DNA of 64,000 nucleotides, from positions 62,001 through 126,000 of the forward strand of contig JAHBVV010000007.1 of the NCBI GenBank assembly GCA_019637335.1. The letters are read 5' to 3'. This DNA comes from Candidatus Hydrogenedentota bacterium (GTDB lineage Bacteria; Hydrogenedentota; Hydrogenedentia; Hydrogenedentales; JAEUWI01). The notes under the pieces are model-generated. The model was not told where the DNA came from. It did not search any database and saw nothing but the letters and a program-made list of their open reading frames with translations. A program made the translations under genes and the position numbers. Positions 1 through 64,000 of this stretch are shown here, in pieces (within the stretch, counting starts at the first letter, position 1; each line of letters opens with the position of its first letter).

Positions 1-172
1 CAATTCGACCTTCCTGTTCCAGGGCCTGCAAATAGCGGTGTACGGTCCTCGTGGAGCCGACACCGAGAGCCAAACGAAACTCTTCCATCGTCGGCGGACG
101 ACCGTTCTTGACGATCCACTCGTGAAGGCGCTCGAAAACTGCATTGGTTGTAAACTGGCTTTTTCGTCCCAT
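1..172 (-). CDS. LexA-type winged-helix DNA-binding protein, N-terminal part (cut by window edge)
   Basis: The frame opens with ATG at 172 and runs leftward off the window; 57 codons are visible. They form a LexA-type winged helix: a hydrophobic first helix, then GRPPTMEEFRLALG and STRTVHRYLQALEQEGRI, which match the helix-turn-helix and recognition helix of LexA/SOS repressors. The C-terminal half, which would show whether a self-cleaving S24 peptidase is present, is missing. By family it would be a repressor, possibly coupling the element to DNA damage; that role is inference. It is transcribed away from the rest of the window. The fold is confident, the full identity is not. Confidence 0.7.
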   Translation of the reverse strand, partial: MGRKSQFTTNAVFERLHEWIVKNGRPPTMEEFRLALGVGSTRTVHRYLQALEQEGRI

Positions 173-558
173 AGTGTCATGGTACAATTCCGTCCAACAT
201 TATGTCAAGTGCGTTTACTTTCATGTGATGAGACGTGTGGTTATTGAATCTGACAGCTGACTTTCGCTTATACCAATTCTTTGCTACACTGTACTATGGT
301 AGGTTCTGTCAAGAGGCTTTGTGCCGGATGGCCCGGCAAATGGACGTTTTCGCCCGGCAAGGAACTACCCTAACAGTCTGTCGGACTTTGTTTGTAAGTC
401 CAATCGTAGCAACGGTGCTCGATTTTAGATCGCCCGGCTATGACCGTTGATATATAACGACTTATACATGTGTGCGATGGCAAGTCCGACAGACTGCTAA
501 TCTAGTGGCCAACGGCCACAAGACCTATTGACACCTTATCCATAACGCAGACCAAGCC
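173..558. other. Intergenic region between the LexA-like and MerR-like genes
   Basis: This 386-bp gap lies between a leftward and a rightward gene, so it should hold both promoters. It is more AT-rich than the surrounding genes. Its only clear structure is the MITE at 370-500. A 71-codon open frame at 235-450 crosses the left end of the MITE and has no recognisable product, so I do not call it a gene. Confidence 0.5.
370..500. mobile_element. MITE-like miniature transposon, 123 bp with CTAA target duplication
   Basis: A perfect 15-bp inverted repeat, CAGTCTGTCGGACTT at 374-388 and its complement at 482-496, bounds a 123-bp AT-richer stretch. Immediately outside both ends is the same tetranucleotide, CTAA (370-373 and 497-500). 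This is the structure of a non-autonomous insertion with a 4-bp target-site duplication. CTAR duplications are typical of IS5-group transposases, so one of these could have moved it. No transposase is encoded inside, and no full-length relative is visible in the window. Confidence 0.72.
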
Positions 559-813
559 ATGATCGCTGGTTACTACCGCCTTCACGATATCGTGGAGAGA
601 ATTGACCGAAATAAGACAACGATTATCCGCTGGGAGGATGAAGGACTGATTCCGAAAGCGCCCCGCGACAGCCGCGGCTGGCGTTGTTATACCAAGGAAT
701 TGGTGGACGAGATCGTTCGGTTAGTGCGGGAATCAGATTACTTTACCGCGTATCAAGACCGCCTCGCTGATCGTCCCGGACCCGGCGGACGAACCGACAA
801 GCCAGCTTTGTAG
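559..813 (+). CDS. Small MerR-like helix-turn-helix protein
   Basis: An 84-residue protein whose first 60 residues form a MerR-type winged helix: [11 protein letters not shown], then [15 protein letters not shown], the wing RGWRCYTKE, then a helix DEIVRLVRE. The W-x-x-x-G-L-I-P signature is characteristic. There is no effector or dimerisation domain, so it resembles the small MerR/excisionase-type proteins of mobile elements. It could be a transcription factor for the giant gene 45 bp downstream or a recombination directionality factor for the serine integrase; neither role is shown. The ATG at 559 is the first in frame, but I see no strong ribosome-binding site. Confidence 0.65.
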
Positions 814-858
814 GCACACTGGCCTATTCTTCACTTTCTCCTCCCTTACGACTAATCA

Positions 859-3800
859 ATGCCTTTCAAGCACCGTCAACCAACCTCATTACATCCATGG
901 CATCCCGCCAAGCTCTTTTTGCTTACCAATGCTTCCCGGACCGTCGCTGCCTGGGTCGGATTGACAGTCGTACTTATTCTTACGCTGGCCGCGACCCTCG
1001 TTATCGGAGGTCTGGTGCTGGTGCCGCCGCACCTCTACGCCGCCCAACCGGGCATCAACCGGCAACTGAATTACCAGGGCAAGCTCACTGACAGCAATGG
1101 CAACCAGGCGGGAAATGGAAGCTACGCCTTTCGTTTCAGGCTATATGACGCTCCTACGGGCGGGAACCTTCTGTGGACGGAACGCTGGACCTCAACGTCA
1201 ACTCAGGTCACCACGGTCAACGGCGTCTTCTCGGTCACTCTGGGGGCAATCGAATCGCTTTCCGGGGTTAACTTCGATTCTGACAGTATCTACCTCCAGA
1301 TCCACCTCGACGCCGATGGCAACGGCACGTGGGAAGAGGAGTTTGCGACCCGGAAGCGCCTCACATCTGCACCCTACGCATTCAACGCCGATACCATCGA
1401 CGGATTCCATGCCACATCTACGGCGGCCGTCGCCAATCATTTGTTAGCGCTGGACAGCTTAGGGAATCTGAACGTCTATGACCGGGGTGTGAGTTCCACC
1501 CGCGCCACGAGCACTTGGCTGTATGTGCCCGGTCAAGCGACTATCAACGAGGGCAGAGTCGCGAACCTGAACGCGACCACCACGAACGTCGGTATGCTGA
1601 CCGTCTATCAGGGATCAGCCTTAGATGGGCTGACTATCGCTTCTGATCTGCGGGTGGGCACTCTAAATGCCACAACCACCAACATTGGTGCCTTGACGGT
1701 GTTCAACGGTTCGACCTTGGACGGTTTAACGACTATCTCAGATCTGCGCGTGGCGACCCTGAACGCCAGCACCACCGCGAACTTCGCCTCGGCGTCTTTA
1801 TACGGCGATTTGTCTGTAAACGGCACCTCACTTTTCAACGGTTTGGTTTCGGGAACCGGGTTCACCACGGCATTCGACAACCGTATCGCCTCGGTCTGGC
1901 GCGGCCAGGCCAACGGCTTGGCGTCACTTGGCGCTGACGGCAAAGTGCTCGATTCGCAACTCAGTCCTCTCGCCATCACCGATACGTTCGTGGTTGCTTC
2001 GGAAGCTGCCATGCTCGCTCTCTCTGGGGCCACCATAGGTGATGTCGCAATCCGTACCGACCTCAGCCGATCCTATATCTTGCGCGAGGCCGATCCTTCC
2101 GTCCTCGGTAACTGGGCGGAACTCTTGTCACCAACCGATAGCGTCAGTTCCGTCAACGGACAGCGCGGCGCGGTTACCCTTTCAACCGACGACATCACCG
2201 AAGGCTTGACCAACTTCTATTTCACTGATGTCCGCTTTGACGATCGCATCGCGTCTACCTGGCGCGGCCAAGCCAACGGCTTGGCATCACTTGGCGCAGA
2301 CGGAAAAATCCCAACGTCGCAATTGGGTTCATTGCCAATTACCAACACCTATGTGGTTTCTTCCGAAGGCGGGATGCTCGCCTTAGCAGCAAGTACCGGC
2401 GACATCGCGGTAAGAACCGATGAGAACAAGACCTACGTCCTGCAGGGAGACGACCCTACCCATAGCGACGATTGGGTCGAGCTCTTGGCCGCTGCCTCCG
2501 TCACTTCGGTTAACGGCCAAACCGGGGCCGTTACCCTGACCACTACGGACATTCTCGAAGGAAGCGCCTTCTATTGGACCCAAGAGCGCTTCGATACCGC
2601 CCTTGCGAGCGCGACAACTTGGACCGGCGACCTGTTCGTGAGTACCGGCAATGTCGGGATTAACATCAGCAATCCGAGTGAAGCCCTGGAAGTGGTCGGG
2701 AACGCTTCAACCACCGGTCACGTGTTTGTCGGCGGCAACCTGCACGTTGGCTACTCGAACGGCAATGACAGCGATGCCATCTACTTTCGTCAGGGCTTAG
2801 AAAGTCTGATCTGGAACACCACCAATAACCGATTTGAATTGTCCAACGATAGCTATATTTCCGGTAACGCCACTACCTCCGGCCATTTTGTAGCGAACGA
2901 CACCTTGTACGTGAGGGACAACAGTGTGGGTGTGGCCACTACTACTTGGTCCGGCGATTACGCCATGGTGGTCCAAGGCGCTTTGTACGTTGATCACCTT
3001 TACACCAGCGGTGAATCGATCTATATGAACGGTCAAAAGATCCTGGAGAATCAGGACAATGACATCGTCTTCTCGGCCGATGCGAACCAAAACCTCAAGA
3101 TCCAAACTTCCGGCAGCGGAGACATCACCCTTGAAACGGTTTCAAGTAGCGCCAATGTGCAGCTATCCACCCTGGGGGCGGTGTCCAACATTCAGTTGTC
3201 AACCGTGGGTGCGGGCTCTGTCATTCAGATGAGTTCCGCCGACACCATTACGCTGGTTGCCCCGACTATCAATCTGAACGGCACCGTCAACCTTTCTCTC
3301 TCCGCGAGTCAGGTAACCAGCGGTACCCTGGCCGTGGAGAGAGGCGGCACCGGCCTGAGCAGCACTCCCACTTATGGCCAGGTGCTCGCCGGTAATGCCA
3401 GCGGGGGTTATGATCTGCTGGCGACCTCCACGCTCAAAGTGGCCCTTTCCGATACCACCGGCACACTGGCTGTTGACCGCGGCGGCACGGGCAAGACTTC
3501 CTTTTCCGCCAATCAGATTTTATACGGGGCGGATTTCAGCCAGAGTGCGAATTTGACGTTTAATGGGACGACACTCGGGGTGACTGGCGATGTGACGGCG
3601 AGTGGCAATGTCACCGTGTCGGGAGTTTCCGGCGGAGCGTTGATTCTATCTAATGGATTAGCCGCAGCCCCCGTCAATAATGCGACTCCCTATATTTACA
3701 GGTCAGGAACAAATACCGGCAGCTATCCTTTTAATAATTTTGGTCATCTGGTTTACCAGCCAAGAACGACGGGGGCGTTTGACCATGTTTTCATGGGAAG

Positions 3801-6800
3801 ACAAGATGATTCAAATACGGTTCCAAGAATGGTTATTCAGGCCGAGGGCAATGTCGGTATTGGAACGACTGCGCCGGCAAACGCCAAATTACATCTTTCT
3901 GGAACTGGCAGTTATGATGGAACTTTGCGTTTAACCGCAAGTGGCGTTACGGGTGGGACGGACGCATTTATTGTCGCCAGCCAAAACTGGTCAATGGGCG
4001 GAAATAAAATGGGATTTGGCATCGGCGCGCCGGGCTCTAGTAATGTAAAAATGACTATTGACGGAGCGACGGGGAATGTCGGGATTGGAGTACTAAGTCC
4101 TAGCGCCAGCTTGGATGTTGAATCAACCAATATTAATCTGGCGGAATTTCGTGGCAGTACTCAGGCTTCGCATCGTCTTATAGTTTCCGCCACAACAGGT
4201 AATGACGCGCAGATCTCCTTTCAAGAAGACACGGGAACTCGATGGACAATAGGCAATGACGGTAGTGATGGTGATAAGTTCAAAATAGCACCTGCTCTCG
4301 CGGGACCTTTTGCAGGAACGGAAGTGCTGACGATTACATCGGATGGTAATGTCGGTATTGGAACGACAGCACCCAATTACAAAATAGATGTGTGGGATAC
4401 ATTAGCGAATGTACCCACGATTGCTGTTGGGACTACGGCCGATGTTAGCGTGCTATTAGATGATGTTCTTGGTCAATATCTCTTCACGGCAGATGATGAT
4501 TCAGCGGGTTCTCCAAGGCAGGTCTCCGGAGCTATAAGAAGCATTGCGTATGGCAGTGGTGATCCGCCTGTCAGATGGAATGGTGGTGCTCAAAGTGAGA
4601 TGGCCGGTCTAGCCTTCTATTACCTCTACGCGCGAAACGATCTTCGGGAGGCACTACGCATTGACAACCGCGGTAACCTTGGCATAGGGACGACGACACC
4701 ACAATTCCTCTTGTCTGTTGCTGATGCGACTCCACTGGCAAATGAAGTATTGCTGGGCGTTTCTACCGGCGCGGGTGACGTATTCACGGTTGATGAAGAT
4801 GGTGATGTCGTGGTTACCGGGACCATCAGCACGGGACGAAATCAACAACTCCTGTTCAGGACGACCAGTGGTCAGTGGGGACAGATTCATGCCGAGAACA
4901 GCAGGTTGTACCTGGGAGACGCATCAGACGATTCTCAAATTGTGACGATTGACGGTTCTGTGGTCGGTGGGCGGGTTGGCATCGGGACGGCGAGCCCGAG
5001 TGCCAAATTAACTGTCGGCGCGACAAGCGATGCGTCGGATAACGTCGCGCGGGTGTTGGCCGGAGACCTGTACAACGCGGGGTTTGAAGCCTATGGCGCA
5101 AGCCAGGGTACCGGGTACTTATTCGTGGGGCAAAGTTCCACGTATGGCGGAGGCGTTTTCTACAACGGCGACGGCAATCCTGCGTTTGCCACCGGCGAGG
5201 CTGCAGACCAAATCTCGTTCTACCGGATGACCAATTCCGCAAAAGAGGTTGTATTTAGCTATCCGCATAACAGCAATAATGTTACTTTTCGCGGCAATAT
5301 TGATGTCGCGACCCAGATCCTGGGAAACGCTTCGGATAGCGTCTCTGCCCCGTCTTATTCCTGGACGGGCGATACCAACGTTGGCATATTCCGACCCGCG
5401 ACCGATGTCTTGGCAGTCACGACTGCCGGCGTGGAAAGGATGAGGGTAGGTTCAAATGGTTATGTCGGTATCGGCGATACGTCGCCAGTATCGCTGTTAA
5501 CCGTTGGGAATGGCGACAAATTTCAAGTGGACACCAACGGGAATATTGTCAAAATCAACAATATTACTTACTCCTGGCCAGGCTCTCAGGGATCAAGCGG
5601 CCAAGTCCTGACCAATAATGGTTCGGGCACTTTGAGTTGGTCGACGGTCAGCGGTGGTTCAGGCGGCGGCTGGGTGGATGACGGCACAACTGTGCGCCTT
5701 GAGACGGCGAGCGACAGTGTGGCCATAGGCACAGCGACGGCAGTAGCGGGCGCGAAACTTACTGTTAGCGGCAATGCAGCGTTTGCCGCCGGGGCTAATC
5801 GCGAACTCATCGTGGCTGCCGAATCTTCATCTGCTGGCCGCAATTTGACGATCGCCGCAGGCAACACCACCGACGGCATGTCGGGTTACCAGGGAGGCCA
5901 TCTATACCTGATATCGGGAGCGAACACTTCGGGATTCAGTGGGTCGAGCGGGAACATATATATTCGCTCTGCTCGTAGCACTGTGATGGGTAGTGGCTTG
6001 TATCAAAATGTGCTTCTGGCTTATGATGACGCCAACAGCGTCGTGGCTGGTAAGGTCGGCATCGGTACGAATTCCCCAAGTACCTTGTTTCACGTCGCCG
6101 GTGATTCGACGCTTGCGGGGAGTGTGGCAGGCGTTACCAGCTTGACTCTTACCACTGGGGCTGATGGCATCATTTCAGGTGGCGGGCTCAGCAATTCACT
6201 CATTCTTCGAGGCGGGACTAGCGGCGGGACCTACATTTCTGGTGGCTTAATGGGCGGCAACACGATCCTGGCCTACAACAAAGGTGTCGGGGCGGCCGGA
6301 AATGTCGGAGTGGGAACCGATAGCCCAGGTAGCTACCGCCTGAATGTGTCTGGGAGTATGAATGTGACCGGCAACGCCAATCTCGCTGGTTCTGTGACCG
6401 GGCTAACCGGTTTGATACTGGCTAGCGGAGACCATCGCAACATTTCAATTGGGCCGTCTATGTCCGCGTATAATCTTAGGATCTATGGTGGGGGGTTGAT
6501 GGGCTACGGTAATGTTGCGTTGGCGTACAATGGTTCAGCTGTTGCTGGCAAGGTGGCCATTGGCAGTGAAACCGTCGATGCGAATTACATTCTTCAACTG
6601 CCCAACAACGCGTCCTACAAAGCAAAGGCAAACGCTTGGGATACCTATTCGGACACCAGAATTAAACTGGACCAAGAGTTGATCGACTATGGCTTAGAGG
6701 AGCTTTTGGCGTTACAGCCGAAGAAGTACCAGCAATACAGTTCGACTTGGGCGGATGGACAATTGGTCCTTGAGGACGGCATCAGTGCCATTGGCTTAAT

Positions 6801-7926
6801 CGCACAAGATGTGTACGAGATCATCCCCGAAGCGGTGAGTCGGCCCCCTGACGATTCCGAGGCGTTGTGGGCTCTGAACTACGATGCGTTCATTCCCGTG
6901 GTCATTCGCGCTGTGCAAGAGCAACAGGTGCAGATCGAGGGCTTGCGGGTGCAAGCAAGAGCAAGTAATATTGCCGACTCAGACGCGCTTCCTGTTCAAG
7001 AGACCCGCACTTTCTACGGCACCATCTACGTACGAGGCGAAGCCAGCTTTGAACATAAGGTTGTCTTCGAAAGGGATATCGAAGTCAAGGGCAAGATCTA
7101 TGCTTCCTCTGACCAAGTCGGGGAAGTACTCATTTCGGCTGGAGCCACTTCAACTGAGGTTGTTTTTGCCACCCCGTACCGAGTGACGCCACGAGTGGTG
7201 GTGACTCAAAAAGGCGATCATCTGGTGCTCTTCGGTACAAGAAATGTTACAGCCAGCGGATTCAGGGTCCATATCAGCGAGGTTCAACAGCATGATCTGC
7301 AATTCGACTGGATCGCGTTAGCAATGATGGGAGAGGCATCCTCCGCGTCACCTGTGATTGACGAACTCATCACCTCGCTGACGCAGGTAAGTCCGGGCAT
7401 TCCGGTAGAACTGTGGGCGCGGGTGACCGATGCGGATACTCCCGAGTCCGAATTGTCTTATACGTGGACTCTGTCGCCCAAACTCGGCACCATCGACGGA
7501 AGCAGTGGTCTGGTCTACTGGACCGTGCCTGAGAATGCCAAAGTTGACGCGGATGGCACTGAGGTAACCGTGACAGTTCGGGTAAGCGACGGTATCAACA
7601 CCGCCTCAGAATCCGTGAAGGTGAGGGTGGTTGGCGATAGTTCAAATGAATGGGACACGCCGTCAAATGATTCTGCGGAACCATCTACGCCCATCGCCAA
7701 CGACGTTAACACGGACACTCCTACATCATCTCCCGAATTTCCTACCGAACCGCCTTCTGGCGACGGACCCGATGCGATGCCACAGGATGGTGTTCCCTTT
7801 GTTGAAGAAGTGCTCGACGACAGCAAACCGGTATCGACCTCCTCGCCGCCGATTGAGGTCGCCGAATTTCCGGCGACAGAAACCTCCACACCCGAAGTGA
7901 CTGAACCGCTTGCCGACGCGGCGTGA
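859..7926 (+). CDS. Giant membrane-anchored tail-fibre-like surface protein with S74 chaperone domain
   Basis: A 2355-residue protein with one strong membrane segment at about residues 28-55 and the rest probably outside the cell. Residues 65-180 are a domain with NYQGKLTDSNGN, FRFRLYD and LLWTERW, recognisable from large surface proteins of Patescibacteria and other bacteria. The middle is a long beta-rich stalk with at least ten copies of a GNVGIGTTAP-type motif, as in phage tail fibres. At about residues 1925-2050 is a peptidase S74 intramolecular chaperone: YSDTRIKLD supplies the expected Ser and Lys of the self-cleavage dyad, followed by IGLIAQDVYEIIPEAV and NYDAFIPVVI. Unusually, about 300 more residues follow, including an Ig/cadherin-like domain and a Pro/Thr/Ser-rich tail. 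The likely role is attachment to a surface or partner cell; the function is inference. Confidence 0.75.
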   Translation: MPFKHRQPTSLHPWHPAKLFLLTNASRTVAAWVGLTVVLILTLAATLVIGGLVLVPPHLYAAQPGINRQLNYQGKLTDSNGNQAGNGSYAFRFRLYDAPTGGNLLWTERWTSTSTQVTTVNGVFSVTLGAIESLSGVNFDSDSIYLQIHLDADGNGTWEEEFATRKRLTSAPYAFNADTIDGFHATSTAAVANHLLALDSLGNLNVYDRGVSSTRATSTWLYVPGQATINEGRVANLNATTTNVGMLTVYQGSALDGLTIASDLRVGTLNATTTNIGALTVFNGSTLDGLTTISDLRVATLNASTTANFASASLYGDLSVNGTSLFNGLVSGTGFTTAFDNRIASVWRGQANGLASLGADGKVLDSQLSPLAITDTFVVASEAAMLALSGATIGDVAIRTDLSRSYILREADPSVLGNWAELLSPTDSVSSVNGQRGAVTLSTDDITEGLTNFYFTDVRFDDRIASTWRGQANGLASLGADGKIPTSQLGSLPITNTYVVSSEGGMLALAASTGDIAVRTDENKTYVLQGDDPTHSDDWVELLAAASVTSVNGQTGAVTLTTTDILEGSAFYWTQERFDTALASATTWTGDLFVSTGNVGINISNPSEALEVVGNASTTGHVFVGGNLHVGYSNGNDSDAIYFRQGLESLIWNTTNNRFELSNDSYISGNATTSGHFVANDTLYVRDNSVGVATTTWSGDYAMVVQGALYVDHLYTSGESIYMNGQKILENQDNDIVFSADANQNLKIQTSGSGDITLETVSSSANVQLSTLGAVSNIQLSTVGAGSVIQMSSADTITLVAPTINLNGTVNLSLSASQVTSGTLAVERGGTGLSSTPTYGQVLAGNASGGYDLLATSTLKVALSDTTGTLAVDRGGTGKTSFSANQILYGADFSQSANLTFNGTTLGVTGDVTASGNVTVSGVSGGALILSNGLAAAPVNNATPYIYRSGTNTGSYPFNNFGHLVYQPRTTGAFDHVFMGRQDDSNTVPRMVIQAEGNVGIGTTAPANAKLHLSGTGSYDGTLRLTASGVTGGTDAFIVASQNWSMGGNKMGFGIGAPGSSNVKMTIDGATGNVGIGVLSPSASLDVESTNINLAEFRGSTQASHRLIVSATTGNDAQISFQEDTGTRWTIGNDGSDGDKFKIAPALAGPFAGTEVLTITSDGNVGIGTTAPNYKIDVWDTLANVPTIAVGTTADVSVLLDDVLGQYLFTADDDSAGSPRQVSGAIRSIAYGSGDPPVRWNGGAQSEMAGLAFYYLYARNDLREALRIDNRGNLGIGTTTPQFLLSVADATPLANEVLLGVSTGAGDVFTVDEDGDVVVTGTISTGRNQQLLFRTTSGQWGQIHAENSRLYLGDASDDSQIVTIDGSVVGGRVGIGTASPSAKLTVGATSDASDNVARVLAGDLYNAGFEAYGASQGTGYLFVGQSSTYGGGVFYNGDGNPAFATGEAADQISFYRMTNSAKEVVFSYPHNSNNVTFRGNIDVATQILGNASDSVSAPSYSWTGDTNVGIFRPATDVLAVTTAGVERMRVGSNGYVGIGDTSPVSLLTVGNGDKFQVDTNGNIVKINNITYSWPGSQGSSGQVLTNNGSGTLSWSTVSGGSGGGWVDDGTTVRLETASDSVAIGTATAVAGAKLTVSGNAAFAAGANRELIVAAESSSAGRNLTIAAGNTTDGMSGYQGGHLYLISGANTSGFSGSSGNIYIRSARSTVMGSGLYQNVLLAYDDANSVVAGKVGIGTNSPSTLFHVAGDSTLAGSVAGVTSLTLTTGADGIISGGGLSNSLILRGGTSGGTYISGGLMGGNTILAYNKGVGAAGNVGVGTDSPGSYRLNVSGSMNVTGNANLAGSVTGLTGLILASGDHRNISIGPSMSAYNLRIYGGGLMGYGNVALAYNGSAVAGKVAIGSETVDANYILQLPNNASYKAKANAWDTYSDTRIKLDQELIDYGLEELLALQPKKYQQYSSTWADGQLVLEDGISAIGLIAQDVYEIIPEAVSRPPDDSEALWALNYDAFIPVVIRAVQEQQVQIEGLRVQARASNIADSDALPVQETRTFYGTIYVRGEASFEHKVVFERDIEVKGKIYASSDQVGEVLISAGATSTEVVFATPYRVTPRVVVTQKGDHLVLFGTRNVTASGFRVHISEVQQHDLQFDWIALAMMGEASSASPVIDELITSLTQVSPGIPVELWARVTDADTPESELSYTWTLSPKLGTIDGSSGLVYWTVPENAKVDADGTEVTVTVRVSDGINTASESVKVRVVGDSSNEWDTPSNDSAEPSTPIANDVNTDTPTSSPEFPTEPPSGDGPDAMPQDGVPFVEEVLDDSKPVSTSSPPIEVAEFPATETSTPEVTEPLADAA

Positions 7927-7951
7927 GCCGCTGTGACTTCTTAAACATATG

Positions 7952-7979
7952 ACACGACCGATTGACCGGTCGTGTTTTT
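7952..7979 (+). terminator. Rho-independent terminator after the giant surface-protein gene
   Basis: ACACGACCG and CGGTCGTGT pair perfectly (9 bp) around a 6-nt loop and run directly into a T tract. It sits 25 bp after the stop of the giant gene and before the convergent ATPase operon. Confidence 0.85.
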
Positions 7980-8007
7980 GCGTATGAGAGGTACGAATCA
8001 ACAGCCG

Positions 8008-11000
8008 TCACTTCTTGCGTTTGGCCTTGCTCAGCGCGCCCAAGAGCACCTGAGACACGGCCCGTTTGCGGGCCTGCTTTTCTTGTCCGCTTGCGGCACC
8101 GTACTTGACCTTCACCTTGTAGCCCCGAACCGTGTGTTCCCGGCTCGCGGCGTCGGCTTCGATTTCCTCGATGAAGAGGAATAATTCTTCGGGTGACTTG
8201 AAACTCACCCGCTGGCTTTCCTCCGGGGACAGGGCCTCTGCCACCTGACGTTGGACGCTTGCCAGTTTTGCGGGGTCGGTTGAGACCGTGATGACATTGC
8301 CGAACCCGGCGACCAGGCATTTCTTGAGGTTGTCGAGTTCGTGCTCTGGCGAGGTGCTCACTGCGATCTCGCAAGCGATGGACACGTCACCCTTCTCCAA
8401 CGCCACATCAACGCTCGCGCCACCGTCGAGCGTTTTTTCGATAGTCGCGCGGTAGCCCATGCCTTCGGCCCAGCGTTTGATGAACTGCTGCAAGTACTTG
8501 TGTTCCTGTCCGCCCTTGCCCATGAGCGGCGGGGCGGGACTGGCACGACGCGCCGACCGCGTTGGCTTTGTTGCCGGTATTGCGGGTTCGGCGGCAGGCG
8601 CTTGGGGGACCGGCGCTGATGGGACAGCGGGCGTTCGCTGGATTGACTCTTCGACTGCCGGTACTTGCGTGGCGTCATCGGTCTTCACTGGCTGCCACCG
8701 TGCTTCGAGGTAGGCCTCGACCTCGGCAACCGGCGTGCCATACCGCCGTCGCGACAGCGCCGTGATCCGTTCGCGCCGCTGTGCGGCGGCTTCTTTCCGG
8801 ATGCTTGATGGCAGCGGGACCCGCAAATTGAAGTCGCGGTCGGCTCGCTCCAGTCGGCAGATCGCTTCACCGGTCCGCAGGTTGAGCAGGTCGGCGGGTT
8901 CGAAGAAACTTAGACCCTCGGCGAGCTTGCGGGCGTCGGCTTCGCCGACCCGGAAGCAGACGCGGGTATACGGGTTGGATAGCGCGGCGCTGGCGACTTC
9001 GGCGTCGCGCTTCTCCAGCTGTCGCAACTCCTGATGCGCCAGCACGAGGCCCAACCGGTACTTGCGCACGCCGGTGAGAATCGACGCCATCGACGGCGTG
9101 ATGAAGTTGTGGAACTCGTCGATGTATAGATAGAAGGGCCGCCGCTGTTCCTCCTGGATCTCCTGGCGGCTCAAGGTCAATTGGTGGAACTTGGCAACCA
9201 GCAGGGTCCCGAGCAGGTGGGCGTTCTCTTCCCCAATCGCGCCCTGGGAGAGCCGCGCGAGAAAGATCTTGCCGCTGTTCATGATATCGGCGAAGTCCAG
9301 CCGGTTCTCGCGCTGGGCGACCATGTGACGGATTAGTTTTGGGCGCAGAAAGTAGTCCAGTCGCGTGAGAATCGGACCTTGCGGCCGACCAGACAGCAGG
9401 GGGAATTCCTTCTCCCAGTAGTAGACGATATCGCGGTCGCGCACCGTCTTTAGGAACTCGCGGCGGTAGTCTTTCTCCACCAGAAACCGGCGCAGGTCGG
9501 AGAGCGTCCCGCCCCGGTCGCTTTCGAGGAACGCGAGGATGGCGTTGGAAAACACCGTGGTCATCTGGTCGCCCCAACTGGTGGACAGGCGTTGGAAAAC
9601 CGCCACCATGTCGGAAGCGATGAGATTCTTCTCCAATTCCGAGTGCGCCGACAGCACGTTGAAGCCGATGGGATAGCCGCCATCGGCGGGATCGAACAGG
9701 ATCACGTCTTGGTGGCGGTGCTCCGGGATGCGGGTGAGCACGTCGTCAACCAAGTCTCCATGCGGGTCCAGCAGGGCGACCCCCCGGCCCTGCTCGATAT
9801 CCTGGCTGATCAGGTTGAGCAGGAAGGTGGACTTGCCGGTGCCCGACGCGCCCACCGTGTAAATATGTTTGACGCGCTGATCGGCTCGCAACATGACCGG
9901 CAGCGTACTGCCGTTGTGAGTGTTGTGGCCGAGCAGAACCTCGCCTTCAGTCACGCTTGGCGGAGCGGCCTTGCTGCGGTTGATCGCGCGAACCAGCCGA
10001 GCCGCCCGGACCGATGGCGCGGGCAGGTGGCTTAAGCACACCAGTTCGTTCGAGTTGAGGATCATGCCGCTGCGGCAACTCTGGCGCCAGAGCAGGTCGC
10101 GCTCGTGGTACCGGTGGGGGTAATGGTCGTTGTTCAGCGGGATCAGTTCGTTGCTCGATGGGTCGTTGTACTGCGCCAGGCCGCCTCCCAGGTGACGCAC
10201 GATGTCCCAAGCCCGGCCCGGCAGCGGACTGAGCGCCGCTATCCTCAACACCACGGCGTAGAGGGGATGCGCTAGCTTCTCGCGCGCCAGCGTCGTCATC
10301 TCGGGGGCATCGACGAAAAAGCTCCGCCCCCGCCCGTCGGTGACGGAATGGACAATGCTCTCCGCCCAGGGATTCTCGACGGGCTGGAAAAGCACCTGCA
10401 AGACGCCGACTTCACCTGGGTCCAGATGGTCCAATGCGCCGATGATACCAACCAGCGGATCGCTGTCAAAGTTGTGACTGGTACGCAGGGGCCGCATGAA
10501 CTCGGAGGACAGCGCAAAATCCACCACGAGGGATTCGGCCTGCGGCCGGTTTTTCCAGTGGCGCTCCAGGTAGTCGTACTCGTCACAAAGCAGGGCCTCG
10601 GGATAGTGGGCCTTAAGCTGCGCACAGACCTGCTGCGCGTCGGCTTCGCGGCACGCGAATTGGACCACAATCGCCTCGGCGGTGCCGATCACCTCGAAAC
10701 TGATCATGCCCCGGCAATACGCCAAGTTGAGCAGGAGATGCTCGGCCATGTTCTTGGTGATGCCGCATTCCGGCGGCAGGCTGACCTGGATTTCCGCCAC
10801 CGGGAATGGTTCCTGAACATAGGGCAGCAGCAGTTCGGGGGCGAGTGGCAACTCGGCCCTGGACGCGGCGTTGTCCCGCCGCCCGGTCAACTTGTTCGCC
10901 CAACGGCTCAGAAAGGTTTCGCGCTTGCCGTCGTCGAACGGCGCTTCAGGCTGCGGCAGGTAGAAATAGAAGGGGCGGAAGGGCGGTTCAAGCTCGACCG

Positions 11001-11124
11001 GCTGGTCCCAGACCACCCAGCCCCGGCCCTGCCGTTCCCAATCGTAAAACTGGCGGGTGAGTTGCTCGGCGAACGTCAGGCCTGGTCCGCCGTCAGTCCC
11101 GCCAAGTTGGCCGCTGGCATCCAT
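8008..11124 (-). CDS. TraG/HerA-superfamily DNA-translocating ATPase with C-terminal nuclease-like domain
   Basis: A 1038-residue protein. The first 400 residues are a conserved but unnamed region. A P-loop VGASGTGKST lies near residue 426, followed by LLDPHGDLVDDVL, typical of the type IV secretion coupling/HerA-like ATPases that bind DNA at a cell pole or membrane. Walker B is YIDEFHNF near residue 665, followed by the AHQELRQL region of the TraM-recognition-type family. Residues about 870-985, after a Pro/Ala linker, contain VDVALEKG and CEIAVS, spaced like the D...ExK core of a PD-(D/E)XK fold; this domain call is tentative. It is the last gene of a minus-strand operon, 6 bp after the membrane-protein gene. 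The probable role is pumping and processing DNA for transfer or element maintenance. Confidence 0.72.
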   Translation of the reverse strand: MDASGQLGGTDGGPGLTFAEQLTRQFYDWERQGRGWVVWDQPVELEPPFRPFYFYLPQPEAPFDDGKRETFLSRWANKLTGRRDNAASRAELPLAPELLLPYVQEPFPVAEIQVSLPPECGITKNMAEHLLLNLAYCRGMISFEVIGTAEAIVVQFACREADAQQVCAQLKAHYPEALLCDEYDYLERHWKNRPQAESLVVDFALSSEFMRPLRTSHNFDSDPLVGIIGALDHLDPGEVGVLQVLFQPVENPWAESIVHSVTDGRGRSFFVDAPEMTTLAREKLAHPLYAVVLRIAALSPLPGRAWDIVRHLGGGLAQYNDPSSNELIPLNNDHYPHRYHERDLLWRQSCRSGMILNSNELVCLSHLPAPSVRAARLVRAINRSKAAPPSVTEGEVLLGHNTHNGSTLPVMLRADQRVKHIYTVGASGTGKSTFLLNLISQDIEQGRGVALLDPHGDLVDDVLTRIPEHRHQDVILFDPADGGYPIGFNVLSAHSELEKNLIASDMVAVFQRLSTSWGDQMTTVFSNAILAFLESDRGGTLSDLRRFLVEKDYRREFLKTVRDRDIVYYWEKEFPLLSGRPQGPILTRLDYFLRPKLIRHMVAQRENRLDFADIMNSGKIFLARLSQGAIGEENAHLLGTLLVAKFHQLTLSRQEIQEEQRRPFYLYIDEFHNFITPSMASILTGVRKYRLGLVLAHQELRQLEKRDAEVASAALSNPYTRVCFRVGEADARKLAEGLSFFEPADLLNLRTGEAICRLERADRDFNLRVPLPSSIRKEAAAQRRERITALSRRRYGTPVAEVEAYLEARWQPVKTDDATQVPAVEESIQRTPAVPSAPVPQAPAAEPAIPATKPTRSARRASPAPPLMGKGGQEHKYLQQFIKRWAEGMGYRATIEKTLDGGASVDVALEKGDVSIACEIAVSTSPEHELDNLKKCLVAGFGNVITVSTDPAKLASVQRQVAEALSPEESQRVSFKSPEELFLFIEEIEADAASREHTVRGYKVKVKYGAASGQEKQARKRAVSQVLLGALSKAKRKK

Positions 11125-11130
11125 TACTCA

Positions 11131-11634
11131 TCACCGTTGGAAGAAGTCGCGCATGATCGGTTTGCGTTCGGCCTCGGACAACGTTCGCAAGCCCTTGGCC
11201 TTGGTGATGTCGTCGAGGACCTCCATCACGGCGGCATGGACGCTCTGCTGGAACATGTACGCCGTGTCCAGCTTGAAATAGGTCCAGGGCCGTACAAACA
11301 ACAGCGTGAACTGTCTGACAACCGGTACGGCTAACAGGAATGCCAGGCAGCCGGAGGGCAGTTCGGTCAGCCACCAGGAGAAGAAGAAGGCGTTGCCAAA
11401 CGGCGCGCCGCAGACATCGAACATCAGCTTCTTACGCCAGACGCGCAAGTAGAGCCGCTTGGCCGACAGCAGGCCGCCCTCCTTGATTTCGACGCGCGAC
11501 ACCTTGAGATCCGGAATCTGACGGCTCGCGATGGCCTGTTCCAGCGCGGTGTAGAAGTCCTGCGTCGAGTACTGCATGCCTTCGACCAGATGATCCCAGT
11601 GGGAAATGACAGACGATTCAACAGCAACGGACAT
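11131..11634 (-). CDS. Small membrane protein between two TraG/HerA-type ATPases
   Basis: I do not recognise a named family. The start at 11634 (protein MSVAVESS...) is chosen because AAGGAGG lies about 10 nt upstream; an upstream in-frame ATG at 11715 lacks this. The 167-residue product has an amphipathic N-terminal domain and then hydrophobic stretches around FFFSWWLTEL and GCLAFLLAVPVV (residues about 75-110), so it is probably a membrane protein. It is sandwiched in the same operon between two DNA-pump ATPases, which suggests that it anchors them or forms part of a channel. That role rests only on position. Confidence 0.6.
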   Translation of the reverse strand: MSVAVESSVISHWDHLVEGMQYSTQDFYTALEQAIASRQIPDLKVSRVEIKEGGLLSAKRLYLRVWRKKLMFDVCGAPFGNAFFFSWWLTELPSGCLAFLLAVPVVRQFTLLFVRPWTYFKLDTAYMFQQSVHAAVMEVLDDITKAKGLRTLSEAERKPIMRDFFQR

Positions 11635-11739
11635 GAGTCGTATCCTCCTTCCTGCCCAAGCGCAGTTTTTACAGCTTGAGTTTATGATTCCGGCCCTGTC
11701 AAATGCAATCCGCACTATGATAGTGGGCGCGGCTTGGGA

Positions 11740-12933
11740 CTAATTCTTTGGCGCAAGCGCTTCGGGTGGAACCGTCTCGGCGCTGAAGGGTGCGGAGACC
11801 GTGCCGTCGATCATCAGCTTGAGGTAGATGTGGTGGTTGGCGAGGTTGGTGATGTCGGTCGCCGTGAAGTACGGGTAGAACTCCTGGGCGAAGCTTTCGG
11901 CGTCCGTCGCGCCCAGGCGAAAGACAATCGGGGTGCCGACGTTGCCCAGGATCGCCTCCTTGACCAGCGGGTCAAGCTGCGCCAGGTACTGGTGGGCCAG
12001 CACCATCCCGATCCGGTACTTGCGCAGTTCGGAAAGCATCGTCACCGAAGACAGCGACGTGAAGGTCTGGAACTCGTCGATGTAGACGAAGAAGTCGCGG
12101 CGTTGTGCGGGCGGTAGGTCGGCCCGGCTCAGGGCGGCCATGTTCAGACGCGAGACGAGCAGCGAGCCGAGTAGCGATGCGGTCTCTTCGCCGATGCGGC
12201 CCTTGCTCAGGTTCACCAGGAGAATACCGCCGGTGTCCATGATCTCGCGCAGCCGGATGCGGTTCTGGGGCGCGGTCAGGATCTCGTGCAGGATCGGGTC
12301 GGTCAGGCAGGCCCCCACCTTGTTTTGCACCGGCGCTACCGCTTCGGCTCGCAACCTGGCGGTATAGCCCTCGAACTCTTCGAGCCAGAAACGCCGGACC
12401 TCCGCATTGCCTGAGACGTTCGCGCACGCCTTGCGGTACTTCGCGTCGCCCAAGAGCCGCAGGATGTCAGCCAGCGTCGCGTCACGCTGCTCCAACAGCA
12501 GGAACACGGCATTTCGCAGGATGTGTTCGAGTCGCGGTCCCCACGAGTCGGCCCAGAGCCGCTTAAAGGATTCCATCAGTCCGGCCGCGGCCAGACCGCG
12601 CCGGGACGCCGACACATACTCCAGCGGATTGAAGCCGAGCTTGTCGGCGTTGTCGGGCACGTTGAAGTAGGTCACGCGGCCCGCGTGGGCATCGGGAATG
12701 AAGTCGCGGACTTGGGACACGAGTTCGCCGTGGGGGTCGATCAGCACCACGCCGCGCCCGGCCTCGATGTCCTGCTTGATGAGCGTGGCCATCAGCGTGG
12801 ACTTCCCCACGCCGGTCTTCCCGATCAAATACAAATGATGCAGCCGGTCGGGTTGCTTGATACCAAAAAGCGCGCGCTGGCCCCGAAAGGTCGTGCGCGC
12901 GAAGAGGCTGATGGCGTGCGGATCATGGGTCAT
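11740..12933 (-). CDS. TraG/VirB4-like conjugation-type ATPase
   Basis: A 397-residue ATPase. FRGQRALFGIK near the N-terminus, a P-loop IGKTGVGKST at about residue 39, LIDPHGELV after it, and a Walker B YIDEFQTF near residue 279 place it among the TraM-recognition/type IV coupling-type ATPases found in integrative elements and Patescibacteria. It lacks the N-terminal and C-terminal extensions of its operon partner at 8008-11124, so it is close to a bare motor domain. It is first in the minus-strand operon and diverges from the SWIM-protein gene across 156 bp. It probably works with the larger ATPase as a hetero-motor; this is inference. Confidence 0.75.
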   Translation of the reverse strand: MTHDPHAISLFARTTFRGQRALFGIKQPDRLHHLYLIGKTGVGKSTLMATLIKQDIEAGRGVVLIDPHGELVSQVRDFIPDAHAGRVTYFNVPDNADKLGFNPLEYVSASRRGLAAAGLMESFKRLWADSWGPRLEHILRNAVFLLLEQRDATLADILRLLGDAKYRKACANVSGNAEVRRFWLEEFEGYTARLRAEAVAPVQNKVGACLTDPILHEILTAPQNRIRLREIMDTGGILLVNLSKGRIGEETASLLGSLLVSRLNMAALSRADLPPAQRRDFFVYIDEFQTFTSLSSVTMLSELRKYRIGMVLAHQYLAQLDPLVKEAILGNVGTPIVFRLGATDAESFAQEFYPYFTATDITNLANHHIYLKLMIDGTVSAPFSAETVPPEALAPKN

Positions 12934-13089
12934 CTATTCACTGTCCCATGACGCGCTTTATGCAACAAGTCACCCGGTGACGCCATCCCCGACACTTTCG
13001 AGCGTCTGGCGGGTTTCTGCCGGTGTCCTACCCTGGGAAGTAGTTCTTTGTCTCTTTGAACCACAACCCAAACCAGGAGGAATCCAGAC

Positions 13090-13974
13090 ATGCAAGCAAC
13101 AGCCAGAAGTGTCGAAGACCCAAATGCCGAGGCCGCCGCGCTGATGGTGGTCAAACCCGACGAGGACGGATTTCAGGTCTATGAACCTGCCGCCCCGGAT
13201 CGAGTCTACCGCGTCAGTGGCACCCGCCAGCAACCGGAATGCACCTGCGCCAAGTTCCGCTGGACGGATCCGGGCAACCCAAACCGGCCCTGCGTCCACA
13301 TCGACGCGGTGCTGCGCCATCTTGGCGGAAACGACTCGCCGCCACAGCCCCTCACCGTCGATCCCGACCCCGTGTCGCTCGGCAACCCCGACGAAACGCC
13401 GGTCGCTGACGGGAACGGGAACGGAGCCGCGCTTGGCGGATCGCCCGCCCTGCTGACCCTGAAACGCAGCGTCAGCCCGGACGGACGGATCGATTCGCTC
13501 TCGGTGGAGTTCGCCCTGCCCATCGCGGGACTCAAGGCCCACGAAGTTCACGACTTCGCGCTTCGCAGCCTCGCCTGCCAGGAAGACATCGCCCGTTCGT
13601 TCCTGAACGGTGGACCACCGGCCAGCGACGGCGGCAACGGCCACAGCCAGAGCGGTGGCGGCAATGGCAACCAGGGCGGCAACGGTGCGGTTCCGGCCAC
13701 CCTGCGCGATGTCGGCGGCATGCAGACCAAGTGGGGCTGGCGTTACTTCATCAACGTCGAAGCCGACGGCGGCGTCTACAAGCTCTTCGGCAACCGCAAG
13801 CAGCTTGCCGAACACCTGGCCGACGCCGGACATCCCCGGCTGGGCGACCAACTCAGCAAGGGCAAGACGCTGAACGTGTCGTGCTTGGCGCTGCTCGAAG
13901 ACAGCGAGGATGGCCGTTACACCAACGTCGTCGAACTCAGGCCTGCCAACCGGCAGCAGTCGGCCCGGAGGTAG
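13090..13974 (+). CDS. SWIM zinc-finger protein, probably nucleic-acid binding
   Basis: A 294-residue protein with AGGAGG about 9 nt before its ATG. A SWIM-type zinc site is visible as C51-x-C53 ... C68-x-H70. Residues 105-150 are acidic and glycine-rich. Residues about 120-175 and 205-290 form two further conserved-looking segments joined by a Gly/Asn/Ser linker (residues 178-198). SWIM domains bind DNA or protein partners. The gene lies 4 bp before an iron-sulphur-type nuclease gene, so the two are probably translated together and act on the same substrate. The exact role is unknown. Confidence 0.6.
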   Translation: MQATARSVEDPNAEAAALMVVKPDEDGFQVYEPAAPDRVYRVSGTRQQPECTCAKFRWTDPGNPNRPCVHIDAVLRHLGGNDSPPQPLTVDPDPVSLGNPDETPVADGNGNGAALGGSPALLTLKRSVSPDGRIDSLSVEFALPIAGLKAHEVHDFALRSLACQEDIARSFLNGGPPASDGGNGHSQSGGGNGNQGGNGAVPATLRDVGGMQTKWGWRYFINVEADGGVYKLFGNRKQLAEHLADAGHPRLGDQLSKGKTLNVSCLALLEDSEDGRYTNVVELRPANRQQSARR

Positions 13975-13978
13975 CGTC

Positions 13979-14785
13979 ATGTCTCAGGCAACCGCCCTGC
14001 GTATCCAGGCATGCGCCGACGCGAAGCGAAGCGGGCACCTGTCCTATTCGCGCGTCAACCGCTACCTGGTCTGCCCCGAACAGTACCGTCTGTACTACGT
14101 CGAGGGTTTGCGGCCGAAAGTCCCGTCAGCCAGCCTGGAATTCGGCCAAACCATCCACCGCGCCTTGGCGCGGTTCTTCCAGGACGGTGAGAGCGCCATC
14201 GAGGTGTTCCTCACCACTTGGGAGCAATGTCGCGACCGACCGCTGCGCTATTCCTACCGCGAGAGTTGGGAGAAGCTCAACGAACGCGGACACGCCCTGC
14301 TGGCGAAGTTCTTGCTCGAAGAACTGCCGCGCCTGAGTTGCGTGGAGGCGTCCGAGAAGCCGTTTGAATTGGCGGTCTCGAACCTCGATCTGCCCTTTGT
14401 CGGCGTCATCGACCTCAAGGCACGGATTGACGGGGTCTTGAGCGTCATCGACTTCAAGACCAGCGGCTCGGCCTACCAGGAGTTTGAAGTCGAACTGTCC
14501 GACCAACTCACCGCCTACCGTCTGGCCGAACCGCAGGCCGCCCAGAGCGCGCTCTGCGTCTTCGTCAAGACCAAGGAGCCGCGCATCGAATGGTTCTTTT
14601 CCCAACGCACCGGTGACGAACTCACCGCGTACCTTGCCAAGGTCGCGCTGATCGGCCGCCAGGTTGCCGACGAGGTGTTCTACAAACGCCCCGGCAAATG
14701 GTGTGCCCAGTGCGACTACCTGCCCCTCTGTATGGGCGACAAGAAGCGAGCCGAGGAAACCCTTGTGGCTATCGACCTCGACTAG
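13979..14785 (+). CDS. RecB/Cas4/AddB-like PD-(D/E)XK nuclease with four-cysteine cluster
   Basis: A 268-residue protein. The start at 13979 is chosen because GGAGG lies just upstream, overlapping the end of the SWIM gene; a longer frame from 13910 would overlap that gene by 65 bp. Motifs: SYSRVNRYLVCP at the N-terminus, GQTIHRALARFF (the conserved His region), GVIDLKARID and VIDFKTS (the D...DxK active site), then QLTAYRLA. Cys32 and Cys243, Cys246 and Cys252 have the spacing of the [4Fe-4S] cluster in Cas4 and AddB nucleases. It should cut or resect single-stranded or end-containing DNA. There are no cas1/cas2 genes or CRISPR arrays here, so it is not Cas4 in the adaptation sense. Confidence 0.8.
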   Translation: MSQATALRIQACADAKRSGHLSYSRVNRYLVCPEQYRLYYVEGLRPKVPSASLEFGQTIHRALARFFQDGESAIEVFLTTWEQCRDRPLRYSYRESWEKLNERGHALLAKFLLEELPRLSCVEASEKPFELAVSNLDLPFVGVIDLKARIDGVLSVIDFKTSGSAYQEFEVELSDQLTAYRLAEPQAAQSALCVFVKTKEPRIEWFFSQRTGDELTAYLAKVALIGRQVADEVFYKRPGKWCAQCDYLPLCMGDKKRAEETLVAIDLD

Positions 14786-14791
14786 CAATCT

Positions 14792-14824
14792 GCCAGCACC
14801 GGCATCCACCCGTGCTGGCTTTTT
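14792..14824 (+). terminator. Rho-independent terminator after the nuclease gene
   Basis: GCCAGCAC (14792-14799) pairs with GTGCTGGC (14812-14819), followed by five T residues. It starts 6 bp after the nuclease stop codon and separates this module from the qat operon. Confidence 0.88.
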
Positions 14825-15028
14825 CATATCCAATGCACAGCGGGCCAGCCTTGGGCGTACTATACTAGCTGGCGTTTGGTCTCGCGGGCGCGTATGATGG
14901 TGACTCATGTCGAGTTGGCTCGTCTCGCCCTATTCTCCTGCGAGCACACGCCAATGCTCTCGGTTCACCTTGAGCGGTCGCCTCTTCTGGCTTGGCCGAC
15001 GTTGTCGGTTCACTGGGGTAGTGGTACG

Positions 15029-17026
15029 ATGGAAGATATGAAACAAGTGACCATGTGGTCGGACAACGAAACCACCATCGACCTTATCGGCTACGATCAC
15101 CTCATCGGAGCGGTTACCGCGATCGTGAAAAACGACGCGCTCCTGCCAGCCTCGGTGGGCGTCTTCGGCGACTGGGGAAGCGGGAAGTCGAGCGTCCTGC
15201 GGATGGTCGAGGCCGACCTGAAGCGTGATGAGAAGACGCTGGTCCTGCACTTCAACGGCTGGCTGTTCGAGGACTATGAGGATGCGAAGTCCGCACTCCT
15301 GGGAACGCTCCTCGACGGCATCGGATCGCACACGAAACTGGGCGAGAAGGCAAAGGATGTCCTCTGTAAGTTGTTGCGTCGTCTGGACTACATGAAACTG
15401 GCAGGCGGTGCGGCCAGGTTTGGTGTCTCGGCCGCCCTTGGCGGGCTACCGGTAGCGGCACTGCTTGCGGGAGCGTCGGTCAAGGACCTGATAGTTCGCG
15501 TCGGCGCGGCGATCAAGGACGGCGACACGTCGGTCCTGCAGGGGCTGCTCAAGGATGTTGACGAGGAGACACGAGTCGGCGTCCGCGAGTTTAGGCGTGA
15601 CTTTCAGGAACTGTTGGAGAAGACCGCTATCGAGCGGTTGGTGGTTCTCATTGACGATCTTGATCGCTGTCTACCCGATACCGTCATCGAGACGCTGGAA
15701 GCGATCAAACTCTTCGTGTTTGTCCCGCGAACCGCTTTTGTCATCGCTGCCGACGAGCGACTAATCGAATATGCGGTTCGGAAGCGCTTCCCCGAGTTGC
15801 CCGGCGACAAGGCGGAGGTCGGACGGGATTATCTGGAGAAGCTGATCCAATATCCGGTGCGTATCCCGCCCCTCGGACGGTCGGAGCTCGAAACGTATAT
15901 CAACGTTCTTTTTGCTTCCGCAGCCGGGCTTTCTGACGAACAACTCACCAGCGTAAGAGATCGTGTGACCAGGTGTGACGAGCGGTCTCTTCTCGGGGTG
16001 CGCTTCAACACCGGTATCGCAAGGGAGTTGATCGATCCGCTGCCCAAGCGGCTTCAGGATGACCTTGCCTTCTCGGAGCAGATAGCTCCCACGTTGGCTG
16101 CCGGTACCGCTGGCCTCAACGGGAACCCCCGGCAGTGCAAACGATTCCTAAACACGCTCGTCCTCAGGTTAGAAATGGCGCAGGCCCGAGGGATCACGCT
16201 GCGGCGTGAGGTCCTTGCGAAACTCATGCTACTGGAGTGGTTCGCCCCCATCACCTTCAAGGCTCTGGCACAGGCATCCACGGAACAGGATGGCGATTGC
16301 ACGGAGCTAAAGGTTGCCGAAAGGCAATACTCGCAGTCGGACAACCTGAAGTCGCAGCACCAACCCCTCGCTTCGCCCCGGACCCCGGCGGACGGGACCG
16401 ACGGTTCAGGAAAGAAGGGTAGTGAGTCGGCCAGTCTTGGTGACGCTGTCGAACCGGAGCCTCCCGAATGGCTCTCCGACGCCTGGGTTTGCGAGTGGCT
16501 CGCGCTCGCTCCGGGACTCACCGGTGTTGACTTGCGTCCCTACTTCTTCTTCTCCCGTGACACGCTGGGCACTCTTGGGGTGGCTGTGCAACGTCTCAGT
16601 CCGGCGGCCCAGGAGGTCTTGTCGGAGTTGTTCAGCGACAGCGAGGCGCAACGCAATCTGGCGCTGGACAAGACCGCCCGGCTTACGCAATCCGAAGTCT
16701 CAAGCCTGTTCAACGCCCTCGCGGAACGGTCCCGACGCGAAGCGGACCCCGGAGACGAACGTTCGGCGATGTTCCGCCTATGTGATCTGGCTACACGACA
16801 CGCCTACGTCGCCGCACCCCTCATCGCCTTCCTTGCCGCCGTACCCGACCTCCGCATACCCCTCGCGGTCGTGTCCAAAATCCGCGCCCTGTCTGCGACG
16901 CCGGAGACACAATCGACAGTCCTCGAATTGCTTACCCGGTGGTCACAAAGCTCTGGTAACTCCCGTCTGGCCGCTGCGGCTAGGAGCGCACTCCAGCGGC
17001 GTACCGGGGGTGGAGGTAGATCCTGA
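15029..17026 (+). CDS. qatA: QatA, KAP-family P-loop NTPase of the Qat anti-phage system
   Basis: A KAP-family ATPase and first gene of a four-gene qat operon. From the ATG at 15029 it has 665 residues. FGDWGSGKSS near residue 48 is the Walker A site; VVLIDDLDRC near residue 209 is Walker B with the KAP-type LDR. Between them is a hydrophobic stretch (about 130-160, LGGLPVAALLAGAS), the insertion typical of KAP NTPases that contact the membrane. The start is uncertain: the frame is open back to 14876, but the text before 15029 does not look conserved, and GGAAG lies just ahead of a third candidate ATG at 15038. The stop overlaps the qatB start. Qat protects against phages by a mechanism not yet settled. 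Confidence 0.85.
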   Translation: MEDMKQVTMWSDNETTIDLIGYDHLIGAVTAIVKNDALLPASVGVFGDWGSGKSSVLRMVEADLKRDEKTLVLHFNGWLFEDYEDAKSALLGTLLDGIGSHTKLGEKAKDVLCKLLRRLDYMKLAGGAARFGVSAALGGLPVAALLAGASVKDLIVRVGAAIKDGDTSVLQGLLKDVDEETRVGVREFRRDFQELLEKTAIERLVVLIDDLDRCLPDTVIETLEAIKLFVFVPRTAFVIAADERLIEYAVRKRFPELPGDKAEVGRDYLEKLIQYPVRIPPLGRSELETYINVLFASAAGLSDEQLTSVRDRVTRCDERSLLGVRFNTGIARELIDPLPKRLQDDLAFSEQIAPTLAAGTAGLNGNPRQCKRFLNTLVLRLEMAQARGITLRREVLAKLMLLEWFAPITFKALAQASTEQDGDCTELKVAERQYSQSDNLKSQHQPLASPRTPADGTDGSGKKGSESASLGDAVEPEPPEWLSDAWVCEWLALAPGLTGVDLRPYFFFSRDTLGTLGVAVQRLSPAAQEVLSELFSDSEAQRNLALDKTARLTQSEVSSLFNALAERSRREADPGDERSAMFRLCDLATRHAYVAAPLIAFLAAVPDLRIPLAVVSKIRALSATPETQSTVLELLTRWSQSSGNSRLAAAARSALQRRTGGGGRS

Positions 17027-17874
17027 TGGGTACCTCCGCCTCCAATCCAGGTCGAGGGGATCGTCCCGCCCTTCTCCCAGCCTGGGCACTGCCTGCCCAG
17101 AGCCCTGATGCTCCACCCAACCCGCCCGCAGACCCCAACCAACTGCCTCAGCAGCCGACCCCGCAACAGGTACTAGCGCCACCGGCTCCGAACAGGGGCC
17201 CGTGGCGGGACGCCGGATCGCGCATGGGGAGGTGGGCGTCGGGAGACGCCGGTGGTCGTGCGGGACTGTCGCGTGCGGGACGTGGATTCGTTCGGGCGCT
17301 TGGCGGCTCGCGACAAGCGAGTCGCTCCAGTTCGGGCAGTCGGGCTGCCGCCGCAAGATTCGCCGGCTTCGTATCGGGCATTCAAGGCGCGGGGCTACGG
17401 GAATCGCTTCGTCGGTTGGGTCTGGAGCGCCTCGTGGGCGGCGATCCCCATGTGGCATTCGCAGCCATCGCCGACGCCCTGTGTCCCGAAGGTGCGACTG
17501 CGGACGAAGCCATCGCGCGGGCGGCCATCGTCGACGCCTTGGCGGTCTTGTGGGCCTCGTACGTCGAAGACACAGGGGACCTCACCAGGCTTGAGAATCT
17601 GGACGCTCCGGCGGTCCAGGAGTCGATTCGAACGGCCGTTGTCTCTCACGTGTACCGACGCTGGCTGTTCGAGTTGGGCAAACGGCTGGAGTCGAAAGCG
17701 GTGAGTGCCGAAGAGGCCGCGCGGCTGGAACGTGATATGAAACGATATCTGGATGAGGAAATCAGAATCGATTTCGGCGACCAAGATCTCACACGGGTCG
17801 AGTGGGATGCACATGATGGTCAGTCATATATCGAGGACCTGTTCCGCAGGGCCTATGAGATCTTGGAGTCCTGA
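17026..17874 (+). CDS. qatB: QatB, second component of the Qat system
   Basis: A 282-residue protein whose ATG at 17026 shares a base with the qatA stop codon, so it is translationally coupled. The first 65 residues are rich in Pro, Ala and Gln and look disordered. Residues about 70-110 are basic, Gly/Arg/Ser-rich. The rest is helical with an acidic C-terminus. It has no catalytic motif that I recognise. The assignment rests on length and on its place between a KAP ATPase and a QueC-like gene, the canonical qatABCD order. Confidence 0.8.
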   Translation: MGTSASNPGRGDRPALLPAWALPAQSPDAPPNPPADPNQLPQQPTPQQVLAPPAPNRGPWRDAGSRMGRWASGDAGGRAGLSRAGRGFVRALGGSRQASRSSSGSRAAAARFAGFVSGIQGAGLRESLRRLGLERLVGGDPHVAFAAIADALCPEGATADEAIARAAIVDALAVLWASYVEDTGDLTRLENLDAPAVQESIRTAVVSHVYRRWLFELGKRLESKAVSAEEAARLERDMKRYLDEEIRIDFGDQDLTRVEWDAHDGQSYIEDLFRRAYEILES

Positions 17875-17875
17875 T

Positions 17876-19210
17876 ATGGAATGGAACATCATTATCCACA
17901 CACCCGAGACCGATGGATATGTCCCGTCACTTACGTCAGGTCTCCCGCGCCTCGATCTTGCCATTGGGCGTTCCTCTCGTTTTCCGGAAATCGAGGCGAA
18001 TCTCGGTCGGTTCGAGACTTCGCAACACCGGTCCTTCGCACCGATCGTCAAGGACCTGCTGCGGGTCGCCCTGGCGACCTACGCTGCCGATCAGGTGGTC
18101 CTGCGTCGGTACGGGGAAGACCGGTGGACGCGCGAGATCCGGTTGCACGTGCCGGTATCCGACCCGGCCGCCTGGCAGGCGTGCGGAGAAGAATTTTCTC
18201 GCGCTGCCGGATTTCTCACCGGCGACCGCTGGCGGTTCGAGTTCCGACGACTTCCTGTCGCGCATACCCGCCCGAACGAACAGGCCGGACCCGCCGCGGA
18301 ATCACTGGTTGTCCTGTTCTCCGGCGGACTTGATTCACTGATCGGCGCCATCGATCTACTTGAAATCGGCCAAGCGGTCTCGCTCGTGTCCCACCACGGC
18401 GCGGGCATCACCCGCTCGGTGCAGCAACGCCTCGTCGAAGCCTTGTGCGCCCGATATGGCGGGCGAGTGCAGGAGTTGCCGTTCTGGGTGCAGCCACCCC
18501 GCATTCAGGGCAGCCAACACGAAACCACGCTGCGCTCAAGATCGCTGCTCTTCCTCGCACTTGGTACTGCGGTTGCGTTTACGCTGAACCCATCCAGACC
18601 ACTGCATGTCGCCGAAAACGGATTGATCTCGCTCAACGTCCCACTCACCGGCGCACGCCTGGGCAGCCTGAGCACACGGACCACCCACCCGCACTTCATC
18701 CAACTCTTTCGGGAGATCCTCCAGAAGCTTGCCATTGGCACCGACGTGGTGTTGCCGTACCGATTCAAGACGAAGGGAGAGATGCTCGCCGGTGCTGCCA
18801 ACCAGGAGTGTGCGCGGGCACTGACGCCACTCACGATGTCCTGCGCCCACCCGGAAGCGCAACGCTACACGTTCCGCAGTGTCGACCGTCACTGCGGGTA
18901 TTGTGTACCGTGTCTCATCCGCCGTGCCGCAACCACGGCGGCCGACTTCCAAGACGCGGCGTACTGTCTGGATGCCCGTCGCGACGCGCCGCCGGCTCAC
19001 ACCGGACGGGGAAAGGATCTACGGGCGGTCCTCATGGCCATCGCACGCTTTCAGGACTCGCAGCTCATGGCGGCAGCTGATGTCCTCACCACGGGGCCGA
19101 TTCCACATCATGAAATCCAACAGTATGCCGAAGTCTACCGGCGGGGAATGTCGGAACTCCGAGCCTACCTCCGTCCACAACATGCGCCTACATCCATCCA
19201 ACGACTATGA
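17876..19210 (+). CDS. qatC: QatC, QueC-like ATP-pyrophosphatase-fold protein of the Qat system
   Basis: A 444-residue protein. The start at 17876 is 2 bp after the qatB stop; a longer frame from 17753 would overlap qatB by about 120 bp. LFSGGLDSLIG near residues 146-156 is the PP-loop signature shared with QueC, the 7-cyano-7-deazaguanine synthase. Near the C-terminus, HCGYCVPCLIRR (Cys340, Cys343, Cys346) plus an upstream Cys matches the QueC zinc site. The N-terminal 140 residues have no counterpart in QueC. It may modify a base, nucleotide or protein during anti-phage defence; the reaction is not established. Confidence 0.87.
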   Translation: MEWNIIIHTPETDGYVPSLTSGLPRLDLAIGRSSRFPEIEANLGRFETSQHRSFAPIVKDLLRVALATYAADQVVLRRYGEDRWTREIRLHVPVSDPAAWQACGEEFSRAAGFLTGDRWRFEFRRLPVAHTRPNEQAGPAAESLVVLFSGGLDSLIGAIDLLEIGQAVSLVSHHGAGITRSVQQRLVEALCARYGGRVQELPFWVQPPRIQGSQHETTLRSRSLLFLALGTAVAFTLNPSRPLHVAENGLISLNVPLTGARLGSLSTRTTHPHFIQLFREILQKLAIGTDVVLPYRFKTKGEMLAGAANQECARALTPLTMSCAHPEAQRYTFRSVDRHCGYCVPCLIRRAATTAADFQDAAYCLDARRDAPPAHTGRGKDLRAVLMAIARFQDSQLMAAADVLTTGPIPHHEIQQYAEVYRRGMSELRAYLRPQHAPTSIQRL

Positions 19211-19944
19211 CCATGCGATTCGTCGATACCCATTGCCACGTTGACCTTTACCCGTCCCCGGAAACGGTTGTCCACACGGCAGCCGCCAATGGGGTTGAAG
19301 TCATTGCGGTGACAAACGCCCCGCACGTCTTTCATTTCACCAGGGAACTGGCCCGGCACCATCCGCACCTCTACCCGGCGGTCGGACTCCACCCGGAGCT
19401 GGTGGCCGACTACGGCCACCTGCTTGCCGAACTCCTGAAGCACCTCGATCAGGCACGTTTCATCGGTGAGGTCGGTCTTGACTACGTCACCACGGATGAC
19501 AGGCTCCGGCAGCGACAGCGTTCGGTGTTTGAGAGTGTTATCGAGCGATGCGCCCGGTCCGACTCGGTCGTGAGTATACATTCGCGACGCGCCGTTGCTG
19601 ATGTCCTGGCCATCGTCGGAGATAGTTTCCCAGGCTCGTGTATCCTTCACTGGTTTTCCGGAAGTCCGTCGCAGCTACGTCGGGCGCTTGATGCCGGCTT
19701 CCACTTCTCGGTGAACCCGACCATGGTCATCTCGGAGCGAGGCCGCTCGCTCGTCGCCCAGATCCCGCGCGAGAGGGTGTTGACGGAGAGTGACGGGCCG
19801 TTCGCCAAGTTCAACGGAAGACCGGCTACCCCAGCCGATATGCTGTCTGTTGTGAAAGCCATCGCGAACATCTGGAAGGTGCCCGTCGAGCAGGCGGCAG
19901 GCGAGATTTACGGCAATTTCACAGGGCTACTGGCCAATCGGTAG
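19207..19944 (+). CDS. qatD: QatD, TatD-like metal-dependent hydrolase of the Qat system
   Basis: A 245-residue TatD-family TIM-barrel hydrolase. The metal ligands are visible: His9-x-His11 in FVDTHCHVDL, Glu88 in GEVGLDY, His125 in SIHSRR, His148 in ILHWFSGS and Asp196 in TESDGPF. The length is close to stand-alone TatD DNases. Its ATG overlaps the qatC stop in an ATGA arrangement. In Qat it is the predicted nuclease effector. No convincing terminator follows; only a 6-bp stem without a T tract is seen near 19,960. Confidence 0.88.
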   Translation: MTMRFVDTHCHVDLYPSPETVVHTAAANGVEVIAVTNAPHVFHFTRELARHHPHLYPAVGLHPELVADYGHLLAELLKHLDQARFIGEVGLDYVTTDDRLRQRQRSVFESVIERCARSDSVVSIHSRRAVADVLAIVGDSFPGSCILHWFSGSPSQLRRALDAGFHFSVNPTMVISERGRSLVAQIPRERVLTESDGPFAKFNGRPATPADMLSVVKAIANIWKVPVEQAAGEIYGNFTGLLANR

Positions 19945-20189
19945 CCGATCATCCGGAGCCGTCTCCTACCTCGGACGGCAACTCTACCCGTCTTGTCGTC
20001 TGGCCACAGGCACATATAATACCTAGTAAGGGGGAAAGCACCTCTGCGCTTGAACCAAGCAAGAAACAGGCAGACCAATTTCCCGACACGAAAGAATTAG
20101 TGGTCGATGAATTCGGGAGCGGCGGGGTCTGCAGAAACGCCAAACCAGGGAACGCGCTTCGTTTGAAACAGTGGCGCATTGTGCCGCCG

Positions 20190-20423
20190 TCACTTTTTGG
20201 AGATCTTCTTCTCGACTTCGCGAATCACTTCGGACAACGGCGTCTCAAGGACGCTCGCGATCTGAAACATTGTCCGCATTGTGGGCGACTTCAGCCCTCT
20301 CTCTACTTGACTGATATACGTTGGGTGCAACCCGCATTCAAAGGCGAGCGTTTCCTGCGACATATTGGACGCCCGCCGACGGTCTGCCAATACCTTGCCT
20401 ATCACTCTGTTGAGACTCGTCAC
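20190..20423 (-). CDS. Restriction-controller-like XRE-family HTH regulator
   Basis: A 77-residue helix-turn-helix protein. I start it at GTG 20423 because TAGGAG lies about 8 nt upstream; the frame is open back to 20546 but that part crosses the operator and looks non-coding. MSQETLAFECG and HPTYISQVERG are the recognition elements of the XRE fold, and size and sequence resemble the controller (C) proteins of restriction-modification systems. Its ribosome-binding site can be drawn in the loop of a CTGCC/GGCAG stem. No restriction or methyltransferase gene is adjacent, so it is an orphan, perhaps regulating itself or element genes. Confidence 0.75.
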   Translation of the reverse strand: MTSLNRVIGKVLADRRRASNMSQETLAFECGLHPTYISQVERGLKSPTMRTMFQIASVLETPLSEVIREVEKKISKK

Positions 20424-20749
20424 CCTGCCTTCTCCTAACGGCAGGTATTCTTGAGCTTGACAGACTAAAGTACCATAGACTATAGTCTTAGTTTGCAGGC
20501 GGGAGCCTCCGGAACAGTAAGGCAAGCCCGCCGTGGAAACAGCCAAGCGTGTGTGGAATGCGCTCCTATCGCCGTCATCCGAATTCCACGCAACAGGACA
20601 ACCTGGAATCGAGGTTTAAAGACATGACAGTCGGACAGTCAAATCATTAGCAACGTGGCATCGGGGGAAAAGTCAGCGAATGGACGAGGTTTGCCTCGTC
20701 TTTTGCAATTATCGAAAGTCGGACTATTGGCCGATTAGGAGGGTAGGCT
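20424..20749. other. Intergenic region between the XRE and secreted-protein genes
   Basis: This 326-bp gap lies between divergent genes. It contains the C-box-like operator near its left end and a strong AGGAGG ribosome-binding site just before 20750 at its right end. I see no gene, terminator or long repeat in the remainder. Confidence 0.5.
20463..20488 (-). promoter_or_regulatory. C-box-like operator upstream of the XRE gene
   Basis: GACTAAAGTA at 20463-20472 is followed by a perfect 12-bp palindrome, AGACTATAGTCT, at 20477-20488. Two GACT...AGT boxes 15 bp apart, 40-65 bp before an XRE start codon, resemble the paired C-boxes (GACT-n-AGTC) bound by restriction-modification controller proteins. 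The second box contains TATAGT, which could be part of the promoter. Confidence 0.6.
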
Positions 20750-21727
20750 ATGTTCAAAGTATATCTTGTGGCATGTCTTCTTTTCGCCAACCTATCGGCG
20801 TTCGCCGCCGATTCAACATCGAGCGTCGAAGGCAGGGTCCTTGACGGACAGGGCCGACCCATGTCCGGTGTCACCGTCGTAGCCGTCCAAACCGAACGCA
20901 TCAAAGGCTACGACGAGTTGCGCGTGGATACCAACGCGGACGGCACATTTCGCGTCACGGGTTTGTACCCCAAGTCGCCATATATTCTCGGGCTGGGCCA
21001 TGAGGACCAGCAGGACAAGAACGCCGAATGGGTGTATGTCCCCAAGCCGCAGCCGTATTTCACGGCTGCACCCGCAGGCGAGACCAGAGCCCTGGGCGAC
21101 ATCACCGCCCGGTTCATGAGTTTCAGTAATGGCCTGGTTACCGACACGCACACAGGTTTGCAGTGGCGAGTCGGACCCGCCCAAAAAACAACGCTCGATC
21201 AGGCGAAGGACTGGATTGCCAGTCTGCCCGCCGATGGCGGCCCGGCTTGGCAGCTGCCGACCCCGGATCAAGTGGGAACACTGCTGTACCTCAAGGACAA
21301 TCAGCGGCTGATCTGCGAGGAACTTGGCGACCTGAACGGCGTCTGGTCGTTCTTGACGACCAAGAACAGCGTGACTACGAGGGCCTCACGGACGCACGAA
21401 GGCGCTGCCTGGATGACTTTCATGGACAGTCGCGGCAGCCGCGCCATCGCCGTTCGGAACGCTCCGGCCGCAAGCATGGCTTCGGCCACCGTACCGGAAG
21501 GCCAGGAGCCGATCATGCCTTCAGGTTCTGACTCGGCCAACACGGCAGCGGACCGGCGCGCCCTCATACAGAACGAACTTCGGATGACAACGACGCCCAA
21601 CGATTTCTGGTACGACACCGGCGATGCGGTCGTTCTCGTAATGCCCAAACAGTCTTCGGGCACGCTTACCAGGGATCAGCAAATCCAGGCGCTCCGGGAT
21701 GCGCTTACCGAAGCCGACGGACGCTGA
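20750..21727 (+). CDS. Secreted protein with carboxypeptidase-regulatory-like and Lcl/DUF1566-like domains
   Basis: A 325-residue protein with AGGAGG about 7 nt before the ATG. A signal peptide (MFKVYLVACLLFANLSAFAA) is followed at about 26-100 by a beta-sandwich of the carboxypeptidase-regulatory type (VEGRVLDGQGRPMSGVTVV, then DGTFRVTGLYP). Residues 120-240 resemble the Lcl/DUF1566 fold: GLVTDTHTGLQW, then WQLPTPDQ. The C-terminal 80 residues are not recognised. It heads a group of three secreted-protein genes. Both domains commonly occur in surface-exposed proteins; no substrate can be named. Confidence 0.65.
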   Translation: MFKVYLVACLLFANLSAFAADSTSSVEGRVLDGQGRPMSGVTVVAVQTERIKGYDELRVDTNADGTFRVTGLYPKSPYILGLGHEDQQDKNAEWVYVPKPQPYFTAAPAGETRALGDITARFMSFSNGLVTDTHTGLQWRVGPAQKTTLDQAKDWIASLPADGGPAWQLPTPDQVGTLLYLKDNQRLICEELGDLNGVWSFLTTKNSVTTRASRTHEGAAWMTFMDSRGSRAIAVRNAPAASMASATVPEGQEPIMPSGSDSANTAADRRALIQNELRMTTTPNDFWYDTGDAVVLVMPKQSSGTLTRDQQIQALRDALTEADGR

Positions 21728-21807
21728 ATTGGCTAACAACGTGCGCTTCAAGCGTGAACAAAAAGTCTGCAAAGCAGAAGGAGCGGTAGCGAAGGGAGAC
21801 TGCCATC

Positions 21808-24800
21808 ATGGTCACATCCGCAATCAAATACCCAATGGCGCTGACCTTGTGTCTGGTCATACTCGGGTGCCCGCCAGTGATTTCGACAACGGTAACCGTC
21901 CATCCCAATCCCACGACGATTGAGGTCGGACAGACCGTGCAGCTTACGGCGGCAAGCACCAGCGCGGCCGATACCGGTTTCGACTGGGAGTCATCGGACC
22001 CGGCCGTCGCGGTAGTGAGTGCCAGTGGTCTGGTAACGGGACTAGCCGACGGCGCGGCCTGGATCACCGCGACAGGACAGGGTTCCGGGGCGCAGGCGAC
22101 CGCCGTCGTGACGGTGTTGCCGCCAATAACAGTGACTGTGACTCCCGATCCTGCTTCGATTGAGGTGGGACAAGTGGTGCAACTCACGGCCACCAGTACC
22201 GATGCTTCCGACTACGGCTTCGGTTGGTCTTCGTCAAATCCGGCGATTGCGGCGGTAAACGCGACCGGACTGGTCACCGGCGTGGCCGAAGGCAGCGTTG
22301 AGATCACGGCCACCGGCCAAGGCAGCGGGGTTAGTGGCACGGCTAGCGTGACTGTCACGCAAAGCTTGACCGTAGTGACGATATTCCCGAGTCCGGTCGC
22401 GGTCGAAGTTGGGAAGACCGTTCAAGTGGGCGCGACGAGTAACAGTGCCACAGACACGGATGTCTATTGGTGGGCGCAGAACCTAGGCGTGGTGGAGGTG
22501 AGCGCCACCGGACTGGTTACGGGAATATCGGTGGGAAGCGTCGAGATATCGGCAACTGCCGAACCCAGCGGCGCTACAGCGACGGTCGTCGCAAACGTTT
22601 CCCCGGCGTCGAGCGTGGAGGAAGGCAGTCCGGCGTGGCAGAGAGTTTTCGGAGGCACTGGCACCGATGAAGCCTATGGCGTGGCGGTGACGCCAGATGG
22701 TGGTTGCGTGGTCGCCGGTTTCACGTATGTGAGTGGCTTCAGCTTTAGTGACATGTATTTGATAAAGCTTGATAGCGCGGGTAACCAGCAGTGGTCGAGG
22801 ACTTACGGTGGTGACTTCAGCGATGAGGCCCATGCGATAGCGGTGACTCCAGACGGAGGATATGTGCTGGCCGGATACACGGAATCATTTGGAGCCGGTG
22901 GCCTGGATATATATCTGGTCAAGTTGAATAGTCTCGGCGACGTGCAGTGGACCCGCACCTACGGCAGTCCTTACGATGACGAAGAGGCCAACAGTGTGGT
23001 TGTAACCCCCGATGGAGGGTATGTTTTGGCCGGGTACAAAGGCAGAAATGCCTTGGGTCGCAGAGACATGTACGTCGTCAAGGTGGATGGGATGGGCAAC
23101 GAACAGTGGTCGCACACGCACGGCGGAGACCTTTATGACGAGGCCTGGGGCGTGACTCTCGCACCGGACGGAGGCTATGCGATCATTGGGGAAGGCTATC
23201 TATCCACTTTGAAGCGAATCGACATCTATTTGCTCAAGCTAAGTGCAACGGGCACTGTGGAATGGACACGTACCTACGGCGGCAGTGGTTTGGACGAGGG
23301 CCGCAGCATCATGGTTGCACCGGACGGAGGGTACCTGTTTGCCGGCACCTGGGCGAATCAGGGTTGGTATTCGTCGGAAAGCATGGGCTATTTGGCCAAA
23401 GTTGACGCCGTGGGCAATGGTGAGTGGTCGCGAACGTATCCAAACGCCGGTCTTCGTGCCATAGTCGAAATGCCCGGCGTCCGATATGGCTTGGCTGGCA
23501 CCGCCATGACTCTGGATATGGTGGACGCCGAAGGAGAGGAACTGTGGTGGGCGAGTTATCGCGGCGAAGACTTTCGGGTGGCAAACGGCATCGCCGCCAC
23601 ATCCGATGGTGCCTGTATCCTAGCTGGCTCGACACACTCTGCGGAAGCGGGTTGGGATGTCTTTATCGTAAAGGTTTACCCGCCAGAGACTGAAGGGGAC
23701 AGTGAAGATTGGGACGGTATGAGCCAAGGTGGAACCAGCGACATCTTTGAATGGTGGCGCACCTATGGCGGGGCCGCGCAGGAGGAGGGACGTAGCGTTG
23801 TAGGCACACCCGATGGTGCTTGCGTGGTCGCTGGGTATACAACCGATCCGCACGGTGCTGGTTCCCACGATGTCTACGTCGTAAAGCTGGACGAATTCGG
23901 CAGCAAGCTGTGGTCACGCACGTATGGTGGAGCGGGCTACGACGATGCTCAGGACTTGGCTACAACCCCTGACGGAGGTTATCTGATTGCAGGATACACA
24001 GAGTCGTTCTGCACGGGTTTCGGGGATATGTCACTTTTGAAAATCGACGCGATGGGGAATCAGGTGTGGTGGCGAACTTTTGGAGGGACCGGGCAGGAGA
24101 TCGCCTATGGTATCTCCGCAACACCGGATGGCGGCTGCGTCCTGGCAGGGACTATCAGGCCTGAGGGTCCGATCTATGGTGAACAAGCTGCATACATCGT
24201 TAAGGTCGACGCGGCGGGAGATGAGCAGTGGTCGAGGACTTACGGTGGTGGTTCGAAGGAATTCCTGGACGTGGTCGCAACACCAGATGGGGGCTGTCTG
24301 GCAGTGGGCTCTACGACGCTGTTCGATACTTCCTATACCGATGTGTATGTCGTCCGGCTGAACGCCATGGGCCAACTCGAATGGTCGCAGACTTACGGAT
24401 ATGGCCATTACGACACTGCGTGGAGCGTGACTCTGGCGTCTGATTCGGGTTACGTGCTGGCCGGGCGAACAAAGTCATTGCCTCCTTACGGGTCTTCGTG
24501 GGACGCCTACGTGCTCAAGATAGACGCGGCGGGCACCCAACAATGGGCGCGGCGATTCAATGGTCTACAGAACGACTGGGTTTACGCTGTGGCCACAACG
24601 TCTGACGGCGGTTACGTGCTGGCCGGCGAGGCGGAGGATACAGACACCCTCACTGTGAACGCGTATTTCCTCAAGTTGGACTCAGTCGGAAATGAAGTGT
24701 GGTCCCGTACTTCCGTATCTCCGTTGAAGGATGGGGTGTACGGTGTTGCGGTTTCGCCCGATGGAGGATATATCTTCGGGGGGTATGCCACTTCGTCTGC

Positions 24801-24861
24801 GGAGGATTCAGACATATATGTGCTAAAGGTCAACGACGAAACGGAAACTACCTCCCGCTGA
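21808..24861 (+). CDS. Lipoprotein with three Big2 Ig-like domains and a long beta-propeller-type repeat array
   Basis: A 1017-residue protein. The signal sequence ends in the lipobox VILGC, so it is probably lipid-anchored. Three bacterial Ig-like (Big2) domains follow at about 28-110, 111-190 and 191-272, each with a VEVG(Q/K)..VQL start and a (S/A)..GLVTG turn. The remaining 740 residues are about fourteen copies of a 50-55-residue unit built around TPDGGYVLAGYT, DIYLVKLD, GNxQWSRTYGG; these would form one or more propellers or a solenoid. The host lipoprotein at 38742-42437 carries the same kind of repeat. A surface or adhesion role is likely; the ligand is unknown. Confidence 0.7.
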   Translation: MVTSAIKYPMALTLCLVILGCPPVISTTVTVHPNPTTIEVGQTVQLTAASTSAADTGFDWESSDPAVAVVSASGLVTGLADGAAWITATGQGSGAQATAVVTVLPPITVTVTPDPASIEVGQVVQLTATSTDASDYGFGWSSSNPAIAAVNATGLVTGVAEGSVEITATGQGSGVSGTASVTVTQSLTVVTIFPSPVAVEVGKTVQVGATSNSATDTDVYWWAQNLGVVEVSATGLVTGISVGSVEISATAEPSGATATVVANVSPASSVEEGSPAWQRVFGGTGTDEAYGVAVTPDGGCVVAGFTYVSGFSFSDMYLIKLDSAGNQQWSRTYGGDFSDEAHAIAVTPDGGYVLAGYTESFGAGGLDIYLVKLNSLGDVQWTRTYGSPYDDEEANSVVVTPDGGYVLAGYKGRNALGRRDMYVVKVDGMGNEQWSHTHGGDLYDEAWGVTLAPDGGYAIIGEGYLSTLKRIDIYLLKLSATGTVEWTRTYGGSGLDEGRSIMVAPDGGYLFAGTWANQGWYSSESMGYLAKVDAVGNGEWSRTYPNAGLRAIVEMPGVRYGLAGTAMTLDMVDAEGEELWWASYRGEDFRVANGIAATSDGACILAGSTHSAEAGWDVFIVKVYPPETEGDSEDWDGMSQGGTSDIFEWWRTYGGAAQEEGRSVVGTPDGACVVAGYTTDPHGAGSHDVYVVKLDEFGSKLWSRTYGGAGYDDAQDLATTPDGGYLIAGYTESFCTGFGDMSLLKIDAMGNQVWWRTFGGTGQEIAYGISATPDGGCVLAGTIRPEGPIYGEQAAYIVKVDAAGDEQWSRTYGGGSKEFLDVVATPDGGCLAVGSTTLFDTSYTDVYVVRLNAMGQLEWSQTYGYGHYDTAWSVTLASDSGYVLAGRTKSLPPYGSSWDAYVLKIDAAGTQQWARRFNGLQNDWVYAVATTSDGGYVLAGEAEDTDTLTVNAYFLKLDSVGNEVWSRTSVSPLKDGVYGVAVSPDGGYIFGGYATSSAEDSDIYVLKVNDETETTSR

Positions 24862-24996
24862 TCCGGATTTACGATGTCCGATCAAGCCGCTCGGCCGTTT
24901 GGCATTCCTTTGTGGGATGTTGCGTAAATTGGTCGATAGGGAACCCCCCTTTGCGCGTAGGGTACAGGCAAAGTCGATAGCACAGGGAAGAACACT

Positions 24997-25680
24997 ATGA
25001 AAGGCTTGTCCAAGGTGGCAATAATCTTTGTATCATGGATGACGGCCGTCGCCGAAGATCCTGTCACGATCCCAAACGAACGGTTCATCGAGGAAATCCA
25101 GAGCGCCGTGGCTACGGCCGAGACGAAGAGTCCGGAGGAAGTCGAACTCCTGGGTTGGGGCACCGCCTCGTTACTCGACTCACACCGTGAATCAAAAATC
25201 CGGTGCGGCAAGGGTAACCCGAATCCCAAGCCCGGCGAATGCTCTGACTCTTACCCGATCTACCCGGACCCCAATCCGCTCGCGACCGTCGTCGCCAACG
25301 AGCAGGGCACGAAGGTCGAAGCCAAGGCAACCGCGACCGCCTGGATTGCCTGGCGGGACCTCAACGGCGTCAACATCGCGTTCAATTCGAGGCGGATCGG
25401 CGACTACGAACTCTCGACCGTCACCGAAGTCGAGCAGGACGGCCGGTGGACGGCGATTCGAATCTACAGCGTGACGGTAAAGTACCAAGACAAGGGTTGG
25501 ATCGATGGTCCCAGGATTGCAGATGCCGGGTTCACGTGCCTGACGCTTGGGGCTGCCAACGATTCCATCCTTGAGCGTCTTGAAGTGCTCACGAAGCTTG
25601 GTGTCATCGCCGACGTGAAACTCGACCCGCAGGTCGGAGTGGCTATCGCCGCAGCGGTGACGACTGCCGATATGCGGTAA
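24997..25680 (+). CDS. Secreted protein of unknown function
   Basis: A 227-residue protein starting at 24997, with GGGAAG 8 nt upstream. A short N-terminal hydrophobic segment (VAIIFVSWMTAVAE) looks like a signal peptide. The mature part has two cysteines (IRCGKG and GECSD) that could form a disulphide, and a third near FTCLTLG. I recognise no family. It is the third of three consecutive secreted-protein genes in the element and converges on the phosphatidyltransferase gene 40 bp away. Confidence 0.5.
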   Translation: MKGLSKVAIIFVSWMTAVAEDPVTIPNERFIEEIQSAVATAETKSPEEVELLGWGTASLLDSHRESKIRCGKGNPNPKPGECSDSYPIYPDPNPLATVVANEQGTKVEAKATATAWIAWRDLNGVNIAFNSRRIGDYELSTVTEVEQDGRWTAIRIYSVTVKYQDKGWIDGPRIADAGFTCLTLGAANDSILERLEVLTKLGVIADVKLDPQVGVAIAAAVTTADMR

Positions 25681-25720
25681 CGAACCCGGACAATGGCCCA
25701 ATTGACGAATCCAGCACAGA

Positions 25721-26356
25721 TCAGGCGGACTCCGTTCTTGCCGCTTTAGCGATGACACGTCGGTAGCACCACAGGTAGTGAATGATTGAAGCAAGCGTCA
25801 CGATCAGCGCCGCGACTTCCAGTGTGTGGGCAAAGATCGGCAAGGTGGCGTTTGCAGATGCCGGTACGCTGACTGAGCAATAGGTGACCCAGATCATCGG
25901 GAAGCAGACGAGCGTCCGTCTCCTGCTCACCTTATTAATGATATGGTCATGGGTCTCATATGCCGTTGGCAGTTTGGTTTTCATGATTTGAAGAGAAGAA
26001 GCCAGATGATCTCTGGCTAGAAAGAACACGATGAGAATGGTCAACCATTGTCCGTAACCCATTTGGCCGGTTCGAACCGTGTGAAAAATGAGTAGGGTAC
26101 CACAGGCCAAATAGAAAGTTCTGTCCGCAAACTGATCCAGGAACTGACCAAAGGCGGTGCACTGACCGAGCCTCCTGGCCAGTTTTCCGTCAAAGAAATC
26201 GAGAAGAGTCGCAAGCACAAGGCACGTAAGTACGAGCCATGAGAAATCGTTTCCGGATAGGATCATCAGAGTGACTGGTAGAAGAAGCGCGAGCCGAAGT
26301 ATGGTTGTCGCTTGTACTATCCAGAAATTGCTTCGTTCGCGAGGCCTATAGTTCAT
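25721..26356 (-). CDS. CDP-alcohol phosphatidyltransferase, PgsA-like integral membrane enzyme
   Basis: A 211-residue protein with about six membrane segments. The family motif D-x2-D-G-x2-A-R-x8-G-x3-D-x3-D is complete: DFFDGKLARR, then GQFLDQFAD. These residues bind the metal ions and CDP-diacylglycerol. The enzyme should transfer a phosphatidyl group to an alcohol such as glycerol phosphate, inositol phosphate or serine; the acceptor cannot be read from the sequence. AAAGGG lies about 10 nt before its ATG. It lies downstream of a small membrane-protein gene but is separated from it by a terminator-like hairpin. A lipid-head-group enzyme is unusual cargo for an integrative element. Confidence 0.8.
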   Translation of the reverse strand: MNYRPRERSNFWIVQATTILRLALLLPVTLMILSGNDFSWLVLTCLVLATLLDFFDGKLARRLGQCTAFGQFLDQFADRTFYLACGTLLIFHTVRTGQMGYGQWLTILIVFFLARDHLASSLQIMKTKLPTAYETHDHIINKVSRRRTLVCFPMIWVTYCSVSVPASANATLPIFAHTLEVAALIVTLASIIHYLWCYRRVIAKAARTESA

Positions 26357-26379
26357 GTCGTGGTGCCCTTTCGCAAAGT

Positions 26380-26408
26380 AAAAAAGGATAGCCTATTGCT
26401 TGCTATCC
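26380..26408 (-). terminator. Terminator hairpin that includes the stop codon of the small membrane-protein gene
   Basis: On the minus strand GGATAGC (26408-26402) pairs with GCTATCC (26392-26386), then T6 (26385-26380). The TAG stop at 26395-26393 lies in the loop. The hairpin stands between two co-oriented genes, so it may act as an attenuator for the phosphatidyltransferase gene. Confidence 0.75.
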
Positions 26409-26584
26409 TCTGGAGTCCGATCATGTTCCTGGGTTTCTTCGTTACCACTAGGGTCCTTCTGTCTGAAATCTTGAATAACATCCCACCCTTTTCCTATCAC
26501 GTAGATGAGCCCCATCGTGGAGCAAAGGACAAAGAAGAACCAATCCCAGAATGTAAAATCGTGAAAGCTCGAAGGGATCTCCAT
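26393..26584 (-). CDS. Small single-pass membrane protein
   Basis: A 63-residue protein. I start it at 26584 (MEIPSSFHDF) because GGAGAAGG lies just upstream; an earlier in-frame ATG at 26599 overlaps that site. One membrane helix is evident (FWDWFFFVLCSTMGLIYVIG), followed by a charged, probably cytoplasmic tail of about 30 residues. I recognise no family. It is upstream of the CDP-alcohol phosphatidyltransferase gene in the same direction and could be a partner or regulator of it. Its size makes the call moderate only, but the ribosome-binding site, helix and terminator support a real gene. Confidence 0.55.
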   Translation of the reverse strand: MEIPSSFHDFTFWDWFFFVLCSTMGLIYVIGKGWDVIQDFRQKDPSGNEETQEHDRTPEDSKQ

Positions 26585-26599
26585 AAACCTTCTCCCCAT

Positions 26600-26939
26600 A
26601 GGCGGCGTCCGAGAGCCTCGGACATGGCCTCAACCTCCCAATGAGGCGAGTTTCCTGAGCGCTTCACTTGCACCGCGCAGAAAACCTGTCTCATTGAGAC
26701 GAGGAGAAATCCAAAGAGCGACAAAAAGGAGCATCTATCACCCTAGCACAGAAGGATTTAGCTGTCCAGAAGTCAAGCGTACCGGCCCAATGCCAAAGCA
26801 GCGTCATCAATGTGAACATTTGCGAATCCGGGACGCGGCCCTCACGTCTTACTACAGCCATGCGGTACAAAAGGTGTATGATCGGTGCGGAGCGATTAAG
26901 GATAAACAAGCGATGAGGAGTACGACTGATAACGGGAAA
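26600..26939. other. Intergenic region upstream of the serine recombinase
   Basis: This 340-bp gap lies between divergent genes and should hold both promoters. The recombinase frame stays open back to 26694, but residues coded before 26913 resemble no recombinase N-terminus. I see no clear inverted repeat, terminator or RNA gene here. Confidence 0.4.
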
Positions 26940-28436
26940 ATGACCAAGCGCGTCGGCATCTGGGTGCGTGTCTCGACCGAAGACCAAGCCAGAGGCGAGA
27001 GTCCCCAGCACCACGAGCAGCGTGGTCGTTATTACGCCGAAGCCAAAGGCTGGCAGGTGGTTGAGGTCTACCGGCTGGACGGTGTCAGCGGCAAGGCGGT
27101 CAAGGATCACCCCGAGACCCGGCGGATGCTTGCCGACATCCAGCGCGGTCATGTCACCGCGCTCATCTTTTCCAAACTCGCCCGGCTCGCCCGAAACACC
27201 CGCGACCTCCTGGACTTTGCCGACATCTTCCACGCCCACGGCGCTGACCTGATCTCGCTTCAGGAGGCCATCGACACCTCCACAGCCGCCGGACGCCTGT
27301 TTTTCACCATCGTCGCGGCCATGGCCGAGTGGGAACGCGCCGAGATTGCCGAGCGCGTGGCGGCGTCCGTACCCGTACGCGCCAAGCTCGGCAAGCCCTT
27401 GGGCGGTCAGGCCCCCTACGGCTACGACTGGCAGGACGGCAAACTCGTGGTCAATCCGAATGAAGCGCCGGTCCGCAAGCAGATGTTTGAACTGTTCCTG
27501 CAGCACCGGCGCAAGAAAACCGTCGCCCGGCTGTTGAACGAATCAGGCTACCGGACCCGCAGCGGGGGGTTGTGGTCGGACACCACCGTTGACCGCCTGC
27601 TCAAGGACCCCACCGCCAAGGGCATCCGCCGGGCCAACTACACCAAGAGCACCGGCGACAAGAAGCACTGGGTTCCCAAACCCGAAAGCGAGTGGGTCTT
27701 GACCGAGGTCGAAGCCATCGTTTCGGAAGACCTCTGGGATCAATGCAACCTCATCCTCGAAGACCGGCGCAAGCAGAACGCCAAGCGCCCAGGCAAGAAG
27801 CCCGTCCACCTGTTTGCGGGCATCGCCGTCTGCCACTGCGGCCAGAAGATGTACGTGCCGTCCAACACCCCCAAGTACGTCTGCCAGAAGTGCCGCAACA
27901 AGATTCCGATTGCCGATCTCGAAGGCGTCTACTTCGAGGAACTCAAGGGCTTCTTCCATTCATCAACCGACATCACTGAACTCCTGGCCGACGCCAACCG
28001 TGAGATTGCCGACCGGGAACAACTGGTCAAGAATCTCGAACGCGAGAAAGTCCAAGTCGAAACCGACATGGACACCTTGTTCAATCTCCACCGCCAAGGC
28101 GAGATTCCGACCCAGGGATTTGGCAAGCGCTACAACCCGCTCCAGGAACGGCTCAATCAACTCGAAGACGAAATCCCCCGGCTCCAGGCCGAAGTCGATT
28201 ACCTCAAAGTGAACCTGCTATCCGCTGACGATGTGCTCTACGAAGCCAAGGACCTTTACGACCGCTGGCCCCGTCTGGACGCCGATGATCGCCGCCGTAT
28301 CGTCGAACACATCACCGACCAAATCGTTGTCGGCCAAGACGATATCGAAATTCACCTCGCTTATGTTCCTGTCGCTTCCGAATTGGTGGCAAATAGTCCC
28401 CGCAACTTCAGGGATTCATCGCAACGACGAGCATGA
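26940..28436 (+). CDS. Large serine recombinase (integrase) of the element
   Basis: A 498-residue large serine recombinase that would integrate and excise the element. The start [16 protein letters not shown] at 26940 puts the nucleophile at Ser12, as is usual; ATG 26913 is an alternative. Other resolvase-domain features are [18 protein letters not shown] and [22 protein letters not shown] (start of the long helix). The recombinase domain has APYGYDW and [18 protein letters not shown]. The zinc ribbon is Cys298, Cys300, Cys315 and Cys318, and a coiled coil spans about 335-430. The last eight or so codons and the stop at 28434-28436 come from the comM target sequence, so the C-terminus differs between integrated and excised forms. 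Confidence 0.9.
28405..28436. other. Element-chromosome junction (attachment site) inside comM
   Basis: Reading leftward on the minus strand, comM codons continue through ATG-AAT-CCC (28419-28411) and then hit TGA at 28410-28408, where an intact ComM would continue CPCG. The element therefore joins at about 28,405-28,415. The exact crossover dinucleotide cannot be fixed without the other end or an empty site. Confidence 0.8.
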
Positions 28437-29466
28437 AGCGGCTGGGGTAGGTCACGGAGTAGTTTGCGCGGCGGATGTGGACTAGGCCCTCCTCCAGGGG
28501 CTGGCGGAGGACTTCGAGGGCGGCGCGGTTGAACTCGGGGAGCTCGTCGAGAAAAAGGACGCCGTTGTGGGCGAGACTCACTTCGCCCGGGTGCGCGTGC
28601 TGGCCGCCGCCGGCGATGGAGACGGTGGTGGAGGTGTGGTGCGGGCTGCGAAATGGGCGCGTGACGATGAGCGATTCTTTTCGCGTTTCCACGGGGCACA
28701 CGCTGTAGACGCGGGTGGTTTCGAGGGACTCCTCGAAGCTCATGGGCGGGAGAATGCCGGGGATGCGCGACGCGAGCATGGTTTTTCCGGTTCCCGGCGG
28801 GCCGACCATGAGGATATTGTGTGCGCCGGCCGCGGCGACGGTGAGCGCGCGCTTCACATGGCCCTGGCCCTTAACTTCGCTGAGATCGGGCACGCGGAGG
28901 TGTGCGGTCTGGAAGAGATCGTCCACGGGCGTGCGGTGCGGTGGGATTTCCTCGTCGCCGGCGAGGAAGGCCGCGGCCTGCTCCAGTGATTTGACGGGGA
29001 TGACCTCACAATCCTGCACGACGCCGGCCTCGTCGGCGTTCATGGCGGGCAGCATGATGCCGCGGAGGCCCTGGTCGCGGGCGCAGATGGCCATGGCGAG
29101 GGCGCCGGCCACCGGGCGGAGGGAGCCATCCAAGGCGAGTTCGCCGACAAAGGCGTATTCGCGGAGGGGTTCCCCGTTGATCTGGCTGTTGGCCGCGAGC
29201 AGGCCGAGGGCGATGGGGAGATCGAGCGCGCTGCCTTCTTTGCGCATCCCGGCGGGGGCCAGGTTGACGACGTTCCAGCCGCGGGGGTAGCGGAAACCGG
29301 AGTTGCGCAGGGCGCTTCGAACCCGGTCGTCGCTTTCCTTGACGGCGGCGTCCGGCAGCCCGACGATGCGCGTGCCGTTGGTCTGCCCGCCGGAGTGGTC
29401 GACTTCGATGGCGACCGGAAAGGCGTCGATGCCGAGAACGGCGGCGGATTGTACCCGAGCCAACAT
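28408..29466 (-). pseudogene. comM: comM (Mg-chelatase-like AAA+ helicase), 3' part removed by the element
   Basis: ComM is a hexameric AAA+ helicase that promotes branch migration during natural transformation. I start it at 29466 ([16 protein letters not shown]), the standard ComM N-terminus; the frame continues back to 29562 but that part is not conserved. The N-terminal ATP-dependent-protease-like domain is complete. The Walker A site [10 protein letters not shown] and Walker B FLDELPEF are present. The frame then stops after VVAMNP, 352 residues, where ComM proteins of about 500 residues continue with CPCGY and the sensor and lid regions. The cause is the insertion. The product should lack ATPase function. 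Confidence 0.88.
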
Positions 29467-29631
29467 GGTGAAAAGCCCCGCGTGAGGGTGAAGTGCGTCC
29501 CGATAGACTGCGTCCCGATATACTGCGCGGCCATTGTGGGGAATTGGCGGGCGGGCTGTCAACCGGCGGCGCGTGGCCCGGGAAACGCGCGGCGTAGTAT
29601 AGTGGGCGGCGCGGGCGAGAACCGGGCCCGA

Positions 29632-30909
29632 ATGGAAGGTGAAAACACGCTTGTGACGTCACGGAGCAGTACATCCGGCGCGCCGCCGCTGGCGCTTTTC
29701 GGGGCCCCGCCGCGCTTCGGCGCGCCCGTTCCCCTTCACCGGCCCCACGTGGGCCGGCGGGAGCAGGTGCTGGCGCGCCTGGGCGAGCTGCTGGACGGGG
29801 CCGATCCGGAGGGCGCGGGGCTGATTGCGGAGTTCGAGGCGCGCATTGCGGACGCGGTGGGCGCGCCGCATTGCGTGGCGGCGTGCAATGCGGGCGTGGC
29901 GATGGAGATCACGATCCAGGCGCTCGATCTCAGCGGCGAGGTGATCCTGCCGGCCTTCATGTCGCCGGCGGCGACGCACGCGCTGTGGCGGCACGGGATT
30001 ACGCCGGTTTTTTGTGATATTGATCCGCGCACGCGCACGCTGGACCCGCGGAAGGCGCGCGCGCTGATTACGCCCCGGACCACGGGGATCATCGCGGCGC
30101 ATTTGTGGGGCGAGCCTTGCAATGTGGGCGCGCTGGAGGCGCTGGCGCGAAAACACGGGCTCCGGCTGATCTTCGATGCGCGGCACGCGTTTGGGGTGGC
30201 GTGCGGCGGGCGCCTGCTCGGGGGCCACGGCGACGCGGAGGTGTTTTCCTTCGATTCCGCGAGCGTGCTGTACGCCGGTGACGGCGCGGCGATAACCACC
30301 GGCGACGCGGGCCTGGCGCGGCGGCTCCGGATCTTGCAGAATCTCGGGCTGGACGAAGACGGCGCGGCGGTCTGCCTGGGGCTGGATGGCCGCATGACGG
30401 CCGCGTGCGCGGCGGTGGGCCTGGGGTGCTTTGAGCGGGTGCAGCATTTCATTGAAGTGAACGGGCGCCGGGTCGCGGCGTATGACCTGCGGCTGACAGA
30501 CGTACCCGGGATCCTGGTGCTTCATGATGAAGCGCGGGAGCAGCGGACCTGGCAGCACGCGGTGGTCGAGGTGGATCAGGCGGCGGCCGGGCTGAGCCGC
30601 GACGCGCTGATGGCGGTGCTCCGCGCGGAGAACGTGCTGGCCGGGCGAGCGTACTATCCCGGGGGCCACCGCATCGAGCCCTACCGCCGGGCCAACGCGG
30701 AGGCGTGGCTGCGGTTGCAGGCCACGGAGCGCCTGGCGGAGCGCGTGCTGTGCCTGCCGGCGGGCGCGGCCGCCGAGGAAGCCGACATCGACCAAATTTG
30801 CGAGGTCATCGGGCTGGCGGTGCGCCACGCCGCCGCGATCATGGAGCGGCTCAGCCCGCCCGCCCGCGCGGGCCTGGGCCGCCGCCCGGTCCGGCGCGGC
30901 CCGGGCTGA
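29632..30909 (+). CDS. DegT/DnrJ/EryC1-family PLP-fold protein lacking the catalytic lysine
   Basis: A 425-residue member of the DegT/DnrJ/EryC1/StrS fold, usually sugar aminotransferases. Family features: the N-terminal [69 protein letters not shown], and [19 protein letters not shown]. In ordinary members the last segment reads SFH-x-x-K, with the lysine that holds pyridoxal phosphate. Here that position is Ser211 (codon AGC at 30262-30264) and the preceding His is Asp. It may be a lysine-independent enzyme, as in dehydrases of this family that use His, or a non-catalytic protein. ATG 29632 is the best start, although its ribosome-binding site is weak; it diverges from comM. Confidence 0.78.
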
Positions 30910-30943
30910 GGCGGGCGCTCAGTGGCGGGATTGTCGGGCGCGC

Positions 30944-31363
30944 CTACAGGTGGAAATCGCCCGCGGCCTCGGGCTGGTACAGGATCTCCTCGACGCGAAA
31001 TTGCGTTTCGCCGCGCGGCAGCCGCACCTCGAAGGTATCGCCGGCGCGCAAGCCGAGCATGGCGGTTCCCAGGGGCGCGAGCACGGAAATGCGGGCGCGG
31101 GAGGCGTCGCTCTCCTCGGGATAGACCAGGGTGCATTCCAACTCCGAGCCCGTGCTCAGATTCGCGAGGCGCACCCGCGATCGCATCGTGATGAGATCGG
31201 GGGGCACTTCGCCGGCATCCTCGAACACCTCGGCGCGTTCGAGTTCGCCCGCCAGCTCGCGCAGGTGGGGGCGTTCGCGTTCGTCGGGCTGTGTGATCGG
31301 GTTTTCGAGGAACTCGCGCAAGCGGTCGCGATCTTTGGGCGTGGTCCAAATGGTCTTGGTCAT
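30944..31363 (-). CDS. rnk: Rnk/GreA-GreB C-terminal-domain protein
   Basis: A 139-residue protein of the Rnk type: an N-terminal helical pair (residues 1-55) and a GreA/GreB C-terminal FKBP-like domain (about 60-135), with ITMRSRVRL, ISVLAPLGTAMLGLRAGD and VRLPRGETQFRVEEILY. Such proteins bind RNA polymerase near the secondary channel. AAGGAA lies about 9 nt before the ATG. It follows the TetR-Rnk fusion gene by 36 bp, and both proteins end in nearly the same sequence (YQPEAAGDFHL here, YQPEAAGDWHI there), so one Rnk module arose by duplication. Confidence 0.82.
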   Translation of the reverse strand: MTKTIWTTPKDRDRLREFLENPITQPDERERPHLRELAGELERAEVFEDAGEVPPDLITMRSRVRLANLSTGSELECTLVYPEESDASRARISVLAPLGTAMLGLRAGDTFEVRLPRGETQFRVEEILYQPEAAGDFHL

Positions 31364-31399
31364 GTCGTAATTTCCTTGTTTTCGGGTTGGGGGCCGCCT

Positions 31400-32437
31400 T
31401 CAGATATGCCAGTCGCCCGCGGCCTCGGGCTGGTAGAGAATTTCTTCCAGGCGGTAGACCGCCTCGCCGCGTTTCCCGCGCACCTCAAACACATCTCCGA
31501 TGCGGCGGCCGAAGAGCGCGAGGCCGAGCGGGTCGAGCACGCACACATTCACGGGGTGCGTATGCATCTCGCGCGGAAAGACCAGCACCGCGATTTGCTC
31601 GGCGCCGCTTTTCCGGTCGCGGATGCGCGCGCGCGAATTCATCGTGACGACATCGGCGGGCACTTCGCGCGGCGAAATCACGCGGGCTTCGGTCAATTCG
31701 CGATCCAGGGCGTCGGCGCTGTCCTGCCATTCCTTTCGGCCGAAAACGCGGACTACCGCGATGAGCTCCTTGAGGCGATCCAGGTCATACTGGTTCACGC
31801 AGGTGGCGCGGTACTCCGCTATGCCGGGGACGGCGTCCCGGCGATCCGGCGAAGCTCCCTCCATGAGCCGAAAGAGCATATCCCGCATTTCACGAGCGGC
31901 CTTGGCGATGGAATCCGCCTGGATGCTCCCGCTCCAGTAGCCCATGAACGAGGTTACGAGACCGTCGAGGTAGACGGCCATTTTCACCGCGGACGTGTCG
32001 CGGCGCCCATGGGCCTTTCGGTAGCGATCGAAACAGTGCTCCACGAAATCGACGTAGCGCTTGTGCAGCTTGTTGACGCGCGGGCCGAGCTGCTCCGGGC
32101 TGGGCTCGATCCCGAGGTAACTCGGGAACGAGAACGGCTGGAAGAAGAGCCGGTCCTTGTTGTGGTTGTAGAGCCGGAGGCGGATCACGTCGAGCACAGC
32201 CTCCTCGGGGCTTGCGGCCTTGACGAACGACGTAAGCCGCTCCAGCACCGCCTCGCCGATCCGTTCCGCGACCTGGGCGTAGAGATCTTCCTTTCCCTGG
32301 AAGGTGTTGTAGAGGGTTCCGACGGACACGCCGGACTCCCTCGCGACGGCTTCCATGGTGGTTTGTGCGAAGCCGCGCGACTGGAAGAGCTGTTCGGCGG
32401 CGTCGAGGATATCGTGGAGACGTTTGTTGTGGGCCAT
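31400..32437 (-). CDS. TetR-family DNA-binding protein fused to an Rnk/GreA-like domain
   Basis: A 345-residue protein. Residues 1-60 are a TetR helix-turn-helix (LHDILDAAEQLFQSRGF, TTMEAVARESGVSVGTLYNTF). Residues 60-200 are a helical TetR ligand-binding/dimerisation domain. Residues about 215-345 are a full Rnk module (DLDRLKELI, then VTMNSRARIRDR, VCVLDPLGLALFGRRIGD, YRLEEILYQ). The ATG at 32437 is preceded by only a weak ribosome-binding site; the frame is open far upstream through repeat DNA and I reject that part. The fusion would bring an RNA-polymerase-binding domain to a specific promoter. It is first in an operon with a free-standing Rnk. Confidence 0.82.
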   Translation of the reverse strand: MAHNKRLHDILDAAEQLFQSRGFAQTTMEAVARESGVSVGTLYNTFQGKEDLYAQVAERIGEAVLERLTSFVKAASPEEAVLDVIRLRLYNHNKDRLFFQPFSFPSYLGIEPSPEQLGPRVNKLHKRYVDFVEHCFDRYRKAHGRRDTSAVKMAVYLDGLVTSFMGYWSGSIQADSIAKAAREMRDMLFRLMEGASPDRRDAVPGIAEYRATCVNQYDLDRLKELIAVVRVFGRKEWQDSADALDRELTEARVISPREVPADVVTMNSRARIRDRKSGAEQIAVLVFPREMHTHPVNVCVLDPLGLALFGRRIGDVFEVRGKRGEAVYRLEEILYQPEAAGDWHI

Positions 32438-33188
32438 GATGTACACCCGAATTGAAGAGTAATTCAAAATTGAGCGCACATTCATTCTAACTGATATTTC
32501 GGGGTTTGTCAAAAACCTGGTCCCGTAGGTGGGGTTACGGTCGGCCGCACTGCGGACTGGGATGTCCGCAATCCTTTGCGCCTTCGGCGCGTTGCGGGCG
32601 GGCCGTCCACCACGGCGCATCTTCGACCCGCGGTCCCATTGGGCCAGGCTTTTGTTGTGGTGTGGGGTGATGTGGGAGACGCGGGCTTGCTTTGCCGCGG
32701 ACATGTCCGCGATCCTCGCGCCTTCGGCGCGATGGACAGCCGGGACGGCTATCCTACATTTGCGCCTTTCGGCGCTGAACACAGCCGGGACGGCTGTGCC
32801 ACTTTCTTTTTGAGATGGTTTTGGTGGGGGGGGCAGGGGAACTTCTTGGAGGTGGGCTCCCGTTGCCGCAGACAGGAATGTCCGCGATCCTTTGCGCCTT
32901 TCGGCGCTGAACACAGCCGGGACGGCTGTGCCACTTTCTTTTTGAGGTGGTTTTGGTGGGGGGGCAGGGGAACTTTTTGGAGGTGGGCTCCCGTTGCCGC
33001 AGACAGGAATGTCCGCGATCCTTTGCGTCTTTCGGCGATTGACAGGCGATCATACTGTGCGGGCGCGTGGACTCGGGCGCGCGCATCCCGTAGAATAGCG
33101 ATTGTGTTTGTTGACGCCGCCATGTTGGGGCCGCGCTTCCGGTGTGGATGGCGCCGCGCGCCGCCTGGGGCCATGAAAGGACTTTCGC
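32438..33188. other. Repeat-filled intergenic region
   Basis: The 751 bp between the TetR-Rnk gene and the FG-GAP gene contain no gene. Most of it is the tandem hairpin-rich repeat listed separately. The left 100 bp, AT-richer, should hold the TetR-Rnk promoter. Long open frames here on both strands are translations of the repeat. Confidence 0.6.
32550..33045. repeat. Tandem repeat, two copies of 131-132 bp plus degenerate flanks
   Basis: Two nearly identical units lie at 32770-32901 and 32902-33032, with partial copies on either side from about 32550. Each unit contains GCGCCTTTCGGCGC, ACAGCCGGGACGGCTGT and GACAGGAATGTC, all of which can fold into short hairpins, and a G-rich TGGTGGGGGGG stretch. 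Pieces of the same unit recur at 36711-36746 and 36866-36900, so it is a dispersed host repeat. Confidence 0.85.
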
Positions 33189-35111
33189 ATGCGACTCCCC
33201 CTGCTACTTGCCGTGATGGTATTCGCCGTGACGCTGCCGGCCCTGGAAATTTCGGAAGGCTCCCGGATGATCCGGGTTCCGTACAACCATCCGGGCCTGG
33301 TGTCGGATCTGGGGGTGGGGCTTTGGGCGACGCCGATGCCGATCGACTGGGACGGGGACGGGGACTACGACCTGCTGTGTTACACGGTGGACAAGCCCTA
33401 CAACGGCATTTATTTTTTCGAGAATGTTTCGGGCAATGTGGATTGGCCGATCTTCAAGCCGGCGGTGCGCCTTTCTCCGGCGAACCGGAATGTGATGATC
33501 TCATATGATGGCGACGAGTATTTCGTGACGGAGCCGGGCAAGGTGTATCCGGATTTCCAGAACACGTTTCTGGAAAACCCGGTGGCGATTCCCTATGAGC
33601 CGACGTTTCGTGCGACGCGCGCGAACCAGTGGAAGTTTGTGGACTACGACGGCGACGGCGTGCGCGATCTTGTCGTGGGGGCGGGCGACTGGACCGAATA
33701 TGGCTGGGACGATGCGTATAACGCGCAGGGCGAGTGGACGAATGGCCCAATCCGGGGCCATATCTACGTGATGCGCAACACGGGAACGAACGCGGCGCCG
33801 GCCTACGCCGAGGCGATGCAGGTACGGGCGGGCGGCGCGCCGCTGGATGTGTTCGGGTGCCCCTCCCCCAATTTCGTGGATGTGGACAACGACGGCGATC
33901 TGGATATCATCGCGGGGGAATTTCTCGATCGTATCAGCTATTTTGAGAACACCGGCACGCGCACGGAACCCGTGTACGCGGCGGGGCGCTTCCTGGAGAT
34001 CGATGGCGAAACGCTGCACCTCGATTTGCAGATGCTTCAGGTGGTGGCGTTCGACTGGAACCGCGACGGCCATGTGGACATTATCGTGGGCGAGGAGGAT
34101 GGCCGTGTGGTGATGCTGCTTGGGACGGGCCGCTTGAACGATGGTCTCCCGGAGTTTGCGCCGCCGCGCTATTTTCAGCAGGAGGGCCAGTGGCTCAAGG
34201 TGGGCGCGCTTTCGACGCCGGTGGGCGTGGATTGGGACGGGGACGGCGACGAGGACCTGATCGTGGGCGACACGGCGGGCTATATCAGCTTTGTGGAGAA
34301 CCTGGGCGGCGGCGCGACGCCGACGTGGGCGCGGCCGGTGTATTTGAAGGCGGGCGGCGAGACGATCCGTATCCAGGCGGGCCCGAACGGATCGATCCAG
34401 GGGCCGGCGGAGGCGAAATGGGGCTACACGGTGTTGAATGTGGCCGATTGGGATCACGATGGGCTGCACGACATCGTGATCAATTCGATCTGGGGCAAGG
34501 TGGAGTGGTTCAAGAACATCGGCGCGCCCGGCAAGCCCGAATTGGCGCCCGCCCAGCCGGTGACGGTGGCGTGGGAGGGTCCGGCGCCGAAGCCCGCGTG
34601 GAACTGGTGGGATCCCGAGGGCAACGCGCTGGTGACGCAGTGGCGCACGACGCCGCAAGTCATCGATCTGAATGGCGACGGGCTGAACGACCTGGTGATG
34701 CTCGACACGGAGGGCTACCTCGCCTTTTACGAGCGCGCCAGGGACGGCGAGAACCTTACGCTGCTGCCGCCGAAGCGCATCTTCCAGGATGAAAACGGCG
34801 AAACCCTGCGCCTGAACGAACGGGACGCGGGCGGCAGCGGACGCCGGAAGTTCGTGCTGACGGACTGGGACGGGGACGGGAAAATCGACCTGCTGCTGAA
34901 CAGTAAGAACATGGACTTTCTTCGGAATATCGCGGAAGCGCCGGGCGAATACCGATTCAAGAATGAAGGGCTCGTCGATCCGCATCTCCTGGCGGGCCAC
35001 ACGACCTCCCCCGCGACGGTGGACTGGAACGGGGACGGCATCTCGGATCTGCTGATCGGCGCGGAGGACGGATTCTTCTATTACGTGGAGAATCCGCGGA
35101 CCGCGCCCTGA
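33189..35111 (+). CDS. Secreted FG-GAP/VCBS-repeat protein
   Basis: A 640-residue protein with AAAGGA 9 nt before the ATG and a clear signal peptide (LPLLLAVMVFAVTLPALE). It contains at least eight calcium-binding-type repeats of the D-x-D-x-D-G-x-x-D form, for example DWDGDGDYDLL, DYDGDGVRDLVVG, DVDNDGDLDIIAG, DWNRDGHVDIIVG, DWDGDGDEDLIVG and DWNGDGISDLLIG. These build an FG-GAP beta-propeller, as in integrin alpha chains and many secreted bacterial proteins. No enzymatic domain is evident. It is probably periplasmic or extracellular and calcium-dependent. Confidence 0.82.
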   Translation: MRLPLLLAVMVFAVTLPALEISEGSRMIRVPYNHPGLVSDLGVGLWATPMPIDWDGDGDYDLLCYTVDKPYNGIYFFENVSGNVDWPIFKPAVRLSPANRNVMISYDGDEYFVTEPGKVYPDFQNTFLENPVAIPYEPTFRATRANQWKFVDYDGDGVRDLVVGAGDWTEYGWDDAYNAQGEWTNGPIRGHIYVMRNTGTNAAPAYAEAMQVRAGGAPLDVFGCPSPNFVDVDNDGDLDIIAGEFLDRISYFENTGTRTEPVYAAGRFLEIDGETLHLDLQMLQVVAFDWNRDGHVDIIVGEEDGRVVMLLGTGRLNDGLPEFAPPRYFQQEGQWLKVGALSTPVGVDWDGDGDEDLIVGDTAGYISFVENLGGGATPTWARPVYLKAGGETIRIQAGPNGSIQGPAEAKWGYTVLNVADWDHDGLHDIVINSIWGKVEWFKNIGAPGKPELAPAQPVTVAWEGPAPKPAWNWWDPEGNALVTQWRTTPQVIDLNGDGLNDLVMLDTEGYLAFYERARDGENLTLLPPKRIFQDENGETLRLNERDAGGSGRRKFVLTDWDGDGKIDLLLNSKNMDFLRNIAEAPGEYRFKNEGLVDPHLLAGHTTSPATVDWNGDGISDLLIGAEDGFFYYVENPRTAP

Positions 35112-35238
35112 GTGAGTGCGCCTGGGCTGGGCTTGCTCGGATTTTCGAGCGGGGCCGCCTGACTTGCTGTTGGTCGAACCGCTTGTGTTTTGGCATTGGG
35201 TGGCTGGCGCAACTATCGGGCGCGGGAGCGGACGGGTG

Positions 35239-36366
35239 ATGAGCCGTAAGCAGATACGTTTTGTCATGGTGGGCGGATTCCTGGGATCAGGGAAGACGAC
35301 GGCGCTGCTGCGCCTGGCGGGAATGTATGCAGCGCGGGGGCTTCGTGTTGGGATCATTACGAATGACCAGGCGGAGGGCCTGGTGGACACGATGGCGTTT
35401 CGCGCGGCGGGCTATGCGACGGAGGAGATTCCGGAGGGCTGTTTCTGCTGCCATTTTGATCGCCTGCTGGAGGCGTCGGGACGCCTCGCGGATGGGGTGG
35501 AGCCGGATGTGATTCTGGCGGAGCCGGTGGGGAGCTGCACGGACCTGGTGAACGCGGTTATTCGCCCGTTGCAACAGGTGTATGCGGGACGCTTTTCCGT
35601 GGCGCCGTATGCGGTGCTGGCCGATCCGGAGCGTCTGCTGGAGTCCCTGGACGCGGCGGGGCCGATGGGGCTGTCGCGCAAGGTGACGTATTTGTACAAG
35701 ATGCAGCAGAACGAGGCGGATCTGATCGCGATCAACAAGACGGATGGGATCGACCCGGATCGTCTGGCGCGGGTCATCGAACTGGTGGAGCGAAACTTTC
35801 CGGGGGCGGGCTATCTGCCGATTTCCGCGCGTACGGGGGCTGGATTTGAGGCGTTCGCGGCGTGGCTGGACGCGCCGGCGGAGCGGGCGGGGCGGCGTCC
35901 GGCCGAGGTCGATTATGCGCGCTACACGGAGGCGGAGACGGCGCTGGGCTGGCTGAACGCGCGGGTGCGGCTTTCCGCGGCGCGGGCGTGGGACGGAGAC
36001 GCTTTTTTGCGGCGGTTTGCGGAGGAGTTGCAAGGGGCGCTTTGCCGCGCGGGGGGCGAGATCGGCCACTTTAAGGCGCGGCTGGTTGCGGAGCGCGGCG
36101 CGGAGGGCGCGATACACGCCACACGTAACGCGACCGGCCCGGAAGTGGCGCTTCGGCTGGACGCACCGCTTGCGCGGGGAGCGCTGGTGGTGAATCTCCG
36201 GGCGGAAGCGCACCCGGAGACGCTTCGGGCAGCGATGGAGGGCGCGCTGGACAGGCTTGGCGGTGAATTTGGGCTGAAAATCGAGGTGCTTCAGGGGGAG
36301 GCCTTTGCGCCTTCGCCGCCGGTACCCCCGCCGGCTTCGCGGCTGGCGCCGCCGAACGCGATCTGA
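35239..36366 (+). CDS. CobW/COG0523-family G3E GTPase (putative metallochaperone)
   Basis: A 375-residue GTPase. GGFLGSGKTT (residues 12-21) is Walker A, GCFCC (Cys68, Cys70, Cys71) is the CxCC metal-binding motif of the COG0523 family, and INKTDGI gives the guanine specificity NKxD. Family members deliver zinc, cobalt or other metals to target proteins. The C-terminal 150 residues diverge from the usual CobW C-terminal domain, and the tail is Pro-rich. I start at ATG 35239; the frame is open back to 35116 but that part is not conserved. No zinc-dependent paralogue or Zur site is visible next to it, so the metal cannot be named. Confidence 0.8.
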   Translation: MSRKQIRFVMVGGFLGSGKTTALLRLAGMYAARGLRVGIITNDQAEGLVDTMAFRAAGYATEEIPEGCFCCHFDRLLEASGRLADGVEPDVILAEPVGSCTDLVNAVIRPLQQVYAGRFSVAPYAVLADPERLLESLDAAGPMGLSRKVTYLYKMQQNEADLIAINKTDGIDPDRLARVIELVERNFPGAGYLPISARTGAGFEAFAAWLDAPAERAGRRPAEVDYARYTEAETALGWLNARVRLSAARAWDGDAFLRRFAEELQGALCRAGGEIGHFKARLVAERGAEGAIHATRNATGPEVALRLDAPLARGALVVNLRAEAHPETLRAAMEGALDRLGGEFGLKIEVLQGEAFAPSPPVPPPASRLAPPNAI

Positions 36367-37065
36367 GGAGCGCCTCTCCCCCACTCCGGGATGGGTTGGG
36401 TCCCAATGCCTTTTATGCCGCCCCGCTGGGGCTCAAATGTTGGCGGCTGGTAACCCAGGGTTCCGCCGCGGCGGACTACGACGGTATGCCGCCGCTGCGC
36501 GGCTGAACCGGGCGGGATTACGCTGACGAAGTCATGCAACAATTCCCACGTCTCCACACGGGCAAGCCCTGTGGGGCTTGACCGTGGCACCCTTGTAGTT
36601 TTGTTGGTATTCGTCAGAGACTGAGGGTGATTTTGAAGGAAAGTAGCACTTCAGCGAAATGAAGCACCCACCGGCTTGGAGGCGAATCTCGGTCAAAGCG
36701 GGCGTGAATGGCAGGATCGCGGACATTCGTGTCTGCGGCAACGGGAGCTCGGGAAATAAAGCGAGGTAATTGGTTTGGAATAGATCCCCGGCGTCCCCAG
36801 GAGCTGAAAGCATTGGGGACCCGCGCCTCTTTACATACACATCGATCACGAAATGTCTTGCGCTCGTCCTGCCGCAGACAGGAATGTCCGCGATCCTTTG
36901 CCGCGCTTCCTCGTATGTTAACGGTCCGTTCGTGCCGTTTCCGCGCGTTTCCGCTTCAGGCTGCTAAAATATTACGACAGAAAATTGAAACAGGTTGGAA
37001 TCCCGATCCAACTGCAACGCCCAACCTGTCTCAAATTCGAGCCTCTACGGTATGCCGCGAAAGGG
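36367..37065. other. Intergenic region with dispersed repeats
   Basis: About 700 bp without a credible gene. At 36400-36520 is a GC-rich low-complexity stretch of a type that looks dispersed. At 36711-36746 and 36866-36900 two copies of the GCAGACAGGAATGTCCGCG repeat face each other as an inverted pair about 120 bp apart. Short frames between them are not protein-like. Confidence 0.5.
36711..36900. repeat. Inverted pair of the dispersed hairpin repeat
   Basis: The segment at 36711-36746 is the reverse complement of that at 36866-36900 with one or two differences (core CCGCAGACAGGAATGTCCGC). Both match part of the tandem unit at 32.8-33.0 kb. The inverted arrangement with a short unique core is reminiscent of a small mobile cassette, but no target duplication is clear. 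Confidence 0.65.
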
Positions 37066-38706
37066 TCAGGCACCGTTGAGCTTGACGCGGATCTGTTTGC
37101 GCTCGCCGTCGCGGTAGATGCCGAGGACGACGGTGGCGAAGGGGTTTGTGGCGACGAGATTTTGGAAGTCGGCGCTGTTCAGGACGTCGGCGCCGTCGAA
37201 CTTGTAGACGAAGTCTCCCTGGCGCAGTCCGGCGGCTTCGGCGGGCGAATCCTTGTAGCAGGCGAGGATGACCGCGCCGTACTGCGCTGGCCAGCCCTTG
37301 CGATCGCGCAGATGCCGCTCGTCGGGTTCGCCCTCGAGATGCGCGACTTGCAGCACGTCTTCGTGGAAGACGCCCAGATAGCCCGCGGGCGGCTGGTCGC
37401 TGTCTTTCTTGACGAAGGTCACGGGGAACCACTCGTCGGTGGGCATGCCGTTGATCTTGGCGCGGCCGTGCCGCCAGCGGCGGCGGCCTTCGGCGGCGCG
37501 CCCGTCCAGGGTGAGTTCGTAGTCCTCGTAGGCCCATTTGTCGTCGCGGCTGGCGTGTATGCGCGGCAGCAGGCGGCCCTTCTCCTTCGAGAAGATCTGG
37601 AGTGCGGAGAGCGTGTAGCGCCGGGTGAATTTGAGGGTGTAGTCGTGCACGGACGCGTCGACCACCTCGAGGTCCTTTTCGCCGGAGTGTACGCGAAGCG
37701 CCCATCGCCCTCCGTCGTTGGTGAGTTCGAATCCGAATTCGCCTTCGGCGCCGTAGATGAACTGGCGGTATTCGCCTTCGAGCTTGATGGCGCGGACTTC
37801 GCCGCCCTGGCGCAGGTGGGCTTCCCGGTAGTAGTACTGGGCGATCTCGTTTCTCGGGTCGAGGTAGAGCGCCTGTAGCATGGTGTAGAGGCAGCGGGTG
37901 TACTGGGCGGCCTCGAACTGCTTTTCGCCCTGGTGTATGAGGAGGTCGAGGCTGCGCCTCTGGTAGTCTTCGCGGCGTTCCCGCTCGTTGGCGCGGGCCC
38001 GTAGCAACGCCATGTTTTCCTGGCGGGCGGTTTCCCGTTCGGCCTCGGCGCGTTCGCGCCAGCCCTCGGATTGCAGCTCGCGGGCGTTTCGAAGGCCGAT
38101 GTCGGTCATCTCGCCGCGCTCGATGTCCACGAGGATGTGTGCGGTTCGGTTGGCCAGCACGGTGACGACTTCCCGGTGTTCGATGCCCCGGGCGGAGAAG
38201 GTGGCGAGGTAACGCCCGACGCGCACGCCGTTGGCGGTCCAGCGGTCCTCGGTCTTGACGATTTCCTCGTCGCTTCCGGTGAGGCCGATCCCGTGCAGGG
38301 TGATGAGACATTCGACGGGAATGGTCTGAATGACGATGCTGCCCGTGGCGCGCGCTGACTCCTCGTCGATATCCGCCTGCGGATCCAGGAGCGCGTCGAG
38401 TTTGGGCGCCTTGAAGACGTAGACCTGCTCGGGTTCGAGGAGGAAGGTGTCGCTGTTCGCGGGCTGGTAGCCCTCTTTTTCAACGCGGACAACGTGGGGA
38501 CCGGCGGGCACGCGGCGCAGCAGCAGCCCGCCTTCGCCGGAGACGCCAACGAACTTGTTGTCGAGAAAGACTTTCAGATCGGGCTCGCACTGCACTTCGA
38601 TGAAGCCGTGGCCGGCTCCCCGGGCCGGGGCGCACAGCGCCACGAGACAGACCAGGGCGGCCAGCGCGGCCATTCTGCATCGATTCAAGCGGCTCAATTC
38701 GTGCAT
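37066..38706 (-). CDS. Exported PEGA- and PDZ-domain protein
   Basis: A 546-residue protein with GAAGG just before the ATG at 38706. A signal peptide (MAALAALVCLVALCAPARGA) is followed by a PEGA domain at about 35-95 (KVFLDNKFVG, VPAGPHVVRVEKEGYQP) and a second PEGA-like unit at 120-195. Residues 210-260 are a charged coiled coil, and 265-300 look like a TPR pair. A beta-rich region follows, and the C-terminus (about 440-545) is a PDZ domain (DSPAEAAGLRQGDFVYKFDGADV). There is no protease catalytic domain. It lies 35 bp after the PKD lipoprotein gene in the same direction, so the two are probably an operon of cell-envelope proteins. Confidence 0.75.
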   Translation of the reverse strand: MHELSRLNRCRMAALAALVCLVALCAPARGAGHGFIEVQCEPDLKVFLDNKFVGVSGEGGLLLRRVPAGPHVVRVEKEGYQPANSDTFLLEPEQVYVFKAPKLDALLDPQADIDEESARATGSIVIQTIPVECLITLHGIGLTGSDEEIVKTEDRWTANGVRVGRYLATFSARGIEHREVVTVLANRTAHILVDIERGEMTDIGLRNARELQSEGWRERAEAERETARQENMALLRARANERERREDYQRRSLDLLIHQGEKQFEAAQYTRCLYTMLQALYLDPRNEIAQYYYREAHLRQGGEVRAIKLEGEYRQFIYGAEGEFGFELTNDGGRWALRVHSGEKDLEVVDASVHDYTLKFTRRYTLSALQIFSKEKGRLLPRIHASRDDKWAYEDYELTLDGRAAEGRRRWRHGRAKINGMPTDEWFPVTFVKKDSDQPPAGYLGVFHEDVLQVAHLEGEPDERHLRDRKGWPAQYGAVILACYKDSPAEAAGLRQGDFVYKFDGADVLNSADFQNLVATNPFATVVLGIYRDGERKQIRVKLNGA

Positions 38707-38741
38707 ACGCCTTCTTCACCCGTTGTGGCGCGGGGCGCGGT

Positions 38742-41700
38742 TCATGGCGTTTCGCCCAGGGACTGTACCCGCAACAGCACGGCCTGTTCGCCTTCGGCAT
38801 CGGAGATGGAGACGCCGGCCACGCCCGCGCCGCCGTCCGCGGTTTCGACCGCGGCGTAGCCCACGCCGGCGCCGGGCGAACCCGCTTCGAGCAGCACATT
38901 GCCGCCGGCATCGGTCCGGATAACGGTGATTTCGGCGCCGCCCTCCGCGCCGTGATCGATGGATCCCGCGAGCAGGTAGCCACCGCTGGCGGAGGCCGCG
39001 ATGTCGAGCGCCTGGTCCGCGCCGAGGCCGCCAATTGCGCGCTCCCAGAGCACGGCGTCCAGATCCTCGGTGATGCGCACGAGCAGCATATCGGGCGCGC
39101 CGGCCTCGCCGCCCGGGGTGGAGCCGGCGAGCGCGAAGCCCGATTCCGGGCTGGCGGCGATACCGCGAACGCCACAGGCGCCGAACTGGGGCAGGTGCAG
39201 CCGCGCGGTTTCGCTCAAATCGGCGCCGGCGAGGATAACCCAGCCGCCGGTGTCGTCGCCGCCGGCCACGGCCAGTTCCCCGGACGCGGTTTCCACGAGG
39301 TCCCAGGCGCGATCGCCACCGCCGCCGCCGTGCCAGGCTTCGGCCCGCACGCCGCCCATTTCGTCCAGCAGGACGATCCAGGCGTATTCGGCGCCGCCGC
39401 CGGGCGCGCTGCTTCCGGCCAGGGCGTATCCGCCGCCCGACAGGGCAACGACGGCCTGTGCGACGTCGGCCCCGGGACCGCCGATCCGGCGTTCCCAGGC
39501 GAGGTCGCCGTTCGCATCCAGCTTCACAACATAGGCATCGGCGTCGCTTGCGCCGGGGCCATCACAAACACCGGCGAGCAGGAAGCCGCCGCCCGTGGCG
39601 ACGAGATCGTGGACCTGCTGGTCCCCGGCGCCGCCGAAGGCCCTGGGCCAGCCGGGCAGGGCGTTGCCACTGTCATCGGTCAGGACGAGCATGGCGTCCC
39701 ACCCATCGCCGCCGCCCGCGTCGAGTGCTCCGGCGATGGCGAAGCCGCCCTGTGGCAACTCAATCAGCGCGTGGCCCCGGCTGGTCTCGCCCGGGGGGGC
39801 GAAGGCGACGGATTTGGCGTTGACGGTGATGAAGGCGGGCTTTGATGCGGATGCCACCCCCTGCGCGGTTGTAATGGTGAGCGTAACGTCGTAATCGCCG
39901 GGCGCGGCATAGGATTTGACCGGATTGGCGGTCTCGGAGGTCGTTCCATCGCCGAACTCCCAGAGCCGGCCTGTGATGGTCAGGTTGCCCAGAGCGGTGG
40001 TGTTGGTGAAGGCCACCGTAAGGGGTGCGGCGCCCGAGGTCACGTTGGCGGCGAAATCCACCACGGGCCTGACATTCACGTAGCCCGTGCGGGTGGTGGT
40101 CTGTGAACCCGCGGCGGTCGTTACGGTCAAGGCGACGTTGTAGATGCCCGGCTCGGCGTAGGTGTGGGACGGGTTCTCCGTCTGGCTGGTCGTTCCGTCG
40201 CCGAAGTTCCAGAGCACGCTGGCGAGCTCCAGCGAGCCCAGCTCGGTGGTATTCGTAAAATTCACCAGGAGGCTGCCGTCGCCCGAGAGGGTGTCGCCCG
40301 TGAACGAGGGATTGGGCCGTACAATGATATAGCCGGTGCGGGTCCGGACGTCGTTCTGGCTGTCCAGTGTGGTGCGGAGGGTTAACCGCACCGTATAGAC
40401 GCCGGGCTCGGCGTAGGTGTGGGTGGGGCCCGCTTCGGTGCTGGCCGGCGAGCCGTCGCCGAAGTCCCAGGAGCGCGACACCACTTCAAGCGGTCCGAGG
40501 GCCGTCGTGTCGGTAAAGGTGGTTGTCAGCGTGCCCGTTCCCGAAACGGCCGAGGCGCTGAAGTTCACGGCGGGCCTCACGACGATGTAGTCGGTTTTCG
40601 TTTCGGTATCGCTGCCCACGGTGGAACTTGCGGTCAGGGACACGGTGTAGACGCCGGGCTGGCTGTAGACCTTGCTGGGGTTACGCAGGGTGCTTGTGCC
40701 GCCATCGCCGAAGTCCCAGGCCCATCCGGTCAGGCTTTCGCTGCCGGCGGTGCTGGTGTCGGAGAAGAGGACGGTCAGCGGCGCGGCTCCGGTGGTGACG
40801 TTCGAGGAGAAATCGGCGGAGGGCAACTGGCGCACGGTGATCAGGTTGGGCTTGGATAGCGTGCTGCTTCCGGCGGCGGAGGTTACGGTCAGGGAGACGG
40901 AGTAGATGCCGGCCTGGTTGTAGGTCTTCGTCGGGTTTTGCTGCGTGCTGCTTGTGCCATCGCCGAAATCCCACGCCCAGGCGGTGATCTCGGAGGAGCC
41001 GGCGGTCGACTGGTCGGCAAAGGACACCGCCAGGGGGGCCGCGCCGCTGACCGGGGTGGCCGAGAACGCGGCCACGGGCTTCTGTTCGACCTGGATGTAA
41101 TTGACCTGGGTGACGGAATTGCTGCCGACGGCCGTGGAAATGCCGAGGGTCACGTTGTAACGGCCTGGCCGGCTGTAGGAGTGGAAGGGATTGCGATCGG
41201 TGCTCGTGCTGCCGTCGCCAAAGTCCCACTGCCAGCTGGTAATGGGTGCGGAGCCGGCGTCACTCAAGTCGGTGAACTGGACGGTGAGCGGGGCCTCGCC
41301 GTTTCTGGGTGTGGCGCTGAAGGCGGCGCGGGGGGCGCGCTGGGCCGTGATGAAGCTGCGCTTGGTGGCGGTGTGCCTCCTTCCCGTGGAGGTGGTCACG
41401 GTAAGCGAGACATCGTATACGCCATCGCTGGCGTAGCGGTGGCTCGGGCTGGGCAGGGTGCTGCTTGTGCTGTCGCCGAAGTCCCAGAGCCATTCCGCAA
41501 TCACGTCGGAGCCGCCGGAGGAGAGGTCGGTGAAGTTCACGTTGAGGGGGGCTGGGCCGGTTGTGGGGGAGGCGCTGAAGTTCGCGCGGGGGAGCTCCTC
41601 GACGACAATGAGGTTGCGCCGCGTGACGATGGGGCTCATGCCTACTTCAGAGGTCACGGAAAGGGAGACGGTGTAGCTGCCCGCCGCGGTGTATACGTGC

Positions 41701-42437
41701 GAGGGGTTCTGGCGCGTGTCGGTGGATCCGTCGCCGAAGTCCCAATTCCACCGGGTAATCGGTGAGGAGCCCGCGTTTGAGGTGTCCGTGAACTGGACCG
41801 CCAGCGGGGCGGCGCCGGCCGTGGGCGAGGCGGTGAAGGAGGCGGTGGGCCGCTGTTGCACCGTGATGAAATTGGCCTTGGTCTCGGTGCTTTCGCCGAT
41901 TTCCGTGATCACTCTGAGTTTGACGGTGTAGGTCCCGGGATCGTCGTAGAGGTGGACGGGGTTTATTTCTTCACTTGTGGAACCGTCTCCGAAATCCCAG
42001 GCGTAGGAGGTAATGGGCGCGGCGCCGGCGGTGGACAGGTTGCTGAAGGTGACTTGCAGGGGGCCTTCACCGGTGCGCGGGGATGCGGTGAAATTGGCGC
42101 GCGGAAGTTCGCGGACGGTGATGAAGTCGTTTCTGGTTTCGGTGTCGTTTCCGAGGCGGGTGGTGACGGTGAGTGTAACGCGGTATCTTCCGGGCGCGGT
42201 ATAGACGTGGCTGGGATTCTGCGCGGTGCTTCTCAGTCCATCGCCGAAGTCCCACTGCCATCCGATGATATCGGTTGAGCCGGCATTGGACTGATCGACG
42301 AAGAGGACGGTAAGCGGTACGTTTCCCTCGGTGGGGGTGGCGGTGAAGGCGGCTTCGGGCCCTTCGAAGAGCGGGCAGCCCATTAAGATCGAGGACAGAG
42401 CCAAGCAGGCGATCCCCGCGACCAGCTTTAGACGCAT
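38742..42437 (-). CDS. Lipoprotein with ten PKD domains and a C-terminal propeller-type repeat region
   Basis: A 1231-residue protein. The start at 42437 is supported by AAGGGAAGG directly upstream and gives a signal sequence ending in the lipobox ILMGC. Ten PKD domains follow in tandem from about residue 25 to 885, each with a (F/V)xA(S/T)P...GxxPLxVxF start and the WDFGDG signature. The last 340 residues contain about seven units with (G/A)xxxxxGGxAxAGS and D(A/M)xxV(V/R)(K/L)LD(A/E)xG, like the repeats in the element protein at 21808-24861. It is probably a long rod on the cell surface ending in a propeller head. The PEGA/PDZ gene follows in the same operon. Confidence 0.85.
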   Translation of the reverse strand: MRLKLVAGIACLALSSILMGCPLFEGPEAAFTATPTEGNVPLTVLFVDQSNAGSTDIIGWQWDFGDGLRSTAQNPSHVYTAPGRYRVTLTVTTRLGNDTETRNDFITVRELPRANFTASPRTGEGPLQVTFSNLSTAGAAPITSYAWDFGDGSTSEEINPVHLYDDPGTYTVKLRVITEIGESTETKANFITVQQRPTASFTASPTAGAAPLAVQFTDTSNAGSSPITRWNWDFGDGSTDTRQNPSHVYTAAGSYTVSLSVTSEVGMSPIVTRRNLIVVEELPRANFSASPTTGPAPLNVNFTDLSSGGSDVIAEWLWDFGDSTSSTLPSPSHRYASDGVYDVSLTVTTSTGRRHTATKRSFITAQRAPRAAFSATPRNGEAPLTVQFTDLSDAGSAPITSWQWDFGDGSTSTDRNPFHSYSRPGRYNVTLGISTAVGSNSVTQVNYIQVEQKPVAAFSATPVSGAAPLAVSFADQSTAGSSEITAWAWDFGDGTSSTQQNPTKTYNQAGIYSVSLTVTSAAGSSTLSKPNLITVRQLPSADFSSNVTTGAAPLTVLFSDTSTAGSESLTGWAWDFGDGGTSTLRNPSKVYSQPGVYTVSLTASSTVGSDTETKTDYIVVRPAVNFSASAVSGTGTLTTTFTDTTALGPLEVVSRSWDFGDGSPASTEAGPTHTYAEPGVYTVRLTLRTTLDSQNDVRTRTGYIIVRPNPSFTGDTLSGDGSLLVNFTNTTELGSLELASVLWNFGDGTTSQTENPSHTYAEPGIYNVALTVTTAAGSQTTTRTGYVNVRPVVDFAANVTSGAAPLTVAFTNTTALGNLTITGRLWEFGDGTTSETANPVKSYAAPGDYDVTLTITTAQGVASASKPAFITVNAKSVAFAPPGETSRGHALIELPQGGFAIAGALDAGGGDGWDAMLVLTDDSGNALPGWPRAFGGAGDQQVHDLVATGGGFLLAGVCDGPGASDADAYVVKLDANGDLAWERRIGGPGADVAQAVVALSGGGYALAGSSAPGGGAEYAWIVLLDEMGGVRAEAWHGGGGGDRAWDLVETASGELAVAGGDDTGGWVILAGADLSETARLHLPQFGACGVRGIAASPESGFALAGSTPGGEAGAPDMLLVRITEDLDAVLWERAIGGLGADQALDIAASASGGYLLAGSIDHGAEGGAEITVIRTDAGGNVLLEAGSPGAGVGYAAVETADGGAGVAGVSISDAEGEQAVLLRVQSLGETP

Positions 42438-42817
42438 TACCTTCCCTTTCGGCATTCCGGACGCTGCCACCGTCAACCCACACTTGGCTCCTGGCGCGCG
42501 CGACGGGATGGCGATAGTGATCGCGGGGCGGCCACGGGACAGGGGGCCAGGCGGCCCTCGGGCTCCCAACCCCATCGCAATCCGTACGCGGAACGGCATA
42601 CCAGATCAATGGAACCTTAGCCTGTCGCCCGCCTGCTTGTCAACCACCGAATGAGGCGATTCGCATTTAATCCGGGACGCACCCGTTGGGCGGCGGGAGA
42701 GGAAATGAAGCGCGAATGGGCGCCGCTTGGGCTTTGGGTGAGAGCAAAGAGAAAAGGGCGACCACCACGACGGGCGCGGAGGCCACCGTGCAACCGTTGG
42801 CCGCAACCGATTTCATT

Positions 42818-42857
42818 GAACCGCGAATGGACGCGAATGAAGAAATGATGGCTCATC
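42818..42857. repeat. Dispersed repeat, copy 1
   Basis: GAACCGCGAATGGACGCGAA followed by TGAAGAAATGATGG. A second copy, with a short insertion, is at 43773-43815. Confidence 0.75.
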
Positions 42858-43014
42858 CGGTTTGAAGGTACGTCGGCAACGAGAACGGCAAATAGGAGTA
42901 GTTTGCTCGGTTCTCTTTTCCGGGCGGCGATGCTGTGAGCGGATACGAGATCCTTTGGATCGTGTCTGCAGCGCAGACGGTATATTCGGCAGCAGAACTG
43001 AATGCGAACGCACT

Positions 43015-43234
43015 CTTTCGGCCCGAAGGGCCAACGGAGTTTTCAGCCCCGGGCAACGCCCGGGGATTGAGCGGCGGGTTTCTTGTACGCCCTGAAAGGG
43101 CAGCGCAGTCGAATTTCAGAAACGCTGGGCTGGCTCACCACTGCGCTGCCCTTTCAGGGCGTGGAAGGTGGTGTCCCCGTGTTCCCTGGGCGTTGCCCAG
43201 GGCTGGGAGCTGCGCTGGCCCTTCGGGCCGAAAG
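43015..43234. repeat. 220-bp long palindrome (MITE-like)
   Basis: The outer 18 bp (43015-43032 and 43217-43234) and an inner 20 bp (43089-43108 and 43141-43160) are perfect inverted repeats. A middle pair, CCCCGGGCAACGCCCGGGG against CCCTGGGCGTTGCCCAGGG, also matches. Only a 32-bp centre is unpaired. Transcribed RNA would form a very stable hairpin. Confidence 0.85.
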
Positions 43235-43355
43235 ACCAGAGGAAACGATTTCGCCAACAGAGGCTCTTGCCGGCATACATTGACGGTTCCGGACAATTCG
43301 GGCACGGAGAAACGCCTGTGAATAGTCCCGTACGCTCAAACCGGATGAGTCTGAA

Positions 43356-43740
43356 ATGATCACCACGAAGGGCACGAAGTCCACGAAGTCCACGAAGGAA
43401 AGAGGTTGGAGAAGGATTGATATTCACGCGACGGCGCAGAGGAGAAAAGCCGCAAAGGAGACGATCCAGGGCGTGATGCGCGGTTACGGTGGGCGGGGGA
43501 TTGGATTTGGAGCCACAAAGAGCGCAAAGATCACAAAGAACACAGCGCAGCCTCTGGCCGCAACCGAAGAGATGATCACCACGAAGGGCGCGAAGTTCAC
43601 GAAGAGAAAGAGAGACGAAGCTTTGACCGCAGAGAACGCAGAGAGCGCATAGGGTGATTTCTTGTACGCAGAGGGATTGGGTGGATGATCTAGAGCGCAT
43701 TTTTAACCACGAATGAACACCAATGCACACGAATGCATCG
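43356..43740. repeat. Arrays of degenerate 9-12-bp repeats (CACGAAG, CACAAAG, CAGAG types)
   Basis: Short-period runs appear in succession: ACCACGAAGGGCACGAAG at 43362 and again at 43578; CACAAAGAGCGCAAAG near 43520; CGCAGAGAACGCAGAGAGCG near 43627; and ACCACGAATGAACACCAATG near 43707. All share the pattern A-C-C-A-C-R-R-A-R repeated with one- to three-base variation. Confidence 0.75.
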
Positions 43741-43772
43741 GGAGCAGCCGCGGGCGGCAAACGGACAAAGTT

Positions 43773-43815
43773 GAACCGCGAATGGACGTGAATTCACGCG
43801 AATGAAGAAATGATG
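43773..43815. repeat. Dispersed repeat, copy 2
   Basis: Repeats the sequence at 42818-42857 (GAACCGCGAATGGACG ... GAATGAAGAAATGATGG) with a short insertion in the middle. Confidence 0.75.
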
Positions 43816-44116
43816 GGTTCGGTCCTGGAAATCCGAGTCTGGCCTTCCAGCGTTGATGGGCCGTTCGAAGGCGCCGTGCCCCGCGTCAGCCTGGAGGGCC
43901 AGGCCACGTTGGCGCACGTTGAAGGATTGGGGTGATTTTGGGGTCACGGGGGCTGAGTGAGCGATTGCCGGGCGTTGCATTCGATCGGGCAACCCTGTAT
44001 CGTAGAGCGCATTCGGATCGGGCTTAACTCGAGGCGCGGCCGCACCCGGGTAGCGCCCACTGTCAACAACGTGGCGCCGGCGCGGCGTGGGCCGGCAGGT
44101 GTTGTGGGAAGAATTG

Positions 44117-45145
44117 ATGGCAAGCGTGTGCCGACATGCGGTGTTTTCGGGGATTGTCTGCGTTCTCGCGGCGTCGTGCTCCGCGCCGAAGGGCGATCCG
44201 GGCGACCTGGAGGCCGGACGCCTTGCCCCGGAGTTTATGGCGCGGCAGGCGGAGCCCATCCTGCCGCTTCCACCGCAGAACCTGCCCGCGGGGCGGGTTG
44301 CGCTTGGACGCCGGTTGTTTCACGAACCTGCGCTGTCCGGGGCGCAACGGCGCATCAGCTGCGCGACGTGCCACCCCCTGGAGCGCGGCGGGACGGCGGG
44401 TGATGGCGGCCCCGGGATCGCGGTGGGGGAGCACGATTACGATATTCCGACGGTCTTCAATTCGGCCGGCCAATTCGCGTATTTCTGGAACGGGCGAACA
44501 CAGTCGCTGGAGGGCGTGATCCAGTCGAAGGTCCGTTCGGAGAACGCGCTGGACGCCGAGTGGAGCGAAGCGCTTGCGCGCCTGGAGGGCGACGCGAGTT
44601 ACCAGGAAGATTTCCGGCGGGCCTATCCTGAATCGGGGATATCGGAAAGCGCGGTGGAGAATGCGCTCTCCACATTCCTGCAAAGCCTGGTGACGCCGAA
44701 CGCCGATTTTGATCGGTTTCTGAACGGCGAGTCGCTGCCGGAACCGGCCCGGGAAGGCTACCAGCTCTTCAAGGATCTTGGATGTGTCCGGTGCCACCAG
44801 GGCGCGGGGGTTGGCGGGAACCTGTACGCATCGTTTCAGAGCTACCTCGAATCGCGGGTTCCCGCGAAGACCTCGGACCTCGGCCGCTTCAACGTTACGG
44901 GGAATGAGGCGCACCGCTACCAGTTCAAGGTTCCGGGCCTGCGGAATGTCGCGGTGACGGCCCCGTATTTTCACGACGGATCGGCGGAGACGCTTGATGC
45001 GGCCGTGGAGCTGATGGCGCGCCACCAGCTCGGCCGCGAGTTGCGGGCGGGCGAGATCAGCCGGATCGTGGCTTTTCTGGAGTCATTGACGGGGTGGTAC
45101 GACGAGCGCCTGCTGGGCGCCCGGCGGGAGCAGGCAACGGAATGA
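44117..45145 (+). CDS. Di-haem cytochrome c peroxidase/MauG-family lipoprotein
   Basis: A 342-residue protein starting at 44117, with GGAAG upstream. The signal sequence ends in a lipobox-like VLAASC, so it may be lipid-anchored in the periplasm. Two c-type haem sites are present: CATCH near residue 90 and CVRCH near residue 225, about 135 residues apart as in CcpA/MauG peroxidases. Other family landmarks are LGRRLFHEPALSG, FNSAGQFAYFWNGR and PGLRNVAVTAPYFHDG. It would reduce peroxide or oxidise a protein partner. Its stop overlaps the start of a membrane sensor gene (ATGA), indicating coupled expression. Confidence 0.88.
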   Translation: MASVCRHAVFSGIVCVLAASCSAPKGDPGDLEAGRLAPEFMARQAEPILPLPPQNLPAGRVALGRRLFHEPALSGAQRRISCATCHPLERGGTAGDGGPGIAVGEHDYDIPTVFNSAGQFAYFWNGRTQSLEGVIQSKVRSENALDAEWSEALARLEGDASYQEDFRRAYPESGISESAVENALSTFLQSLVTPNADFDRFLNGESLPEPAREGYQLFKDLGCVRCHQGAGVGGNLYASFQSYLESRVPAKTSDLGRFNVTGNEAHRYQFKVPGLRNVAVTAPYFHDGSAETLDAAVELMARHQLGRELRAGEISRIVAFLESLTGWYDERLLGARREQATE

Positions 45146-46422
45146 TTCGCCGGATTACAGGAATGGACCTGGGGATGTGGTCGGTGCTTGCGATCATTTT
45201 GCTGGCGCTGGCGCTGTACGGTTCGGGCCTGGGGCGCGGCGGGGAGCGCGCGGCGTATGACGAGGCGTTGCTTGCGCTCACGGCGACGGACGCCGCGCTG
45301 GACCGGGACTTGCACCGGTTGCAAAGCAATGCGCTGAATCACTATGACTCCGTGGTTTTCGCCACGCGTCAAATGCGCCGCATCGAGAACCGGCTGAGCC
45401 GGGAGCCGTCCGGCCTCGAAGCGGGCCCCTTCGCCGACGCGCGCGTGGAGACGTCCGTATTGCTGGGGCAGAAGCTGTCCCTTGTGGAGGAATTCAAGAC
45501 GGCGCACGCGTCCTGGCGGGCGGCGCTTTCCTCCTTGCCGGCGTTTGTGGACGCGTGGCAGGGATCCGCCGCTCCGGGCGGCCCGGGAATGGCGCCGTTT
45601 CTGACGGCGATGCAGGCCTATATGCTCTCGCCGGACGCGGCCCGTGAGGCGCTGCTGCGCGAACAGCTCGCCGGTCTGGATGCGGCGGGGGCGGAGTCTC
45701 TCGACCGGCTGTCCGGGCAGATGGAGCGGGCGGTGGCCGCGCGCGCGGAGCTTGCGTCGGTACAGGAACAGCTTTCGGCTCTGAGGCTGGACGAATCGGG
45801 CGCGCGGCTCACGTCGCTCTTTCACGAAGCGCGGCGCGCCTCGGAACGGCGCGGGGCCTATTCGATTTCCGGGGCGATCGCCGCGCTGGTGCTGCTTTTC
45901 GCCCTGCTCAGCTGGATCCCGCGCTGGGGCGCGGCGCGCCGGGAAGGGGCCCTTCGCGGCGAACAGGAGGCGTTGAAGCAGGCGCTGAACGAGGCGCGGG
46001 CCCAGTCCGCGGAGTTGCAACGGGGCGGGCAGGAAGAGGCGGCGCGGCTGAACGAGGAGCGGCTGAAGGCGTTGATCGCGCATTCCTTCGAGGTGGTGGC
46101 CATTGTATCCCGGCAGGACAATTACATTTACGTTTCACCGGCTTCGCGCGAGATTTACGGGCTGACCGAGAAGGAACTGATCGGGAAGAGCGTGTACGAG
46201 GGCATCCACCGGGAGGACCTGATCAAGGTGCAGGACTACTTCACGCTGGCGCAGAAGGAATTGCAGACAGACCAGACGATTATCTACCGGGTGATGGACG
46301 CGTACGGGAAGTGGCACCTGGTGGAATCGTACGCGTCCAACCAGTGGACGAACCCGGCGGTGCGCGGCATGGTGCTGAACACGCGACGGCTTCACCCGGT
46401 GGAGAGCGCGGCGCTGCCGTGA
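45142..46422 (+). CDS. Membrane sensor with periplasmic helical domain and C-terminal PAS domain
   Basis: A 426-residue protein starting at 45142, coupled to the peroxidase gene. A membrane helix at about 9-28 (MWSVLAIILLALALYGSG) and another at about 250-270 (ISGAIAALVLLFALLSWI) enclose a helical domain whose LDRDLHRLQSNALNHYDSVV resembles the DAHL-type sensory domain. A coiled coil (about 280-325) leads to a PAS domain (about 326-420; LIAHSFEVVAIVSRQDNYIYVSP, EKELIGKSVYEGIHREDL). There is no kinase, cyclase or methyl-accepting domain after the PAS, so its output must be through a partner. Coupling to the peroxidase suggests redox or peroxide sensing; this is inference. Confidence 0.72.
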   Translation: MIRRITGMDLGMWSVLAIILLALALYGSGLGRGGERAAYDEALLALTATDAALDRDLHRLQSNALNHYDSVVFATRQMRRIENRLSREPSGLEAGPFADARVETSVLLGQKLSLVEEFKTAHASWRAALSSLPAFVDAWQGSAAPGGPGMAPFLTAMQAYMLSPDAAREALLREQLAGLDAAGAESLDRLSGQMERAVAARAELASVQEQLSALRLDESGARLTSLFHEARRASERRGAYSISGAIAALVLLFALLSWIPRWGAARREGALRGEQEALKQALNEARAQSAELQRGGQEEAARLNEERLKALIAHSFEVVAIVSRQDNYIYVSPASREIYGLTEKELIGKSVYEGIHREDLIKVQDYFTLAQKELQTDQTIIYRVMDAYGKWHLVESYASNQWTNPAVRGMVLNTRRLHPVESAALP

Positions 46423-46511
46423 TCGGTGCGCCCCGGGGCGGTAGTTTTCGTGGTATAACTTAGGGTGTCGTGGCCGCTGTGGCTGGCGGGCGGCCTGACG
46501 AAGGCGGTTGC

Positions 46512-47180
46512 ATGGCGGAAAACACAAGCGCATCAAAGCCCGTTGGAAAAGGCAAGTATATTGTCAAGGACAACGACTGCATGTCCTCGATAGCGGAGGC
46601 GCACGGCCATTTCTGGCAGACGATCTGGGACGACCCCGACAATGCGGAGCTGAAGGAGGTCCGGAAGGACCCCAATATCCTGATGCCGGGCGACCGGGTG
46701 ACGGTCCGCCCGATCACGAAGAAGAACGTGTCCAAGGCGACCGGCGCGAGCTACCGTTTCCGGCGCAAGGGGGTGCCCGCGAAGCTTCGCGTGCGGCTGA
46801 TGAAGCACGGGGAGCCGCGCATGCACGAATCGTACCGCGTGGACATTGACGGGCGCCTTTCCCGGGGCGTTACGGACGCCGAGGGCTATGTGGACATCTA
46901 CATCCCCTGCGGCGCGCGCAAGGGGAAGCTCTGGGTGGGCCCGCCGGAGGAAGAGAAGCTCTATATCCTGGATCTGGGGACGACGCTTCCGGTGGAGCGG
47001 GTCAAGGGCGTCAAGCAGCGGCTTTCGAATCTGGGGTATCACTGCGGCTTTGTGGACGATGAAATCACCCGGGTCTACCGGGACGCGCTGGCCAAGTTCC
47101 AGAAGGACAGCGGGCTTCCGGAGACGGGTGAAGCGGATGAAACCACCCGGCAGAAGCTGGTCGACGCGCACCGTTCCTGA
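46512..47180 (+). CDS. LysM and peptidoglycan-binding-domain protein near the T6SS cluster
   Basis: A 222-residue protein starting at 46512. Residues 13-65 are a LysM-like domain (KYIVKDNDCMSSIAEAHG, LMPGDRVTV). Residues 80-150 form a beta domain with YRVDIDGRLSRGVTDAEGYV. Residues 155-218 are a PG_binding_1 domain (VKQRLSNLGYHCG, ALAKFQKDSGLPETGEAD). There is no signal peptide, so it is not exported by the general pathway. The middle domain has the same layout as the C-terminus of the accessory protein beside vgrG (59118-59663). It is 23 bp ahead of an amidohydrolase gene and may carry it to the T6SS spike; this is inference. Confidence 0.7.
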   Translation: MAENTSASKPVGKGKYIVKDNDCMSSIAEAHGHFWQTIWDDPDNAELKEVRKDPNILMPGDRVTVRPITKKNVSKATGASYRFRRKGVPAKLRVRLMKHGEPRMHESYRVDIDGRLSRGVTDAEGYVDIYIPCGARKGKLWVGPPEEEKLYILDLGTTLPVERVKGVKQRLSNLGYHCGFVDDEITRVYRDALAKFQKDSGLPETGEADETTRQKLVDAHRS

Positions 47181-47203
47181 ACCAGAAGGCGGACAGTTAT
47201 ACG

Positions 47204-49345
47204 ATGGACAGCGGTACGAACCCTCCCCCAAGCAGCGACTCGACGACGGACACGAACCCGGTCGAAGAGGACGAACTCTACGACATATCGAACCCGCTTG
47301 CTCCGGACGAGATTTTCGAATCCGAGCTGATCGACGGCACGATTAATATCGATGTCGTCCGGCGGGATGAGGAAGTCGCGGACCCGCTTCAGGCGAGCCG
47401 GACGCGGGCGGTTCCGCGTGCGGTGAGCGAGGAAAGCCAGACGGCCTCGACGCTGGACGAGCCGCTGGCGAAGCTGCCGATTGTGGACGTTCACTGCCAC
47501 ATCCACGGGGTGAGCCTTTCGAAGACGAAGTCGGCCGTGGACAAGTTTGAAAAGCACGGGCTCTTCAACGGGAACGACCTGAGGAGCGAGAAGAAGCGGC
47601 AGGCGTATGTGAAGGCGCTCTCGGAGTACTACGCGAAGGGCGAGGAATCCTACACGGTTAAGGTTGTTCAGGCGCGGCGCTTCGGCCACTGGAATTTCAA
47701 GGACGACCCGTGGGTCGCCAAGAAGATCATCAACAGCACGCAGCGCTTCCAGGACGCCACGGATCGCCAGGACATCGGCAACCCGATTATCGTGACGCCG
47801 ATGCTGCTCGATTTTGGCTATACGCCGCTGGGCACGTCGATCGCCAGCAAGGCGGCGAAGGCGAAGGGCTCCGGCGACAGCATGACGGAGACGGAAGCGC
47901 GCAAGGAGGAGACTGCGGACACGGGGATCTCTTACTTCTCCAAGTCGCCGCGCTCCGAAAAGCACCACCGCTTTTTCACGCGCAGCGACGCGGCGATCCG
48001 GCACCAGGTGGAGGTGCTGCACCTCATGGCGAAGCTCTGGCCGGGCCAGATCCTTCCGTTTTGCCCGTTTGACCCGCGGCGGCCGAACGGGCTCGACATC
48101 GTAAAGGCGGCGATGGACACCCAATCGTATGTCGGGGTGAAACTGTACGCCCGGTGCGGCTGGATGCCGTACAACAACGCGGCGATGCACGGCGAGGAGG
48201 TCGGGCAAACGCTGGACGAGCGGCTGGACGAGTTTTACACGTACGTGACGGCGAACGACATCCCGATACTTAACCACACGAGCCCGACAGGCCACCCGCC
48301 GGACGGGGCGCTGGTTTTTCCGTGGCGTTTCACGGCGGAAGCGAATGACACGGACCGTGCGGCGGCGGCGGCATTCTCGCCGGTGGGGTATCCGCCGGCG
48401 CACTGGACGAAACCGGACCGGTACCGGCGGGACCGCACGAAGAGCCAGAAATCGCTGGAGAAGATGCGCTACGAGATTACCGGGTTCGGGTTTTACTGCC
48501 TGTACGACCAGCTCACGACCTCGCCGTATGCGTGGGAACCGGTTCTGAAGACGTACCCGAAGTTGCGGCTGTGTTTTGCGCACTTTGGATCGAAGCTGGC
48601 GGTGTACGCGAACCCGCGGTACGGGATCAACACCCAGGCGGCGAAGGAGGACTGCGATCTGCTCCTCCAGAAGAACCCGATGGTGGCGGGTGCGACGGGC
48701 GACCGGAGTTTCAAGGACTATTTCGTGAAGGGGGCGATCCACATCCGCAACGACCACAAAATCCGCGACGATCACGCGAAGGAATCAGCCGCGGAGCTGC
48801 TTGCGCCGAAGACCGCGTGGGGCGACTTTCTGGACAAGTGGGCGGCGGAGTACCCGCTGGACTGGTCCGCGAAGATCACGGAGCTGGTCACGCGGTATGA
48901 CAACGTGTACACGGATCTGTCGTACCTTACGGGGAGCGGCGCGTCGTTCACGGACCTGGTGGAGCCGATTTTCCGGGACGCGCTGGAGCAGCGCGGCAAC
49001 GCGGGCAAGCTCTACGAGAAGATGATGATCGGGACGGACTGGTATATGACGGAGATTTCGCGGCTGGCTCCGAGCGACTTCTGGGGGCTGGTGGAGAACG
49101 CGTGCAAGATGGACAAGGCGCGCTACGACAAGCTGCCGCCGGACGAGCAGCGGAAGCGCACGAAGGTTTGGGACCGGTGGGCGACGAAGAACGCGCTGAC
49201 GTACCTGAACATCAAGCCGCGGCTCAGCGGGACGGGAATGGACAAGCTGGTGAACGCGTACGGTTGCACGATGGACCAGCTGCCGCCCTGGTGGAAGACG
49301 CTGGAGAACTTCTACGACCATCCGGAGCCGGTGGAACCGCCCTGA
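47204..49345 (+). CDS. Large amidohydrolase-fold protein, possible T6SS cargo
   Basis: A 713-residue protein. The first 85 residues are acidic and disordered. IVDVHCHIHG gives the HxH metal site (His97, His99) of the amidohydrolase superfamily. Later candidate ligands are in VGVKLYARCGW (Lys), ILNHTSPTG (His), LCFAHFG (His) and MIGTDWYM (Asp), in the order expected for a binuclear or mononuclear TIM-barrel hydrolase. It is longer than most members, with insertions around 200-250 and 380-450. It has no signal peptide. It follows the LysM/PG-binding gene by 23 bp and lies next to the T6SS cluster, so it may be an effector. The substrate is unknown, and no immunity gene is obvious. Confidence 0.7.
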   Translation: MDSGTNPPPSSDSTTDTNPVEEDELYDISNPLAPDEIFESELIDGTINIDVVRRDEEVADPLQASRTRAVPRAVSEESQTASTLDEPLAKLPIVDVHCHIHGVSLSKTKSAVDKFEKHGLFNGNDLRSEKKRQAYVKALSEYYAKGEESYTVKVVQARRFGHWNFKDDPWVAKKIINSTQRFQDATDRQDIGNPIIVTPMLLDFGYTPLGTSIASKAAKAKGSGDSMTETEARKEETADTGISYFSKSPRSEKHHRFFTRSDAAIRHQVEVLHLMAKLWPGQILPFCPFDPRRPNGLDIVKAAMDTQSYVGVKLYARCGWMPYNNAAMHGEEVGQTLDERLDEFYTYVTANDIPILNHTSPTGHPPDGALVFPWRFTAEANDTDRAAAAAFSPVGYPPAHWTKPDRYRRDRTKSQKSLEKMRYEITGFGFYCLYDQLTTSPYAWEPVLKTYPKLRLCFAHFGSKLAVYANPRYGINTQAAKEDCDLLLQKNPMVAGATGDRSFKDYFVKGAIHIRNDHKIRDDHAKESAAELLAPKTAWGDFLDKWAAEYPLDWSAKITELVTRYDNVYTDLSYLTGSGASFTDLVEPIFRDALEQRGNAGKLYEKMMIGTDWYMTEISRLAPSDFWGLVENACKMDKARYDKLPPDEQRKRTKVWDRWATKNALTYLNIKPRLSGTGMDKLVNAYGCTMDQLPPWWKTLENFYDHPEPVEPP

Positions 49346-49369
49346 GGCGGAGATCCGGGCGGCGGGCCT

Positions 49370-49708
49370 TCAGATGCGGGGCATCTGGCTGGTGGTGACG
49401 CTGGCGGTGATCGCGCCGAGATCTTCGAGGCTTTCGACGGGCTTCCAGGGGTTTTCCAGGTGCTGGGTGACCCGCTGGTCGCGTACGTAGAGGTCGCCGT
49501 CGTCGTTGACCATAAACAGGAGGTCCTCGACGCGGATGGTCTTGTCGGCTCCGCAGAGCCCGATGGACGCGGTCTCGAAGGTGTCCATCTCCTCGTCCTT
49601 TACGCCGAAACGCTCGCGGAGCAACTTGCGGGTTGCCCGGATCTTGGCCTTGAGGATCTCGTCCTGCTGGCGTTCCCAGGCTTCCTTCGCGCGCTGTCGC
49701 AGCCCCAT
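49370..49708 (-). CDS. Small conserved-looking protein of unknown function
   Basis: A 112-residue protein. The start at 49708 is chosen because AGGAG lies about 9 nt upstream. The N-terminal 40 residues are a basic helix (MGLRQRAKEAWERQQDEI), followed by an alpha/beta part with DKTIRVEDLLFMVNDDGDLYV. I recognise no family. It lies downstream of the tssM/Ig-domain frame on the same strand, so it may be the last gene of the T6SS transcript. It converges on the amidohydrolase gene and could be its immunity protein, but only position suggests this. Confidence 0.55.
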   Translation of the reverse strand: MGLRQRAKEAWERQQDEILKAKIRATRKLLRERFGVKDEEMDTFETASIGLCGADKTIRVEDLLFMVNDDGDLYVRDQRVTQHLENPWKPVESLEDLGAITASVTTSQMPRI

Positions 49709-49777
49709 ATGTCGAATCTCCTGCACGGCGGCGCGCCCGCCGCACTGCCCGACTCCAACTGAGAGTGTACCGCGCGT

Positions 49778-50935
49778 TCAGCGCGGGTTCAAGGGCGGCG
49801 CGCCGGCGCCCGGCTCGTAATCGGCGCGCGGCGGCGCGGTGCGCGGGGCGGGCGGTGCGAGCCGGCGCTCGCGCACGCCGAAATCCCGGTGAAAGACCTC
49901 CGACGCCAGGTTGGGATTGCCAATGGAATCGGCCGCCACGCCGGCGGGGATGTGTAGCGTCACGGGGCCGCGATCGGGGCGCACGTCGAACGTGTATTCG
50001 CGCCCGCCCTCGCGACTGGTGAAGGTGACGAGCCGCCCGCTGGTCACGGCGATGTCCTCGCGCGTGAATCCGGTGACCGGCTCGGAGAAGGTGGCGCGGA
50101 CCCGAATGAAGCGCGCGTTGCTGGTCTCCGGGGTTTCGAAGGAGGTCAGTTGCACGGTTGGCGGGGTGCTGTCCACGATGAGCGAGTAGACCTGCGATGC
50201 GGGATTGCCGTTGCCCACGGCGTCGCGGACGGCATCCTCCGGGACGCGGATGGCCAGGATCCCGTCGCGCAGGGGCGTCACGGCGAAGGTGTAGTCCGTA
50301 CCGCCGTCGGCGCCGGCGGTACGCACGACGCGCGCGTTTTCCAGGACGGACAGGACGCTATCGTCGAGGCCGAATACGGGCTCGGAGAAGGACAGCGTGA
50401 TTTCCATGGTGTCGTTGTTGACGACGCCGGCCCGGTCGCTGTGTATCACGCAGACCGGGCGGGTTCCGTCGTAGTCCACCCATCCGTCCTCGCCGGTGGA
50501 CGCGTAATTGATATTGCCGAAGAGGTCCGCGGCGAGGCCTTCGGGCACGGCCACCTCAATGCGCCCGTCGCCGCCGACTTCGATGACGGTGAGGCGGTAG
50601 CGATCGCGTTCGCCCTCAACGCGGTAGCGGATGCCGGTCGCCGTGCCGGCAATGTCGAGCCCGGGGACCATCGGCCCGGTGGGAAAGTCCACGACGGGCT
50701 CGTCAATGAGGATGTCGAAGTATATCGGCAGCTGGTTGGTGGGGCTGGGCTGATCGGGCGCGCGCCGGACCTCGACGCGCGGGCGATCGAACTGATTCAG
50801 GATGGCCGGGTTCGACAGGCGCCGGTCCCCATCCTCTCGGGGGGACTGGGTGACGGTTACCTCAACCGGACCCCCGGCCGGCCCCGGCTCACCCGCCGTT
50901 CCTGCTGGGCCTCCACCGACGGATCGAGTTTTTTT
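49778..50935 (-). CDS. Three Bap-type Ig-like domains in the frame next to tssM (probable TssM extension)
   Basis: The frame is open from just inside the A9 tract (50937-50929) to 49778. It encodes three tandem Ig-like domains with the FSEPVxGF signature: IDEPVVDFPTG, FSEPVFGLDD and FSEPVTGFTRED, each ending in a (A/I)xGNxNxAS turn. The first domain begins near RPRVEVRRAPDQPSPTN, upstream of the first usable start codon (GTG at 50692), and no ATG, GTG or TTG precedes it in frame. Adding one A in the A9 tract fuses it to TssM residue 1728, giving about 2114 residues. It may therefore be made by slippage, or the break may be a sequencing error. On its own from 50692 the first domain would lack its N-terminal strand. 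Confidence 0.75.
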   Translation of the reverse strand, partial: KKTRSVGGGPAGTAGEPGPAGGPVEVTVTQSPREDGDRRLSNPAILNQFDRPRVEVRRAPDQPSPTNQLPIYFDILIDEPVVDFPTGPMVPGLDIAGTATGIRYRVEGERDRYRLTVIEVGGDGRIEVAVPEGLAADLFGNINYASTGEDGWVDYDGTRPVCVIHSDRAGVVNNDTMEITLSFSEPVFGLDDSVLSVLENARVVRTAGADGGTDYTFAVTPLRDGILAIRVPEDAVRDAVGNGNPASQVYSLIVDSTPPTVQLTSFETPETSNARFIRVRATFSEPVTGFTREDIAVTSGRLVTFTSREGGREYTFDVRPDRGPVTLHIPAGVAADSIGNPNLASEVFHRDFGVRERRLAPPAPRTAPPRADYEPGAGAPPLNPR

Positions 50936-53900
50936 TTATCCCGCATGGCGTCCGCGCCCGGATGCGTGACCGACGTGTACGGTTCGGCGACGGCATCGCG
51001 GCGCGGGGCGGCGGGCACGGGCTCACCGATGATCGGCGGTGCGGCGGCGGCCTCGGTCTCGCGCGGTGTGGTGAAGGTCACCTCGGTCGTGTAGAGCGGG
51101 CGGTCGGGCGCGGGGACGACCGCCGGCGGGCGGGGCGTGGTGACCCGTTGCGGGACTTCCGGGGCCGCCGGCTGCGGCGGAATTGCGGAGCGGATCTCGG
51201 GCTCCGGCGCGGCGGGGCGCGGCGGAATGGCGGGCCGTATCTCGGGCGTCAGCGGCGCGGGCGCGGGCGGCGGGATGCGGGCAGCGCCGACGGCGGCCGG
51301 CGGTTGCGCGGGCTGAATCGTTACTTCCGGGGTGGCTGGTGGCTCCCAGGGGGCGCGTGTCCCAGGTTCCGGGGCATCGGCTTCGAGGGCGGGCGCGTGG
51401 ATAAAGTCGTAGTCCGGGTCAGACGGCGCGGGGCCGGTGTAGACCGGGCGCGGCGCGGTTGACGCGGTTGGCTGAGATGGCGCGGCCGGGGGCGCGGTGT
51501 AGGTCACCGGCGAAGCGGGGGCGGGATTGTAGCTGTAGGCGCCATCGGGCATGGGGGTGGACACGTACTTGATCTTGTCGCTCGGCTCGTCCATGGAGGC
51601 GTTGGTCTGGACGGGTTCCACGCGTTCGGCTTCGCGGGAGAGCGGGAGCAGTGGCGCTTCGGGGTTGTAGTAGACCTCCCCGCCCTGCTCGTCCGGATAG
51701 GCCTCTCCGAGCCCGCGCGGGACGCGGCGCAGGTGCGGCCAGTTGTACGCGTTGGGCCAGTGCTTGAGATCGGGGATATCCTTGTTGAAGCGGAATCCGA
51801 GCCAGTAGAAGTATTCGCTGTCCTTGCGCTCGGCGTTGTCGACGACGCGGAAGGGGACGGCGCAGGTGCGGCCATCCTCCAGGACTCGGGCGTCGCCCAT
51901 GTGGAGGACGACCAGCGGCAGCCAGGGCATTTCGAGGCCCGCGACGCCGCTGGGGCGCGCGAAGCGGTTTATGCCCGGGTTGAGGTCCTCGGAGGTGTAG
52001 TAGAAGTGGAGGGCGAGCTTGTCGGAGATGGGCGAGAGCGGGTAGGTTTTCTCGCCCTGGCCGACGACGGGGGAGGCGGGCTCGGTATTGAAGGCTTCGC
52101 CGTTGATGCGCATGTAGCGGTAGACCCAGGGGGCGGCTCCGTAGACCTTGCGGGACGGCTGGGGCTCGGGGAAGCGCGGCGGGCGCAGGTCCTGGATTTC
52201 GCGCGGCAGTACGACCAGTTCGCAGGTAAGGGGGACATCGCCGCCGATGAAGTCCATGACGGTGATGATCTGATTAAACCATTCGCGTTCGTACTCGGTG
52301 CGGATGACCTGATCGCCCTGGAGGCGGTCGAGCTCCTTGTCCACGTCCGGCCATCCGGTCCGCTCGCCCGCCAGGAGCGATCGCGGGTTCTCGCCGCGCG
52401 GGGGCTGCTTTATATGCCGCACGAGCTCGAGGGCCTCGTCGAACTGCTCGGGCGTCAGCGGCGGGGTTGCGGTGTCGTCGATAAGCGGGAAGCCGCGGTA
52501 GCGCGTGGCCAGGTTGATGAGGTAGTAGCGGGAGAGGTGCTCTCCCTCGTCGGCCAGGAGGCGGACGGCCTGGGTGGAGAGGCTGTTCCAGAACCCGAAA
52601 TTCGCCTTGTTAATGTTGTTGTCGAGCAGGGACAGGTACGAGGCCATGAACTCGCCCGCGGAAAGTGCGAGCAGGCCGTTGATGGCGTCGCGGTCGATTT
52701 TAGGAATGGCCTTCCAGAGGTTGACGACGCGGAGGCATTCGGCGTCGAAGGCGTCGTTGAGACCGCGCATCTTGAGCGCCAGGTCGAGGTGGGCGTCGGT
52801 CTGTCCGGGATGGGATTCGGGGACGATATCGACGGCGTAGAGCGCGGTTTCGTAGAGCATTCGGAGGCGGTGGTTTACGTTGTAGACCTCGAGGTTCGAC
52901 AGGGCGGCGTGGAACTCGCGCCACGTGCCGTAGGAGACCATTTCGGTGTTCTGGTCGACCATGCGGGACCAGTAGTTGATGTACTCCGTGAGGTAGTAAT
53001 TGAAGACGGTGTTTTTCTCCCGGAAGGTTCGCTGGAGGCGCTCCACGTCCGGCAGGGCGTCTTTCCCGAGCTTCTCCTGGCCGAGGATATCCTTGATGTG
53101 GGACCAGAGGGTGAGGAGGTCATACACGACTTCGGTGTTGTAGCCGTCGTCGAACTGCTCCATATCGCCGGAGGGGGTGAGGGGGATTTCGGGGCGTTCG
53201 AGCCACTGGGCCTCGACGCGGGAGGAGACGAGCCGGGCGAAGTCGCTGGTGTTGATGGGGAGCGCGTCGACGATCTGCTCGACGACCTTGTAGCGCTGCT
53301 GGCGGTAGATGAGGCGGAGCATGGCCTCGGCGGCGTCGCGCCCGCTGGTGAAGCTGTCGGAATTGGTGTCGAAATCGGCGATCTCGCGCACGCTTTCATC
53401 GAAGGCTTGCTGCAACTCCTGCAGGTCGATCAGGTAATCGAAGGGATCGTATATGCCCTCGCCCACGACGTAATCGGACTCCTGGAGGAAGCCGTATACA
53501 TGCGCGCGGAGCTGGTAGCGCCGGAAATCCTGGTATTCGGTCCTTTTGAGGTACTCGCGGTCGGCGCGGAGGATCTCGAAGTCATTGAGAAACTGCGCGA
53601 CGGACGAATCCACGAGGGCCTTGGTGGCGTCCTTGTAGGCGCGCAGGCGGTTCTTCACGGCCTCGACATGCTTGACGTTCTCGTCCTCGGGGGCGGTCTT
53701 TACATTGCCGAGCTCCCGCGTGAGGATGAAATAGTTGTCGTCGATTTCGCCCTGGACGCGCTTCCGCTCGCGATCGCACAGGCGCGCGACATCGACCTCT
53801 TCGTTCTCGAAGAGGCGCGCGATGGTTTCGTCCAGCGCGGCCCTTCTGAGGTTCAGGGCCTGCACGTCGCGCCGCCAGGTCGCCAGGATGACGTCGATTT

Positions 53901-56121
53901 CGTGCACGCTGTCGGGATTGCCGCCGTCCATGGCGTTACGCCAGAGGAGGGACTCTGCGTCGCGGAAGTTGTTCAGGGCGTCGAGCAGCGCGCGCAGTTC
54001 GGTGAAGGCGGCTCCTTCGGACACGAAGGCGTCCATGGCTTCCTTGAACTGGTCGACGCCGCTGTCGATGGACTGGTGGAGGCGTTCCGCGGCCCCGGCT
54101 CCGCGGAGCACCCTGGCGGGCCACACGACGCTCGGGGTTTCGTCGTAGAGGCGCCGGACGTAGTCGTTGAAGGAGCTTTTGTCCTCGGCGAACTGGTTGT
54201 CGTCGTCGACCACATAGGCCAGGAAGCGGTTGAACTCAAGTTTGCGCGCCTGGGAGCCCAGGTCGGGCGGGGCGTTTTCGAGCATGGCCTCAATGCGCAG
54301 CAGTTGCCCGAGTGCCTCGGTTCCCTCGGCGGTCCAGGCCTCTTCGGCCTCGAGAATCCGGTTCTGCGCGGCCGCTATGAGGGGAATGAGGTAGCGTGAT
54401 TCGAAGATGGCGCGGTAGGCGTCGACCATGCTGCTCTTCAGGTCGCGGTTGAAGATGCTGACCGGCTTGAAGATCAGGGGTGTTTCCACTTCCTGGGTCC
54501 ACTCGTTCTGCATGAGGCCCGGGAGCTGTCCCAGCCGGACGCCCTCGGCGAAACTTTCCGGGAGCGCGGCGCCCGGGAGCTCGACGGGGAGGCCGCCGTT
54601 GTAGACGTAGTCGAAGCCGCTGCTCTCGGCGACGAGGGGGTCGCTGTCGGGGAGCCAGGCCGCGATGGCGGCCCAGTTCTGGCGCATCTGGGCCATGCGC
54701 GCGGCCCAGTCGCTGGAGACCCAGATGGTGTAGGCGATGAATGCGACGAGGACTGCGACGGCGGCGTAGACCCAGCGGAGGCGCGCGCGTTTGCGCTGGT
54801 AGCGCGGGTCCTGCTTCCAGGTGACGAGCCCGCCCTCGGCGAAGGCCTTGTCGTTGAGCATTTCCTTGAGGAAGAAGCTGTCTTCGGTGTGGCGTTCGCC
54901 GGCGGCGGGCAATTCGGCCAGGGGCTTGTCGAGGGCGCGCGCGAGGGCGGGGTCCAGCTCGGTTTCGCGTTGTATCGCGGAGGTGTAGTAGGCTCCGCGG
55001 AGGAAGAAGGGGTCGCAGTACCAGGAATCGGGCTCGAAGAGGCGTTCCAGGAAGATGCCCAGGCGCCCGGCGGTGGTTCGGAAGCTGCGGGGGAACTCGT
55101 AGAGGTGGTTGACCTTAACGCGTCGCTTGTATCCGAGGCTCTTGGACTCGATGGAGTACTGGAGCATGGAATCGCGGCGGCCCCGCAGGCGCTGGTAGAT
55201 GCCTTCGATGTCCGCCTGGAACTTCGCCAGGCCGAAGGGCTCTTCGAGGGGCGCACCGTTGGACCAGCCGAAGATCTGGTCGCGGTTGCCGCCCTCGCGC
55301 ATGTCGGAGAAGTATTCCATGAAGCCGCAGAGCCGGTCGGCCTTGGTGACCATGACGAAGACGGGCACCTGCGTGCCGAGGGCGCGGTGGATGTTCTCGA
55401 AGTGCTCGACCAGTCGCGCGGCCTTGCTGTGGAGGTCATCGTCGGTGTCGGCCACGAGGGACTCGGCGGAAACGGCGAGGATAATCCCGTTGAGCGGGCT
55501 TGCGGGCCGGAAGTCGGCGATCAGCTTGAGGAGCTGCTTCCAGGCGAAGGCCTCGGCGCGCCCGCCGCGTCCGAAGAAGTGGGCGCCTGGGAGGTCGAGG
55601 AGGACGGCCTTGTTGGTGATCCACCAGTCGAGGATGTGGGTGCCGCCGACGCCCTGGCTGGTGTCGGTGAGACCGGCGGGGAAGCCGATGCCGCTGCGGC
55701 GAATGGCCTCGGACTTGCCGCACCCCTTCTCCCCCACCACCAGGTAGAAGGGCAGTTTGTAGGGGTCGCGGCGGAAGCTGGCCAGGTCGGCGACGCCCTT
55801 TTCGAAGCGCTTTTTGAGTTCGCGCCGGAACTCATCCTCGGAGATGGAGGGTTCTTCCTCGGCGGCGGCCTCGGCGGCGGCGGTGGCGGCCTCGGCCTGG
55901 CGCCGGAGGCGCCAGGGGCGGATGAAGCGGAAATAGCAATAGACGGCGCCGCCGACCGCGATCAGGATGGACAGCGCGACCAGCGCCCAGGCGGGGACGA
56001 TGCCGGTGAGGAAGTACCAGCCACCGGCGATGACGCCGACGACCATCATCACCGGGACCAGGAGGATCTTGATGTCCTGGACTTTGGAGAAGAACTCGAA
56101 TATTTTCTGCAGTATGGCCAA
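50857..56121 (-). CDS. tssM: TssM (IcmF-like), inner-membrane ring component of the T6SS
   Basis: A 1754-residue TssM, longer than the usual 1100-1300. Start: TTG at 56121 with AGGAG 9 nt upstream. Two membrane helices lie at about 18-42 and 45-66; a third is at about 445-465 (WVYAAVAVLVAFIAYTIWVS). Between them is the IcmF NTPase domain with Walker A GEKGCGKSE near residue 132 and LLDLPGAHFFG. The large periplasmic region follows. From about residue 1530 the chain is Pro/Ala-rich and ends after VRLR. Just before the end is an A9 tract, beyond which the neighbouring frame encodes Ig-like domains. TssM forms the trans-envelope complex with TssL and TssJ, whose genes are in the same operon. Confidence 0.92.
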   Translation of the reverse strand: MAILQKIFEFFSKVQDIKILLVPVMMVVGVIAGGWYFLTGIVPAWALVALSILIAVGGAVYCYFRFIRPWRLRRQAEAATAAAEAAAEEEPSISEDEFRRELKKRFEKGVADLASFRRDPYKLPFYLVVGEKGCGKSEAIRRSGIGFPAGLTDTSQGVGGTHILDWWITNKAVLLDLPGAHFFGRGGRAEAFAWKQLLKLIADFRPASPLNGIILAVSAESLVADTDDDLHSKAARLVEHFENIHRALGTQVPVFVMVTKADRLCGFMEYFSDMREGGNRDQIFGWSNGAPLEEPFGLAKFQADIEGIYQRLRGRRDSMLQYSIESKSLGYKRRVKVNHLYEFPRSFRTTAGRLGIFLERLFEPDSWYCDPFFLRGAYYTSAIQRETELDPALARALDKPLAELPAAGERHTEDSFFLKEMLNDKAFAEGGLVTWKQDPRYQRKRARLRWVYAAVAVLVAFIAYTIWVSSDWAARMAQMRQNWAAIAAWLPDSDPLVAESSGFDYVYNGGLPVELPGAALPESFAEGVRLGQLPGLMQNEWTQEVETPLIFKPVSIFNRDLKSSMVDAYRAIFESRYLIPLIAAAQNRILEAEEAWTAEGTEALGQLLRIEAMLENAPPDLGSQARKLEFNRFLAYVVDDDNQFAEDKSSFNDYVRRLYDETPSVVWPARVLRGAGAAERLHQSIDSGVDQFKEAMDAFVSEGAAFTELRALLDALNNFRDAESLLWRNAMDGGNPDSVHEIDVILATWRRDVQALNLRRAALDETIARLFENEEVDVARLCDRERKRVQGEIDDNYFILTRELGNVKTAPEDENVKHVEAVKNRLRAYKDATKALVDSSVAQFLNDFEILRADREYLKRTEYQDFRRYQLRAHVYGFLQESDYVVGEGIYDPFDYLIDLQELQQAFDESVREIADFDTNSDSFTSGRDAAEAMLRLIYRQQRYKVVEQIVDALPINTSDFARLVSSRVEAQWLERPEIPLTPSGDMEQFDDGYNTEVVYDLLTLWSHIKDILGQEKLGKDALPDVERLQRTFREKNTVFNYYLTEYINYWSRMVDQNTEMVSYGTWREFHAALSNLEVYNVNHRLRMLYETALYAVDIVPESHPGQTDAHLDLALKMRGLNDAFDAECLRVVNLWKAIPKIDRDAINGLLALSAGEFMASYLSLLDNNINKANFGFWNSLSTQAVRLLADEGEHLSRYYLINLATRYRGFPLIDDTATPPLTPEQFDEALELVRHIKQPPRGENPRSLLAGERTGWPDVDKELDRLQGDQVIRTEYEREWFNQIITVMDFIGGDVPLTCELVVLPREIQDLRPPRFPEPQPSRKVYGAAPWVYRYMRINGEAFNTEPASPVVGQGEKTYPLSPISDKLALHFYYTSEDLNPGINRFARPSGVAGLEMPWLPLVVLHMGDARVLEDGRTCAVPFRVVDNAERKDSEYFYWLGFRFNKDIPDLKHWPNAYNWPHLRRVPRGLGEAYPDEQGGEVYYNPEAPLLPLSREAERVEPVQTNASMDEPSDKIKYVSTPMPDGAYSYNPAPASPVTYTAPPAAPSQPTASTAPRPVYTGPAPSDPDYDFIHAPALEADAPEPGTRAPWEPPATPEVTIQPAQPPAAVGAARIPPPAPAPLTPEIRPAIPPRPAAPEPEIRSAIPPQPAAPEVPQRVTTPRPPAVVPAPDRPLYTTEVTFTTPRETEAAAAPPIIGEPVPAAPRRDAVAEPYTSVTHPGADAMRDKKKLDPSVEAQQERRVSRGRPGVRLR
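50929..50937 (-). other. A9 homopolymer, candidate slippage site in tssM
   Basis: Nine consecutive A residues on the coding strand (codons GAT-AAA-AAA-AAA-CTC) in an otherwise very GC-rich gene. One extra A here joins TssM to the Ig-domain frame; without it TssM ends 23 residues after the tract. Confidence 0.7.
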
Positions 56122-56127
56122 GCCCGG

Positions 56128-56850
56128 CTACTCCTCGCCCGCTCCGGCGGGATTTATAATCTGGGTGGCCTTGGTCTCGGAGGCGCTGGATATACCGCTC
56201 AGCGTACCCCGCAGCTGGCCGGAGCTGTAGTAGTAGAAGAAGATGTTGGTGCCGGCGAAGGCGATGGCGAGCAAGACGACGACCCAGCGCGCGACCTTGA
56301 ACTGCTTGAGTGTCCGGCGGGGCAAATCCTGCTCGCTGGTGTGCTCGTAGGCGGTCGGGGTGAGGGGGCCGGATAGTTCGAAGCGCTCGCCGAAGACCTT
56401 GGCGTCGATATCGCTGTGGAGCTGGCGGATGTACTTCCAGTCGTCGGAGTAGCACCCGGTGAAGCCCAGGCGCAGGCATTCCCGGAATATGGTGAGCTGT
56501 TGGAGGGCGACCTCGGTGTTCTGGGCGAGGGTCTGCTCCAGCAGGTCGAAGAACTGTTCGTCGCCGGCGAGTTCCTGTTCGTCGAAGGCGAGCTCGACCC
56601 ATTCGCCGGCGATGTTCAGGTCGCTTTCCTTGATCATGAAGTCGACGTAGAAGATGAGGGCCAGGTTCACGGTGCGGTCGTACTGGTAGGCCAGGGAGGG
56701 GTGCGCCTCGGCCTTGAGCCGGATATCGGCGAAGATGCTGATGATTTCCTTGCGCACCTGCTCGACATCGAACTGGGTGTTGTGCTCGGCGGCGCGGGTT
56801 AGGCAACCGACGTAGAGGAAGAGCGGCTCGGTCAGCTGGACCAGGTTCAT
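56128..56850 (-). CDS. tssL: TssL (DotU/IcmH-like), T6SS membrane-complex protein
   Basis: A 240-residue TssL. The cytoplasmic N-terminal domain has the DotU features LTEPLFLYVGCLTRAAEH, YVDFMIKESDL and FDLLEQTLAQN. One membrane helix lies near the C-terminus (about 190-210, WVVVLLAIAFAGTNIFFYYY), leaving a short periplasmic tail without a peptidoglycan-binding domain. Its ATG overlaps the tssK stop in an ATGA arrangement, and tssM starts 6 bp after its own stop. It connects the TssM membrane ring to the TssK baseplate. Confidence 0.92.
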   Translation of the reverse strand: MNLVQLTEPLFLYVGCLTRAAEHNTQFDVEQVRKEIISIFADIRLKAEAHPSLAYQYDRTVNLALIFYVDFMIKESDLNIAGEWVELAFDEQELAGDEQFFDLLEQTLAQNTEVALQQLTIFRECLRLGFTGCYSDDWKYIRQLHSDIDAKVFGERFELSGPLTPTAYEHTSEQDLPRRTLKQFKVARWVVVLLAIAFAGTNIFFYYYSSGQLRGTLSGISSASETKATQIINPAGAGEE

Positions 56851-58238
56851 CGCCGTTCCTCCTCGCCCACGTCACTGTAGGTGGTGTAGAGCGTGAACTT
56901 GTAATCCACGGCGGCCTCGGGGACGGTGAAGCGGATGGCCATGGTGTTTTCCACGATGATCCGGCGCCAGAGCGCTCGGTTGTCCTCGGGGTCGATGCGG
57001 AAATAGTGGAGGCCGGGCTTCGCGGGCAGATCCAGGGGCACTTCGCGCTCCTCGCGGAGGGTGAGGCCGCGGATGCGCTGGTGGATGTTGCTGCGCGCCA
57101 TGACTTTGAAGCGGTCCTGGGCCTCGACGAGCTTGACGAGGGTGCGCGGGTCCTCTTCGGTTTCGACGGCGAGGAAACAGCGGGAGGCCTCGGTGAGGCG
57201 GACGGCGGTGAGGTCGGCGACGTAGATGTCGTCCTCCTCGCGGAACTCGGCGCGGCGGAACTTCTGGTTGGAGATGAGCTGGAGGAGTTCTCGGATCTTG
57301 TCGCTCAGTTCGCCGAAGACGACGCCGGGGCGGTCGTGGTCGTAGGCGATGACTTCCATGGCGTCGTAGCCGGGCACGAGGGTGGCGAGCTCTCCGAGGA
57401 GATCGCGCAGCTCGATGTACATTTCGAAGGGCGTGACGCCGGGCGTGGAGAGGTAGGTGGACAGGCGCGCGCTGAACTTGTTGAGCGTCTGCAGGAAAAA
57501 GACGTGCTCCGCCTGGAATTTCGCTTCGCGGGTCGTTTCGCCGCGTGTGCCGCCGCGGGATACGCGGGTGACCAGGTCGCGGCGGTTCGCGTCGACCTGG
57601 TTGGTGAGGTCGCGCAGGATGGCGGTGAGGTGCGCGTACCCGTGGATCAGGAGGCAGGGCGGATAGAAGTAGGGGTCGAGCGTGGGCAGGCCGCCGCTGT
57701 CGGCGGAGGAGCGCGACACCCGGACGAGGGGCAGGGTCTCCAGGCCGCTGACGTCTTCGGTACTGAGGAGTAGGCGCGCGTTTACCCGCCGGACGAGCAT
57801 GGGGTGCAGGTGGACGCCGGTGTTTTCGTCGGGGCGCTCGATTTCACTGAGCTTGTAGATGCGGCGGCTCCGCCAGCCTTCGCTTCCCTCGCCGGTGACG
57901 ACGTTGGCCCCGTTGGGGTCCCAGAGGGGCACGCCGATGAGCACGGTGACGGCTTCGGCTCCGGCGTCGAAGGCGTTCTGGAGGTTGAGGGGCTGTAAAT
58001 CGGCGCTTGCGGGGTATTCGACCTCGACGCCGCTGGGCATGATGACGCGGAGGTGCTTGAACTGGACGAGCAGATTGCGGAGGGCGTCGCCGGAGAGTTC
58101 GGAGCTGATGACGCCGTAGGCATGGGCAAAACGCAGGCGCCGCTCCGACCGGATCTGGGTGACGAGGTTCTGCTGCATCTGCTGCATGTGGTGGGGCTGG
58201 AGGAACAGCCCTTCATGCCAGTGTATATGCTGCGTCAT
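56847..58238 (-). CDS. tssK: TssK, T6SS baseplate protein
   Basis: A 463-residue TssK. The N-terminus IHWHEGLFLQPHHMQQ is the family signature (it binds TssF/TssG in the wedge), and the length fits the usual 440-460. Later landmarks are YFYPPCLLIHGYAHL and the C-terminal receptor-like domain with FRIDPEDNRALWRRI. It links the baseplate to TssL and TssM. Its stop overlaps the tssL start, so the two are coupled. Confidence 0.93.
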   Translation of the reverse strand: MTQHIHWHEGLFLQPHHMQQMQQNLVTQIRSERRLRFAHAYGVISSELSGDALRNLLVQFKHLRVIMPSGVEVEYPASADLQPLNLQNAFDAGAEAVTVLIGVPLWDPNGANVVTGEGSEGWRSRRIYKLSEIERPDENTGVHLHPMLVRRVNARLLLSTEDVSGLETLPLVRVSRSSADSGGLPTLDPYFYPPCLLIHGYAHLTAILRDLTNQVDANRRDLVTRVSRGGTRGETTREAKFQAEHVFFLQTLNKFSARLSTYLSTPGVTPFEMYIELRDLLGELATLVPGYDAMEVIAYDHDRPGVVFGELSDKIRELLQLISNQKFRRAEFREEDDIYVADLTAVRLTEASRCFLAVETEEDPRTLVKLVEAQDRFKVMARSNIHQRIRGLTLREEREVPLDLPAKPGLHYFRIDPEDNRALWRRIIVENTMAIRFTVPEAAVDYKFTLYTTYSDVGEEERR

Positions 58239-58306
58239 CGCTATCTTTCTCTATGTTCGCGCGGTTCCCGCTGTGCGGGGTCCGCCGGTCATTTCGCGCG
58301 GGCCGG

Positions 58307-58906
58307 CTATTGCCGCCGCTGGGTGGTCGCGGACACGAGGCCGCTGGGCTGAATCAGTATTTTGAGGGTCCGCGTCCGGGGGCGGAAAAAGCCATTGGGC
58401 CAGGCGCGGCGGTCAAGCGGGAGCGCGAGCACGGAGCGCGACTGCACGAGTTCGGGGTTTTCTCCAGGTTTCTCGGGGAGATTGGCCAGGACGAACAGGG
58501 TTCTCGCGCCCTTGCGTTTCCACTGGTTCCAATGGGAGCCGCGGCGGGACAGCTTCTTGATGTCGTGATCGCGGTTGGTAAACCGGGCGCTGTAGGCTCC
58601 GACACTCTGTCGGTAGGGATTGTTGGTGTCGAAATACTCGCGCACATTGATCGTGCGGAGGACGCCTTCCTCGGAGGCGTTTGCGGCAAAGACATCGACA
58701 TCGATCGAGGGGAGTTCGCCGGTGGTGTGGCTGCGGAAGTTTTCGACGTCCATGATGAGGTGGACGTTGTAGGCGTCGCGCTTTTTCGACGCGCACCCGG
58801 CCGCGACGCCCGGCAGGACGGCGAGCAGGAAGACGAACCGGAACGCGCGCGCAATAGCGCGGCGGCCCCGCCCTGGCAAACCCCTTGTAAGCGCCCAACG
58901 CAACAA
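58307..58906 (-). CDS. tssJ: TssJ-like outer-membrane lipoprotein of the T6SS
   Basis: A lipoprotein of 199 residues if started at TTG 58906, which is 6 nt after AAGGAG; an in-frame ATG at 58951 is an alternative. The signal sequence ends in the lipobox GVAAGC. The mature domain has the beta-sandwich pattern of TssJ: LIMDVENFRSHTTGELPSIDVDVF, then WNQWKRKGARTLFVLANLP and TLKILIQPSG. TssJ anchors the TssM periplasmic domain to the outer membrane. Sequence similarity is weak, and the call relies on the lipobox, the size and the position upstream of tssK. Confidence 0.75.
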   Translation of the reverse strand: MLRWALTRGLPGRGRRAIARAFRFVFLLAVLPGVAAGCASKKRDAYNVHLIMDVENFRSHTTGELPSIDVDVFAANASEEGVLRTINVREYFDTNNPYRQSVGAYSARFTNRDHDIKKLSRRGSHWNQWKRKGARTLFVLANLPEKPGENPELVQSRSVLALPLDRRAWPNGFFRPRTRTLKILIQPSGLVSATTQRRQ

Positions 58907-59117
58907 CCTGTTCTCCTTCGCATGCACAGCCCGGGGAAACAGCATCCCCATGCGGCGAAAATCCCTGCGCGCGCGCCCGTTCCCAGGCGCGGCGGCCGGC
59001 GAGCACGCCTGCCGGCCCTTCTCTACCCGATACCCGCGAGTGTACCCATGGTACACAGCGCGCGGGCATGTATGTCAAGGCAATTCTTGCTCGCTCGCCG
59101 GCCCTGGCGGCGGCGTA

Positions 59118-59663
59118 TCAATTTGCTTCTTCCCAGGCGGCCCCATCGAGCTCCGGGAAGCTGATCTGGCAGTTGCCGGAGGGTATGCCGGTGAGTTTCG
59201 CACGCCCCCGGCTGTCCGTGGTTCCGCGGTCGACGGTATTCCCGTCGGGGAGTCGGATTTCGTAGGGCATTCCGGCGATGGGGCTGTCGTCCATGCCGAC
59301 GAGCTCGATCTCGATCCAGTCGGTCTGGCGACGGACGGATTGCTCCTGGACGACCGCCATGCGCTCCGCGCGGGCCTCCTCCTCCGCGGCCTCCTCGGAG
59401 ACTTCCTCGTCGGCCTCCTGGCGGGCCTGTTGCTGGCGCTGCTCCTGGCGGGCTTCCTGCTCGGCGGCCGCTTCCTGCTCGGCGGCGGTGGGGGGCTTGT
59501 ACGGGGTGACTTTCTGGCTGCCGTATTTGCCGGTCTGGGCCTGGATCTGCTCGGCGCGGACCTCGGCGACTTCTCCGGGATCGGCCTCGTCGGCGAGCTC
59601 GGGCTCCTGGGCTTCGGCCGGGTCCACGGCGGATCCGGCGCTTCCATCTTTGGGATCGGGCAT
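59118..59663 (-). CDS. VgrG-associated accessory protein with acidic coiled coil and carboxypeptidase-like beta domain
   Basis: A 181-residue protein with AAGGAG 10 nt before its ATG. Residues 1-45 are acidic and low in complexity. Residues 50-105 are a Glu/Ala/Arg-rich coiled coil. Residues 112-175 are a small beta domain (WIEIELVGMDDSPIAGMPYE, RGTTDSRGRAKLTGIPSG, CQISFPELDG) with the layout of carboxypeptidase-regulatory domains that I associate with proteins encoded next to VgrG. The gene is 13 bp after vgrG, so they are co-transcribed. It may sit on the spike tip or help load an effector. The LysM protein at 46512-47180 has a similar beta domain. Confidence 0.7.
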   Translation of the reverse strand: MPDPKDGSAGSAVDPAEAQEPELADEADPGEVAEVRAEQIQAQTGKYGSQKVTPYKPPTAAEQEAAAEQEARQEQRQQQARQEADEEVSEEAAEEEARAERMAVVQEQSVRRQTDWIEIELVGMDDSPIAGMPYEIRLPDGNTVDRGTTDSRGRAKLTGIPSGNCQISFPELDGAAWEEAN

Positions 59664-59676
59664 GCCCGTTTCTCCT

Positions 59677-61827
59677 TTAGTTGATGCTGACCATGCCGCC
59701 TTCGAGCGTCAGGCTGCCATCGCCGCTGACGGTGGTGGAGGAACTCGATAGCTCGGCGGTGGCGGAGGAGGACAGCGTGAGGCCGGTCTCCCCGCTGAAC
59801 TCGCCGGAGCCGGTGGCGGCGATGGTGGTGTCGCCGGTTGATTCCAGGGCGATATCGCCGTCGGCGGTGGCGGATACGTCGCCGCCGGCCTCCATCACGA
59901 TGTCGCCGTCGGCCTTGAGTTCGATGTCGCCGGTGGTGCCGATGGTGATCCCGCTCGATTCGATGGCGATATAGGAATCGCCGACCTTGATGGTGACGTT
60001 GGTCCCCGCCTCGATGACGATGTTGTCGGCCTTGAGGTAGTAATCCTCGGTGACCTCCTCGGAATGGTTGGTCTTGTAGACCTCGATCACGTCGTCCTCC
60101 ACGGTATGGCTGTGGCTTCCGGTGATCTTGATGGCCTGCTTGCCCTTGATGGTGACGTTGTGGTCGCGCTCGATAACTTCGACGTGATCGCGGCCGACGG
60201 TCTCGTGCTTGTCGTTGTCGACCTTTTCCTTTCGGTCGTTAATGACCTGGAGGTGGTGGTCGTTGCCGATCCAGGCGAACGAGTCGTTCAGGATGCGCTT
60301 GTCGAAGTTCTTCTGGCCGTGGACGAAGATCTGCTCGCTGTCTTTCTTATCTTCGAAGCGGATCTCATTGAAACCCTGGCCGCCCTTGGTGGAATTGCTC
60401 TTCATGACACTCATGGTCATGTTGGTGGGGAGCTCGTAGGGGGGCTTGTTGTCGGCGTTGTAGAGGGCTCCGGTGATGATGGGCCGGTCGGGGTCGCCTT
60501 CGAGGAACTCGACGACGACCTCGTGGCCGATCCGGGGCAACACGACGACGCCCCAGTTCTTGCCGGCCCAGCTCTGTGCGAGCCGGATGAAGCAGGAGCT
60601 GTTCTCGTCGGAGTTGCCGTATCGGTCCCAGTGGAACTGGACTTTTATTCGGCCGTATTCGTCGGTGTGGATCTCGTCGCCGCTTGGGCCGACGACGGTG
60701 GCGGTCTGGGGGCCGTGCACGAAGGGCAGCGGTGTAATGCTTTCGCTGCGGAATTGCTCGGCCTTGCGGATGGCCGTGAAGGTGCACTTGAAGGGTTGGA
60801 GCTGTTCCCCGTCCACGGGCATGGAGGTGTAATCCTCGCCGACGACGTTGATGGTGGTGGAGGTGATGAGGTATTCGGCGTTCTGGGCTTCGAGCGGGTA
60901 CTTCGCGAGGGTGAAGAGTGCGCCGCAGGCCGCGCCGCGGATGATGCACTCGGCCTTGAAGGTCTGGTAGTCGACCTGGTACTCCTCGGCGCGGTAGCGG
61001 GCGTAGCTGGCGGCGTCACCGGCTTCGGCGTAGCGCCCGGGATAGTCGAAGCGCTGGAGGTTCGCCTTGGCGTTGGTCCGGGCGACTTCATGGTCGCCGC
61101 GCATGATGGATTTGGGGGTTTCGAGGCTGTAGTCGGCGTAGGCGAAGACGCCGCTCTCGAACTGGCCCATTTCGACCCAATAGTAGATGCTGTCCTGGTC
61201 GATGGAGCCCTGGTCGCGGGGGATGTACTCCATTTCCTCGAAGCCGGGGACGGGTTCGTGAAGGCTGCTGGCGTTAATCAACACCATGGTGTGCTTGCCG
61301 TCTTCGTGCTTGAAGTAGTAGTAGATGCCCTCCTGCTCCATGAGGCGGCTGACAAAGTTGAAGTAGGACTCGCGGTACATCACGCAGAATTCGCGTGTGG
61401 GGTAGGTGACGCTGCCGAGCTTGTATTCCACGTCGGTGATGCCGTGCTCTCCGAAGACGTCCTTGATGATGGAGACGGCGTCCATGTTCTGGTAGATCCG
61501 GCAGTCGCGGGTGCGGGTGAGGAACCAGAATGAGGGGACGATGGTGGCCTGGTAGTAGGTGAGGTCCTCGACTTCCTGGGTGCGGGAGAAGCGCTGAATG
61601 ACGCCGTTGATAAAGCGCGCGTCGGATTCGGTGTAGTTCATGCGGACGGTGACGTTCTCGCCGATGATATCGTCGAACGCGATGTTCGGGTCCTCGCTGC
61701 ACAATTCCAGCTCGTACTGGAAGATGCGGCCCAGTTCCTCGACGCCGGCCAAGCGGCGGAACAGGAGCACGTCCTTGCCGAGCGGGGTCTCGATACTCGC
61801 CCACCGGGTATCTTGAGTTCTTGCCAT
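59677..61827 (-). CDS. vgrG: VgrG (TssI), T6SS spike protein
   Basis: A 716-residue VgrG. The N-terminal gp27-like domain is at about 1-370 (LLFRRLAGVEELGRIFQYELEL, MEQEGIYYYFKHEDGKHTMVLI). The gp5-like OB domain follows with the canonical VVGPSGDEIHTDEYGRIKVQFHW and WAGKNWGVVVLPRIGHEV. The C-terminal needle has HxHxHxH-like repeats and then a long Gly/Ser/Thr stretch in which D-x-x-LEAxGD-type units repeat. No enzymatic extension is attached. It lies between tssG and the accessory gene. Confidence 0.93.
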   Translation of the reverse strand: MARTQDTRWASIETPLGKDVLLFRRLAGVEELGRIFQYELELCSEDPNIAFDDIIGENVTVRMNYTESDARFINGVIQRFSRTQEVEDLTYYQATIVPSFWFLTRTRDCRIYQNMDAVSIIKDVFGEHGITDVEYKLGSVTYPTREFCVMYRESYFNFVSRLMEQEGIYYYFKHEDGKHTMVLINASSLHEPVPGFEEMEYIPRDQGSIDQDSIYYWVEMGQFESGVFAYADYSLETPKSIMRGDHEVARTNAKANLQRFDYPGRYAEAGDAASYARYRAEEYQVDYQTFKAECIIRGAACGALFTLAKYPLEAQNAEYLITSTTINVVGEDYTSMPVDGEQLQPFKCTFTAIRKAEQFRSESITPLPFVHGPQTATVVGPSGDEIHTDEYGRIKVQFHWDRYGNSDENSSCFIRLAQSWAGKNWGVVVLPRIGHEVVVEFLEGDPDRPIITGALYNADNKPPYELPTNMTMSVMKSNSTKGGQGFNEIRFEDKKDSEQIFVHGQKNFDKRILNDSFAWIGNDHHLQVINDRKEKVDNDKHETVGRDHVEVIERDHNVTIKGKQAIKITGSHSHTVEDDVIEVYKTNHSEEVTEDYYLKADNIVIEAGTNVTIKVGDSYIAIESSGITIGTTGDIELKADGDIVMEAGGDVSATADGDIALESTGDTTIAATGSGEFSGETGLTLSSSATAELSSSSTTVSGDGSLTLEGGMVSIN

Positions 61828-61897
61828 TATTCAACCCATCCTTCGGGGCCAGGCGCGCCGCCGCCCCGCGAGGCTATATTATTGCCGAGGCGCCCAT

Positions 61898-62944
61898 CTA
61901 CAGGCGCCGGAACCAGGTAACAAGGGTCATGCGGTCCATCCGCAGATCCGCGGGATCGTGATCGAATTCATACGCCTCGCGCTTGAGCCAGGTGGTCCAG
62001 CCCAGCTGGCCCTGGCTGCCGAGGCAGATCTGGGGAACCTCCTGACGCTTGAGAATCAGGCACACGTCCCATTCGAGCTCTTCGCCGACGTAATTGCGGA
62101 CCCAGTCGATGAGGTGGCCGAGGCGGTTGCCGGAGGGTAGCATGCTGAGGTAGCGATCCCAGTCCATGGCGCCGAGGCGCACGCGGAACTTCTGCTGGCG
62201 GTCCCAGATGCGGCTGCCGATGATGACGTTCTGCCCGAGCTTTCCGGTGGCGCGGGTTTCACCGAGGCGGCACCGGCAGTCCTGGGGCACATCGATCCAC
62301 TGCCCCACGAACTCCTCGATCTCGGCGGGCACCCCGAAGTACTCGGCGAGGATGCACTGGAGGCCCTCGGCGTTGCGGGTCTGCATGGCGAGCCAGGCGG
62401 CGTAGTAGCGCTTGGCGTCATCGCGGATGGAGTCGCGCTCGTGGAATACGGGGGCTCCGATGCCGAGGAGGCTGGAGACGTATTTTGAGAAGGCCTCGTT
62501 CCGTGTCCGCTCGTAGCTTGTTGTAATCTGGCAGGCGGCCCAGGCGCGGTAGAAGAGCTGCACGATCCGGTTCTGGAGCATGTCCAGAAATTCCGGGTGG
62601 GCCTTGTCCTTGTCGTGCAGCAGGCGGTGGTAGAGTGATTCGGAGATATTGAGGGGCATGGGGCCGCCCGGCCCGAGCAGGCCCATGAAATTGACCTTCA
62701 TCCGTGGCGGGGCGGCGCCGTCGCCTTGCGAGAAGGCTTCGACGGGCGTGGATTCGAAGGTCAGGCTCAGGTTCTGGCCGAAACGAACGACGTCATCCCG
62801 GACGTGGTGGGAAAACCCCACGCGCGCCTTGCCGGGATGGCTGTTTTCCAGCTGGCGGATGGCCTGGAAGAAGTCCGCGGAGCCGGGATCTTGTTCCAGC
62901 AGCGCCCTTATACCAGCTTCCGCTGTCCCATTCTGGCCTTCCAA
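61898..62944 (-). CDS. tssG: TssG, T6SS baseplate wedge protein
   Basis: A 348-residue TssG. Landmarks are FFQAIRQLENSHPG, FMGLLGPGGPMPL, FLDMLQNRIVQLFYRAW and, near the C-terminus, GWTTWLKR. Its ATG at 62944 lies 37 bp inside the end of tssF, so the two are translationally linked. TssG pairs with TssF and TssK to form the baseplate wedge around the spike. Confidence 0.92.
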   Translation of the reverse strand: MEGQNGTAEAGIRALLEQDPGSADFFQAIRQLENSHPGKARVGFSHHVRDDVVRFGQNLSLTFESTPVEAFSQGDGAAPPRMKVNFMGLLGPGGPMPLNISESLYHRLLHDKDKAHPEFLDMLQNRIVQLFYRAWAACQITTSYERTRNEAFSKYVSSLLGIGAPVFHERDSIRDDAKRYYAAWLAMQTRNAEGLQCILAEYFGVPAEIEEFVGQWIDVPQDCRCRLGETRATGKLGQNVIIGSRIWDRQQKFRVRLGAMDWDRYLSMLPSGNRLGHLIDWVRNYVGEELEWDVCLILKRQEVPQICLGSQGQLGWTTWLKREAYEFDHDPADLRMDRMTLVTWFRRL

Positions 62945-64000
62945 CGCTTAATGTCTCCTTGCTCGTCCGTGGCGATGACGGTCTCGGTGAATGAATTGAG
63001 GGATACGTGTTTGGCGAAGAATCGCTCGAGTACGGCTCCCAGCAGGAAGGAGCCGGCGCCTTCGACGGACTCTTCCTCGACGGTGACCTGAATTTCGAGG
63101 CCGCGCGCGAACGCGATCTGGCCGGCTCCCTCGACGCGCCGAATGACGGGGGCGCTCCGCACGTGGCGGAGGCTATTGATCTGCTTGCGGATGGCGGGGT
63201 CGGCCACGGAACCGTAGAGGCCGAGCAATTCGCGCAGCGCGGAGGCGGCGTCCCCCTCCTCGGTATCCATGAGGGACAGGTAGTTGAGGGAGAGGTGGTT
63301 TATGATGCGCCAGGTGAAGCTTCCCTCGGCGAGCGAGGGGCGCGGGGGCGTGGGCCCGGCAATGACGCGTACCCCCTCGATGGGGGCGTTCAGGTCCATG
63401 ATGAAATCGGAGTTCCGGCTGCCGGTCTGCATGAGCAGGGGCAGGTCCCGGTTGGTGCAGAGCGTGTTGAGTGCGAGCTGCTTGATGTTGGGCCGGTATG
63501 GGGCGTTGTTCGCGTCGACGAGGGAGACGTAGACCTCGCTTCCGGCGTATCCGGAGCGCGTGCCGTGGTTCAATTCGCGGTCGGAGAGGCGTCGCGGCAT
63601 CCGGAAGCTGGAGAAGTAGGCGCGGCTTTCGAGGTCGTATCCCTTGGCGGAATAGAAGGGCTCGAAGACCTGGCGGTCGCCCATCTGGCTGCCGTAGCCG
63701 ACGATCTGGTTGATCTGGTACACCTCGAAGTCGAGGGGGCGCGTGCGATCGCCGACGACGTGGAAGCGGTGCTTCGTGTCGGAGACGTCCACCTGGTCGG
63801 GCTGCATGGGGAAGAGGTTGATGGCGGGCGCGCAGTTGAGGACGAAATTGGAGGCGGCGACTTCGTTTTCGAGGCGCGGGTCGCCGTGTTTGAGGAGGAT
63901 GAACAGATCCAACTCGGAGGTGACGGCGTTGCCGATGTACTTTCCGAGGCCGCCGATTTCGAAAAACATGTAGCGCTGCGGGAACGCGAAGTACTCGTGC
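62908..64000 (-). CDS. tssF: TssF, T6SS baseplate wedge protein (N-terminus beyond the window)
   Basis: The frame runs off the right edge; about 364 C-terminal residues of a family usually near 600 long are visible. Landmarks are EYFAFPQRYMFFEIGGL, FVLNCAPAINLFPMQPD, VYQINQIVGYGSQM and LEIQVTVEE. The stop lies inside the tssG start region. Other T6SS genes probably continue to the right. Confidence 0.92.
   Translation of the reverse strand, partial: HEYFAFPQRYMFFEIGGLGKYIGNAVTSELDLFILLKHGDPRLENEVAASNFVLNCAPAINLFPMQPDQVDVSDTKHRFHVVGDRTRPLDFEVYQINQIVGYGSQMGDRQVFEPFYSAKGYDLESRAYFSSFRMPRRLSDRELNHGTRSGYAGSEVYVSLVDANNAPYRPNIKQLALNTLCTNRDLPLLMQTGSRNSDFIMDLNAPIEGVRVIAGPTPPRPSLAEGSFTWRIINHLSLNYLSLMDTEEGDAASALRELLGLYGSVADPAIRKQINSLRHVRSAPVIRRVEGAGQIAFARGLEIQVTVEEESVEGAGSFLLGAVLERFFAKHVSLNSFTETVIATDEQGDIKRWKARMGQRKLV

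Follow-up and report, generated by a model that had tools for sequence, protein, structure and literature searches.

Putative VirB4- and VirD4-like ATPases in the backbone of an integrative element inserted in comM

Five neighboring genes in a 64,000-nt stretch of DNA from a Candidatus Hydrogenedentota bacterium (the whole stretch is referred to here as the window) raise the question of whether they form one unit, and whether they serve to move DNA or to defend the cell. The preliminary description took them as a self-contained machine for transfer or defence, with two ATPases, a membrane protein between them, a SWIM zinc-finger protein and a four-Cys nuclease. All five ORFs are present as claimed, in two divergent operons (Table 1), and all lie inside a 57,614-bp integrative element (G000:C7:32796-90410) that splits the Mg-chelatase-like comM gene of the host.

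The comM insertion site

The large serine recombinase (LSR) targets a conserved TG within the MNP-CPCG codons of comM, and the gene is left disrupted by the inserted element. As in an LSR-type comM element, there is a 2-bp core (TG) with an in-frame empty site, and the LSR gene abuts one junction (28409-28410), its 3' end extending ~26 bp beyond the crossover into comM. The left counterpart of this junction is at G000:C7:32796, 29 kb left of the window. Only the dinucleotide TG is common to both junctions, and when the element is removed in silico the comM reading frame is restored, with MNP and CPCG rejoined. The 5' part of the host gene is 83-87% identical to comM of congeners; the 3' part was found at L004:10320-10808. 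Eight comM elements of this type were found, in eight genomes. The N-side junctions end in ATGAAYCCNTG in all eight, and the C-side junctions start with TGYCCNTGYGG in all seven inspected. Inverted attP arms flank the TG (e.g., AAAAGGCAACGCA..TG..ACGTTGCGTTGCCTTTT), and the definition of the att sites is good enough for direct testing of the integrase. An ORF beside the LSR ("l1"), considered as an extra backbone gene, was rejected as the antisense of comM. The copy of the element in the window also brings an intact foreign comM.

Table 1. Positions of the module, its neighbors and the right end of the element, numbered from the first letter of the window
Feature	Position	Strand	Evidence or remark
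Element portion within the window	1..28410	.	part of the 57.6-kb element
Large ATPase, 1038 aa: VirB4-like N-terminal region, RecA-like motor, PD-(D/E)XK-like tail (predicted)	8008..11124	-	Pfam, predicted fold
Small partner, 167 aa, helix-grip-like predicted fold	11131..11634	-	located between the two ATPases
Compact ATPase, 397 aa, putative TrwB/VirD4-like motor	11740..12933	-	Pfam TrwB-like 1.6e-12
SWIM zinc-finger protein, optional accessory	13090..13974	+	CxC..CxH motif
Cas4/AddB-like PD-(D/E)XK nuclease, four-Cys pattern, optional accessory	13910..14785	+	PDDEXK_1 4.1e-26
QatA, cargo	14876..17026	+	PADLOC QatA 2.4e-146; NCBIfam NF041923 551.9 bits vs cut-off 600
QatB, cargo	17026..17874	+	NF041924 above cut-off
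QatC, cargo	17753..19210	+	NF041925 above cut-off
QatD, TatD-family nuclease, cargo	19207..19944	+	NF041926 above cut-off
LSR, integrase of the element	26913..28436	+	Resolvase and Recombinase domains; PHROG integrase 8.2e-115
Right junction, TG crossover dinucleotide in comM MNP-CPCG codons	28409..28410	-	
Host comM 5' part, cut at ..VVAMNP	28411..29562	-	Mg_chelatase 1.6e-71

The module and its conservation

Both proposed ATPases have TrwB-type Pfam matches (for the large one, 1.2e-12 to TrwB_AAD_bind). An AF2 model of the large ATPase (pLDDT 81) gave Z scores of 26.4 to TrwB and 25.1 to VirB4 and aligns with TrwK/VirB4 over residues 104-790, while its motor domain gave Z 24.0 to DndH and 20.4 to HerA. 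Judging by this modeled fold, the protein is probably VirB4-like with an extra PD-(D/E)XK tail. The tail, already suspected of being nuclease-like, has the corresponding topology in the model (helix 872-888; strands 892-898, 904-911, and 914-920; helix 926-938; strand 943-947), and four of its residues, E896, D906, E919, and K935, are identical in 30 of 30 homologues. The Walker motifs are invariant and the core ORFs intact. The compact ATPase, which has neither a transmembrane nor an N-terminal domain, appears TrwB/VirD4-like by fold. Its homologues in related elements are 42-60% identical, and in Bacteroidetes it often adjoins a second, internal LSR.

The small partner does lie between the ATPases. 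It is probably membrane-attached, judging from a hydrophobic stretch at residues 94-115, but this is not universal, since a hydrophobic segment is clear in just 20 of 28 homologues. It is directly upstream of the large ATPase in nearly all relatives that can be judged, and adjoins it in 34 of the loci compared. Structure comparison of its AF2 model (pLDDT 87) yielded no clear fold relative. A helix-grip/KA1/START-like assignment was rejected, the best match (Z 8.8) scoring no better than unrelated folds do, and the fold is not used to assign a function; matches to GPCRs were set aside as hydrophobic-segment noise.

The SWIM motif (C51-x-C53..C68-x-H70) is kept in the homologue, and it is this homologue that scores 0.0011 against Pfam SWIM, just under the cut-off. 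In the Cas4/AddB-like nuclease, homology begins at about 13946, and the four-Cys pattern consists of one Cys upstream (..VCPEQ..) and three downstream (WCAQCDYLPLC); identity to its counterpart in a BRC1 element is 56%. An antisense ORF at 12970-13980(-), with no family match above cut-off, was taken as spurious. The SWIM and nuclease genes are found, together with the others, in only three loci: the window, BRC1 L057, and L056. The idea of a self-contained five-gene unit was therefore dropped: the constant set is the large ATPase and the small partner, usually with the compact ATPase, plus the LSR, and the SWIM protein and nuclease are optional.

The large ATPase, the small partner, and nearly always the compact ATPase travel with the LSR in elements of many phyla, while the cargo varies. 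The LSR, large ATPase and small partner are present in all eight complete comM elements (seven besides the window's), the compact ATPase has a close homologue in seven of the eight, and gene order near the LSR proved to be conserved. LSR identity is 47-62% across 16 related loci; in a separate check the LSR family was found in 13 of 16 genomes with the large ATPase. Among 291 sampled genomes, the large ATPase occurs in three and the LSR in three, with two having both. Pairwise distances are correlated between the large ATPase and the LSR (r = 0.80), the small partner (0.71) and the compact ATPase (0.89), and between the compact ATPase and the LSR (0.81; Mantel p <= 0.0002). The core genes co-diversify with the LSR, and host ancestry could partly account for this. 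VirD4-like genes in the host's own phylum (L026-L036) were rejected as the same element: they encode single large ATPases, about 25-30% identical over their length, in a different operon that includes genes for an AEP primase and a reductase of the anaerobic NrdD type. Homologues on plasmids (Sulfitobacter, Embleya, Bradyrhizobium, Bacillus) have the ATPase alone in common, and were likewise rejected. In the plasmid collection every match falls short of 80% coverage of the large ATPase and is below 60% identity. Scans of viral contigs with the SWIM protein and the compact ATPase as single queries gave no matches.

Directly right of the module is a complete QatABCD set, in order, which the preliminary description overlooked along with the comM junction at 28409. 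QatA homology starts near residue 60, and that of QatC at residue 95, placing its true start further right. To the left lie Druantia and a Thoeris-like pair (TIR and caspase). The defence functions of the element belong to this cargo beside the core. A RuvC-like gene is found in seven of the eight complete elements (RuvC Pfam 1.8e-17); ArdC, RadC and SSB are present in some related elements, ArdC in three from Bacteroidetes. No capsid, portal or terminase was seen among the proteins scanned, and the sole domain of the ORF at 859-7926 is a Peptidase_S74 tail-fibre chaperone. In this respect the earlier view holds, with the module as the DNA-processing core, next to an LSR, of a mobile element other than a prophage.

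Possible roles of the core

Recurring with the same integrase across many phyla, the two ATPases and the small partner look like the element's own DNA-moving machinery. The preliminary description left open transfer or defence; presence in the backbone of all eight elements and co-diversification with the LSR favor transfer or element maintenance. The module is element backbone, and on balance we infer that its ATPases probably form a reduced motor, type IV secretion-like, that serves transfer of the element. The element would first be excised to a circle. The small partner would hold the VirB4-like ATPase at the membrane, or organize it, and together with the VirD4/TrwB-like compact ATPase this would make up the motor, which would pump DNA of the element from the donor or couple it to a pore. 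In place of a relaxase, DNA processing may fall to the PD-(D/E)XK tail and to the RuvC-like protein encoded elsewhere in the element, with the SWIM protein and Cas4-like nuclease as optional end-processing helpers and the ArdC, RadC and SSB of some relatives as entry-protection helpers.

VirB4-type and VirD4-type ATPases, here recognized by Pfam and fold matches, are expected of a conjugative element (ICE), as is a relaxase, which was not found among the three families searched. In agreement with the preliminary description, MOBP, MOBQ, and MOBF relaxases are absent from seven of the eight elements, and PF03432, PF03389, and PF08751 from the entire genome of the window's host; five host genomes have none of the three families anywhere. 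In the Saprospiraceae element, a MOBP relaxase lies within the comM interval. No VirB6/VirB8/VirB9/VirB10-like channel gene recurs in the complete elements or is among the 25 of 74 Pfam families listed, and no pilus gene was recognized. These missing relaxase, channel and pilus genes count against a transfer motor. So do the closeness of the motor domain to DndH, nearly that to TrwB and VirB4, and its resemblance to HerA (DndH and HerA serve defence or repair), and the best PADLOC match of both ATPases, MADS mad8.

The last two points, with the nuclease-like tail and the neighboring Qat, Druantia and Thoeris-like cargo, would also suit an anti-phage or anti-plasmid system, a HerA/DndH/MADS-like pump with nuclease carried as long-standing island cargo. 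We consider this unlikely: the core is constant and co-diversifies with the integrase while defence cargo varies, the plasmid matches are all partial and distant, and the other genes of HerA/DndH/MADS systems never recur with it. Less likely again is a core that works inside the cell in excision, circle segregation, or copy control (for example as a translocase stripping proteins or resolving junctions for the serine recombinase), the element spreading by transformation or hitch-hiking. Its tight coupling to LSRs, including the internal one in Bacteroidetes, the RuvC-like and RadC genes, the lack of recognized channel genes, and an insertion target that is a transformation gene are consistent with this, but to our knowledge serine integrases need no ATPase, and the VirB4-type N-terminal region and ArdC suggest secretion or transfer. 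IMEs rely on a relaxase, in some cases with a coupling protein of their own, and the Saprospiraceae relaxase recalls them, but a degenerate or mobilizable element whose leftover coupling proteins exploit a resident conjugation system is highly improbable given the results for the three relaxase families searched and the intact core ORFs with invariant Walker motifs.

Returning to a transfer motor, it is possible, if doubtful, that these elements are a widespread undescribed class crossing between distant bacteria by a relaxase-free motor made of a VirB4-like ATPase with a nuclease fold, a VirD4-like ATPase, and one small adaptor. If so, DNA would be transferred in a new and minimal way, with disruption of comM, the helicase gene of natural transformation, on arrival and delivery of interchangeable anti-phage systems. 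Limnovirga soli KCS-6 and Lacibacter luteus TTM-7 are named strains offering candidates for such a route. Defence genes pass between distant bacteria by carriers that are often unknown, and one carrier family is named here, defined by exact ends, integrase, a conserved three-gene core (the putative motor), and swappable defence cargo.

Comparison with known systems

comM is already known as an LSR target. In the accessible text of a recombinase survey, 12.4% of predicted site-specific LSRs target the magnesium chelatase gene family, insertion there being as in the present element, and LSR targets are not enriched within or near defence genes; a VirB4/VirD4 core element is not described in that text (Durrant et al., PMC10083194). 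Tn6022/AbaR-like Tn7 and Tsy transposons (PMC10293859) also split comM and carry cargo there, but with a Tn7 transposase or tyrosine recombinases and TnsF rather than a serine recombinase whose TG core falls in the NP-CPCG codons. In the literature searched, which took in no bioRxiv preprints and few subscription journals, there was no description of a comM element having a VirB4/VirD4 core.

The core resembles TrwK/TrwB (VirB4 and VirD4) conjugation motors in its two RecA-like motors, one VirB4-like N-terminally and one TrwB-like. It differs in its compact ATPase without a membrane domain, the nuclease-like tail of its large one, the missing three main relaxase families, and the lack of recognized channel genes. 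With HerA-NurA, SIR2-HerA, DndH, and MADS mad8 it shares the pairing of nuclease domains with a translocase fold of the HerA-VirD4 type (mad8-like match in the window, 2.9e-18, PADLOC), but no other mad gene was found among 10 window proteins scanned, partner genes do not recur, and the core is embedded in, and co-diversifies with, an integrase backbone. AICEs move with a minimal ATPase-based apparatus. Those with FtsK-like TraB are, according to the accessible text, integrative elements like this one (PMC3218068). The present element differs from them in having another ATPase family, two ATPases, a serine recombinase directed to comM, and a distribution over many phyla.

Structure of the element and its insertion in comM

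The five genes that the preliminary description had read as a DNA-transfer or DNA-processing module were confirmed, all coding, while the adjoining QatABCD genes had gone unrecognised there. The window corresponds to G000:C7:62001-126000 (host genome and contig) within a 7.16-Mb assembly, and the element splits the Mg-chelatase-like host gene comM.

Core genes and adjoining Qat system (window positions)
Feature	Position	Strand	Remarks
Large ATPase	8008-11124	minus	TrwB/VirD4 DNA-binding family match, 1.2e-12
Small partner	11131-11634		167 residues; between both ATPases
Compact ATPase	11740-12933	minus	TrwB/VirD4 DNA-binding family match, 1.6e-12
SWIM gene	13090-13974		divergent from ATPase genes
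PDDEXK_1 nuclease gene	13910-14785		after SWIM gene
QatA, QatB, QatC, QatD	14876-19944		complete known anti-phage system, next after nuclease gene

On the right side the end of the large serine recombinase (LSR) gene coincides with the comM cut at 28409, and the rest of comM, its 3' part, is found 57.6 kb away at C7:32320-32808. TG is the sole sequence common to both junctions, and in-silico removal of the intervening DNA rejoins comM in frame (..VVAMNP|CPCGCRTDP..). The split gene is 83-87% identical to the comM of two congeners and is thus the native one. There is good support for integration by the LSR. The LSR reading frame continues through the crossover and stops within comM, in antisense sequence (window 28411-28436), so that the encoded C-terminus may differ between the integrated and the circular form. 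A second, intact comM (615-aa ORF, minus strand) is found inside the element at locus L004:15298-17145 (G000:C7:37298-39145); being only 66-68% identical to the disrupted gene, it is probably a foreign copy, and could restore ComM function.

Other insertions into comM were also seen. In a genome of the same genus (G035:C1:135095-146821) the gene is split elsewhere, near residue 250, and 10.5 kb separates the pieces; a different type of element targets comM there. The Eisenbacteria MAG G296 has several comM 3'-end copies in arrays (C53:65532-75889, C1:78289-84949), which suggests repeated or tandem insertions at one site.

The element also holds two RuvC-like genes. Left of the window it has two tandem further LSRs and two defence-related clusters. 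One cluster is Druantia-like (locus L003:39-9468), with DruD, an 1850-aa DruE1, a DruK-like PD-(D/E)XK nuclease gene and a large upstream ORF. The other (L003:17437-19237) pairs a ThsB-like TIR with a caspase-like protease, plus a third, small ORF that matches no family; this is an apparent Thoeris variant whose effector is a caspase. At 859-7926, also inside the element and of low GC (54%), is a gene for a 2355-aa protein with a Peptidase_S74 chaperone domain and weak H-lectin/PKD matches, by its domains a putative large surface-protein cargo.

Backbone and cargo

The small partner served as query in an initial wide search, which turned up the BRC1 genome G227: all five genes are there in the same order, 37-61% identical, and the LSR directly adjoins the large ATPase. 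The slot right of the nuclease, occupied by Qat in the window, there holds a GP88 gene, a kinase-methyltransferase gene and two others. Among 84,980 species genomes a large-ATPase profile matched 37 loci, and viral contigs gave two more; the loci span Acidobacteria, Bacteroidetes, Verrucomicrobia, Eisenbacteria, BRC1, a Desulforudis and Patescibacteria, most of the genomes being metagenome assemblies. A 38th match (L087) was weak and was set aside as stray. By neighbourhood comparison the small partner is beside the large ATPase in 34 loci; where it is missing, the locus mostly lies at a contig end or is a decayed copy. LSR-cluster recombinases are present in 25 loci, SWIM and nuclease genes in only three.

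The comM search gave seven further genomes with both comM halves flanking an element, each read end to end, making eight complete elements with that of the window. The elements are about 36-43 kb long, except that of the window (57.6 kb) and a Mucilaginibacter copy with a second cut in its comM (about 55 kb). All eight carry the LSR, large ATPase and small partner; the compact ATPase subfamily and RuvC-like genes are found in seven each, and every remaining non-comM family in at most four. In the Saprospiraceae copy a distant coupling protein (27% identical) replaces the compact ATPase subfamily, and a MOBP relaxase lies within the same comM interval. N-side junctions end in ATGAAYCCNTG (8/8) and C-side junctions start with TGYCCNTGYGG (7/7 inspected); the element sequences flanking TG repeat each other in inverted orientation, as expected for the attP of a serine integrase. 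Roughly half of the genomes checked have an intact comM, so the family inserts at sites other than comM as well.

Among 291 sampled genomes, large ATPase and LSR each occur in three, and both in two. In pairwise comparisons, divergence of the large ATPase correlates with divergence of the LSR (r 0.80), the small partner (r 0.71) and the compact ATPase (r 0.89; p 0.0001 for each); common host ancestry could add to these correlations. Cargo varies between elements, with many defence matches of restriction-modification, CBASS and reverse-transcriptase type. Large ATPase, small partner, compact ATPase and LSR are backbone, not cargo.

The compact ATPase repeatedly adjoins a second, internal serine recombinase (L005:9014-13122; also L064, L069, L077 and L096), and on a Sulfitobacter plasmid it accompanies a serine recombinase with the large ATPase not next to it; the two are possibly a separable unit. 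Five loci of the host's own phylum (L026, L027, L028, L029, L031) have a different conserved operon: a single VirB4/VirD4-like ATPase with an AEP primase and a Lon-like protein, joined at some loci by genes for kinase and anaerobic ribonucleotide reductase.

The motor core and known systems

The AlphaFold2 model of the large ATPase (30 homologues, mean pLDDT 81) has a motor closest to TrwB (Z 26.4), VirB4 (25.1) and DndH (24.0). Alignments with R388 TrwK/VirB4 cover residues 104-790, which makes the modelled N-terminal region VirB4-like; over long range the rmsd is about 10 Å, a sign of domain rearrangement. Residues 870-995 are predicted to have PD-(D/E)XK topology, with E896, D906 and E919 invariant in homologues; the lysine of the typical ExK motif is substituted, and K935, likewise invariant, sits in the next helix. 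This tail may cut DNA. The small-partner model (pLDDT 87) had no convincing relative in fold comparison, and a hydrophobic segment is clear in just 20 of 28 homologues.

VirB4-like and VirD4-like ATPases, a membrane-prone adaptor, an element that crosses phyla, and ArdC, SSB-like (by sequence) and RadC genes in some copies together fit a reduced type IV secretion-like DNA pump. The main alternative is that the core serves defence instead. MOBP, MOBQ and MOBF relaxases are absent from seven of the eight complete elements, and entirely from five of the eight host genomes; in a DNA pump, their role may fall to the nuclease-like tail of the large ATPase or to a RuvC-like protein.

No account of this comM element family or its motor core was found in the literature searched. 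The target itself is familiar: serine recombinases are known to favour comM, the target of 12.4% of predicted site-specific LSRs (PMC10083194), and Tn7-like and Tsy elements also use it (PMC10293859). The element is a mobile defence island with a serine integrase and an unusual motor core.
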